Origin: Thermosynechococcus sp. WC_1
GTDB taxonomy: Bacteria > Cyanobacteriota > Cyanobacteriia > Thermosynechococcales > Thermosynechococcaceae
DNA length: 32,870 nucleotides
Direction: 5' to 3'
Assembly: GCA_020058975.1 (NCBI GenBank)
Contig: JAGVDA010000062.1
Location: 1-32,870 of the forward strand
The position numbers and the translations under genes are program-made. The notes beneath the pieces were generated by a model. It had not been told where the DNA came from, ran no database searches, and saw only the letters and a list, made by a program, of their open reading frames with translations. This document shows, piece after piece, positions 1-32,870 of the stretch. Numbering within the stretch: position 1 is the first letter of the stretch; each line of letters begins with the position of its first letter.

Positions 1-1
1 A

Positions 2-100
2 TCGCTAAGCAATGGTAATTTTGCAGTGGGTGATATCGTAAGTTACTTTCTGGCAGCAGGGGCGAGTATTGGTTTTGTGGATAAGATGCCAAGCGGTTAA
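2..100 (+). CDS. 3' end of an unknown gene, cut by the left edge
   Basis: An open frame enters from the left edge and stops at TAA 98-100, encoding about 32 residues ending in VDKMPSG. It contains a short hydrophobic stretch (IVSYFLAAGASIGFV) that could be a membrane segment or buried helix. The frame is supported only by its openness and by the gene that follows on the same strand. No family is recognised and the start lies outside the window. Confidence 0.4.
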   Translation, partial: SLSNGNFAVGDIVSYFLAAGASIGFVDKMPSG

Positions 101-162
101 GCCATAGAGGTCCAGATAGTCCATTTGATGTAGCTGATTTTGAAGATGAAGAATCAGAAGAC

Positions 163-543
163 ATGGAAGATTTAGATAGAGATGCTGTAGGTTACATAAG
201 CAAAGCTGTTCTTGATGGAACTGGAGTATTAGAGTCATCTGAGTTTTCCCAACTACATAGTAAGGGATTCTTTATCTCTAGGATTGTTTGGATAGCAGTT
301 GATCGACATTTAACAAACGATAAACGCATCGAACTAGAGGCGGAATTTGGCAATCCTGTCATGTGCCAAGAATTTAAATATGTCTGCAAAGGGTTCTTTG
401 AGCGTAAAGAAGATGGGAGCTTTAACATTACCAGAAAGCCCTTTAATAGTCAGGAAGACAAAGAAATGATGACTTTACTTGAGAAAGCATCAAGAGCGGC
501 ATTCAAGGAGGTTCTTGAAAAATATGGTGAGTCTCAAAAATGA
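163..543 (+). CDS. Hypothetical acidic protein, first gene of an AT-rich pair
   Basis: This 126-residue protein has an acidic N-terminus (MEDLDRD) and a charged, probably helical C-terminus, with no signal peptide or membrane segment. I do not recognise a family. Its stop TGA overlaps the start ATG of the next gene (ATGA at 540-543), so the two are probably translationally coupled. The frame stays open upstream to position 85 and that extension is also acidic (FEDEESED), yet no ATG, GTG or TTG lies there. A frameshift from the preceding gene is therefore possible. The DNA is clearly richer in A and T than the phage genes to the right, which suggests imported accessory DNA. Confidence 0.65.
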   Translation: MEDLDRDAVGYISKAVLDGTGVLESSEFSQLHSKGFFISRIVWIAVDRHLTNDKRIELEAEFGNPVMCQEFKYVCKGFFERKEDGSFNITRKPFNSQEDKEMMTLLEKASRAAFKEVLEKYGESQK

Positions 544-1238
544 CTAAATATCAGTGGCTTTATGCCGATTGGCTTATTCCCCTAAATACTATACGCTCAA
601 CGATGTTGTCTTATCAGTTTACCGAGGAAGGGGGAGAAGGTTTTCTCTTATCTCGCGTTGGGGAAACATTTATTGAAGGTAAATTCATAAAAAAAAATGA
701 ATATGTAGTATTTCGAGAGATGCCATTGGGAGGACATAAAGAAGTTCAAAAACTAGATTATAGTATTTTAGCATTTCGCCTAAGTCACGACAAAAAGATG
801 GGACTTGAAATAATTAATCCACCAATAACTATAAGACCCTTTATTTCTAAAATGAGTGAAATGATAGGCTTGGGGATGATAGTATCCGAACAATCTATTG
901 ACCCTTTGCTGTGGGTAAAAGAGATAGAAAAAAAAACTGATAAGATTTGGATAACCGAGATGCAAGGCACAGGGATCAGAGTGTCAAACTCCTCAGTCGC
1001 AAAGTTTTTGATTTGCGGAGAATTAGATGTAAGAGAGGATTTTAAAAACTTTATTCAAGGTAAGAAATACTCTTTAAAGGGAGTGAAGCTAAAAGTAAGA
1101 AAAACAGGTATTTGTGAAGAAGATTTCACAGTGGAGCTAAAGGACACTGGCTCAGCTAGGTTCTTTAACAATAATCATACTTTTCTATACGAGATCGTTA
1201 GAGATGGGTTTGTATCTTTGCAGCGTAATAGAATATGA
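540..1238 (+). CDS. Hypothetical protein, second gene of the AT-rich pair
   Basis: A 232-residue soluble protein starting at the ATG that overlaps the previous stop codon. It is rich in lysine, isoleucine and phenylalanine, and looks like a mixed alpha/beta protein. It has no signal peptide, no clear membrane helix and no catalytic motif that I recognise. Its partner gene, its AT-rich composition and its position outside the virion genes fit an accessory or cargo role. A defence or anti-defence function is conceivable but is only a guess. Its 3' end overlaps the tail of the convergent recombinase-remnant frame. Confidence 0.65.
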   Translation: MTKYQWLYADWLIPLNTIRSTMLSYQFTEEGGEGFLLSRVGETFIEGKFIKKNEYVVFREMPLGGHKEVQKLDYSILAFRLSHDKKMGLEIINPPITIRPFISKMSEMIGLGMIVSEQSIDPLLWVKEIEKKTDKIWITEMQGTGIRVSNSSVAKFLICGELDVREDFKNFIQGKKYSLKGVKLKVRKTGICEEDFTVELKDTGSARFFNNNHTFLYEIVRDGFVSLQRNRI

Positions 1239-1321
1239 AAATGTCGAGGAGGTTTTTAGTTCTCTGAAGTGATTTATGAGATGTGCTAGTTTCATGAAAA
1301 TCAAGCGATCTCGTAATCGGT

Positions 1322-1345
1322 ATACTGCCGCGCCGACGGCAGTAT
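1322..1345. repeat. Perfect 9-bp inverted repeat
   Basis: ATACTGCCG is followed after six bases by CGGCAGTAT. It lies just beyond the convergent gene ends. Neither strand shows a T-run after it, so it is not a typical rho-independent terminator, although it could slow polymerase or protect RNA ends. Confidence 0.6.
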
Positions 1346-1389
1346 GAAACGCTAACACAATATCCTGCTGATCAACTTGGGGGGATTGG

Positions 1390-1563
1390 AGCGAAGCTGT
1401 CACCAGGTGCAATAAGAAAAAAACTGAGCCTGAAACAACGTGATTACGTTCAAGATTATTCAAAATTTCGAGAATTCTTGAAAATTTCGCAAAAAATAGC
1501 CCAGGTTGAAAGCCTTGTTCTATATAGCTCTTAGGAGTTATTGCACTTGGTGACAGCTTCGCT
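1390..1563. mobile_element. MITE-like insertion with 26-bp terminal inverted repeats
   Basis: Positions 1390-1415 (AGCGAAGCTGTCACC...) and 1538-1563 are inverted copies that differ at one base. They enclose about 122 bp with no gene of its own, containing an AT-rich stretch with small internal inverted repeats. The insertion sits where the recombinase loses its homology. No clear target-site duplication is visible. It is probably a non-autonomous derivative of an insertion sequence; the parent family is not recognised. Confidence 0.6.
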
Positions 1564-1944
1564 TCAACTAGGCCAACCAGGGCATCCACCTGAAACCCTT
1601 CTAGATTCTGGCTCTCGGCGGCGGCGGGTCTAGGCACCGATACCGCCATCATCGGATTATCCACGACATACCCAGCCAACTTGAGCCAAGCGTAAAAACT
1701 CTTGAGACTGCTCAAGGCCAGCGCTATAGAATTAGGCTTAAGCTGACGCTCCTGCTCTAGATGCAGCTTGTAGCGCCGCACATCGTTCAAATGGATCGTT
1801 TGCCAGTCTTTATCAACCCAGTCCGAAAACCATAGCAACTGCTGCGCGTAGGTCTTCCTGGTTTTAGGTGCGAGATCCTTTAGGTCTAAAAACTGCTCAA
1901 TGCGCTGCTGCCTGAGATTCCCAACGACAGCCATAGCAGGCGCT

Positions 1945-2067
1945 TCAGCTTTCGCACTTTCTGGCCATACCATCACTAACGTCACGGGCGGCACCCCGAT
2001 CTGGTTTGATTCGACTGCGCCAAAAAGTCCTTTCGATTTCGGACAGAGATTCTTCTTTATGATTCAT
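1945..2067 (-). CDS. Possible 40-residue protein between terminase and recombinase remnant
   Basis: A short frame starting MNHKEESLSEIER and ending in MARKCES. It is charged and has no recognised family. An AGAGAG stretch seven bases before the ATG could serve as a ribosome site. It overlaps the extended GTG-initiated form of the recombinase remnant in another frame, which argues that the recombinase starts at the later ATG (1934). The only support is its start region and its position between two genes on the same strand. Confidence 0.3.
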   Translation of the reverse strand: MNHKEESLSEIERTFWRSRIKPDRGAARDVSDGMARKCES

Positions 2068-2090
2068 ATTGCGTCTCTCTTCTAGCTTTA

Positions 2091-3605
2091 TTAAAGGTAA
2101 TCCATTGCCGTCTTCCCGCCATGCTCACGAACGTAGGCGAGGAATTGGGATGTCATATCCCCTTGATCAAAGAATGACGAAAAGGGGATAGAGGTCAGCT
2201 CCTGAATGTAGTCATGAACCCAGTTGCAGTTTACTGCTTGCCCATTCAGATCATAGCTACCATCCAAGGGCAAAAAGACTCTCCCTGACTCAATAGCAGG
2301 TGATTCATTGCTCAATCGAATCACTTTATCAACAGGTGGTGGTTCAATGGCAATCACTGGAATATTGGTGTCCTCCTTCAGATACTGAATTAGGTCAATT
2401 CCAGAAGCCTTGTCCTCAATTAAGAATGCTGTTGACTTCCATTTAGCATGTAGGTTGATAGCCCGCCGCCGTCGCTGTGGGGCATTGATGCGTTCTCTCA
2501 CCACTTCTACTAAGTAATAACCACTGGCAGTCACAAACCATACGCCAAAGACTGTGTAAGCTGCAAGGTCAGAAACTTTATTCGCTGTGTCAGCACTAAT
2601 GATGATGCGATCAGGCTTTGGTGCTGCCCTGAATGGCTTAAACCATTCCTCTTGGATGATATTGCCCGATTGTGGCTTGGGCGATTGCTGAAACAGGGCA
2701 TCGAAAAAATATGACCCAATCTTTTTGGCGATTCGCTTCAGCTTCTCCAACGGTCTACGCTCTGGGCAAAGTGCTTCCCCAGTCGCTCTCCAGTCAGGCT
2801 CTAAGGTGCATGTCTCAGGAATTCGGTAAGAAGTCTCACTTTTGATGGCTTCCATAGAAACGACATGCCATCTCTCATGGGAGTCTGCGTCTTCATCCAT
2901 TTCTTGCTTCAGCAGCCATCCAGCCAGATCATCGTCGTGCCATCTGGTCATAATGACGACTATCGCCCCGTTAGGGTCTGTCTCCGACCACGGCTCCTCA
3001 CGGGTATAGAATGTGGACTCATACCACTCTTTCTGTTTATCGCGGATGGTCTGAGATGCGGCTTGTTCAGCGTTCTTGAGCGGGTCATCTATGATGCCTA
3101 GCATGAATCCCTTCCCCGTCAATGGGCCACCAACCCCAGAAGCAAACAGCCCCCCACCTTCTTGTACTGCCCACTGCTTTACGGCATCGGTATCATCTCG
3201 GCATACCCCACCAGATTCTTTATATAGGTCACGAGCAAGCCGACTGTGAGTATAGGCAAGGTCAGCAGCGTAGGAGCTGATTGAAGTCCACCACCGAGGA
3301 TAACGGCTCAGGAAATAGGCAGGGAATAACTGAGTCGCAGTCCGACTTTTTCCGTGGCGAGGGGGCATGAAGATCATCAGTCGTTTGATCTTCCCGTCTG
3401 CCACATCCTGAAGCCGATCAATCAACTTGTCACAGTGTTTATAGAATCGGTAGCGAGGATCTACCCTCTTTATGAATTCTCTGAATGTCTCAGGTTTCCC
3501 CTTTGGAGCTGGCGCAGACTTAGGAGTCGTCTTCGGAGCCTTCTGAAACTTTGTCTTTATCACTGGCATTGGTGGCCTTCCCACTGCCAGCAGGTCTAAA
3601 GACAT
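2091..3605 (-). CDS. terL: Phage terminase large subunit (ATPase-nuclease packaging motor)
   Basis: This 504-residue protein drives DNA into the prohead and cuts the concatemer. The ATPase half shows a Walker A-like loop MPPRHGKS near residue 80 and a Walker B-like stretch LGIIDDP near 170. TRWHDDDLAG near 220 resembles the coupling segment of large terminases. The nuclease half begins around SADTA near residue 340 with later acidic residues (IEDKASG), as in RNase H-fold terminase nucleases. Length is normal. The start at 3605 has GGAGG nine bases upstream; an internal ATG at 3569 also has GGAAGG at good spacing, so residue 1 or 13 could be the true start. The gene overlaps the small-subunit gene by 86 bases in another frame. 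It is transcribed away from the head genes. Confidence 0.92.
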   Translation of the reverse strand: MSLDLLAVGRPPMPVIKTKFQKAPKTTPKSAPAPKGKPETFREFIKRVDPRYRFYKHCDKLIDRLQDVADGKIKRLMIFMPPRHGKSRTATQLFPAYFLSRYPRWWTSISSYAADLAYTHSRLARDLYKESGGVCRDDTDAVKQWAVQEGGGLFASGVGGPLTGKGFMLGIIDDPLKNAEQAASQTIRDKQKEWYESTFYTREEPWSETDPNGAIVVIMTRWHDDDLAGWLLKQEMDEDADSHERWHVVSMEAIKSETSYRIPETCTLEPDWRATGEALCPERRPLEKLKRIAKKIGSYFFDALFQQSPKPQSGNIIQEEWFKPFRAAPKPDRIIISADTANKVSDLAAYTVFGVWFVTASGYYLVEVVRERINAPQRRRRAINLHAKWKSTAFLIEDKASGIDLIQYLKEDTNIPVIAIEPPPVDKVIRLSNESPAIESGRVFLPLDGSYDLNGQAVNCNWVHDYIQELTSIPFSSFFDQGDMTSQFLAYVREHGGKTAMDYL

Positions 3606-4002
3606 AAGATCCGTCCTCCATTAGTTCCAACTCACCATAAAGACTCAGGGTTGCTAGAGCAGTATTTAGATCGCTAAATAACCCTAAGTGTGCGCCTAGT
3701 TTCTCCAGTGCTTTAACTTTGTCAGAGGCTTTATAGGCTTCAGCAGGGATATTGGCAAACCCAATTTTTGCAAATTCTTTAAGGACTTTATCGGCGGTCA
3801 CACCAGTTGACTTCTGCCGTTTTATCCTCAACTCTTCTATATATTTCTGCACGTTCACGTTTGTCATTAAACGTGCCGCAATCGATCCAGCCGTCCTAGC
3901 ACTATACCCAGCTTCCTTTGCCGCCTGGGTTTGATTGCCGCAAATTTCTAATACTTGACAGAATCGCTTCTGTTTTGGGTTGAGGAATTTAGATGCACTC
4001 AA
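3520..4002 (-). CDS. terS: Phage terminase small subunit
   Basis: A 160-residue protein of the Terminase_2 type. The N-terminal segment LNPKQKRFCQVLEICGNQTQAA followed by AGYSARTAGSIAARLM is the characteristic helix-turn-helix that recognises the packaging site. The C-terminus is acidic and low in complexity (DKDKVSEGSEDDS), as is common for the part that contacts the large subunit. Translation appears to start at a TTG whose last bases overlap the TGA of the upstream XRE gene, implying coupling. The 3' end overlaps the large-subunit gene. Subunit roles follow from the family; the start codon is inferred from frame and overlap. Confidence 0.88.
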   Translation of the reverse strand: MSASKFLNPKQKRFCQVLEICGNQTQAAKEAGYSARTAGSIAARLMTNVNVQKYIEELRIKRQKSTGVTADKVLKEFAKIGFANIPAEAYKASDKVKALEKLGAHLGLFSDLNTALATLSLYGELELMEDGSYVFRPAGSGKATNASDKDKVSEGSEDDS

Positions 4003-4232
4003 CTGAGTTTATTCCCTTTTCTAGTCGGCACAAATAAGACTTGATACCCCATTGCCTCAGCTACAATGACCACATTTTTTACCAAGGTGGGGCGATCGCC
4101 GCGTTCTATAAATGAGATTGTTCTCTGACAGAGTTTGGTTGCGGCGGCAACTTCCTTTTGTGTCAGCCCTTGATCTTCTCTTATCTTGGCGAGAGTTGCT
4201 CCAACTCGTTTCTCAATAGTCATCTTAGCCAA
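3999..4232 (-). CDS. XRE/HipB-like helix-turn-helix regulator heading the terminase operon
   Basis: A 77-residue DNA-binding protein. The helix-turn-helix runs TLAKIREDQGLTQKEVAAATKL, then RTISFIERGDRPTL, as in Cro/C1-type HTH_3 proteins. The C-terminus (EAMGYQVLFVPTRKG) is typical of HipB-like single-domain regulators. The most likely start is a TTG at 4232 because AGGAG lies seven bases before it, whereas the ATG at 4223 is sixteen bases away. That AGGAG lies within a perfect palindrome (4236-4251), so autorepression could also block ribosome access at the DNA or RNA level. The gene is coupled to terS, an unusual partner for a repressor, which suggests it times packaging or the switch between the divergent terminase and head operons. 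Confidence 0.8.
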   Translation of the reverse strand: MAKMTIEKRVGATLAKIREDQGLTQKEVAAATKLCQRTISFIERGDRPTLVKNVVIVAEAMGYQVLFVPTRKGNKLS

Positions 4233-4235
4233 TTT

Positions 4236-4251
4236 AGAACTCCTAAGTTCT
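4236..4251. promoter_or_regulatory. Perfect palindrome before the XRE gene (likely operator)
   Basis: AGAACT-CCTA-AGTTCT is a perfect 6-bp inverted repeat four bases upstream of the XRE start codon, partly overlapping its ribosome site. Position and symmetry suit an autoregulatory operator for the XRE dimer. No binding data exist; this is inference from symmetry and location. Confidence 0.5.
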
Positions 4252-4271
4252 AAGAGTTACTTTATTTTTAT

Positions 4272-4293
4272 CACACTTGATACCTTGAGTGTG
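4272..4293. promoter_or_regulatory. Second imperfect palindrome in the divergent intergenic region
   Basis: CACACTTGA...TTGAGTGTG is a near-symmetric inverted repeat between the minus-strand XRE gene and the plus-strand head operon. It differs in sequence from the first palindrome. It may be an operator for the head operon or part of its promoter; no good -35/-10 pair at 17 bp is visible. Confidence 0.35.
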
Positions 4294-4311
4294 TTGTAAT
4301 GGCTCACTGCA

Positions 4312-5553
4312 ATGTCATTTCGAGTCAATTATCTCGAAATTCAAAAACATTCCGATAGCGCTGACGGCGTAATGACCGTTGAGGCGATCGCCCGTCATCC
4401 TGGCGTCCTTACCTATTACAAGGCCGATGGCTCCGTTCGTCGTGAGCTAGTTCCATCTGATCTACTTCGCGGATTCGATAGTAACGGTATGCCGCTTGCT
4501 GCAAAGTTAGCGGGTATTCCTGTTTCTAACGAGCATCCAAATACCCTATTTAGATCGCTTCCTGCTGATCGCAGAGATGCGCTTAAGAAAGGAGAGGTAG
4601 GAGCAGATGGAATTGAGGTCTACAAGGATGGTAGTACCCTGGTTCGCTTTCATGTGACCGACGCTGCCACTCAAGATGACATCCGTTCTGGAAGGAAGGA
4701 TGGCGTTTCGTTGGGGTATGAAGTTGGTTCAGTAGAGCGCGGCGGGGAATGGCAGGGCAAGCGTTATGACGCAATGCAGTCAATGCCTTTTGAGGCAGAT
4801 CATCTTGCCGTGGTGAAATATCCACGCGCTGACCAAGCTCGAATCGTTCGGTTTGATTCCGACTCGGAAGACCGAATGGACGATATTGCATGGCAAAAAG
4901 TTTGTGATTCTAAAGAGGTTCCAATGGCGACAATCCGGCTTGATAGTGGGGCATCGCATGAAGTGCCTGAGGCGGTTGCGATCGCCTGGGACTCTATGCA
5001 TCAAGACATGAAAAAGACTAAGAAGCAGATGGAAGAACTCGAAGGCGAGAAGGCTTCCATGAAAGAGGAGATGGACTCCCTTAACGACACGCTCGAATTC
5101 ATCAATACTCGTGTCGATGAACTTGAATCGGCTGAGCCAGTGATGGATTCAGATGCAGTCACCGCAGTTGTCAAAGACCGTGTTGATGCGTGGATTGATG
5201 TTGCTCAAGCCATCGGTCAACCCATCAATTTTGATGCAGGAGGTATCACTTTTGACCCCAATATGGATGCGGCTGATATCCATAAATCTTTAATCTCTGC
5301 AAAAGCGCCTGACCTCAAGCTAGATGGAATGAACGCCGACATGGTGAAGGGTCTATATGTCGGTTTATTTAAGACTGATTCTGTCAAGGCGGTTGCTCCC
5401 AAGCTAGATGCTGCGACTACCCTTCAGGCTCAGCTACAGGCAGCAGTCCTCGGCGGCGCGTCTCCTCGTAGTGATGCGAAGGCCGCACGTCAGGCAAAAA
5501 TGGACGCTGATCTGAAGCGTTCTCGTCAACCCATTCACGCAAAAACTGCGTAG
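4312..5553 (+). CDS. DUF2213-type prohead protein (protease/scaffold)
   Basis: A 413-residue protein that opens the head operon. Residues ~10-185 match the DUF2213 pattern found before capsid genes: EAIARHPGVLTYYKADGSVRR, GIPVSNEHPN, then RKDGVSLGYEVGSVERGGEW and AVVKYPRADQARIVR. This family is associated with prohead maturation and scaffolding. Residues ~230-275 form a charged coiled coil (KKTKKQMEELEGEKASM), as expected for a scaffold. The C-terminus is basic (KAARQAKMDADLKRSRQ). I cannot identify the catalytic residues, so protease activity is inferred from family and position. The ribosome site is weak. Confidence 0.8.
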   Translation: MSFRVNYLEIQKHSDSADGVMTVEAIARHPGVLTYYKADGSVRRELVPSDLLRGFDSNGMPLAAKLAGIPVSNEHPNTLFRSLPADRRDALKKGEVGADGIEVYKDGSTLVRFHVTDAATQDDIRSGRKDGVSLGYEVGSVERGGEWQGKRYDAMQSMPFEADHLAVVKYPRADQARIVRFDSDSEDRMDDIAWQKVCDSKEVPMATIRLDSGASHEVPEAVAIAWDSMHQDMKKTKKQMEELEGEKASMKEEMDSLNDTLEFINTRVDELESAEPVMDSDAVTAVVKDRVDAWIDVAQAIGQPINFDAGGITFDPNMDAADIHKSLISAKAPDLKLDGMNADMVKGLYVGLFKTDSVKAVAPKLDAATTLQAQLQAAVLGGASPRSDAKAARQAKMDADLKRSRQPIHAKTA

Positions 5554-5562
5554 GAGCGATAA

Positions 5563-6435
5563 ATGGCAACTCTCAATACAAGTTCTTACGCAGTTCAAGG
5601 GCTAGGCGCGGATCAATTTCCGCTCAAGATGGCTCCTGCGCTGCCAGGGCAGGAAGTAAATTCTCGCGCACTAACCGAAGGGTTCACCCGCTATAACACT
5701 GGCTCAACCGCAATCCCTTCTATTGGGGATATGACCGTCGCTGGCACCATCGGCACTGCAACCTTCACCCTCACGTTTGTCGTAACCGGATTGGTCGGTG
5801 TCGCGACCACTAAGGTCATCACCTATACGGCTACCTCTGGCAATGCTGCTACAGATGTAGCTGCTGCTCTAGTCGCGCGAATTAATGCCGATGAGACGGT
5901 TAATGATGTTTTGGTTGCAACAAACGCGGCTGGCGTAATCAGCTTTGTTGCGCGTCGTTTCCGCAAGGTTACTTCGATCACTGGCGCTGCGACGGCATCT
6001 GCCACCCTGACGGCATCTAGCACCATCGTCCAAGAATCAACCCCAACCGAAATTCCTTTTGGTTATGTGGTTGGCTCTTACCCCAGCTTTGGCGCTGACC
6101 AGTGTTCTGCCATCAGCACGGCAACCAACCTCACGGTTCTGGGATTGGCACGGCATCGCTACTACGATACCGCTGGCTATCCTTACAACCCAAACAAAAC
6201 AGGTCGTGGATACCCTGCTCAGCAGTTGGTTGATGTCCGCACTAAAGGTTTGTTCTGGGTTCCTGTTGCAGCCGCCGTCACCGCCAATACCGTGCCAGCT
6301 TTCCTTAACGCAACAGGCCAGCTTACCACTACTGGCGCAGGCAGCTCTACCGCATTCACCGGAGCGCTGTATAAAACTGCGGCGGCTGCGGGTGGCCTAG
6401 CGATTGTGTCCCTCGATCTACCTGCTGGAGTGTAA
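5563..6435 (+). CDS. Structural cement / head decoration protein
   Basis: A 290-residue Ala/Thr/Val-rich protein lying between the prohead protein and the capsid protein, the usual place for cement proteins that lock capsomers together. The N- and C-terminal parts (VQGLGADQFPLKMAPALPGQ and VRTKGLFWVPVAAAVTANTV) look like the cement beta-barrel. Between them, residues ~50-160 form a Thr-rich beta domain that may be an inserted decoration domain. No signal peptide is present. It is followed seven bases later by the capsid gene. The assignment rests on position, size and composition more than on a decisive motif. Confidence 0.65.
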   Translation: MATLNTSSYAVQGLGADQFPLKMAPALPGQEVNSRALTEGFTRYNTGSTAIPSIGDMTVAGTIGTATFTLTFVVTGLVGVATTKVITYTATSGNAATDVAAALVARINADETVNDVLVATNAAGVISFVARRFRKVTSITGAATASATLTASSTIVQESTPTEIPFGYVVGSYPSFGADQCSAISTATNLTVLGLARHRYYDTAGYPYNPNKTGRGYPAQQLVDVRTKGLFWVPVAAAVTANTVPAFLNATGQLTTTGAGSSTAFTGALYKTAAAAGGLAIVSLDLPAGV

Positions 6436-6441
6436 CCATCA

Positions 6442-7359
6442 ATGACTATCCCTATCGGACAAACTGTCTCCGCTCGTTTAGACGAGAACGAACAAATCTT
6501 TTTCGCTCGGCAGTTAGAGCAGATTGAAACAACCCTTTACGAAATTGAGTACCCAGACCTTAAAGGTCGAACTCACTTCCCTCTCAACTTTGAGGGTGGT
6601 CCAGCAATGCAGTCTTTCACGTATCGCGTGTTTGACCGCACTGGGGTTGCTCAAGCCGGACTCAACTTCCCTCGCGTTGGCATCAAGGCTCAAGAGCGAT
6701 CCACCATCGTTAAGTCCATCACGGACAGCTACGCCTACAACTTCCAAGAAATCCGCAACGCAAACGCGGTAAACATGAGCTTGGATGATGCTCTTGCGCG
6801 GGTGGCGCGACGGGCGATCGCAGAGTACGAAGACGAAGCGATCTACATGGGTAAGCCTGACCTAAATATGCCAGGTGCCTTCACTCACCCTAACTTCCCC
6901 ATTCAGTTGGCGGGGTTTGCGATTAGTGATGCCAGCACCAGTAAGCAGATCTTGGGAGTGTTCAATAGCCTTTTTAATCAGTTCCCTGTTCTAACAAAAG
7001 GCAAGCATCGCGCCACTGTCTGCCTGATGACGATCAAGGACTGGACTTATCTAACCACAACCCCGTGGAATGAAGCCAACTCTTCCAACATCATGATCAT
7101 GGACATGATTAAGAAAGGGCACCCGCAGGTTGAGTTTGATTGGTGCAACTACTGCACAGGCGCTGGCGACAATGGCGAAGATATCATTTTCGCCTACGAG
7201 CGCACCTCAGAGAACATGCAGGTTCGTATCCCTCATGACTTCGAGACGCTTGAGACAGTGGGACCAACTCAAGAATATGAGTATGTCACGGGCTGTCACG
7301 AACGCTTTGGCGGTCTTCAAGTTCGCTTTGCCTACGGTTCTATCCTTTACCTGAAATAA
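6442..7359 (+). CDS. Major capsid protein (DUF2184 type)
   Basis: A 305-residue protein that should form the icosahedral shell. The pattern is that of the DUF2184 capsid family: FEGGPAMQSFTYRVFD, the conserved AYNFQEIRNANAVNMSLDD segment, then RRAIAEYEDEAIYMGKPD, and a C-terminal QVRFAYGSILYL strand. Members adopt the HK97 fold. Length is typical. It follows the cement gene and precedes connector genes with tiny spacers, as in a single late operon. DUF2184 capsids commonly travel with DUF2213 and DUF1073 proteins, and both appear here. Confidence 0.85.
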   Translation: MTIPIGQTVSARLDENEQIFFARQLEQIETTLYEIEYPDLKGRTHFPLNFEGGPAMQSFTYRVFDRTGVAQAGLNFPRVGIKAQERSTIVKSITDSYAYNFQEIRNANAVNMSLDDALARVARRAIAEYEDEAIYMGKPDLNMPGAFTHPNFPIQLAGFAISDASTSKQILGVFNSLFNQFPVLTKGKHRATVCLMTIKDWTYLTTTPWNEANSSNIMIMDMIKKGHPQVEFDWCNYCTGAGDNGEDIIFAYERTSENMQVRIPHDFETLETVGPTQEYEYVTGCHERFGGLQVRFAYGSILYLK

Positions 7360-7362
7360 CCT

Positions 7363-7755
7363 ATGCCTCTCATCGACTACAAGCCTGAAGTTCTGACTCA
7401 TCCCAATTCCAGTGATAAGCGCGTGGCTCCTTTTGGCGCTGGAGAATTATTCTTTTCAGTCGCAGGGCCACAGGTCATTGATCGAACCCTTTGGAATAAC
7501 ACTCTCAAGTCTGAAGAGTATGGGGAGAAGATGCATGAGTATCTTGACCGTGGCGTTTTCGTGGTTCTGGATAACGATGACCATCCCTCCTTGAAAGATG
7601 ACAACCCTACCAAGGCTGTTGCCCTGGTCAAGGATTGCTTCGATCTAAAGCTTCTTGAGGCTTGGAGAGAGGATGAGTCTAGACCCACGGTCATTAAAGC
7701 GCTTGAGGCAAAAATCAAGGATCTAACCCCTCCCCCATCTAAGAAGGAAGCCTAG
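7363..7755 (+). CDS. Small protein after the capsid gene, hypothetical
   Basis: A 130-residue protein three bases after the capsid gene and three bases before the connector gene, so certainly part of the head operon. It has a mixed N-terminal half (APFGAGELFFSVAGP) and a charged helical C-terminal half ending in KDLTPPPSKKEA. I do not recognise a family. Position suggests a head-completion or accessory head protein, but nothing in the sequence proves it. Confidence 0.7.
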   Translation: MPLIDYKPEVLTHPNSSDKRVAPFGAGELFFSVAGPQVIDRTLWNNTLKSEEYGEKMHEYLDRGVFVVLDNDDHPSLKDDNPTKAVALVKDCFDLKLLEAWREDESRPTVIKALEAKIKDLTPPPSKKEA

Positions 7756-7758
7756 CCG

Positions 7759-8178
7759 ATGGGCAGTATTGTCTATAGCGACTTCGTAGCGGTTCCAAAG
7801 TTCAAAGGTTTTACTACCTCGAATACGGATGACCAAAACCTCCTAACTCAACTTCTTGATGAGTCTGAGCAGGATGTAAACGAAGAATACTATGGCTCAA
7901 AGACCGCCCGCGCCATTATGCTTCTCGCCGCTCACCGTTTCGAGCTATCCCCTGCAACATCTGCGGCGATCGCCTCTAGAGCGACTGGTGGTGCGGCTGC
8001 TGCGAAGTCTGCTGCGGCTGGTCAGCTTACTTCGATCAGTGTGTCTCATGGTTCAAATAGTGCTTCCTTTGCTCAGACAATGGGTAAAACCAGAGAGGAG
8101 TATTTAGTTCAAACCCTTTGGGGGCAAGAGCTTATAGAAATTCAGCGTACACTTCCTGTTCTAGGAAAGGTTTGGTAA
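7759..8178 (+). CDS. Head-tail connector, DUF4054-like
   Basis: A 139-residue protein with the features of the DUF4054 connector family. An N-terminal helix-rich part (LLTQLLDESEQDVNEEYYGSK) precedes a conserved-looking AIMLLAAHRFELS segment. An Ala/Gly/Ser-rich linker, SISVSHGSNSASFAQTM and a terminal TLWGQEL region follow. Such proteins sit below the portal and join head to tail. Position after the capsid and before the tail tube is exactly right. The gene is packed tightly against its neighbours. Confidence 0.7.
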   Translation: MGSIVYSDFVAVPKFKGFTTSNTDDQNLLTQLLDESEQDVNEEYYGSKTARAIMLLAAHRFELSPATSAAIASRATGGAAAAKSAAAGQLTSISVSHGSNSASFAQTMGKTREEYLVQTLWGQELIEIQRTLPVLGKVW

Positions 8179-8180
8179 AA

Positions 8181-8549
8181 ATGGCAATCAAAATCTCTCG
8201 CCCCGTAGCATCTCCAGTCGTGGAGCAAGAAGTCACCCTCACTGCTGGCGCTCCAATTGTCCTCAATGATCTGGCATGGGTCGTTCCACTGATTCTAGGT
8301 GGTGTCGCTCCGGCTCCCGTCGAAGGGGAGAAGGGCAAGCCTAGCCCCATTCATGCCGCTGGTGTACAGATTCAAGCAGGCATCTTTGATGGTGGGGCTT
8401 CTGGTTCTGTCCTTCAAATCACAGTATCGAGTCTTGATAGTGTTGGAGCTGCCATCACCTCTGAGGCGCTGCCTCCTAGCACCATTCTGGGTAGCTTCCA
8501 GGTCAACCTTGACCAAGTGTTATCCAATGTAAACGTTCCCCGCCCGTAG
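8181..8549 (+). CDS. Hypothetical structural protein between connector and tail tube
   Basis: A 122-residue beta-rich protein. I choose the ATG at 8181, two bases after the previous stop, because the longer frame from 8118 would overlap the connector gene deeply. The sequence alternates Val, Pro and Gly with strand-like segments (QEVTLTAGAPIVLNDLAW, SVLQITVSSLDSVGAAI). Its place suggests a neck or tail-tip component, or a small virion decoration protein. No family is recognised. Confidence 0.7.
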   Translation: MAIKISRPVASPVVEQEVTLTAGAPIVLNDLAWVVPLILGGVAPAPVEGEKGKPSPIHAAGVQIQAGIFDGGASGSVLQITVSSLDSVGAAITSEALPPSTILGSFQVNLDQVLSNVNVPRP

Positions 8550-8563
8550 TCTAGGAGTAGAAA

Positions 8564-9355
8564 ATGGCTGATATTACAAACGGTATTAGAGCGGTCGCCG
8601 CCATGTCTTTCGTAGACAATGACACGGGCATTGCGATCGCACTTCAGGCCACAAACCAAGTCGTATTCAACCCTGGCATCACTCAGGAAGTCGTCTATGC
8701 TTCAAATGAACTAGGGACTGAAGTTCCCGTTCGTCAAATTAAGAGCCGAGAAGATCCCACCTTTCAGGTGACATTCCCCCGTAAAAACCTAGATGCCTTG
8801 AGTCAAGGGTTGAACCGAAAATGGACAAAGGCTGGCTCATCTACTCCAGTTGCCGCTCGGTATATTCGGCAATTCACCCCTACTTCCGCGACTATTGCCG
8901 CTGTAACGACAGGGATTGAAGGGTTTGACCTGACGGCTGACCCAGCGGGAGCGAAAGGTTCAGTGAATCTCACCGGAGTTTCTGAAGCTATGACTGTCGC
9001 CCCATTTGCTACGCCATCTTTTACGACCAAGGGGTTCGCAGTTGGGGCAGCGGGTGCGCTGAAGTTCTCGACAGACGTGGTGGGCAATCCCGTGGTGCTA
9101 GATATTCCCTACACCATCAACGGTCTTTACTACCTTGGGGAGCAGATTTTCTCGAATCTGAGCTTAACCTTCACCCTCATCATGGATGACTTCAAACTCA
9201 TTCAGATGCGTTTCCCCCGTGCGTCGATCTCTCAGGATAATACGACCATCAACTTTGCTGAGGGTGGCATTCAGGCTACCTATCGAAGCATCTTTGATGG
9301 GACTCGCTGTGTTCCTTACGATCTAACCTATCTTGGTCTATCCCGTACCTGCTAA
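8564..9355 (+). CDS. Major tail tube protein candidate
   Basis: A 263-residue protein rich in beta strands, Thr, Gly and Asn, with a good ribosome site (AGGAG seven bases before the ATG). A tail tube protein is expected at this point, after the connectors and before the chaperone pair. Size and composition fit a siphovirus tube subunit. Middle residues ~95-165 are especially Thr/Ala-rich and may form an added surface domain. The stop overlaps the next start by one base (TAATG). The call comes mainly from gene order. Confidence 0.65.
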   Translation: MADITNGIRAVAAMSFVDNDTGIAIALQATNQVVFNPGITQEVVYASNELGTEVPVRQIKSREDPTFQVTFPRKNLDALSQGLNRKWTKAGSSTPVAARYIRQFTPTSATIAAVTTGIEGFDLTADPAGAKGSVNLTGVSEAMTVAPFATPSFTTKGFAVGAAGALKFSTDVVGNPVVLDIPYTINGLYYLGEQIFSNLSLTFTLIMDDFKLIQMRFPRASISQDNTTINFAEGGIQATYRSIFDGTRCVPYDLTYLGLSRTC

Positions 9356-10020
9356 TGCGATGCCTTAAGGTTATCTACCCAGATGGGCAACGGGTCTGGG
9401 TAGGGGAATGTCCGGCTGAATACCTTCTCGTATTTGGGGAAGCCCTATCTGAACTTTTCCAACTACAGTCTGAAATCGGCGATCCAATGGTCGCCTTTAA
9501 TGACCCTGCAGTAGTTGGCCTTATGAAGTTTGTCTCTTCCGTCCTCCCAGTCCTCCCGTTTCGGCGGGAGGCTTTTTCTATTGACCCATTCCTATCCCCA
9601 CTCGATATCGGCACGCTCTCTGAGTTTTTCTATGGCGCTGACTGTCGGGTGGCTCAACTTCATTCTCCAGCGGAAGATGCCACGCCACCGTTAGAACAGG
9701 ATGACTACACCGTTGAGAACATGCCCATCTTGCCCAGTGGGAATGCGATCGCCGATCTACTCGCACGACTCTCTCGCATTGATAACTCAACCGCCAACGC
9801 ACAGAAGCTCATGCAAACCTATGACATGGGCACACTGAATGCCCTGGTGCAGCAGGTAGGGGAATTGCAGCGCGACCCGAAAGAACGGTTTGAGGAGTAC
9901 AAGAAGAAACGGCTAGAAGCCACTGTGCAATACGCTCAGGAGCATGATATGGAACTCTATACTAGAATCATGGGATTAAATACGGGAGAAACGAATGGCA
10001 ATCAAACCGATCAAAGTTAG
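9355..10020 (+). CDS. Probable tail assembly chaperone (first of a pair)
   Basis: A 221-residue, mostly helical acidic protein starting on the last base of the tail-tube stop codon. Its 3' end overlaps the next gene by 26 bases in a different frame. In siphoviruses, two overlapping genes between tail tube and tape measure usually encode the G and GT chaperones that hold the tape measure during assembly. The C-terminal part (RDPKERFEEYKKKRLEATVQ) is strongly helical. I see no classic slippery heptamer for a -1 shift, and the second gene has its own ribosome site. The function is inferred from order and overlap. Confidence 0.5.
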   Translation: MRCLKVIYPDGQRVWVGECPAEYLLVFGEALSELFQLQSEIGDPMVAFNDPAVVGLMKFVSSVLPVLPFRREAFSIDPFLSPLDIGTLSEFFYGADCRVAQLHSPAEDATPPLEQDDYTVENMPILPSGNAIADLLARLSRIDNSTANAQKLMQTYDMGTLNALVQQVGELQRDPKERFEEYKKKRLEATVQYAQEHDMELYTRIMGLNTGETNGNQTDQS

Positions 10021-10537
10021 AGTCGCAGGTATTGAGTACGAAGTAAGCACCGTCAATGAGCTTGCTATTTTCCCGATGCTGCGGGTATTTGGGACTAACT
10101 TGGCTCCAGAGGACACGAAATCAAAAGAGTATAAGAAGTGGCAAGAGAAATTCCTGTCGCGCTTTGCCGACCCCACCAACCAAGCATCTGTCGCCTACTC
10201 CCTCCGCACCATCATTCCAGAACTGCCAGAATCAGTGGTGAAGTATGTCCTTTACAAAGAAGAGGGTGGCGATCGCCGTGAAGACTTCGTGCTGAACATT
10301 GGGGCAATGGATTTACTGGCCTTAGTGGATGCAATTAGCCCATTGTTGAATGCTCGGGCGGCTGAGTTGGAGGGACGACCTGTAAAGGAGAAGCCTAAGG
10401 GGTTTGGTTCATTTGTAGGAGAGCTAAAAGAATTAGAGAAGGCTGACATTAAAAAGCTGAATGCTCACGAACTTTCCGAGCAACGCGCAGCCCTCCAAGC
10501 CCAACTTGCCGAACTCGAAACCGTTTCTGAGGGATAA
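9995..10537 (+). CDS. Probable tail assembly chaperone partner
   Basis: A 180-residue protein beginning inside the end of the previous gene, with GGAG a few bases upstream of its ATG. The N-terminus is a small beta unit (IKVRVAGIEYEVSTVNELA). The rest is helical, with a charged C-terminal coil (KADIKKLNAHELSEQRAALQ). It looks like the second member of a tail-chaperone pair, but no family motif is decisive. The tape measure would be expected next; here it lies about 13 kb away beyond the small-gene array. Confidence 0.5.
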   Translation: MAIKPIKVRVAGIEYEVSTVNELAIFPMLRVFGTNLAPEDTKSKEYKKWQEKFLSRFADPTNQASVAYSLRTIIPELPESVVKYVLYKEEGGDRREDFVLNIGAMDLLALVDAISPLLNARAAELEGRPVKEKPKGFGSFVGELKELEKADIKKLNAHELSEQRAALQAQLAELETVSEG

Positions 10538-10541
10538 CCCC

Positions 10542-12425
10542 ATGACGACTGCCACACTCCAAACCAAGATGACCGATATCGTCGCTCGACTTGATAAGGC
10601 GTGTGGCAAGTCGTTTATTGCTGAAGGGCAGATATGTTCTAAGGAAGTGGTAGGGCGATCTACTAAGGGAGAGAACTCATCCCCAACAGCCTTAGCTGTC
10701 AATGATAAAACTCTATCTGCGCGTAAGCTTCTGACTGCTGGAGGTTTAATCGCATCTACCGCCCTTCTGGGCGTGTTGACAAAGAGTGGGCATGAGATCC
10801 TAACCTCAAAACTACCTGACGATGCAGTGCCACCACCAGAACCCCCAAAGGGTTTATATGACAGTTTTCAGTCTGGAGACTTAATCTATCAGGCCGTTGA
10901 TTTCGCAGGAACTAAACGGGCGCACTACTCTGTTTATGTTGGCAAGGTGAATGGAGAGCATCGAATTTTTGATGTGTCTACCAAGAAATCATCCAGCGGC
11001 AAAACAGAAGGATCTGTCGCCGCAGCTAGACCCATTGATGAAGCTCATTCGACTGGCTCAAGCTTCCAGCCAGCCTCAAGAGTAAGTGAGGATGGGGAGC
11101 GTCCATCGGCTGAACAGCTAAATAAGATCATTGACCAACTCAATGGGAAAGACTTTGATTGGTCTGGGTTCAAAACAAATTGCGAGACATTTGCTAGGAC
11201 GATCACAAATGATTTGCCCGTCTCCACTCAGTCTAAGAATGTGTCTCCATTGACGGCAGAAATTGTCTCAGGGTTAATGAGGGCAGCACTTCCAAAAGGC
11301 TACGAAAAACGTGCCATCAAACAGAATGAGGTTGCGAAAATTGTGAAGAAGACTTTGAACCAGGATGCCGCCATGAACCCCAAAGCCCAAGCCGCTCAAA
11401 TTCTCACACCTATCTTCAACAACCGCCCTGTGACGGTGATGTCGGTGTCTCTCAGTCCCGAGGGGAATCCCGTTGGCGTATTCCGTGGTGAACCGCGCCC
11501 AGGTCAGACCCACTACTACACTTTCAATATGGGTCAGAAAGTCACGTTTAAGCGGGTGATGGTGAAGCGGGATGCAATGGATGAAGGTTGTGGCTGTACC
11601 GAGTGCGACAAAAAGAAGAAGCGCAAGGGTGAGGCTTTCGAGAAGGTTGATGCTGACCCATGTTGGGAAGGGTTTAAGCAAGTTGGGATGAAGCGCAAGG
11701 GGAAGAAGCAGGTGCCCAACTGTGTGCCAGTCGGCGACAAAGTTGATGCACGCCTTGATAAAAAGTGTGGGGCATCTGGTATCCCTGACAATGCGAAGTG
11801 TACGAAGGCTGAAGGGGGTGCTACTCCAGACACAATGAGCGAGGCGGAGGCGCAAGCCCACGTCAAGAATAAAATCGAGACACACTATAAAAAGCAAGAG
11901 GCTAAAAAAGCCCGATCAAAAGCCGTTCGCAAGCAACTTTTGATTCTGGGAGGCTTGATTGCAACCAATGCCGCCATCCGCATCGCATCGAATATAGCTG
12001 TCGAGAAACAGGTAATGCAGCAGCATGGCGTTGACAAAGAAACGGCTCGGAAGTTCAGAAAAGATGTCGCTAAGGCATATCAAAAATATGGGAGTGCAGG
12101 AGCCAATGCCTTCTATGAAGCATGGAAGCGAGAGAATGACCCTAAAAGTGCCGGATCTTCAACTGCTAAAGCATCAGTCACTGATCGGAACTGGAATAAA
12201 ACCCTAGATGTGCCCGCAGATGCGACCCCTGCCCAGGTGAAGGCTGCTTTCCGCAAAAAAGCGAAGGAGACACACCCTGACTACGGTGGATCAGCCGCTG
12301 AATTTGCCAAGGTACAGAAGGCTTGGGAGTCAGCTCAAGCCCTCGGCAAGGTCAAACGCGGTGACTCCATTGAGATGGAATGGTTCATCAAGCGAATGGA
12401 CGCACGAAGTAAGGTGACGGGGTAG
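10542..12425 (+). CDS. LRAT-like / Cys-motif / J-domain fusion protein
   Basis: A 627-residue protein, starting at the ATG after GAGGG rather than at the longer frame overlapping its neighbour. In order: a Cys motif ARLDKACG..GQICSK (15-34), a hydrophobic segment (~62-80), and an LRAT or NlpC/P60-like domain (~108-250). That domain has candidate catalytic H128 (AHYSVYVG) and C214 (KTNCETF). Then come a Cys cluster (CGCTEC, ~350-355), a CW...VPNCVP motif (~374-396), a second ARLDKKCG..AKCTK motif and a second hydrophobic stretch (~464-484). It ends in a DnaJ-type J domain (~552-602) with HPD at 578-580. LRAT-like folds act on lipids or thioesters and J domains stimulate Hsp70. A virion or injection role, perhaps recruiting host DnaK, is inferred. 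Confidence 0.7.
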   Translation: MTTATLQTKMTDIVARLDKACGKSFIAEGQICSKEVVGRSTKGENSSPTALAVNDKTLSARKLLTAGGLIASTALLGVLTKSGHEILTSKLPDDAVPPPEPPKGLYDSFQSGDLIYQAVDFAGTKRAHYSVYVGKVNGEHRIFDVSTKKSSSGKTEGSVAAARPIDEAHSTGSSFQPASRVSEDGERPSAEQLNKIIDQLNGKDFDWSGFKTNCETFARTITNDLPVSTQSKNVSPLTAEIVSGLMRAALPKGYEKRAIKQNEVAKIVKKTLNQDAAMNPKAQAAQILTPIFNNRPVTVMSVSLSPEGNPVGVFRGEPRPGQTHYYTFNMGQKVTFKRVMVKRDAMDEGCGCTECDKKKKRKGEAFEKVDADPCWEGFKQVGMKRKGKKQVPNCVPVGDKVDARLDKKCGASGIPDNAKCTKAEGGATPDTMSEAEAQAHVKNKIETHYKKQEAKKARSKAVRKQLLILGGLIATNAAIRIASNIAVEKQVMQQHGVDKETARKFRKDVAKAYQKYGSAGANAFYEAWKRENDPKSAGSSTAKASVTDRNWNKTLDVPADATPAQVKAAFRKKAKETHPDYGGSAAEFAKVQKAWESAQALGKVKRGDSIEMEWFIKRMDARSKVTG

Positions 12426-12461
12426 ATTGGGTACACTAAACCCGCCGCGCTATATCAACCC

Positions 12462-12839
12462 ATGCTCAAATATCTCGCCATTGTCCTGCTGCTGACATCC
12501 TGTGCTGCGACTCCTCCGGCTGTTGTGGAAGCACCTTCTGTCACCCCAGAGGTCGTCAGTACGCCTGCCTCGGTACAGAAGCCTGCATCAGCTACCTGCA
12601 CCAGAAGGTATCAAGCTCTTGACCTGGAGATCTACCAATACTGCGTCTTAGAGGGTATGAGCTACGTCACAGTGGCGAATATCATTGGCAATGCTGGGCA
12701 TCCTGTCGCATCGGGAGGCGGATCTTCAACTGTGCAATGGAATGGCAGGACGGGAACGATGATGGCAACCTTTGTGGATGATCGGCTTGTTAGCAAAGCG
12801 CAGAGTGGACTAGAGCCATGTGTCAGCAATTGCCCATAG
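12462..12839 (+). CDS. Lipoprotein with BLIP/DUF3862-like domain (moron candidate)
   Basis: A 125-residue secreted lipoprotein. The N-terminus MLKYLAIVLLLTSCAA is a signal peptide with a lipobox (LTSC), cleaved before Cys14. A Pro/Val-rich linker follows. The C-terminal domain (YCVLEGMSYVTVANIIG, then STVQWNGRTGTMMATFVDD) has the repeat-like pattern of beta-lactamase-inhibitor-like or SmpA/OmlA-like domains. Two Cys at CVSNCP end the protein. It is separated from the tail genes by a short gap and followed by its own terminator. That is the layout of a moron, so a surface role such as superinfection exclusion is plausible but unproven. Confidence 0.7.
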   Translation: MLKYLAIVLLLTSCAATPPAVVEAPSVTPEVVSTPASVQKPASATCTRRYQALDLEIYQYCVLEGMSYVTVANIIGNAGHPVASGGGSSTVQWNGRTGTMMATFVDDRLVSKAQSGLEPCVSNCP

Positions 12840-12943
12840 AATAGATATGCCTGCAATAGCATTAACTAGGAATCCTAATGGATAGACTTGCAGCCTATGG
12901 GTGAAGTGTGTCAAAAGCACAAGTACGATTGAGCAGACAGCAA

Positions 12944-12975
12944 AAAGCCCTCAACCAATTACGGTTGAGGGCTTT
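12944..12975. terminator. Bidirectional hairpin terminator between convergent operons
   Basis: AAAGCCCTCAACC and GGTTGAGGGCTTT form a perfect 13-bp stem with a 6-base loop, flanked by A on the left and T on the right. It sits between the plus-strand lipoprotein gene and the last minus-strand array gene and should end both. Confidence 0.85.
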
Positions 12976-12978
12976 GCA

Positions 12979-13125
12979 TTAGAAATGATCGTAAATCCAT
13001 TGTCGCTGACGGGGTGTCAGCAGGTCATCATCATCCCCTGGTTCGTCAGGGTCTTCAAATGTTTCCCAATAGGCGGCCTGCGCTTGTTCCATACGGTCAA
13101 GCGCATCATCGTATGCGTCGGGCAT
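12979..13125 (-). CDS. Small acidic protein, last gene of the array
   Basis: A 48-residue protein (MPDAYDDALDRMEQAQAAYW...) ending RQRQWIYDHF, with an acidic middle (EDPDEPGDDDD). CAGGAG lies six bases before the ATG. The stop is three bases from the terminator stem, so this is the end of the transcription unit. The tRNA-like element at 13164-13202 precedes it. Acidic, DNA-mimic-like composition is common in anti-host phage proteins, but the function is unknown. Confidence 0.7.
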   Translation of the reverse strand: MPDAYDDALDRMEQAQAAYWETFEDPDEPGDDDDLLTPRQRQWIYDHF

Positions 13126-13163
13126 ATTATTCTCCTGTTTTGAGTGAATCCCCTAAGGGAAAA

Positions 13164-13202
13164 CCCGCTCACGGACTCGAACCGTGATGCTGCCAATGCG
13201 GG
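13164..13202 (-). repeat. tRNA-like element a (T-arm plus acceptor stem)
   Basis: On the minus strand CCCGC pairs with GCGGG and encloses a ten-base linker and the T-arm TCACGG-TTCGAGT-CCGTGA. The second hairpin (TTCCC-TTA-GGGGA) follows at 13149-13161, then the ribosome site of the 48-residue gene. Confidence 0.8.
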
Positions 13203-13210
13203 TGGTTGGG

Positions 13211-13432
13211 CTAAGCTTCTACTGGGTAGGAGAGAGTGTAATCAGCGTGGCAAACTCCATAAGTTTTCCCGTTGATCTTGACCCAGCATCTGCCGCGCCA
13301 ATCATCCTCTTCTATGTCCCAGTCCTCAGCAATTTTGTCGCCTCGGTTAAAGTCAGCCTCTGGTTGATAACCGCGCCCAGCAGGGACTAAGCGGTTATGC
13401 TCAATCATCAATGCGATGTTTGCTTTTAGCAT
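13211..13432 (-). CDS. Hypothetical small protein
   Basis: A 73-residue acidic protein (MLKANIALMIEHNRLVPAG...), with a Trp/Asp-rich centre (AEDWDIEEDDWRGRCW) and a strand-like C-terminus (INGKTYGVCHADYTLSYP). GAGG lies about nine bases upstream of the ATG. It is the first gene after the promoter at ~13565. The tRNA-like element a follows it and a leader of about 130 bases precedes it. No family is recognised. Confidence 0.75.
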   Translation of the reverse strand: MLKANIALMIEHNRLVPAGRGYQPEADFNRGDKIAEDWDIEEDDWRGRCWVKINGKTYGVCHADYTLSYPVEA

Positions 13433-13563
13433 TTCTTTTTCCTCTATGTGGTCTAAACAATTGCCACATCCCTAAAAGGGTTTGGTAGAGGTCGCTGAGA
13501 GGCTTATGGCAAGCAGCTTGGGTATCACACCCACCTTATAGGCTTTCTCTCTCGCTCTATTTC

Positions 13564-13585
13564 ATTATACCATTCATGTGTACAT
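13564..13585 (-). promoter_or_regulatory. Array promoter P4 with TGTACA operator
   Basis: The minus strand has a perfect -10 TATAAT at 13564-13569 and the palindrome ATGTACACAT at 13576-13585, six bases upstream of it. The -35 position is poor, so activation or a weak basal promoter is possible. The leader toward 13432 contains a CCCTTTTAGGG hairpin similar to the second hairpin of the repeat elements. Confidence 0.6.
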
Positions 13586-13615
13586 GGCGGTAGTGGCAAT
13601 ATTCCCGAAGGAAAT

Positions 13616-13661
13616 GCGAACGCCCCGAATCGAACGGGGTGAACCTCCAGTAGGCGATCGC
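13616..13661 (-). repeat. tRNA-like element b
   Basis: T-arm CCCCG-TTCGATT-CGGGG (13623-13639) with a short acceptor pairing GCGA/TCGC, the 5' part lying on a HIP1 site just past the stop of the gene at 13670. A TTTCC..GGGAA hairpin follows. It closes one transcription unit, and promoter P4 lies just downstream. Confidence 0.7.
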
Positions 13662-13669
13662 TATGAAGT

Positions 13670-13825
13670 TTATGGGTCTAGATGATCGTCAGTTAATTTC
13701 TGCATATTCCTAGCGTATCTATCTATGTCTTTGACTGCCTCGCTTAAGTCAATCCTTGAGGCTTTCAACATTAGTTCATGGTTCGCGCTATAAACTGTTC
13801 GCAGAATTTGAGCTTTATTCATCAT
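13670..13825 (-). CDS. Hypothetical small helical protein
   Basis: A 51-residue (or 50, if the second ATG is used) charged helical protein: MMNKAQILRTVYSANHELML..., ending DDHLDP. AAGGAG precedes the start, and its first ATG follows directly on the TGA of the upstream gene, so the two are coupled. No tRNA-like element lies between them, in keeping with the rule that coupled pairs lack one. Function is unknown. Confidence 0.65.
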   Translation of the reverse strand: MMNKAQILRTVYSANHELMLKASRIDLSEAVKDIDRYARNMQKLTDDHLDP

Positions 13826-13984
13826 TCACTCCTTCCCCTGTATCGGGAAAATAACTACTTGGCAATGTGTGTGCCCCAAACGCTCCAGCCGCCTCACTTC
13901 TCGACGTGCTTCATGGATGTCCCATGTGTCGAGAAGTTCGCTGAAGCTGGTTGCGTCTGGGGTGATTGAGAGAATGGCGATCAT
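13826..13984 (-). CDS. Hypothetical small protein, coupled both sides
   Basis: A 52-residue protein (MIAILSITPDATSFSELLDT...) with a basic helix (HEARREVRRLERLG) and a strand-like end (CQVVIFPIQGKE). Its ATG overlaps the stop of the upstream gene (ATGA) and its own TGA abuts the next start. The ribosome site is weak, so translation probably depends on coupling. No family is recognised. Confidence 0.65.
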   Translation of the reverse strand: MIAILSITPDATSFSELLDTWDIHEARREVRRLERLGHTHCQVVIFPIQGKE

Positions 13985-14226
13985 TGTCTTGAGAAATGAC
14001 CGACGATTTGTTTTTTCGCCGTTTGCTCATCCTCTGATAACGAGAACTGCCCATTTCCTTTAGTCTGGCTCCAACTCTGATCCGAGTTTTGCCAAACGTA
14101 TAGACCCTCGTAGTTCTTGTTCGTTCGGTATTCAGAAACAGGAGTCATTTCATCCTCGAAGTCGATTTTGAAAGACCATCCTGTTTCGTCTGCATGGACT
14201 CCTCTAGTGAGGCTTAGAATCTTCAT
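13981..14226 (-). CDS. Hypothetical small protein
   Basis: An 81-residue protein from the ATG that follows GGAG by seven bases (MKILSLTRGVHADETGWSF...). Trp/Tyr-rich strands (GLYVWQNSDQSWSQTKGNGQ) suggest a small beta domain, then a helix (EDEQTAKKQIVGHF). A longer in-frame extension would run back through the tRNA-like element and is unlikely. The stop overlaps the next start. No known family. Confidence 0.7.
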   Translation of the reverse strand: MKILSLTRGVHADETGWSFKIDFEDEMTPVSEYRTNKNYEGLYVWQNSDQSWSQTKGNGQFSLSEDEQTAKKQIVGHFSRQ

Positions 14227-14268
14227 CTTCAATCTCCATTTCTTTACAACATCCGGCGAACCGGAATA

Positions 14269-14316
14269 CCCACCCGCCGAATCGAACGGCGGCACCAAAG
14301 GGTGAACCAATGTGGG
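14269..14316 (-). repeat. tRNA-like element c
   Basis: CCCAC pairs with GTGGG around T-arm CCGCCG-TTCGATT-CGGCGG (14274-14292). The linker contains a CACC-CTTT-GGTG mini-hairpin in the anticodon-arm position. The second hairpin ATTCCGG-TTCG-CCGGAT (14251-14267) has a UUCG tetraloop. Acceptor and T-arm are identical to element l at 18840. Confidence 0.85.
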
Positions 14317-14320
14317 CGAA

Positions 14321-14533
14321 TCAGTCTATTAAATCCAGATCTGCAAGGTTATCTCTTAGATTGATTGCTAAGGTGTCAGCCTGCTCATCTGTTAATCCAG
14401 ACTCAGCCATCTGATAAAGATTTATTTCACGGTCTTCGTTGAGCCAGTTCAGATACAAAGTTGCTTCTGCTTCTGTTCCGTGCCTATAAAGGGTTTCGGT
14501 GTTATAAGCCGTAAACTCAAATGTGGTTTCCAT
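14321..14533 (-). CDS. Hypothetical small acidic protein
   Basis: A 70-residue acidic protein (METTFEFTAYNTETLYRHGT...) with a Glu/Leu-rich helical C-terminus (TDEQADTLAINLRDNLADLD). CAGGAAA lies seven bases before the ATG. Its stop TGA lies five bases before the acceptor strand of element c. Such small acidic proteins are frequent in phage early regions; no specific function is visible. Confidence 0.75.
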   Translation of the reverse strand: METTFEFTAYNTETLYRHGTEAEATLYLNWLNEDREINLYQMAESGLTDEQADTLAINLRDNLADLDLID

Positions 14534-14570
14534 ATTTCTTTCCTGTACGTTAAATCCCCTTTCGAGGAAT

Positions 14571-14616
14571 ACCAGCAGGGGGGAGTCGAACCCCCATTCT
14601 TCCTTTAGACTGCGGT
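14571..14616 (-). repeat. tRNA-like element d
   Basis: T-arm GGGGG-TTCGACT-CCCCC (14579-14595). The acceptor ACCGCAG pairs with CTGC-T-GGT (one bulged T), and its 5' half lies in the last codons of the gene at 14605. A TTCC..GGGGA hairpin follows, then the ribosome site. Confidence 0.75.
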
Positions 14617-14718
14617 AGTGACCTTAAACTCAACCTTGAAGCTGCCTATGAAGCGCTTGAACGCCTTCACAACGGCAACGGCTAACTGGTCACAGAATAA
14701 ACTAATGAGTTGAAGCAT
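14605..14718 (-). CDS. Very small amphipathic protein (37 residues)
   Basis: A 37-residue protein: MLQLISLFCDQLAVAVVKAF, then KRFIGSFKVEF and VTTAV. AAGGAC lies six bases before the ATG. The hydrophobic, then basic, pattern suggests an amphipathic or membrane-touching helix. The C-terminal ...TTAV echoes the ...ATAV of the upstream gene at 14805, perhaps an old duplication. The acceptor strand of element d overlaps its final codons and stop. It could be a toxin-like or membrane-active peptide, but that is only suggested by composition. Confidence 0.6.
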   Translation of the reverse strand: MLQLISLFCDQLAVAVVKAFKRFIGSFKVEFKVTTAV

Positions 14719-14804
14719 GGTCTTGTCCTTGAGTGAAGTATAAGTGCTTTGTGGCTTGCGTCCATACGGGTAGGGCTTACGCCTTTTCGCAGCTCAGGAG
14801 CCTC

Positions 14805-15083
14805 TTAAACTGCTGTTGCCAGCTTCATCATCAACTTAGCTTTCGTATCATTTTTGTGATACTGTACCGCGCGATTGCGGCACTCGCCCCGAAGGAGTCT
14901 TAGTTTTTGCTTTGCCTGTATCACCGCTGGCAGCGCGAGGCTTGCGGGGGCGGGTAGATACAGCTTTCGTGGCTTGCGGATGAGAGTGAGCTTCACTTGG
15001 AACAGGCTCTTGAAGAGGTTCCACAGTGGCTTGACCACTTGATTGACTGCCCACTTCATCGCTTTCTTGATTAGATTGAACAT
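14805..15083 (-). CDS. Basic amphipathic protein overlapping another gene out of frame
   Basis: A 92-residue basic protein starting MFNLIKKAMKWAVNQVVKP, an amphipathic helix with Trp, then a basic body ending KLMMKLATAV. It starts inside the gene at 14848-15414 and shares 236 bases with it in a different frame. Its start region (22 bases up to the ATG) repeats the start region of that gene with two mismatches, good evidence that this internal start is used. No tRNA-like element follows it; the 86-base gap to the next gene holds only weak hairpins. Confidence 0.55.
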   Translation of the reverse strand: MFNLIKKAMKWAVNQVVKPLWNLFKSLFQVKLTLIRKPRKLYLPAPASLALPAVIQAKQKLRLLRGECRNRAVQYHKNDTKAKLMMKLATAV

Positions 15084-15414
15084 TGTATTTATCTCGTAAT
15101 GTTTGTGTGATGTGCTGCTCCAGCTTCTGCTGGTTTGTGGCGATCGCCTGTGTAGTGATGGGCGATTCCTTAGCGGGACACAGCAGCCCCGCGATGACCA
15201 CAGGTGCGGTCGGTGCTTCCTCCGGAGTGGAGAAGCTATCCACGAAGGTTCGCATTAAGCGACCTGCTTCGACCGTCCAGTAGACGGCCTCCATGCAATA
15301 GAATGCCACCAATAATGTGTGGCTGATTGCTGTTGACTTAAAGAAAGCCTTTGCCTCCTCATTGGTCAACTCTCCATAAGCTGCTTTTGCAGCCAATACA
15401 ATTGGATGTGTCAT
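14848..15414 (-). CDS. Hypothetical protein with disordered Pro/Ser/Lys-rich tail
   Basis: A 188-residue protein starting MTHPIVLAAKAAYGELTNEE. The N-terminal half is helical and hydrophobic (SHTLLVAFYCMEAVYWTVEA, ~32-51) and may touch a membrane. The second half is low-complexity and basic (RPRKPRAASGDTGKAKTKTP). The tail is exactly the part overlapped out of frame by the gene at 14805, so its composition may be shaped by the other frame. It is the first gene after promoter P3, whose leader carries an ACGGGC/GCCCGT hairpin. No family is recognised. Confidence 0.65.
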   Translation of the reverse strand: MTHPIVLAAKAAYGELTNEEAKAFFKSTAISHTLLVAFYCMEAVYWTVEAGRLMRTFVDSFSTPEEAPTAPVVIAGLLCPAKESPITTQAIATNQQKLEQHITQTLRDKYNVQSNQESDEVGSQSSGQATVEPLQEPVPSEAHSHPQATKAVSTRPRKPRAASGDTGKAKTKTPSGRVPQSRGTVSQK

Positions 15415-15486
15415 TGTTTTAATCTCGTAATGTTTTAATTGGCCTACGGGCTTTGTAGTGATGCCCGTTTTGTGGCTATGACATCC

Positions 15487-15515
15487 ATTATACAAGATGT
15501 GTACATGGCTGTCAA
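15487..15515 (-). promoter_or_regulatory. Array promoter P3: consensus sigma-70 with operator in the spacer
   Basis: On the minus strand TTGACA (15510-15515) and TATAAT (15487-15492) are separated by exactly 17 bases. The palindrome ATGTACACAT (15497-15506) lies inside the spacer, where a bound repressor would block polymerase. This is the best promoter in the window. Confidence 0.85.
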
Positions 15516-15517
15516 TT

Positions 15518-15566
15518 GCGATGTAGGGGCGCGACCCCTACAGGCAGTCCTTTAGTCTGCGATCGC
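15518..15566 (-). repeat. tRNA-like element e
   Basis: T-arm-like hairpin GTAGGG..CCCTAC (15523-15541) with loop GTCGCGC rather than TTCGATT. Acceptor GCGAT/ATCGC, the 5' half lying in a HIP1 site within the end of the gene at 15552. The -35 of promoter P3 follows within two bases; no second hairpin is present. Confidence 0.65.
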
Positions 15567-15851
15567 ATCGAATGGAACGGTATGACACCCATAAGGGCAT
15601 ACCCAGGCGTTGAATCCTCCGTTATCGCAGGTTCGCTGCTTCTTTATCTTGTTCCATAAGATAGTGGTAGAGACGCGACCAGAAGCCTCGTACTCTTTGA
15701 ATTTTTGAGTGTAGAGTTCATGGTTGAACCCATCGACCTCATCTGCATCCCATTCCGCTGCAATTACGCAGAGGTCATGGAATGGGAGTGCTTTAAGGTT
15801 TTCTCTAGCGTTTTCGTAAGCTTCAGGTGTGTGTGACCATTCCCAAGCCAT
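15552..15851 (-). CDS. Hypothetical phage protein (MAWEWSHT... type)
   Basis: A 99-residue protein. The N-terminal pattern (W.HTPEAYENARENLKAL, then CVIAAEWDADE) recalls small proteins scattered through phage early regions. The C-terminus has four Cys/His-type residues (CDNGGFNAWVCPYGCHTV) that could hold zinc. GGAGAT precedes the ATG and overlaps the stop of the upstream gene, so the two are coupled. Its last codons form the acceptor strand of element e. Function unknown. Confidence 0.75.
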   Translation of the reverse strand: MAWEWSHTPEAYENARENLKALPFHDLCVIAAEWDADEVDGFNHELYTQKFKEYEASGRVSTTILWNKIKKQRTCDNGGFNAWVCPYGCHTVPFDAIAD

Positions 15852-15855
15852 AGTT

Positions 15856-16071
15856 TTATCTCCAGATTGATAGATAGTGTGTGCCCAGCCAAAACTGGGT
15901 TAGTGATGCGTAGCATTTTGGTTGACGGTCAGTGCTGAGTTTGATATTCAGCCCATTGTGTCGGCTGACTGTGCAGCGAATGACAAGTCGCCATCCGGTA
16001 AAGTCAAAACCAAATACGAAGCAAAGTAGCCGATCAAATTCGACTACAGATCCTAAAATCTGTCGTTTCAT
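15856..16071 (-). CDS. Hypothetical small protein
   Basis: A 71-residue protein starting MKRQILGSVVEFDRLLCFVF with AGGAG six bases upstream. It is aromatic and beta-rich in the middle (FDFTGWRLVIRCTVSR). The stop lies inside the ribosome site of the next gene, so they are coupled, and no tRNA-like element separates them, although a CCCAG/CTGGG hairpin lies near the 3' end of the coding region. No family is recognised. Confidence 0.7.
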   Translation of the reverse strand: MKRQILGSVVEFDRLLCFVFGFDFTGWRLVIRCTVSRHNGLNIKLSTDRQPKCYASLTQFWLGTHYLSIWR

Positions 16072-16107
16072 AATCTCTCCTGTGTATAAAATCCGGCGAA
16101 CCGGAAT

Positions 16108-16154
16108 GCGATACGCGGGGAATCGAACCCCGCCTGTGGCTAACCTGCGATCGC
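16108..16154 (-). repeat. tRNA-like element f
   Basis: T-arm GCGGGG-TTCGATT-CCCCGC (16115-16133), acceptor GCGAT/ATCGC with its 5' half on a HIP1 site in the final codons of the gene at 16140. The second hairpin ATTCCGG-TTCG-CCGGAT (16091-16107) is identical to that of element c. Confidence 0.85.
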
Positions 16155-16361
16155 TGGCTGTCTTGTTTCAGACAACCTCATGTACTCACTCATTAGGTCA
16201 ATGGTGGCTAACTGCCCATAGGCTTGAGCCATCAGAACCCAGAGGATACGCTTTGCCTCATCTGATTGGATTGAGGCTGAGTCGAACTCAGTCAATCCAT
16301 TTGCAAAAGGCTTTGGATTGCAAGGGATTGAGTTTGCAAACATTGCGTCTTGAATAGACAT
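16140..16361 (-). CDS. Hypothetical small protein
   Basis: A 73-residue protein (MSIQDAMFANSIPCNPKPFA...) with a helical C-terminal half (AKRILWVLMAQAYGQLATID). I choose the ATG at 16361 because AGGAG lies at proper spacing; the longer frame runs back into the second hairpin of element g. The stop TAG lies within the linker of element f. No family is recognised. Confidence 0.7.
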   Translation of the reverse strand: MSIQDAMFANSIPCNPKPFANGLTEFDSASIQSDEAKRILWVLMAQAYGQLATIDLMSEYMRLSETRQPAIAG

Positions 16362-16400
16362 ATTCTGTTCTCCTGTTGTGTACATCCCTTTCGGGAATAC

Positions 16401-16442
16401 CCCTAGCCACCAGTGAGGTGGCGTGATTCTCTCTAGGGGTTA
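16401..16442 (-). repeat. tRNA-like element g (GCCACC variant)
   Basis: Acceptor ACCCCTAG/CTAGGGGT (8 bp) encloses a linker and the arm GCCACC-TCACT-GGTGGC (16408-16424), then A and the hairpin TTCCC-GAAA-GGGA. Element n at 19564 has the same arm but a different, equally well-paired acceptor, which is direct covariation. Confidence 0.85.
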
Positions 16443-17009
16443 ATCAGCTAGGGTACCGTCATCGTTAAATGAGCGGTCTTCTAACATCTGAGAAATGGCT
16501 TCTCTGCTCGTCTGATACTCATATTCGTCTTGCAGCTTTGTTAGGCACTTGTGAGTAAAATCGCTTAAAGCGTCTTCTAAAAAGCGCTCTGCTAAGGCGT
16601 AGTTATCGTTCGAGTCAATGTACCAATTTGACCCGTCCGTTGAAATCGACGGAGTGCCGTATCGGTAGTTCAAACAGAAGTCACGGCTTCTAATGAGTCT
16701 GGCTACGCTGGTGTGTAGTTTGTATGTTGCTCTGTCCTTGGCGGGGTTCTTCTCTAAGTAGAGAGAGGCTAAGGCATCCCAATCTGCGTTCAGATCGCTG
16801 AACCCTATCTTCCCGCTACGATCAAGGTCAAATTCATTGGGTGTCCCACTGAACCCGTCGAATCCTTCTGAAATATCTTCGTAGACCCATTCCCACCATT
16901 CATTATCTACATTCCAGTCCCAGTATTTCTCTAAGGCTTTCCGCTTTGCCACCTCAGGAAGTTCGTTCCATTGGTAAATAAGCTTTGAACGTGTGACTAA
17001 TTCAGGCAT
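16440..17009 (-). CDS. Widespread phage protein (WWEWVYED-type), function unknown
   Basis: A 189-residue protein from the ATG preceded by AGGAG; a longer upstream frame would read through element h. The N-terminal half shows the pattern of a family seen in many phages: YQWNELPEVAKRKALEKYWD, then EWWEWVYEDI and FDLDRSGKIGFSDL. The C-terminal half (DEYEYQTSREAISQMLED) and the ending ...FNDDGTLAD are also typical. Homologues are sometimes labelled as antitoxin-like, but no activity is established to my knowledge. Its presence supports a phage origin for the array. The stop abuts element g. Confidence 0.75.
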   Translation of the reverse strand: MPELVTRSKLIYQWNELPEVAKRKALEKYWDWNVDNEWWEWVYEDISEGFDGFSGTPNEFDLDRSGKIGFSDLNADWDALASLYLEKNPAKDRATYKLHTSVARLIRSRDFCLNYRYGTPSISTDGSNWYIDSNDNYALAERFLEDALSDFTHKCLTKLQDEYEYQTSREAISQMLEDRSFNDDGTLAD

Positions 17010-17048
17010 AACATTCTCCTGTGTAGATAAAATTCCCTTACGGGAAAT

Positions 17049-17101
17049 GCCAAGGCGAGGAGTCGAACCCCAAGATCTCCGTAGACCTGCCAATCCTTAG
17101 C
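17049..17101 (-). repeat. tRNA-like element h with anticodon-arm-like hairpin
   Basis: Acceptor GCTAAGG/CCTTGGC (7 bp, one G-T), a hairpin AGGTCT-ACGG-AGATCT in the anticodon-arm position, then a T-arm TGGGG-TTCGACT-CCTCG and a discriminator-like A. About 53 bases: the shape of a tRNA lacking the D-arm. The second hairpin TTTCCC..GGGAA follows. Confidence 0.8.
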
Positions 17102-17171
17102 AGCCACCATTTTGACGCTAACGCTCTCAAGGTATCTGTGGCACCATTGCTGCGACGTGTTTTTTAGCGGC

Positions 17172-17312
17172 CTACGCTCCGCCCCTCTTTCGAGGTTGGG
17201 TTAACTCTACCCACACGCACCTCTGTTCTGGCTTGCGCTTGACCCAGTAGCGGCTCGTCTCTGGGACTGGTTTGATGCTCCAGTAAGCTGAGAATGGTTG
17301 ATGCAGAAGCAT
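17172..17312 (-). CDS. Hypothetical small basic protein
   Basis: A 46-residue protein (MLLHQPFSAYWSIKPVPETS...) with Trp and basic residues (RYWVKRKPEQRCVWVEL) and a basic end (RKRGGA). AGGAAG lies five bases before the ATG; a longer frame from 17369 is possible but has no better start. Element h lies about 70 bases downstream. The residue pattern looks coding, but there is no family match. Confidence 0.5.
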   Translation of the reverse strand: MLLHQPFSAYWSIKPVPETSRYWVKRKPEQRCVWVELTQPRKRGGA

Positions 17313-17901
17313 TGCACTTCCTAGGGATGACGCGAAGCCTGATGTCCGAGCCTTTGATGGTAAAACCATTTCCGGTTGGGAGAAGTACTTAGGTCAAGTC
17401 TGTTACGCTAACTGCCTTTGTCCTCGCTCTGAGGTGCAGCCCGCACGACATCAAAAAGAATGGAATGAACCAATGCGGGAGACGTTGCACTCCCATGTGA
17501 ACCTACGGATACATCCTGGGTGGATACAGGCTTGCAGAGGCAGGGGCGAATTAATACGCTAGTCTGGTTTAAGGGTTCCCCACCACATCTAAGTGGCTCC
17601 AGCCCGTACAACATTGGTCGGTGTGTCTGCCTTTGTAACGTGGTGGCAGACCTGCCCGCGTGGATTCTTACCCAGCCCACTTAGGCTGCATCTGACGAAA
17701 ACTGTGTCTGCCTAACCATCGGCATGGGCACTTTATGTTTCAATTCCCTGCTCGTGGAACCCTCACATATTTAGACGGCTTGAGTCGTGCCGTTCCTATT
17801 TATTTGAGTCGTCTGGTCTGACGACCGATATCGATTATTTGATAACCTTGCCCACGGCACTATTCCCGTTACGTGTTCTGTTTTAGGGTCAAAGGTCAAT
17901 G
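17313..17901 (-). other. Gene-poor, hairpin-rich stretch inside the array
   Basis: No convincing gene lies here. GTGCCGT (17787-17793) pairs with ACGGCAC (17854-17860), and inside that span a GTCGTC/GACGAC hairpin (17808-17825) is present. The sequence TTGAGTCGT occurs twice, and AGGCAGACACA occurs twice on the minus strand near 17640-17720. It may hold a structured RNA or a decayed gene. No known RNA family is recognised. Confidence 0.4.
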
Positions 17902-17942
17902 GCCTTGGGACGAATCGAACGCCCCATCAACAACCAGTAGGC
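17902..17942 (-). repeat. tRNA-like element i (weak acceptor)
   Basis: T-arm GGGGCG-TTCGATT-CGTCCC (17907-17925) with one G-T pair. The acceptor is only four pairs (GCCT/AGGC). No second hairpin of the usual type follows; the hairpin-rich gene-poor stretch begins here. Confidence 0.6.
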
Positions 17943-18109
17943 TAACCCCGTTGGGGTAAATAATAGGCGAGGGGTCTACCCTCAACTGTGAACTCTAGAA
18001 GAGTTTGAATGTCTCTGGCAGCCTGTGCCGCCGTTGCCATGTTTTGTAGATTCATCAACCGCAATGCTGCGAATGAATCAGTCTTGGCACGAACTTTAAG
18101 TGATTGCAT
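17942..18109 (-). CDS. Hypothetical small protein, first gene after promoter P2
   Basis: A 55-residue protein (MQSLKVRAKTDSFAALRLMN...) with a helical middle (ATAAQAARDIQTLLEF) and ending YLPQRG. CAGGAG lies at good spacing before the ATG. It follows element j and the P2 leader. It is basic at the start and helical throughout; no family is recognised. Confidence 0.65.
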   Translation of the reverse strand: MQSLKVRAKTDSFAALRLMNLQNMATAAQAARDIQTLLEFTVEGRPLAYYLPQRG

Positions 18110-18147
18110 GATCTTTCTCCTGTACGTGAAATCCCATTACTGGGAAT

Positions 18148-18196
18148 ACAGACGGGCGAACTCGCATCGCTCTGACCTTCTAAATCGGTCGTCCGT
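18148..18196 (-). repeat. tRNA-like element j with anticodon-arm-like hairpin
   Basis: Acceptor ACGGACG/CGTCTGT (7 bp with one wobble), a hairpin ACCGATTTAGAAGGT in anticodon-arm position, T-arm GCGA-TGCGAGT-TCGC, then A and the hairpin TTCCCA..TGGGA. The middle hairpin closely matches that of element t (ACCGATTCGGAAGGT). Confidence 0.75.
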
Positions 18197-18334
18197 AGCT
18201 TTTCCTGTTCCCTTATCGTCAACTCCGCTTCAGGTGGCTTAACCAGGTAATTACGGGTTCCAATGAACCGTTTGTTAAAGCTTGTTGGTTGTTTTTTCTC
18301 TGTTTCAACCTTATGTATACATAATAGCATATCC
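18197..18334 (-). other. Leader of promoter P2
   Basis: The stretch between promoter P2 and element j has no gene with its own ribosome site. A frame stays open through it (KVETEKKQPTSFNKRF...) and reads on through element j, which may be a decayed coding end. Together with element j and the promoter it fills the 338-base gap between 18109 and 18448. Confidence 0.4.
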
Positions 18335-18350
18335 ATGTGTACATTGGCAA
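18313..18350 (-). promoter_or_regulatory. Array promoter P2 with two TGTACA-type operators
   Basis: On the minus strand TTGCCA (18345-18350) and TATTAT (18321-18326) are 18 bases apart. ATGTACACAT (18335-18344) fills the spacer, and a second, fully symmetric palindrome ATGTATACAT (18313-18322) overlaps the end of the -10. Two sites could allow cooperative repression. Confidence 0.8.
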
Positions 18351-18396
18351 GCATTATTTCGATATTTCTTTGATTATCTTTGAATAGCTTCGGAAT

Positions 18397-18446
18397 GCGA
18401 CGAGATGGCATTCCACCATCTCTGTCAGGTTGGTTACTGTTGTCGC
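18397..18446 (-). repeat. tRNA-like element k (degenerate loop)
   Basis: Hairpin AGATGG-TGGAATG-CCATCT (18403-18421) in T-arm position, acceptor GCGAC/GTCGC, the 5' half starting just after the stop of the gene at 18448. The T-loop consensus is lost. It closes a transcription unit; promoter P2 lies downstream. Confidence 0.6.
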
Positions 18447-18447
18447 T

Positions 18448-18579
18448 TTAGAGCGTTGCTAGGAATCGCTCAAATTCTGCCACTTCGTCATCTAGGTCAT
18501 TCTTGGCCTTTTTCATTGCCTTGTGCTGAAGCATTAGGCATCTGATTTGAAGCGTCAGAAGCGTTTTGTCGTCATTCAT
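18448..18579 (-). CDS. Hypothetical very small helical protein
   Basis: A 43-residue charged helical protein (MNDDKTLLTLQIRCLMLQHK...) ending DDEVAEFERFLATL. AGGAG lies at good spacing, and its ATG overlaps the stop of the upstream gene (ATGA), giving coupling with no repeat element between. It looks like a short coiled coil. No family is known. Confidence 0.65.
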   Translation of the reverse strand: MNDDKTLLTLQIRCLMLQHKAMKKAKNDLDDEVAEFERFLATL

Positions 18580-18734
18580 GGTCGCTCTCCTGAATTGGTG
18601 ATTGCTGTCTCATATCCGTGAGCTTGTCGCCATTTCTGTTCTCCTGAGAGAGCTTTGTGGGAGTCAGCCCCAGAATATTTGAGCCAGATACCGCCCAGCG
18701 AGGGCGATTTTATCCATAAGGTGAATTTGTCCAT
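18576..18734 (-). CDS. Hypothetical small protein
   Basis: A 52-residue protein (MDKFTLWIKSPSLGGIWLKY...) with GGAG seven bases before the ATG, and a stop overlapping the next gene. Inside it lies another perfect ribosome site (AGGAGAACAGAAATG) that would start a seven-codon frame. That copy resembles the leader of the gene at 16140-16361, so the gene may be a mosaic built over an old gene start. Confidence 0.55.
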   Translation of the reverse strand: MDKFTLWIKSPSLGGIWLKYSGADSHKALSGEQKWRQAHGYETAITNSGERP

Positions 18735-18756
18735 GATTGTCTCCTGTGTGTTGAAT

Positions 18757-18838
18757 AATCCCTACAGGCGATCGCACAGTACACCGACCCGACCCAATGG
18801 GCGAGGCTGGTGGTTGGCGCGATGACCTGTGTGGGAAT
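18757..18838 (-). repeat. Expanded second hairpin of element l
   Basis: Here the ATTCCC..GGGATT hairpin is extended by an ACAGG/CCTGT stem and opened by a loop of about 57 bases that contains a HIP1 site. All other copies have loops of a few bases. Confidence 0.5.
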
Positions 18839-18839
18839 G

Positions 18840-18878
18840 CCCACCCGCCGAATCGAACGGCGGTGATTCCTTTGTGGG
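18840..18878 (-). repeat. tRNA-like element l
   Basis: Acceptor CCCAC/GTGGG and T-arm CCGCCG-TTCGATT-CGGCGG (18845-18863) with a ten-base linker. Identical stems to element c. It lies just past the stop of the gene at 18882. Confidence 0.85.
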
Positions 18879-18881
18879 TTG

Positions 18882-19115
18882 CTAGTTGGGGGTTGAGACC
18901 TCCCACCACCCTTCATACGGCACTCCGTCTTCGGGATCTTCGTCCGTCATCCGAATGTTGTCGTTTAGTGTTCCGCTGGTAAATCCTTCCGCCATCATTT
19001 TGGCGATTTGATTGTCCGCGGTTTCTTCTAATGCAGGGATATGTTCGGAGATGATCTCGTTATCCTCGCGCCACCAGCGGTATGTAACTGTTTTGCTACG
19101 TTCAAGCTGTTGCAT
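18882..19115 (-). CDS. Hypothetical acidic phage protein (...GWWEV type)
   Basis: A 77-residue acidic protein from the ATG seven bases after AGAGGG (MQQLERSKTVTYRWWREDNE...). A central helix is followed by EGFTSGTLNDNIRMTDEDPE and GVPYEGWWEVSTPN. The ending YxGWWEV is a pattern I associate with small proteins of other phages, though no function is known to me. A longer upstream frame would include the repeat region and is unlikely. Confidence 0.7.
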   Translation of the reverse strand: MQQLERSKTVTYRWWREDNEIISEHIPALEETADNQIAKMMAEGFTSGTLNDNIRMTDEDPEDGVPYEGWWEVSTPN

Positions 19116-19157
19116 ATTGTGTCCCTCTATCGCGTGTAAAATCCCATCACTGGGAAG

Positions 19158-19205
19158 ACCCCCGCCCCGAGTTGAACGGGGCAAGCCTACCTGCTAGGCG
19201 GGAGT
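19158..19205 (-). repeat. tRNA-like element m with anticodon-arm-like hairpin
   Basis: Acceptor ACTCCC/GGGGGT (one wobble), then GCCTA-GCAGG-TAGGC in anticodon-arm position (19185-19199), then T-arm GCCCCG-TTCAACT-CGGGGC (19164-19182). The stop codon of the gene at 19194 lies inside the middle hairpin. The hairpin TTCCCA-GTGA-TGGGA follows. Confidence 0.8.
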
Positions 19206-19523
19206 GTTGGCGTGAATCGCCCAATTGATGACCTCTAAAGAAGGGAATGGTACGCCTAATTCGCGGGGAATTAGCCGTTCTCTCCATTCCTTTCTAGTCG
19301 CGTAGGTGCCATAGTATTTGCCATTACGCTCAAGCACTGCGAAGTAAATCGCTTGCCCATCTAATGAGTCCGTGTAAGCCTCTCCACAAAGGCAGGCTCC
19401 ATAGCCGCCCATGACGGGAGGAACGCACTCAATGCGCCACTGATATGTCTCGTAATCAATCTCATGCCATTGACGAGCATTGGCATAGAGATCATCACGA
19501 AGCTGGTCGTAAATGCTGGACAT
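19194..19523 (-). CDS. Hypothetical protein
   Basis: A 109-residue protein (MSSIYDQLRDDLYANARQWH...) with AGGAAA before the ATG. The middle is aromatic and Cys/Gly-rich (PPVMGGYGACLCGEAYTD, then YFAVLERNGKYYGTYATRKE), suggesting a compact beta-rich domain. Its last codons and stop overlap element m. No family is recognised. Confidence 0.75.
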   Translation of the reverse strand: MSSIYDQLRDDLYANARQWHEIDYETYQWRIECVPPVMGGYGACLCGEAYTDSLDGQAIYFAVLERNGKYYGTYATRKEWRERLIPRELGVPFPSLEVINWAIHANTPA

Positions 19524-19563
19524 AATTTTTTCCTGTGTGTGAATAAATCCTCTTACGAGGAAT

Positions 19564-19607
19564 GCCCATAGCCACCAGCGAGGTGGCGTGATTCTGAATC
19601 TATGGGC
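19564..19607 (-). repeat. tRNA-like element n (GCCACC variant)
   Basis: Acceptor GCCCATAG/CTATGGGC (8 bp perfect) with the arm GCCACC-TCGCT-GGTGGC (19571-19587). The stop codon TAG of the gene at 19600 forms the end of the acceptor strand. The hairpin TTCCTC-GTAA-GAGGA follows. Confidence 0.9.
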
Positions 19608-19800
19608 GTGGAGCGGATAGGTGAGCCTCGTCTACGGGACTCCAGGGAGCGCTTTTAAGGTCAAGGTAGTATTTTGCGACTGGCCCATAACGCTCTCCTG
19701 ACCAAAACTCCCGACCAGTGATGATAAAGTTCCCCCACTGGACTCCATAACAATTGGTGTAGAAGACTTTCTCTCCTATCTCATACTTAAACTCAGGCAT
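19600..19800 (-). CDS. Hypothetical small beta protein
   Basis: A 66-residue protein (MPEFKYEIGEKVFYTNCYGV...) with AGGAG eight bases before the ATG. The pattern IGEKVFY...WGNFIITGRE...YYLDLKSAPWS.VDEAHL is that of a small SH3-like or KOW-like barrel of the kind seen in many small phage proteins. The last codons make the acceptor strand of element n. Function unknown. Confidence 0.75.
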   Translation of the reverse strand: MPEFKYEIGEKVFYTNCYGVQWGNFIITGREFWSGERYGPVAKYYLDLKSAPWSPVDEAHLSAPRP

Positions 19801-19840
19801 AATATTCTCCTGTTTGTGTGTAAATCCCCACGAGGGGAAT

Positions 19841-19898
19841 GCGACCGGAGGGAATCGAACCCTCCAACGGCTTTATGCCGCCACAACCACGCGATCGC
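19841..19898 (-). repeat. tRNA-like element o (acceptor uncertain)
   Basis: T-arm GGAGGG-TTCGATT-CCCTCC (19847-19865). A CGGC-ATAAA-GCCG hairpin precedes it in anticodon-arm position and contains the stop codon of the gene at 19873. The acceptor GCGAT/GTCGC is possible through a HIP1 site but includes a wobble and a long linker. The hairpin ATTCCCC-TCGT-GGGGAT follows. Confidence 0.65.
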
Positions 19899-20427
19899 CT
19901 TTCGCTTCTAGGTGATGTGATGCCATTTTGAGGTAGAGATCAAGCATCTTCTGTCTGTCCTTTAACAGTGACCAACGGGGCATCCCAATGGCCTTCTCCA
20001 TGTATTCCAGCAAAAGCCACTCAATTTGTGTTTGGGCGTATTCTGCAACCAGCGCTGGGTTTTTCCCAAAGCTAGGGTCACTTGGAGCAATGTCGTCAAG
20101 GATATAAGCAGTCGCCTCATCATCTGTGATGGGCTTATAGTCAAACCCATTCTCAATATGTTTTTTGTGGGATAAAACCACGAACTCCCGAAAGAGTTCA
20201 TCATCATCACTCAGGTAAGCGAGTTTAGGGTCTGTGATGAGCGTGCATGGGTTATCCCCATGCTTGTCTTCTTTGAACCCTAAACTCTGGAAAAGTGGAA
20301 TCTCATAAGCATCGACCTTTTGACGGATCAGCTTAGCAAGTGCCATTGCTTCATACAATCGTGAAGCAATACCCAAGAACTCTTGGGATTCAATGACTGC
20401 CTGAAGCTTTGGTGCGTTAAGTTCCAT
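19873..20427 (-). CDS. Hypothetical protein, largest soluble product of this sub-cluster
   Basis: A 184-residue acidic helical protein. AAGGAG is followed at six bases by the ATG at 20427 (MELNAPKLQAV...); an in-frame ATG two codons earlier sits directly on the ribosome site and is less likely. Recognisable stretches are LSDDDELFREFVVLSHKKHI and YAQTQIEWLLLEYMEKAIG. No catalytic motif or family is recognised. Confidence 0.75.
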   Translation of the reverse strand: MELNAPKLQAVIESQEFLGIASRLYEAMALAKLIRQKVDAYEIPLFQSLGFKEDKHGDNPCTLITDPKLAYLSDDDELFREFVVLSHKKHIENGFDYKPITDDEATAYILDDIAPSDPSFGKNPALVAEYAQTQIEWLLLEYMEKAIGMPRWSLLKDRQKMLDLYLKMASHHLEAKGDRVVVAA

Positions 20428-20465
20428 ATTCATCTCCTTCTAAAAATCGGCTGAGTTGCCGAAAA

Positions 20466-20502
20466 CCTAGCCGCCGAATCGAACGGCGGAATACCTCCTA
20501 GG
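20466..20502 (-). repeat. tRNA-like element p
   Basis: Acceptor CCTAG/CTAGG, T-arm CCGCCG-TTCGATT-CGGCGG (20471-20489), linker of eight bases. The stop TAG of the gene at 20498 is part of the acceptor strand. The following hairpin is TTTTCGGC..GCCGA. Confidence 0.85.
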
Positions 20503-20686
20503 TGATATTGACTTGACCAACGACATTGCCGTTACGGTCAATCAGTGACTGAATGCATGGGGCATCACCTAGCCCTCCCTTCTCGATATTATTAGCAAGA
20601 TTTCGTAGAATCCTGCCCACTTCATCTTCAGGGAAATTCTCAAATGCAGCATTGCCACATCTGATTTCGAGAGTAACTTTGTCCAT
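20498..20686 (-). CDS. Hypothetical small phage protein (NAAFE type)
   Basis: A 62-residue protein from the ATG after GGAGAAAAGACA (MDKVTLEIRCGNAAFENFPE...). The arrangement of a strand, NAAFE, a helix with ILRNLANNIE.GG, and a closing DRNGNVVGQVNIT strand recalls small proteins found in many phage genomes, function unknown. A longer frame starting inside the T-arm of element q is spurious. The stop lies in the acceptor strand of element p. Confidence 0.75.
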   Translation of the reverse strand: MDKVTLEIRCGNAAFENFPEDEVGRILRNLANNIEKGGLGDAPCIQSLIDRNGNVVGQVNIT

Positions 20687-20720
20687 TGTCTTTTCTCCAT
20701 AAATCCGCTGAATTGCGGAA

Positions 20721-20759
20721 TCCCAGGATGCGGAATCGAACCGCATCTACTCCAACTGG
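20721..20759 (-). repeat. tRNA-like element q
   Basis: Acceptor CCCAG/CTGGG, T-arm ATGCGG-TTCGATT-CCGCAT, linker of nine bases. The second hairpin TCCGC..GCGGA follows. It starts directly after the stop codon of the gene at 20761. Confidence 0.85.
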
Positions 20760-20760
20760 G

Positions 20761-20919
20761 TTATGACCAGATGATTTGCCATCCGGTACGCTGCCAATCT
20801 AAAAGCTGTTGCCGCCATGTGTCAGCGGCTAACTTGTAGAGAATCTGAGCGTCTTGGTAAACTTCCAAGCGACCATCATTTGCAGCGCGAACTGTGAACG
20901 TCTTGTTGTAACGTGCCAT
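20761..20919 (-). CDS. Hypothetical small protein
   Basis: A 52-residue protein (MARYNKTFTVRAANDGRLEV...) with AAAAGGAC before the ATG and a Trp-rich C-terminal part (ADTWRQQLLDW, then GWQIIWS). It looks like a strand-strand-helix unit. Flanked by elements q and r. It has no recognised family. Confidence 0.7.
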   Translation of the reverse strand: MARYNKTFTVRAANDGRLEVYQDAQILYKLAADTWRQQLLDWQRTGWQIIWS

Positions 20920-20959
20920 TGTCTTTGTCCTTTTGTTTGGTGAAATCCCTTGCGGGAAT

Positions 20960-21002
20960 AACGGAGCAGGGACGCGAACCCTGCTGACGGTCTTTAGCCG
21001 TT
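20960..21002 (-). repeat. tRNA-like element r
   Basis: Acceptor AACGG/CCGTT, arm AGCAGGG-TTCGCGT-CCCTGCT (20965-20985). The acceptor 5' strand is made by the last codons of the gene at 20994 and the linker holds its stop codon. The hairpin ATTCCC-GCAA-GGGAT follows. Confidence 0.85.
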
Positions 21003-21275
21003 TCCGCTGAGAACCTGCTGGAATGCAGCAGACTCTTCGTGAGCATTCACATCTGTCAGTAGATCAACCGCCATCGCTGGGGTTAATTTGTTGGCAGCAT
21101 GAACGCGATTCGTGAGACTAATGAAATAGTCATCTCGATCTTCGGGAAGAAACTTCTCAAGATGAGAGACATCATAGCCGTCATCAGCAAAGGCAATGAT
21201 CGCAATGCTAATCGCATCGCTAGTTGACCATTCAATCGCTTGGGCTACATCTTCAAATCGTGTGAGTGTAATCAT
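20994..21275 (-). CDS. Hypothetical protein
   Basis: A 93-residue acidic helical protein (MITLTRFEDVAQAIEWSTSD...) with AGGAG six bases before the ATG. Strand-like IAIIAFADDGYDV is followed by helical LPEDRDDYFISLTNRVHAAN. The C-terminal codons (SGNG) lie in element r. No family is known. Confidence 0.75.
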   Translation of the reverse strand: MITLTRFEDVAQAIEWSTSDAISIAIIAFADDGYDVSHLEKFLPEDRDDYFISLTNRVHAANKLTPAMAVDLLTDVNAHEESAAFQQVLSGNG

Positions 21276-21309
21276 TTTATCTCCTGTACATTAGATCCCT
21301 TTCGGGAAT

Positions 21310-21349
21310 GCCTATGCCCCGAATCGAACGGGGCAGAAACCATTTAGGC
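21310..21349 (-). repeat. tRNA-like element s
   Basis: Acceptor GCCTA/TAGGC, T-arm GCCCCG-TTCGATT-CGGGGC (21316-21334), linker of ten bases, then A and the hairpin TTCCC-GAAA-GGGA. The reading frame of the gene at 21312 runs through the whole T-arm and stops in the acceptor's 3' strand. Confidence 0.9.
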
Positions 21350-21584
21350 TGACTAAATAAAAAGCTGCAAATTCTTGTAAGTTTTTTTGGCTTTCTTTGT
21401 GTTTTTTGTCACAAAACGATTCCGCTGTAATTAACAGAATCGCTTTTAGTGTTCCGTGGTTATACTCTGTGCTTGGGTCAAGACCCCCACATCGGAGCGC
21501 CTTGTCTACGTTCTCTAAATAAGCTTTCTGAAAAACAGCGCTTTGGTTAAACGCATTTTCCCTCATGTCCTCGCGTGTACTCAT
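21312..21584 (-). CDS. Hypothetical protein whose C-terminus is encoded by a repeat element
   Basis: A 90-residue protein (MSTREDMRENAFNQSAVFQK...), mostly helical, with AAGGAG before the ATG. It is the first gene behind promoter P1. The final residues (CPVRFGA) are read from the T-arm of element s, and the stop TAG lies in the acceptor strand. In most other genes the stop precedes the T-arm, so here an older stop may have been lost. No family is recognised. Confidence 0.75.
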   Translation of the reverse strand: MSTREDMRENAFNQSAVFQKAYLENVDKALRCGGLDPSTEYNHGTLKAILLITAESFCDKKHKESQKNLQEFAAFYLVSLNGFCPVRFGA

Positions 21585-21804
21585 TTTGTCTCCTTCTATA
21601 AATCCGCGTTATTGCGGAATACAACCGTCAGGACTACTCGAACCTGACTAAGACCTTCCGAATCGGTAGGTTGTAGAAATACCCCAGCTCCCTATACGCG
21701 GCACGCAATCCTCAGGATGACCAACGGGGTTATTCGGCGCAATCGCCTGCTTGTAAAATGCTTTGCGATTGGATGTGTAGTGCTTTCCTTTCGCTCATGT
21801 ACTT
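21585..21804 (-). other. Leader of promoter P1
   Basis: This leader carries element t near its gene-proximal end and no gene with a convincing ribosome site. A 22-codon frame (MSERKALHIQSQSILQ...) starts within a few bases of the predicted transcription start and could be leaderless, but has no other support. Confidence 0.4.
21621..21674 (-). repeat. tRNA-like element t with anticodon-arm-like hairpin
   Basis: Acceptor ACAACC/GGTTGT, a hairpin ACCGATTCGGAAGGT in anticodon-arm position, and T-arm TCAGG/CCTGA with an enlarged loop beginning TTCGAGT. The second hairpin TCCGC..GCGGA follows. Like element j it lies in a promoter leader and lacks a D-arm. Confidence 0.75.
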
Positions 21805-21824
21805 ATTATAAACGATGTACACAT
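21805..21824 (-). promoter_or_regulatory. Array promoter P1 with TGTACA operator
   Basis: The minus strand has a perfect -10 TATAAT (21805-21810), with the palindrome (ATGTGTACAT on the minus strand) at 21815-21824, four bases upstream. The -35 match is poor. Transcription would run leftward into the array. Confidence 0.65.
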
Positions 21825-21870
21825 AGAATGCACCCCCTTTGGTAAACTTTCTAATCGCTTATGCGTTAAG

Positions 21871-21880
21871 ATGTGTACAT
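21871..21880. promoter_or_regulatory. TGTACA operator upstream of the RHH gene
   Basis: ATGTGTACAT ends 19 bases before the start codon of the divergent ribbon-helix-helix gene. With the copy at 21815-21824 it brackets the divergent promoter region, which suits autoregulation together with control of P1. Confidence 0.65.
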
Positions 21881-21899
21881 CGTTTCAACTATATATATT

Positions 21900-22115
21900 A
21901 TGCCCAAAAAAGACAAGCAAAATGACATTTCTGCGCCTGTTATTGGAGTATTTGCAGACTCTAAGGCAATTACTGTGCGGTTGCCGAAGGAGATGGAGCA
22001 GTATGTGCTTGCCCAGTCGAACCGTAGCGCTTGGTTGAGAGAGGCTGTGAGGGAGAAGATGGAACGAGAGTTATCGAATGAACTTGTATCCATTAAACCG
22101 CATGGCTTCCGTTGA
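21900..22115 (+). CDS. Ribbon-helix-helix DNA-binding regulator (candidate array repressor)
   Basis: A 71-residue protein of the CopG/Arc type. The DNA-reading strand is AITVRLP (~23-29), followed by helix one (KEMEQYVLAQS) and helix two (SAWLREAVREKMEREL). A short N-terminal tail (MPKKDKQNDIS) and C-terminal tail flank the fold. I choose the ATG at 21900; an upstream in-frame ATG lies inside the operator and is unlikely. RHH dimers bind short palindromes in promoters, and a TGTACA palindrome occurs at its own promoter and at all four array promoters. It is the only DNA-binding protein seen next to the array, so it is the natural candidate for its regulator. No good ribosome site is visible, so translation may be weak or leaderless. 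Confidence 0.8.
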   Translation: MPKKDKQNDISAPVIGVFADSKAITVRLPKEMEQYVLAQSNRSAWLREAVREKMERELSNELVSIKPHGFR

Positions 22116-22151
22116 AACACGGTATCTTAAGAGTAGAATTTGGCTTAAACT

Positions 22152-23891
22152 ATGCCTTTGCTCCTAAGACAAGATAATTTCACCGCCGCGAAGCGACCCA
22201 ATTGTAATACTGGGGAGCCTTGCGGCGGCTCTTGTATTGACCCAAGGGAGCAGTGCAATGTTGAGCTTCCTCCACAAATCAAGGCAAAGGTGGAAGATCT
22301 GCGAAACTCCCTTCTTGGGACAGTGCCTGGAATTGCAGAGTACAACACAGCAAAGGCGGCAGTCACTGCATTCAATAATATTCGTAAGTCAGGTACTCGC
22401 GGGCAGCAGGCCATGTACTTGGGTGCTGTCCTAGTTGGTGCATCTCTGCTGGGCTATTCAAAATACCGAGAAAAATACCGAGAAGGCTTCCCCAACTCTG
22501 CTGAAGTGGCACAGCGCCGCGCCAAGGGTATGGCGAATAGCATTCCTGATATTGGCGGCAAGCAAAACATCATCTTTGCTGTGGATAGTTCACTGTCCAA
22601 GGGCGATAAAGGCCGTGGGGGTGGGTTAGCCGATGAGCTAATGAAAGATGCAGGCTTTGCCACAAAGTATCACATCACCAGCATTAAGCAGAATGCCCAT
22701 GAGAACCCGAAGGATATGGACTCACTTAGTCCACGCGATCGCAAGATTGCTGAGGCGATGGTACCCATTAAGCAGGCATTGCAGAATGCTCGGAATGGGC
22801 AGAGCGATGCTGCGGTGGAATTGGCGAGTCAGATCCTGGCCTACAACGATAGGTATTCAACCCGCACGACGACGAAGGAGAGAAATGAGTACAACAACCT
22901 TGTTGACGTAACAAGAGGCTCAGACCTAAATATCAACGTCCTTGGGCATGGTGATGGAGGCATGGTTGCAGGCGAAGCAATGGAGATTCTAAAGCGGGTG
23001 CATGGGGGCAGCGAGCTTGCCAATCGGATCAACGTCATTGGCCTTAACACTCCCGATGGGGGCTTGACCGAGGCAGTGGGCAAGGTGAGAACTATTGCAT
23101 CACGCAATAGCCCACTGAGCCTGCTGCCGATGAAGAAAAAAGTGACGATGGATGCGCCAGATGGGGAAGGTGGTCGCGCTATGCTTCGTAAAAAGGAAGT
23201 GCGTGAGTTCATTGATGGTCACTTTGGCGGGAATCCTGCGGATATTCCAACGGCGAAGGTGGAGGCTCCAAGGGCTGACGTGCCAGTTGCTGCGACCGCT
23301 CCGGCTAGTGGTCAGAAAGTTCTCGATTTACGGTCTGCTCAGCCGCCAGTTGCTGCAAAGGCTCCGACTCCAACTCAATCCACTTTTGCCCAGTCGTCCG
23401 GCGTGGCAAAGACATCAAATATTGGGGCATCATCTCAGAGCGATACAGAGAGGATTGCCATCTCGCGGACTCGAATGGTGAATTTCTCCAATGAGCTGCT
23501 TAGAAAGGGGACGGCAAAAGCGGAGGAGCTTAAGGCCAGCTACCCCGACCTTACTCCAAAGGAATTTGTTCAGGCACAGTCTCTCTATAACGCCCCGTCC
23601 GTAATTAAGCAGATGCTCAAAAGCGGTGATATTCAGCCTACCCCAGCGGCAAGAATTGCAGTCGAAACAAAAACAGCCAAGGATAGAGGTGACTTTGAAG
23701 ACTTCATGACCGAATTGGAGCAGTTCAAGAGCGTTGACTTTAGCCAGCCCAGCGACGTTGACTACGTTGTTGAAGAGTTCAGGAAGTATAAGCAGAAAGC
23801 CCCAAACTTCAACGGCGATTCCTCGACGTGGAAGGCTCAGGTAAACCTGCTCAGCAAGCGTATTGATGCATTGAAGTTACGAGTGGCTTAA
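22152..23891 (+). CDS. Cys-motif protein with alpha/beta-hydrolase-like region
   Basis: A 579-residue protein encoded just before the tape measure. Residues 18-35 hold a Cys motif (CNTGEPCGGSCIDPREQC), followed by a hydrophobic segment (~86-101, QAMYLGAVLVGASLLG). Residues ~138-330 look like an alpha/beta-hydrolase fold: IIFAVDSSL, then INVLGHGDGG at 261-270. The nucleophile elbow GHSxGG reads GHGDGG, so the usual serine is absent. A Pro/Ala/Ser-rich linker and a helical C-terminus follow. The Cys-motif-plus-hydrophobic-segment layout resembles the protein at 10542-12425. It is probably a virion or injected protein; enzyme activity is doubtful. Confidence 0.6.
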   Translation: MPLLLRQDNFTAAKRPNCNTGEPCGGSCIDPREQCNVELPPQIKAKVEDLRNSLLGTVPGIAEYNTAKAAVTAFNNIRKSGTRGQQAMYLGAVLVGASLLGYSKYREKYREGFPNSAEVAQRRAKGMANSIPDIGGKQNIIFAVDSSLSKGDKGRGGGLADELMKDAGFATKYHITSIKQNAHENPKDMDSLSPRDRKIAEAMVPIKQALQNARNGQSDAAVELASQILAYNDRYSTRTTTKERNEYNNLVDVTRGSDLNINVLGHGDGGMVAGEAMEILKRVHGGSELANRINVIGLNTPDGGLTEAVGKVRTIASRNSPLSLLPMKKKVTMDAPDGEGGRAMLRKKEVREFIDGHFGGNPADIPTAKVEAPRADVPVAATAPASGQKVLDLRSAQPPVAAKAPTPTQSTFAQSSGVAKTSNIGASSQSDTERIAISRTRMVNFSNELLRKGTAKAEELKASYPDLTPKEFVQAQSLYNAPSVIKQMLKSGDIQPTPAARIAVETKTAKDRGDFEDFMTELEQFKSVDFSQPSDVDYVVEEFRKYKQKAPNFNGDSSTWKAQVNLLSKRIDALKLRVA

Positions 23892-23895
23892 GACA

Positions 23896-26800
23896 TTGAA
23901 CGCCAATTCTGTTGTCAACTTAACGCTGTCCGTCACTGACCAGTTCAGTGGGGTAACTCAAAAGCTATCGGCTGGGATTACCTCACTGATTGCTCAATTC
24001 AAGACGCTGGCTGGAGCATTGCTGAATAGCTCCTTCGCTGTGCTTCAGTGGGGAAACAACATTGCGGGGACGCTGCTGAATGTTGATGCTCTAAACCAGA
24101 AGATTGGTGATTTCAAGGCACGGCTTAGAGGGGTTGGCGTAGACCTTGATGAAATCTCTGCCAGCCTAAATGACTTCAGTGCAAACAAACTAACTGACAC
24201 CCTCAGTACAGCCTTCGTGCCATTGCAAGGCGTGGCGACTGGACTAGCCCCAGCCTTGGGAACAGCTCTCGCGGGGATTGGGACTGCGGCGCGGGGGATG
24301 TCTGCTCAGACCATTTCTGCCCTCAATACCATTGATGCGGGATTACTTAAGGTCTTAGAGAAAGCGGAGCGCATTCCAGCCCGTCTAGCTGCTGTCAGTG
24401 GTGGTATTGCAGCAGTTGCGGGGAATCTATCTGGCGTTAGAGAGCCGTTAACTGTCTTTGAGACGATTAGATCTGCCTCAACTGGAGCTGCATCGTCTAT
24501 TTTTCAGCTTACTCAGGAAATCGGGCTGTTTGGGCTTGGCATTCAGGCATTGAGTCAGCTAGTTAATACTGGTCCATTCGCTGCGCTGATCGGGCAAAAC
24601 GTTGAGTTACAACAGCAGCTTCTCTCAACTCAGGCCACTCTTGCCGCTACAAATAGCATTGTCAAAAATGGGATTCAGATCAAAGACCCGACTGAAGCGA
24701 TCAAGGCACTAGCTCCAACAGTTGCGGCTGCTATCAAACAGTTGGAGAAAGGTTCGCTGGAGTTATCCAACGTCACATCAAAGGACTTGGTGCCCATCTT
24801 CTCTATTGTGGCAGCAGAGGCTGGCAGGATCGGGGCGAGTTTATCTCAGGCGACAGACCTATCTTTATCCTTTGCCGCATCCCTTGGAACTTTAGGTATC
24901 CCACTATTTCAGGCCAACCAAGAAATCAGGTCAATCCTCACAGGGACGATTGACTATAACAGTCGTTTGGCGATAAGCCTGAACATCAATAGCGCGATGG
25001 TCGCCCAATGGCGATCTCAAGGTGTTTTAGTTGAGAAACTGACGGAGCGGTTGAAGGCTTTACGCGAAGGGAATAAATTAGCGGCTGATTCAGTTGGCAA
25101 CATTGGGTCAAACATTCAGGACATCGTTCAAATCATTCAAAGAACGGCTGGGGCATCCTTTGTTGAACCAATCGTTAAGCAGCTCAGGGAAGTCTTTGTT
25201 CTCCTCGACCGGAACAAAGAAGGCATCACGTCCTATATCAAAAATCTAGTCACCTATGCGGCATCCATTGGTGGTGCGATCAAAACCTCAATCGTCGCTG
25301 TTGCAACAGCATTGCAGCCCATTCTGGTACAGATACCTGAATACTTATTCAAGTCACTTGAAGCGGCGACGAAGGCATTAAGTGGTGCCATTGCAAGCAC
25401 GATTACGATTTTCCAGCCCCTCATCACCCTCTTTGCATTGTTGGCGCAGGCTGCGGTCAGTGCAAGTGGTCCCCTCTTGCAACTATTCCTCCAATTCAAG
25501 ACGCTCCAGTTTGCTATCGGAGCTTCTACGACAGCCTTCGGCTTGCTATTCCAAATCGTTGAGCCAATTGGGTCTGTCTTGTTCCTGTTGGCGGGACGGG
25601 CTAACGGGCTTGTGTCGGCATTTACTGCCTTGGGTTCAACGGTGGGAGTTGGCAGCGCTGGCTTCCTTCTCCTGGGACAGCGACTTAACTTAATTCCTGG
25701 GGCTGCGGCAAAGGTTGCATCATCAATCCCTCTCATTGGGCCAGCGATCGCCGCCATCATCCCATCTCTTGCTGGATTGGGAGTTGGACTGGTCGGGCTG
25801 GCAGGGAAGTTTCCAGTCTTAGGCATTGCCTTCAAGGATCTGCTTGCCTCTGCCCCACGTCTATTGGCATCTTTGAGTCTCGTCGCGGGTAGGGCTGGTT
25901 TTGCTGGCCTGAGTGTTGAAATCCTTAAGGCATCTGCCTCAATGACGAAATATGCCACCACTACGGCATTGACTACCAAAATAAATGAGCTATTTGCTTC
26001 TACAACAATCCTTGCTGGAGAAGCCCTTCGCGCACAGATTCTAAAGTTTGCCCTCCTAGGTGGGTCAATTGCCATTGCAGGTGTCGCCATCAATGAGTTG
26101 ATCCTAAAGAATAAAGATTTACTGAAAACCCTTGCGGCATTTGGTGATTTCCTGAAGGGATTGACGGGCGTTATCTATAATGTCCTCGCCAGCCCCATCA
26201 CCTATCTTACAACCGCCATTGTGGGGCTATCGGCAGCGATAGCCCTCAAGCTTCTCCCAACACTGGCACTCACTAAAATTGCCTTACTGGATGGGCTTCT
26301 GGTCGGCTTTGATAAATTGCTGCCAGCCATCCTTAAGTTTGCTGCGGTCATGTCGAGCTTAGGGTTCGTCCAGGCTGCGCTTGCTGCTCAGTCCTTTGGG
26401 ATTGCCCTTGAAACGTTGGTGACATCGGCAGCAGCAGGCACACTGACCATCGGAGGGCTGACGACTGGAATCGGGGCAATGGCGGTTGCAGCTGCCATTG
26501 CATTGGCTCCATTGGCCTTACTGGTTGGCGGGGTGATAGCCATCGGGAAGGCGTTTGAATACTCAACAAACCTGGTAGAGAATGGTGGGCAAATCATTCC
26601 TGACTGGATAACTGGGGTAATTGATAAGCTGAAGGGACTAGGCGGTCCTCTTAATTTGCTGCCTCCTCAGGTTCAGATCCTCATTCGCGCTTTAGAAGAA
26701 CTGAGTAAATTAAAGGTCGCCGGAGCGGTTGACCCGATCATTGCGGATGCTGAGAAGGCGTTACGCCGTAGTGAAGGGTTGACTAAAGACCTTGAGGCAG

Positions 26801-29256
26801 CCCAGAACAGAACTAATGAAGCCCAGAAGAAAGGTATCGCTTTAACCAAGGAGGAGTTGAAGCAAAATAATGCTGTCATCGCCAAGAGCAAAGAGGAAAT
26901 CATTAGGCTTGATGGGCAACTCGACGCCCTAAGAGAGAATCTAGCCAAGGCAAAAAGTGACCCAGCAAAGGCAGCATTTCAGGCAGAAATCAATAAGCTT
27001 GAGTCTCGCCGTGACAAATTAGAGGTGGCAGACAAAGAGGGGAACCTAGCACTGCTCACTCGTCAAATTGCCTTTGCCAAAAAGGATATTGACAACCTCA
27101 AGAATCCTGAAGACAAGAAACGGCTTCAGGCGCAGATTGACGATCTTGAAGCGCGTAAGCAGAAGTTAGAACAAGCTCAAGCAGATAGTATTCAGCTCAA
27201 GCCTATAATCCTTGAAGATTTTGGCAACACTGAGAAAATCCTAAAGGATCGCGTCAAGGCTGCTCAGGCAATCCTCGATGCGCCTTTTGATGCCCAAGCG
27301 CTTAAGAAAGGGCTAGGGGAGCTAATTGACCTCACCCAGCAACAGCTTGAGCAAGGCACTGTTGATATTGAGACGGCTGTGAAGCGTTTCAAGAAAGCTG
27401 CTGCGATTGGGCAATTAGAGCCGGAAGATCGCATAAAAGCAGAGAAAGCCATCACTCAGGCTATCAAGACGGAATATGATGCGCGCGCGAGTGTCTATGA
27501 CCAAGCGATCGCGCATCAACAGAACCTAGTTAAAGGTGGTCGGGTTGATGAGATTGAGGGCGAAAGGGAAGTTTCCCGCCTCAAGAAGGAGCAATATAAA
27601 GAACGGCTAGAAGGTGTGGCGGCTCAGATCCGCTTTGAGATTGCACTTCAGGAGCAAAGAACTGGTAAACAATTCTCTGAAATCAAGACTTTTAGCAGAG
27701 CCTATAAAGCACTTATCCTTGAGCAGAGTAAGCTTCAAGCGGATGCCAATGCGTTCGATCTTGAAGATTTCCAAAAAGTATTGGACAAAAAACTTGAGCT
27801 AATCCAACGGCAGACTGAAAAGATAACCGATGCCGTCTCAACGGCTGAGATTGAGCGCAATACAGCCATTCAGACATTGACGAATGCCAATAGCATCACC
27901 GATACCCAAGCCGCTGATCTGAAGGTGAATGTGACGCGCGATCGCATCGCCAAGCAGCTTGCCCTTGAGAAGGCATTCCAGCAGGCATTGCTTGCCCAAG
28001 AGAGGCCACAAGATCCAGTGAAAGCTGAGGAGTTCGAGAAGAAAGTTCGTGCTTCAAAGATAAAAACGGCACAGCTCGTCCTCCAGTTAGCTGAAGAAGA
28101 GGAGCGCAAACAGGCTGCGGTTGCACGGGTCATTCAGGAACAGATTGAGCGGCGCACCAAGTCAACGACCAATCTCATCACCCAACAATCCCAGGAATAT
28201 CAGAAGCAAATTCAACTTCTCAATCGTGTGGGCGATGCGCTGGCAGCACAGAATAAGATTTTGGAGCAACGGCAGAGTCTATCTGGGGCTATATCAGGCT
28301 TCCTTGGCTCACAGCTCAAACTTTTGGCTGATACCTCTAAGACCGAAGAAGACAAGGCACGGTTTGAGAAGGCTGCGGCAGTGGAGCGGCTGCGGTTCCT
28401 GCGTCAAGAACAAGATTTTGCGCGACAGAAACTTGAGATCTCCATCCAGCAGCAGCGCCTACAGGATGCACAGGCATTACGTCAAAATCAGATTGACCAG
28501 CTTACCGCTGCATCTGAGCAGAAGCAGTCTGAGGCGAACCTGGCTAAGAAGAAGGTTGACCCGAAAGCATTGCCAGAAGAGCTTGAGGCTTTGCGGCTTG
28601 ACCTTGAGGCAAAACAGCAGAAGATCTTGATTGAGCAGCAGAAAGGTATCACGCTAGGGGATAATGCCACGCTTAACCGACGTGGTGAGGGCATCCAGCG
28701 GGCAGGGCTGGGGCTGCAACAAAGAGCGCAGCTAGACCAGGCGCGGGTAGACGTAGCTAAGACACTGCCTAAAGACCAACAGGAGGGCATCATTAACCGA
28801 ATCCGCAATGAGATTCTAACGGGGCTGGGCTTCACTCAAATTACAGCAGAGGCAGGCCGTAATGCCGCGCGGGAAGCATTGACGGGATTGGGACAATCTG
28901 GTGGCTCTCGGGAAGGATTCACCAACAACTCCACAGGAGTCAATACCTATGCACCTGACCTACGCCGTCTTGACCCCAACTATCGCCCTAAAGATGCTGG
29001 GGTTCTCAACCTTCAGGGTGCGGCTGGCGTGCGATCGCCGGAACTCCAGGGTTCTGATAAGCCAGTTACGGCGGTGTTTATGGATCAGCTAAAAGAGCAG
29101 GTTCAGATCAAACAGGCCATTGAGCTGATTCGTGCCCAACTGCCGACGCTATCGGCTCAACTGCTTACCCTTGCCTCTCGCCCTGGGGTGCAGAAGAATG
29201 AGCAAAACTACTATGTCCAAGGGCGCAATAACGTTTTAGCTGGAACGACACTCTAA
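23896..29256 (+). CDS. Tail tape measure protein
   Basis: This 1786-residue protein sets tail length, roughly 270 nm by the usual rule of about 0.15 nm per residue. The N-terminus (VNLTLSVTDQFSGVTQKL) is typical of tape measures. Residues ~430-920 contain many hydrophobic segments (for example TIFQPLITLFALLAQAAVSA) likely to enter the host membrane at injection. Residues ~930-1650 are long coiled coils rich in Glu, Gln, Lys and Ala. The C-terminus ends in EQNYYVQGRNNVLAG. The apparent start is a TTG, five bases after the previous stop, with no strong ribosome site. The stop overlaps the next ATG (TAATG). I see no lysozyme or peptidase motif. Confidence 0.88.
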   Translation: MNANSVVNLTLSVTDQFSGVTQKLSAGITSLIAQFKTLAGALLNSSFAVLQWGNNIAGTLLNVDALNQKIGDFKARLRGVGVDLDEISASLNDFSANKLTDTLSTAFVPLQGVATGLAPALGTALAGIGTAARGMSAQTISALNTIDAGLLKVLEKAERIPARLAAVSGGIAAVAGNLSGVREPLTVFETIRSASTGAASSIFQLTQEIGLFGLGIQALSQLVNTGPFAALIGQNVELQQQLLSTQATLAATNSIVKNGIQIKDPTEAIKALAPTVAAAIKQLEKGSLELSNVTSKDLVPIFSIVAAEAGRIGASLSQATDLSLSFAASLGTLGIPLFQANQEIRSILTGTIDYNSRLAISLNINSAMVAQWRSQGVLVEKLTERLKALREGNKLAADSVGNIGSNIQDIVQIIQRTAGASFVEPIVKQLREVFVLLDRNKEGITSYIKNLVTYAASIGGAIKTSIVAVATALQPILVQIPEYLFKSLEAATKALSGAIASTITIFQPLITLFALLAQAAVSASGPLLQLFLQFKTLQFAIGASTTAFGLLFQIVEPIGSVLFLLAGRANGLVSAFTALGSTVGVGSAGFLLLGQRLNLIPGAAAKVASSIPLIGPAIAAIIPSLAGLGVGLVGLAGKFPVLGIAFKDLLASAPRLLASLSLVAGRAGFAGLSVEILKASASMTKYATTTALTTKINELFASTTILAGEALRAQILKFALLGGSIAIAGVAINELILKNKDLLKTLAAFGDFLKGLTGVIYNVLASPITYLTTAIVGLSAAIALKLLPTLALTKIALLDGLLVGFDKLLPAILKFAAVMSSLGFVQAALAAQSFGIALETLVTSAAAGTLTIGGLTTGIGAMAVAAAIALAPLALLVGGVIAIGKAFEYSTNLVENGGQIIPDWITGVIDKLKGLGGPLNLLPPQVQILIRALEELSKLKVAGAVDPIIADAEKALRRSEGLTKDLEAAQNRTNEAQKKGIALTKEELKQNNAVIAKSKEEIIRLDGQLDALRENLAKAKSDPAKAAFQAEINKLESRRDKLEVADKEGNLALLTRQIAFAKKDIDNLKNPEDKKRLQAQIDDLEARKQKLEQAQADSIQLKPIILEDFGNTEKILKDRVKAAQAILDAPFDAQALKKGLGELIDLTQQQLEQGTVDIETAVKRFKKAAAIGQLEPEDRIKAEKAITQAIKTEYDARASVYDQAIAHQQNLVKGGRVDEIEGEREVSRLKKEQYKERLEGVAAQIRFEIALQEQRTGKQFSEIKTFSRAYKALILEQSKLQADANAFDLEDFQKVLDKKLELIQRQTEKITDAVSTAEIERNTAIQTLTNANSITDTQAADLKVNVTRDRIAKQLALEKAFQQALLAQERPQDPVKAEEFEKKVRASKIKTAQLVLQLAEEEERKQAAVARVIQEQIERRTKSTTNLITQQSQEYQKQIQLLNRVGDALAAQNKILEQRQSLSGAISGFLGSQLKLLADTSKTEEDKARFEKAAAVERLRFLRQEQDFARQKLEISIQQQRLQDAQALRQNQIDQLTAASEQKQSEANLAKKKVDPKALPEELEALRLDLEAKQQKILIEQQKGITLGDNATLNRRGEGIQRAGLGLQQRAQLDQARVDVAKTLPKDQQEGIINRIRNEILTGLGFTQITAEAGRNAAREALTGLGQSGGSREGFTNNSTGVNTYAPDLRRLDPNYRPKDAGVLNLQGAAGVRSPELQGSDKPVTAVFMDQLKEQVQIKQAIELIRAQLPTLSAQLLTLASRPGVQKNEQNYYVQGRNNVLAGTTL

Positions 29257-29831
29257 TGGCACTTTCATTCCCTTGGGGAACACTCCAAACCCTATCCAAC
29301 AGCGGCATCACGTTAACGCTAAATTACGCGAACCTTGTCTTTAGACCATCTGGGAATGACAGCATCTTGTCTCAAGTGGGCTATGACCGAATTGAAGACC
29401 CTGAGTCTTTGCCATCATTCACACTTAACTATTCTGGAGCCACCCATAAAGATGGTCCACCCTATCGACCACCCTATAAATTCACATGGCAACTTCAGGA
29501 ATTGACCATCACTCAGTTGGAGCAGGCCAAGGCGATTTCCCGTCTGTCCCGTGATGCCAACTCTCCGGTGCGACTGGTGGATCGATTCTATGCACTAGGG
29601 GAACCAACCCCACGCGCAAGGGCAGCAGCAGGGACAGTGCCCGTCGCGGGTGCGCCCACGGTGGCAGGCATGGTCTATTTCTTTCCACTGTTTGACCTAT
29701 TGCCATTAACAATTGGAACCATCGTGCGGTATCAGGTAGGCAGTTGTGATGCACCGGAGTATCGCTATAAACTGGATATGACCGCAACTGAGTATAGCCC
29801 TGACCAGCCTGTGATAGGAGATATCGCTTGA
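29256..29831 (+). CDS. Tail protein downstream of the tape measure
   Basis: A 191-residue beta-rich protein starting on the last base of the tape measure stop. The N-terminal part (ALSFPWGTLQTLSNSGITLT) and middle (PYKFTWQLQELTITQLEQAK) fit a distal-tail or tail-tip component. A Pro/Ala-rich insert lies at ~118-135. Position directly after the tape measure is where distal tail proteins are found in siphoviruses. The stop TGA overlaps the TTG start of the next gene. The role is inferred from gene order. Confidence 0.6.
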   Translation: MALSFPWGTLQTLSNSGITLTLNYANLVFRPSGNDSILSQVGYDRIEDPESLPSFTLNYSGATHKDGPPYRPPYKFTWQLQELTITQLEQAKAISRLSRDANSPVRLVDRFYALGEPTPRARAAAGTVPVAGAPTVAGMVYFFPLFDLLPLTIGTIVRYQVGSCDAPEYRYKLDMTATEYSPDQPVIGDIA

Positions 29832-30247
29832 GCAAACTGAGAACTTACAATACTGGCTCTATGATCATTTCTGAGTCGGTTGAGGATATCAGAAAGACCT
29901 GTCCCGTCAAAGTTTCTCCCGCTGAGAACAATGCAATTGTATGTGACATTAAAAAAGCGGAGGGGCAAAAATGCGAACGATGCTGGAACTACAGCACGAA
30001 AGTTGGTCAATTCCAGCATCGCCCTGAGCTATGTGAGCGGTGCGTGCAGGTCATTGACGATGGGATTCACGCTGGGCTGATTGCAATTGATGCGGAAGGT
30101 TATTTCTGGACTGACCTACGCCCTTTCAATGATGAAGCGCACCTTCCCATGTCAGATCATATTGAATACTGGGCTGAACGGTTTGGAGAGACATATCGAA
30201 GGGAGCTAGAACAAACCGCTACTTGCTGTTGCTCTGAGCCAACTTAG
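29828..30247 (+). CDS. Small protein with an IleRS-type C-terminal zinc finger
   Basis: A 139-residue protein. Residues ~44-74 read KAEGQKCERCWNYSTKVGQF, then HRPELCERCVQVI. This is the zinc-binding FPG/IleRS finger found at the very end of isoleucyl-tRNA synthetase, with the four Cys at 49, 52, 69 and 72. The preceding residues (VKVSPAENNAIVCDIK) also resemble the segment that comes just before the finger in the synthetase. None of the catalytic synthetase domain is present. The rest is unique and ends in a Cys-rich CCCSEP. The start is a TTG with AGGAG seven bases upstream, overlapping the previous stop. Binding of tRNA or other structured RNA is inferred from the domain. Confidence 0.75.
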   Translation: MSKLRTYNTGSMIISESVEDIRKTCPVKVSPAENNAIVCDIKKAEGQKCERCWNYSTKVGQFQHRPELCERCVQVIDDGIHAGLIAIDAEGYFWTDLRPFNDEAHLPMSDHIEYWAERFGETYRRELEQTATCCCSEPT

Positions 30248-30701
30248 ACGCGATCGCCTGGTTCACCCTATCGGCTATCACATTCCCCACAAAGATTAAG
30301 TCATCATCATCCACAAACAGAGGACTGTCTGGGGCGAATGGCCCTTTGCGTGCGAATAGCTCCATTATTTTGCCAGCATAGGCAAGGTCGCTGTAGATGT
30401 AGATGCCGCGATTGTCTATTTTGACGTTGTTGGTGAGCTGCCCAAAGAGCTTACCTGAGTCGATACCGAAGAGTGCGCCCTTCCCCCGTATACGACCGGA
30501 CATTGCTTGTTTAGTCCCAATGGAACGACGAGCATAAGGTGTCTCTCTGGTAGCTCGACGGTAGCGATCAGCCGTCCGTTGACGCATGTAACGGTAGATA
30601 TCACGGTAGATAAGGAGAATTCCATTCTGTCTGACCTCGGTGATCGCCGCTCCAAGGAGTTGATAGTCTGTGCTGTTGAGGCTAAAGATCTGTTGGGGCA
30701 T
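30219..30701 (-). CDS. Probable tail-completion / neck protein
   Basis: A 160-residue basic protein on the minus strand, convergent with and overlapping the zinc-finger gene by 29 bases. The pattern RDIYRYMRQRTADRYRRATR, then ETPYARRSIGTK, SDLAYAGKIMEL and FVGNVIADRVNQAIASKL resembles HK97 gp10-like neck and tail-completion proteins, which often carry a Y-A-x-x-x-E/M segment before a final helix. It has no signal peptide. The assignment is by pattern and neighbourhood, moderate at best. Confidence 0.5.
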   Translation of the reverse strand: MPQQIFSLNSTDYQLLGAAITEVRQNGILLIYRDIYRYMRQRTADRYRRATRETPYARRSIGTKQAMSGRIRGKGALFGIDSGKLFGQLTNNVKIDNRGIYIYSDLAYAGKIMELFARKGPFAPDSPLFVDDDDLIFVGNVIADRVNQAIASKLAQSNSK

Positions 30702-30885
30702 TGGGATAATCCTTGGATGTATTCACGTTTCGATGCCCAAGAAACCTAAAAAAACACCAGTTTGCAGCCTCAACAGCATAAGGCTCTTGGGACTTGGCGG
30801 CTAATAAGTTTAGCCAATCATGGAGCGAGATTTTTATAGCTGTAAGGCCATATCTCCACACTGAAAGGTCAATTTGTTGGGTCAT
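30682..30885 (-). CDS. Hypothetical small protein
   Basis: A 67-residue protein (MTQQIDLSVWRYGLTAIKIS...) whose 3' end overlaps the next minus-strand gene by 20 bases and whose start is three bases after the upstream stop. A helical aromatic middle (WLNLLAAKSQEPYAVEAANW) is visible. Packing between neighbours supports it; no family is recognised. Confidence 0.5.
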   Translation of the reverse strand: MTQQIDLSVWRYGLTAIKISLHDWLNLLAAKSQEPYAVEAANWCFFRFLGHRNVNTSKDYPNAPTDL

Positions 30886-30888
30886 TAG

Positions 30889-31086
30889 CTAGTCATCCTT
30901 CGCAAGACTCTCCATCACATCTGCCCACTCATCCCAATCATTCATGACCATCCGCCGGATTTCACGGTTCCTTTGCCATTTCTTGTAGTCGTGCCAAGCT
31001 GCGCCAACAAAGCCTTGGATAAATCCCCATAGAGCAGAGAATATCGTCATAAATAAAGCGATCTTTAGAGCTTCCACTAAATCCAT
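30889..31086 (-). CDS. Small single-pass membrane protein
   Basis: A 65-residue protein with one hydrophobic helix near the N-terminus (ALKIALFMTIFSALWGFIQGF) and a basic then acidic cytoplasm-like tail (WQRNREIRRMVMNDWDEWAD). It could be a holin-like or virion-associated membrane protein. A holin would normally sit beside a lysin gene, and none is seen here, so the role is open. Confidence 0.55.
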   Translation of the reverse strand: MDLVEALKIALFMTIFSALWGFIQGFVGAAWHDYKKWQRNREIRRMVMNDWDEWADVMESLAKDD

Positions 31087-31287
31087 CTACAGATCCTTAA
31101 TCAGGCTCAGGGTTGACCGCTTCCGTGGGCGTGGTTGATGCCATTCTTCTTGGGCTTTTCTGCTGCGACGAACAGAGCGGCTACACTTGGCAAGCTCGGC
31201 AGCAAGGAGGCTTCCTTTCTCGATGTCAATCTCTCTAAATTCTTGGGATTGAACGGTTCCTTTTAGCATTTCATCTTGCTCTAACAT
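31087..31287 (-). CDS. Hypothetical small basic protein
   Basis: A 66-residue protein (MLEQDEMLKGTVQSQEFREI...) with a basic C-terminus (RSVRRSRKAQEEWHQPRPRK). Its start overlaps the end of the upstream gene by seven bases and its stop abuts the next gene. A later ATG (MLKGTV) is an alternative start. Packing supports expression. No family is recognised. Confidence 0.5.
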   Translation of the reverse strand: MLEQDEMLKGTVQSQEFREIDIEKGSLLAAELAKCSRSVRRSRKAQEEWHQPRPRKRSTLSLIKDL

Positions 31288-31745
31288 GCCTGATAGTCCA
31301 AATAATACGAAAACTCAAACTCCCGTACCACAACTATATTCCACGCCCCATCATTCTCGCTGGATACATTACGGTTCTGTTCAATATCGTTCATCCCAAC
31401 AATGCGCGTAATTGGTTCACACAGGGATGGGCATACGCCTCTAGACCAATGGATGATGAGATTATCGATCTGCTCTCGGAATTGCCCTCCCGCAACTTGA
31501 GAAAGGGTGGGGTCATCCATAGAGAAGACCTTCCCGAGGGTGATTGTCCATGATGCCTTAAAGCTATCCCATGTTTGCTCTTGGGTGACTGACTCCCTTA
31601 GTCGAAACCCTGATCTATTATCTTCAGCGTCAATAAACGTCCAATTACGAAGCTGAAACCGATTCCAGTCAGTCGCAAGCTTGAGTTCCAGGTATGGGAT
31701 TAGCCCAGTAGTGGGGTCATTTAGGATAGTTGCAATACTCGCCAT
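31281..31745 (-). CDS. Probable tail terminator or head-tail joining protein
   Basis: A 154-residue protein (MASIATILNDPTTGLIPYLE...) beginning 40 bases from the divergent portal gene. It is a mixed alpha/beta protein with a conserved-looking middle (SFKASWTITLGKVFSMDD) and C-terminal strand (WNIVVVREFEFSYYLD). Size and neighbourhood suit a tail terminator or joining protein, both of which are otherwise unassigned in the window. The function is inferred from context. Confidence 0.45.
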   Translation of the reverse strand: MASIATILNDPTTGLIPYLELKLATDWNRFQLRNWTFIDAEDNRSGFRLRESVTQEQTWDSFKASWTITLGKVFSMDDPTLSQVAGGQFREQIDNLIIHWSRGVCPSLCEPITRIVGMNDIEQNRNVSSENDGAWNIVVVREFEFSYYLDYQAC

Positions 31746-31785
31746 TGATTCTTAGGGTATTCTGTAGGTAGTAAAAGGCAGGAAA

Positions 31786-32870
31786 ATGTCTAGCTCCAAC
31801 GGATCTCACCTACAAGCTACCACGACGCGACTGGATGATGTGCAGGCGTTGGTCAACCTTGCGACGGGGCAAGGTGTTGGTAGATATGACCCTAGTAATT
31901 CTGCGCAGATTGGCATTGATGGTAAAAGCTATCTAGACCAAAATACCCAAGCATTTTATCGCCGAAAACATAAGATTCTTCGCAAACTGATTGAGATTAT
32001 TCCCAATCAGATGACATTCCGCTGGGGGCGATTAACCCTTGGTGGCGATGATGGTGATCCCAAAGTAATTGATGCCGTCGCGCAGTGGGGGGAAGATCTC
32101 GTTACCCGAACAGTCTATAACCGATATGTAGGCTTACCTGCGGCATTCAATGCAGCGCAGATTGAAGCAAACGAGACAGGGAATGCAGCTTTAATCATTC
32201 TTGCCGATGATGGTCAGGCCGACGATCAACCACTGAAGCTTACCAACATCAAAGAAATTCGCGGGCTGTACCTGGTCAACCGCTGGGCAATTAAGCCAGA
32301 CACTCAGGGGATAACGTTCTCGGGGAAAGAGGCTGGCATCACCCATTACATACTGACTCAGCAACGGGTCATCAATCAGATCCGTCTTGTGGCATCCAAT
32401 GGAAAGCCGCTGGATTTAGGCAATGCGAAGATTCACCGGAGTCGGGTGCTATGGTTCCGTGGGGAGGAGCTAAGCGATTATTCCTTGCAGCAGAACAGCG
32501 GTTGTGATGATTCAGTGCTTGAGGGCGTAATCCAAGCCTATAAGGAATACAACGCGGGGCTGCGGGGCGCAGGGCGGATGCTCGTAGACTTCGATTTCTT
32601 CGTGCATCAGATCGAAGGCTATTTCGACAAAATGATGGGTGATGGCTCGAAAGAGTACGGAATCAAAATGCAGGCGCGGCTTGAGGCTAACTCCCTGATG
32701 CGCTCCGCCTATCGTGGGATGACTATTGATAAGGATAAAGAGGTCATCGAGACTGTTAGCCGCTCGGTCGCTGGCTACTCCGACCTGCTTGAACAAGTGC
32801 TGAGCAATTTCCTGAGCAATACTGACCTACAGCCGTCTGAGCTGTTGCAGAAATATCCTGCGGGGCTGGC
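31786..32870 (+). CDS. Phage portal protein, DUF1073 type (3' end outside the window)
   Basis: An open frame of about 361 residues running off the right edge, starting at the ATG after GCAGGAAA. The pattern YRRKHKILRKLIEIIPNQMT, then FNAAQIEANETGNAALIILA, HRSRVLWFRGEEL and GRMLVDFDFFVHQIEGYFD is that of DUF1073 portals. Further on come MQARLEANSLMRSAYRGM and the start of the C-terminal helices. The portal forms the dodecameric ring through which DNA enters and leaves. Typical length is 450-550 residues, so about a quarter is missing. It is divergent from the minus-strand joining genes. Confidence 0.85.
   Translation, partial: MSSSNGSHLQATTTRLDDVQALVNLATGQGVGRYDPSNSAQIGIDGKSYLDQNTQAFYRRKHKILRKLIEIIPNQMTFRWGRLTLGGDDGDPKVIDAVAQWGEDLVTRTVYNRYVGLPAAFNAAQIEANETGNAALIILADDGQADDQPLKLTNIKEIRGLYLVNRWAIKPDTQGITFSGKEAGITHYILTQQRVINQIRLVASNGKPLDLGNAKIHRSRVLWFRGEELSDYSLQQNSGCDDSVLEGVIQAYKEYNAGLRGAGRMLVDFDFFVHQIEGYFDKMMGDGSKEYGIKMQARLEANSLMRSAYRGMTIDKDKEVIETVSRSVAGYSDLLEQVLSNFLSNTDLQPSELLQKYPAGL

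Follow-up and report, generated by a model that had tools for sequence, protein, structure and literature searches.

Punctuation of messages by tRNAs is familiar from mitochondria. In phage T7, RNase III sites lie between the early genes of the operon, and in integron arrays, whose small genes all point one way, every gene is followed by a structured attC site. Plant mitochondrial t-elements, tRNA-like structures at mRNA ends that are cut by tRNA-processing enzymes, set these ends via RNase P and RNase Z (excerpts of PMC11658184). The mascRNA-menRNA of the MALAT1 and NEAT1 3′ ends is likewise a small tRNA-like RNA made by tRNA-processing machinery (abstract of PMC12941219), and both RNase Z and RNase P gauge their substrates from the tRNA elbow (excerpts of PMC4919913).

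The window, the whole 32,870-nucleotide stretch of Thermosynechococcus sp. WC_1 DNA that was analysed, carries 20 elements on the minus strand (13162–21674), nearly all at the gene junctions of a small-gene array (Table 1); the minus strand is the coding strand of the array's small genes. In these elements a T-arm capped by a tRNA T-loop forms part of a stacked helix of about 12 bp; next comes an A in most cases, then UUCC, with which a second hairpin opens ahead of the following gene. Like t-elements, these tRNA-like structures would lie at mRNA ends made by tRNA-processing enzymes. Plant t-elements differ in being organellar relatives of tRNA genes with predicted typical tRNA-like folds, whereas the phage elements have no anticodon arm, are phage-borne, number up to 20 per array and are followed by a second hairpin; their resemblance to tRNA is structural. 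The elements fall outside the mascRNA-menRNA family (RF01684), whose best match, E06, scored 22.9 bits against a gathering score of 42.5, and they differ from it in lying in bacteriophage mRNA, in many copies and with stop codons inside the element. We found no account of such phage element arrays in the literature searched.

When the array was searched on both strands for strict T-arms (a TTCRANY loop with a stem of at least 5 bp), 13 were found on the minus strand and none on the plus strand; 500 Markov sequences averaged 0.058 and never held more than 1. The seven elements without a strict 7-nt TTCRANY loop were sought on the minus strand only. An earlier note had described about 20 tRNA-like acceptor/T-arm elements at these junctions, and 20 could indeed be placed. 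It had given the loop as most often TTCGATT; six loops depart from TTCRANY (E03, E07, E10, E11, E14 and E16) and that of E01 is 10 nt long. Its observation that the stems vary yet stay complementary was confirmed. In the T stems, the five loop-proximal pairs were standard in 99 of 100 cells over the 20 elements, compared to a mean of 53.4 and a maximum of 74 when 3′ letters were shuffled among elements (2,000 shuffles). The first T-stem pair was GC in 17/20.

From the end of the T-loop to an ATTCC-like motif there were 12 nt in 17 elements and 13 nt in three, which is the tRNA spacing of positions 61–72. Position 73 was A in 15 elements and another base in five, position 74 was T in 17 and position 75 was T in all 20. 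The summed 12-bp stack score of the window elements was 222.4 versus 184.1 after shuffling (sd 4.6, maximum 197.2, 500 shuffles). The outer stem was weaker per element: seven of the 20 (E06, E08, E09, E11, E12, E15 and E17) did not fall below 0.05 singly, and with T stems capped at 6 bp the 3′ strands of E09, E12 and E15 were equalled by 8, 18 and 11 of 19 foreign strands, respectively. The stack, put at about 11–13 bp in the note, is corrected to about 12 bp, with a second hairpin added after most elements; none was clear in four of the 20 (E09, E10, E12 and E16). A tRNA-like fold of the elements is well supported by these sequence data.

ARAGORN detected no tRNA anywhere in the window, as expected from the note's statement that no copy is a full tRNA, and Rfam gave no match in the window at gathering scores, tRNA (RF00005) included. 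Identity with tmRNA (RF00023) was rejected, the match being confined to 17 nt of the E17 T-arm (16.2 bits versus 47). Of the elements, 17 come after an accepted ORF, and an ORF with a Shine–Dalgarno sequence begins at most 105 nt from 13 of the 20. Ten array ORFs tested against Pfam had no family over the cut-off.

Table 1. Elements and small-gene array, in window coordinates (loops in square brackets where written within a sequence).
Feature	Position	Strand	Description
E01	21602..21674	-	acceptor ACAACC/GGTTGT; D-like hairpin ACC-GATTCGGAA-GGT; T stem GTCAGG/CCTGAC; 10-nt loop TTCGAGTAGT; then A and second hairpin
E02	21295..21349	-	GCCTA aatGGtttc TGCCCCG[TTCGATT]; A; second hairpin
E03	20945..21002	-	loop TTCGCGT (C58); second hairpin; marine covariance model match, E 0.012
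E04	20704..20760	-	CCCAG ttGGagta GATGCGG[TTCGATT]; A; second hairpin
E05	20447..20503	-	ACCTAG gaGGtatt CCGCCG[TTCGATT]; second hairpin
E06	19825..19898	-	7+5 bp; long hairpin-bearing linker; sub-threshold mascRNA and tRNA-Sec similarity
E07	19548..19607	-	loop CTCGCTG; 12 bp; second hairpin
E08	19142..19205	-	loop TTCAACT; linker hairpin GCCTA-GCAGG-TAGGC; second hairpin
E09	18838..18879	-	ACCCAC aaaGGaatca CCGCCG[TTCGATT]; mismatch at the terminus; without a clear second hairpin; nearly identical 44-nt copy on contig C216
E10	18396..18446	-	atypical loop TGGAATG; 12 bp; without a clear second hairpin
E11	18132..18197	-	loop TGCGAGT; D-like hairpin GACC-GATTTAGAA-GGTC (AG); second hairpin; in leader downstream of promoter-like site
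E12	17900..17943	-	AGCCT actGGttgttga TGGGGCG[TTCGATT]; acceptor not significant; no second hairpin
E13	17033..17101	-	7+5 bp (GCTAAGG/CCTTGGC, TGGGG/CCTCG); attGG; second hairpin
E14	16384..16440	-	loop CTCACTG; 12 bp; second hairpin
E15	16091..16154	-	GCGAT... GCGGGG[TTCGATT]; 13-nt 3′ strand; acceptor not significant; UUCG second hairpin; 57-nt match (82%) to PaV-LD-type element
E16	15517..15566	-	5-nt loop TCGCG; linker hairpin GCAG-ACTAAAGGA-CTGC; consensus promoter directly 3′
E17	14554..14616	-	ACCGCAG tctaaaGGaagaat GGGGG[TTCGACT]; 13-nt 3′ strand; acceptor not significant; second hairpin
E18	14252..14317	-	GCCCAC attGGttcaccctttggtg CCGCCG[TTCGATT]; UUCG second hairpin; copies in contig C216
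E19	13601..13661	-	GCGATCG... CCCCG[TTCGATT]; one acceptor mismatch; second hairpin
E20	13149..13203	-	ACCCGC attGGcagca TCACGG[TTCGAGT]; second hairpin
Small-gene array	12979..21584	-	genes of unknown function with elements in between (ORF listing)

Elements were also present in two further contigs of the same cyanobacterial assembly. The earlier note had named absence from related phages as a refutation; other cyanophages do carry the elements, among them PaV-LD and two isolates, P-SSP7 and Syn5. Contigs of marine T7-like cyanophages (18 sequences, 15 distinct) showed strong pairing covariation, with a score of 0.553 versus 0.171 in shuffled sets (0 of 500) and 0.226 in the best slid version of the alignment; 93.2% of cells were paired versus 71.2% (0 of 500). 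The covariation that the note had proposed to look for was found in this marine set, with count_structure_pairs and not R-scape. With the marine covariance model, only one of the 20 window elements fell below E 0.1, the PaV-LD-type elements were not recovered, and no match was obtained in Pf-WMP3, Pf-WMP4, A-4L, PSS2, P-SCSP1i or the searched part of S-CRES3. In P-SSP7, P-SSP3 and P-GSP1 the first pair is mismatched and the stack comes to 11 bp; the P-SSP7 602 element has C instead of A at position 73, and the S-TIP37 element reads T and then AT. ARAGORN called no tRNA at the elements checked, save one doubtful tRNA-Arg over an element of contig L057.

In many elements the linker includes a GG like that of a D-loop, and TTC loops go with GG and TGC loops with AG, the combinations that a tRNA elbow would call for. 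In families assigned by hand, GG was found in 21 of 23 with T55 and AG in five of five with G55 (Fisher p = 2e-4), the two T55 exceptions being E03 and L135 1218; this table omits the atypical-loop elements E07, E10, E14, E16 and L135 1720, and E08 is a doubtful GG in it. An automatic rule, applied to 58 rows of which 10 were discarded as non-elements, was less clean (TTC rows: 24 GG, 5 AG and 6 uncalled; TGC rows: 0 GG, 4 AG and 9 uncalled). Four clear isolate elements found after the hand table was made, P-SSP7 602, P-SSP7 20632, Syn5 and S-TIP37, fit the rule. Because linker GG/AG is associated with the base at T-loop position 55, an acceptor/T half is probably not the whole element, and docking of the D-loop-like GG/AG on the T-loop as a tRNA elbow is likely. 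The acceptor/T half of a tRNA proposed in the note was thus correct for the acceptor and T-arm but incomplete.

Somewhat more likely than not, in our view, polycistronic phage mRNA is punctuated by these elements as mini-tRNAs lacking an anticodon, with host RNase Z cutting after position 73; the fold is read in the sequence, and from it we infer the cleavage. At each junction the RNA can fold into an acceptor/T-arm stack of about 12 bp with its T-loop, in many cases with a GG/AG that should dock on that loop, and host RNase Z would clamp the elbow, measure to the 3′ side of position 73 and cut there. The upstream message would keep its stop codon and end in a tRNA-like 3′ structure, perhaps CCA-tailed at the new 3′ end, and the downstream message would begin with a 5′ hairpin serving as a shield from RNase E-type decay. 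Some junctions may also be cut by RNase P, on the 5′ side of the acceptor. Long messages would thus be chopped into single-gene pieces. An RNase Z gene fragment was found in the host assembly. Of 48 host tRNA genes found, 30 were examined, and among the 25 of these outside the C559 array CCA was encoded in none and the TT continuation occurred in 22, as counted from the listing; the T at positions 74 and 75 of the elements matches this RNase Z signature. For the 17 elements with an accepted upstream ORF, the upstream stop overlapped the element in 11, lay fully upstream in six and lay beyond position 73 in none.

Both enzymes measure from the elbow, and RNase P could instead be the main one: acting by itself or together with RNase Z, it would cut on the 5′ side of the acceptor strand and free a mini-RNA like mascRNA or plant t-elements. 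RNase P grips its substrates at the elbow and at the stack of acceptor and T stem, with the need for a D-loop appearing dispensable (excerpts of PMC4919913), it has non-tRNA substrates such as phage P1/P7 C4 RNA and polycistronic mRNAs (titles cited in PMC11143913), and six of the 17 upstream stops lie clear of the element. Because the other 11 overlap the element, however, a cut at +1 would destroy or remove them, and in marine contigs the upstream stop is often within the acceptor strand or linker; we regard RNase P in this role as unlikely. It is more doubtful still that the elements stay uncut, with the tRNA-like fold and second hairpin forming a rigid stabiliser or insulator of the mRNA against exonucleases and the spread of translation between genes. 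Stable helices do stand at most junctions and another hairpin type can fill the same place, as at the capsid junction of S-RIP2 and P-SSP10, where a different hairpin without a T-loop was found. Such a role leaves unexplained the T-loop conservation, the 12-nt measure, the 18/55 association and the UU after position 73. Nor does it explain a swap with a tRNA gene: before the capsid gene, the related phage NATL1A-7 has an intact tRNA-Gly (confirmed by ARAGORN) where P-SSP7 and P-SSP3 have an element.

Two further readings are very improbable. One-directional small genes each with an element recall an integron cassette array with attC-like DNA recombination sites, and nearly identical copies of elements are found inside the window, inside contig C216 and across the two, with one PaV-LD element having an inverted loop. 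Against this, the tRNA T-loop consensus, the constant G19 and C56 and the compensatory changes point to RNA, the T7-like isolates carry only one to three elements each, and the outer stems share no common core sequence such as the attC core boxes, as judged by reading the stems. Control of transcription, with the hairpin pair acting as an intrinsic terminator, an attenuator or a put-like antitermination RNA, has equally little to recommend it. The HK022 put RNA likewise consists of two adjacent hairpins, and the array contained 23 terminator-like matches on both strands versus 8.4 expected, some of which were second hairpins or T-arms. Only four second hairpins of the 20 elements were terminator-like on the coding strand, though, and marine second hairpins are mostly followed by ATTAAAC, ATCAACC or similar with no T run; a strong terminator at each junction would also silence the array. 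The elements were accordingly not classed as intrinsic terminators, which would need a GC stem with a T run at each of them.

In T7-like cyanophages, elements occur in the early region ahead of the RNA polymerase gene and also ahead of the capsid gene, positions that would make them a counterpart of the T7 RNase III sites. Like those sites they are structured RNAs between genes of a T7-like early operon; unlike them they mimic tRNA and have no long RNase III hairpin, and the enzyme is likely different. Phage tRNA genes resemble them in that the tRNA-Gly of NATL1A-7 occupies the equivalent place, and differ in having the anticodon arm that the elements lack.

With confidence just short of even, we propose that several cyanophage lineages share an RNA processing code in which elbow-bearing anticodon-less mini-tRNAs, interchangeable with true tRNA genes, are read by host RNase Z, the maturase of CCA-less tRNAs, and yield end-protected single-gene messages. 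If that code is true, some phage tRNA genes exist for punctuation and not for translation. Punctuation by mini-tRNAs would explain polycistronic mRNA processing in some cyanophages, assign some phage tRNA genes a definite function outside translation and offer enzymologists working on RNase Z and RNase P a natural collection of minimal tRNA mimics that contain the elbow; it is directly testable in two long-studied isolates, P-SSP7 and Syn5. In P-SSP7, protection of messages has been credited to antisense RNAs, and host RNase E is reportedly raised on infection (excerpts of PMC9692554); protected message ends would add a second means of survival beside the antisense RNAs proposed there.

Reading the minus-strand junctions of the small-gene array one by one, we placed 20 tRNA-like elements (E01–E20, numbered from the high-coordinate end), in agreement with the roughly 20 described in an earlier note. 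Each comprises an acceptor strand, a linker and a T-arm, stacked over about 12 bp, then position 73 and usually a second hairpin. The array has 13 strict T-arms (TTCRANY loop, stem of at least 5 bp) on its minus strand and none on its plus strand, and 500 Markov sequences gave a mean of 0.058 and a maximum of 1. The earlier claim that the stems stay complementary while their sequences vary was borne out: the five loop-adjacent positions formed standard pairs in 99 of 100 cells (Watson–Crick in 96), whereas 2000 shuffles between elements averaged 53.4 and never exceeded 74. The loop lay 12 nt from an ATTCC-like motif in 17/20 elements and 13 nt in 3/20; 12 nt is the tRNA distance from 61 to 72, and the motif therefore starts at position 73. 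When the complete 12-bp stack was searched jointly, the summed score was 222.4, and shuffling the upstream bases 500 times gave 184.1 (s.d. 4.6, maximum 197.2); singly, 13 elements scored below 0.05 and 7 did not. Acceptor strands scored 0.79 per bp with their own 3′ strands, 0.53 with foreign and 0.54 with shuffled ones; in the own-versus-foreign control E09, E12 and E15 ranked poorly. The Markov-sequence, T-stem-shuffle and 12-bp-stack controls thus rule out chance hairpins. Intact or decayed tRNAs were ruled out by ARAGORN, which found no tRNA in the window, as the note had held in stating that no copy is a full tRNA. Rfam gave no match in the window at gathering scores, and MAFFT left the acceptor strands unaligned across the variable linkers.

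The window is IMG/VR contig 2830687482_000004 and contig C407 of its source assembly. Since that assembly encodes PsaA and PsaB of photosystem I, the host is a cyanobacterium, and since the window encodes terminase, head maturation protease, major head, portal and integrase-like proteins, it is a phage. The stretch of some 800 nt that separates E12 from E13 had no Rfam match, no relative among the fetched loci and an ordinary folding energy (z −0.03). The motif TGTACACAT adjoins two promoter-like sites and, with one mismatch allowed, matched 11 times in the window against 4.9 expected; it may be a repressor operator.

Coordinates of the features in the window and in other contigs and genomes
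Feature	Location	Strand	Remark
Small genes of the window	12979-21584	minus	no Pfam family above cut-off in 10 tested
Gap between E12 and E13	17102-17900	minus	no accepted SD-led ORF
Promoter-like site	15487-15515	minus	12/12 consensus matches
Promoter-like site	18321-18350	minus	10/12 consensus matches
TGTACACAT, exact	13576, 15497, 18335, 21871	minus
TGTACACAT, exact	21816	plus
R1 match at the E03 site	20945-21010		E 0.012
Elements of L135, linker N2-3 then GG	672, 5506
P-SSP7 element, R1 match	602-651		E 3.8e-6; TTC with GG
P-SSP7, R1 match	1002-1065		E 0.018; neither for nor against the GG/AG rule
P-SSP7 element, R1 match	20632-20679		E 5.9e-4; TGC with AG
Syn5 element, R1 match	19839-19904		E 0.0018; TTC with GG
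PaV-LD (L139), T-arm before integrase gene	~10243-10290		same T-arm/acceptor sequence as 3′ end of a host tRNA (C248)
PaV-LD (L139), element with inverted loop	15096		arms intact; loop AGTCGAA in place of TTCGACT, as though turned over within the hairpin
S-RIP2 (L289), long hairpin before capsid gene	~198-232		loop CACCTCAGAGTCGGA, no T-loop
Contig C559 of the host assembly, tRNA cluster	59683-63066		15 tRNA matches; CCA encoded in 5/5 examined, as in a mobile tRNA array

The linker was examined in A4, an alignment of 18 marine sequences (15 distinct) whose rows include several elements of one contig; alignments A1, A2, A3 and A5 were left out of every count. In A4 the linker forms a small hairpin (columns 11-13/20-22). 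With the three helices taken together, 93.2% of cells paired against 71.2% when shuffled (0/500), and the covariation score was 0.553 against 0.171 (0/500), reaching at most 0.226 when the partners were slid. Pairs had changed on both sides in 4/5 positions of the acceptor, 4/5 of the T helix and 2/3 of the linker helix. Pointing the other way, further pair types were no more frequent in A4 than in shuffles (213/500), and RNAalifold gave a modest covariation term of −2.37. The loop of the marine linker hairpin ends in GG with TTC T-loops and in AG with TGC T-loops, and many linkers of the window and of related contigs consist of two or three bases and then GG straight after the acceptor strand. 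Counted by families in a hand-assigned table, T55 went with GG in 21/23 and G55 with AG in 5/5 (Fisher p = 2e-4), where E08 is doubtful, E03 and L135 1218 are the exceptions and E07, E10, E14, E16 and L135 1720 were left out. An automatic rule, some of whose AG calls come from choosing among equal acceptor placements, was counted after 10 of its 58 rows had been set aside as not being elements; it gave 24 GG, 5 AG and 6 uncalled for TTC and 0 GG, 4 AG and 9 uncalled for TGC in the 48 rows taken as elements. Four clear isolate elements identified afterwards agree with the rule, those of S-TIP37, Syn5 and P-SSP7 602 combining TTC with GG and that of P-SSP7 20632 TGC with AG. The P-GSP1 element speaks neither for nor against it. 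Read from these sequences, the association of linker and T-loop is that of the tRNA 18–55 contact, with G19 and C56 kept, and predicts an elbow.

We then considered how such elements might act at gene junctions. Position 73 is A in 15/20 window elements, 74 is T in 17/20 and 75 is T in 20/20. A second hairpin, typically ATTCC-loop-GGAT, opens at 73; its stem reached at least 5 bp in 13/15 measured elements, E09 and E10 being the others, and it is also present in E01, E15 and E17, while E12 and E16 have none as judged by eye. An SD-bearing ORF starts 35–43 nt past the 3′ strand in 12/20 elements and at 105 nt in one more, and for the remaining seven the script found none downstream. Accepted ORFs precede 17/20 elements, and two of these ORFs, before E06 and E15, lack an SD match at the first ATG. 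No accepted ORF precedes E01 or E13, and before E11 lies only a 41-aa frame without SD. The upstream stop codon overlaps the element in 11/17, lies fully upstream in 6/17 and is beyond position 73 in 0/17. On the host side, 48 tRNA genes were found and 30 examined. Outside the C559 array 0/25 encoded CCA, and in these genes the next bases were TT in 22/25 and T in 24/25, as counted from the listing. Because the 3′ ends of the products of CCA-less tRNA genes are made by RNase Z, host tRNA 3′ ends should be RNase Z products. An RNase Z gene fragment lies at a contig edge of the host assembly (114/302 model positions, below the curated cut-off).

The elements would mimic the cues of RNase Z, namely the elbow, a roughly 12-bp stack, position 73 and then UU. 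According to a review (PMC4919913), both this enzyme and RNase P, a possible rival cutter, gauge from the elbow. An RNase P cut would damage 11/17 upstream stop codons. A cut after position 73 would spare every stop codon and leave the next message starting with a 5′ hairpin, and we infer from sequence features that cleavage by RNase Z would fall there. It appears somewhat more probable than not that the elements are anticodon-less mini-tRNAs that punctuate a polycistronic phage mRNA and are cut by the host RNase Z. Two observations lower the confidence slightly, both in this reading and in the wider one of a shared processing code: the stacks of only 11 bp in the Prochlorococcus isolates, and the failure of a covariance model of marine elements to recover those of PaV-LD type.

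Several look-alikes were set apart. Locus L069 holds a real tRNA/tmRNA cluster, not elements, and the T-arm copy before the PaV-LD integrase gene, also rejected as an element, is judged from its sequence probably to be an attP site. Similar copies of tRNA 3′ ends occur in L042, L049, L077 and L096. The 'tRNA-like' gene of halovirus HF2 is described as attP (PMC8707807) and is unrelated to the elements. The nearest analogues, by working mode and not by demonstrated membership, are plant mitochondrial t-elements (PMC11658184) and mascRNA. C4 RNA of phages P1 and P7 is an RNase P substrate according to the title of a work cited in PMC11143913, but it is a single RNA, whereas the elements form an array. 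No phage array of such elements was among the top-ranked literature matches, with subscription journals mostly outside the search, which does not prove absence from print. Punctuation of messages by tRNA-like structures is known, and the setting and minimal architecture would be what is new here.

The distribution of the elements was then examined. C216 of the same assembly has a related array of 8 + 1 elements, each on the strand that encodes its small genes. C245 has three elements. There are homologous genes and element copies in common with the window. C216 (L135–L137) also encodes a TrwC relaxase and a TraG/TraD-like coupling protein, has genes in common with the window phage, and is perhaps a phage-plasmid. 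Pattern scans of IMG/VR returned at least 120, 44, 18 and 9 stretches, many of them chance matches, and elements were accepted in at least 33 contigs (21 + 10 + L158 + L164). These comprised PaV-LD-like contigs, marine T7-like contigs (up to four elements among the matches listed, in L154) and the single cases L015, L016/L048/L132 and L147. In PaV-LD, one element has a mismatched first pair and another an inverted loop. L167 and the contig of L158 are marine and T7-like by their RNA polymerase, and their elements precede that gene. Among 194 relatives, 5 matched the pattern, and in scans of fetched loci elements occurred only in the window's own assembly. The pattern gave 56 stretches in GTDB genome contigs with no convincing element and one weak score (L226). 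Three further searches returned no match: the window array against the phage collection (blastn), and the C216 array (blastn) and one array protein (tblastn) against plasmids. An absence judged by pattern alone is weak, because the pattern missed P-SSP7 and Syn5, both found later by a covariance model.

That model, R1, was built from the marine set as sole source. It matched L147 (E 1.1e-5), L138 (3.3e-5) and five places in L135 (4e-4 to 0.006). The window elements other than E03 and the PaV-LD-type elements of L139, L049 and L131 were not significant, probably owing to their differing linkers. R1 found nothing in the whole of P-SCSP1i or in the initial 50 kb of S-CRES3. When eight named cyanophage genomes were searched, R1 matched P-SSP7 and Syn5, gave matches only above E 0.1 in Ma-LMM01 and CL131, and found nothing in Pf-WMP3, Pf-WMP4, A-4L and PSS2.

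The 20632-20679 element of P-SSP7 and the element of Syn5 lie in the gap preceding the major capsid gene. We compared this junction in P-SSP7 and six others of the 26 records matching it, plus Syn5. An element was present in P-SSP7, P-SSP3, P-GSP1, S-TIP37 and Syn5, that of S-TIP37 being recognized by script and eye with no match to the covariance model; the elements of P-SSP7, P-SSP3 and P-GSP1 have an 11-bp stack with a mismatched first pair. S-RIP2 and P-SSP10 (L290) carry a different long hairpin before the capsid gene, with loop CACCTCAGAGTCGGA and no T-loop. In NATL1A-7 the junction holds an intact tRNA-Gly (anticodon TCC) where others have an element, and a tRNA gene and an element can therefore share one junction. 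It is possible, and we propose it tentatively, that the elements belong to an RNA processing code common to cyanobacterial phages of several lineages, in which they would be interchangeable with tRNA genes.
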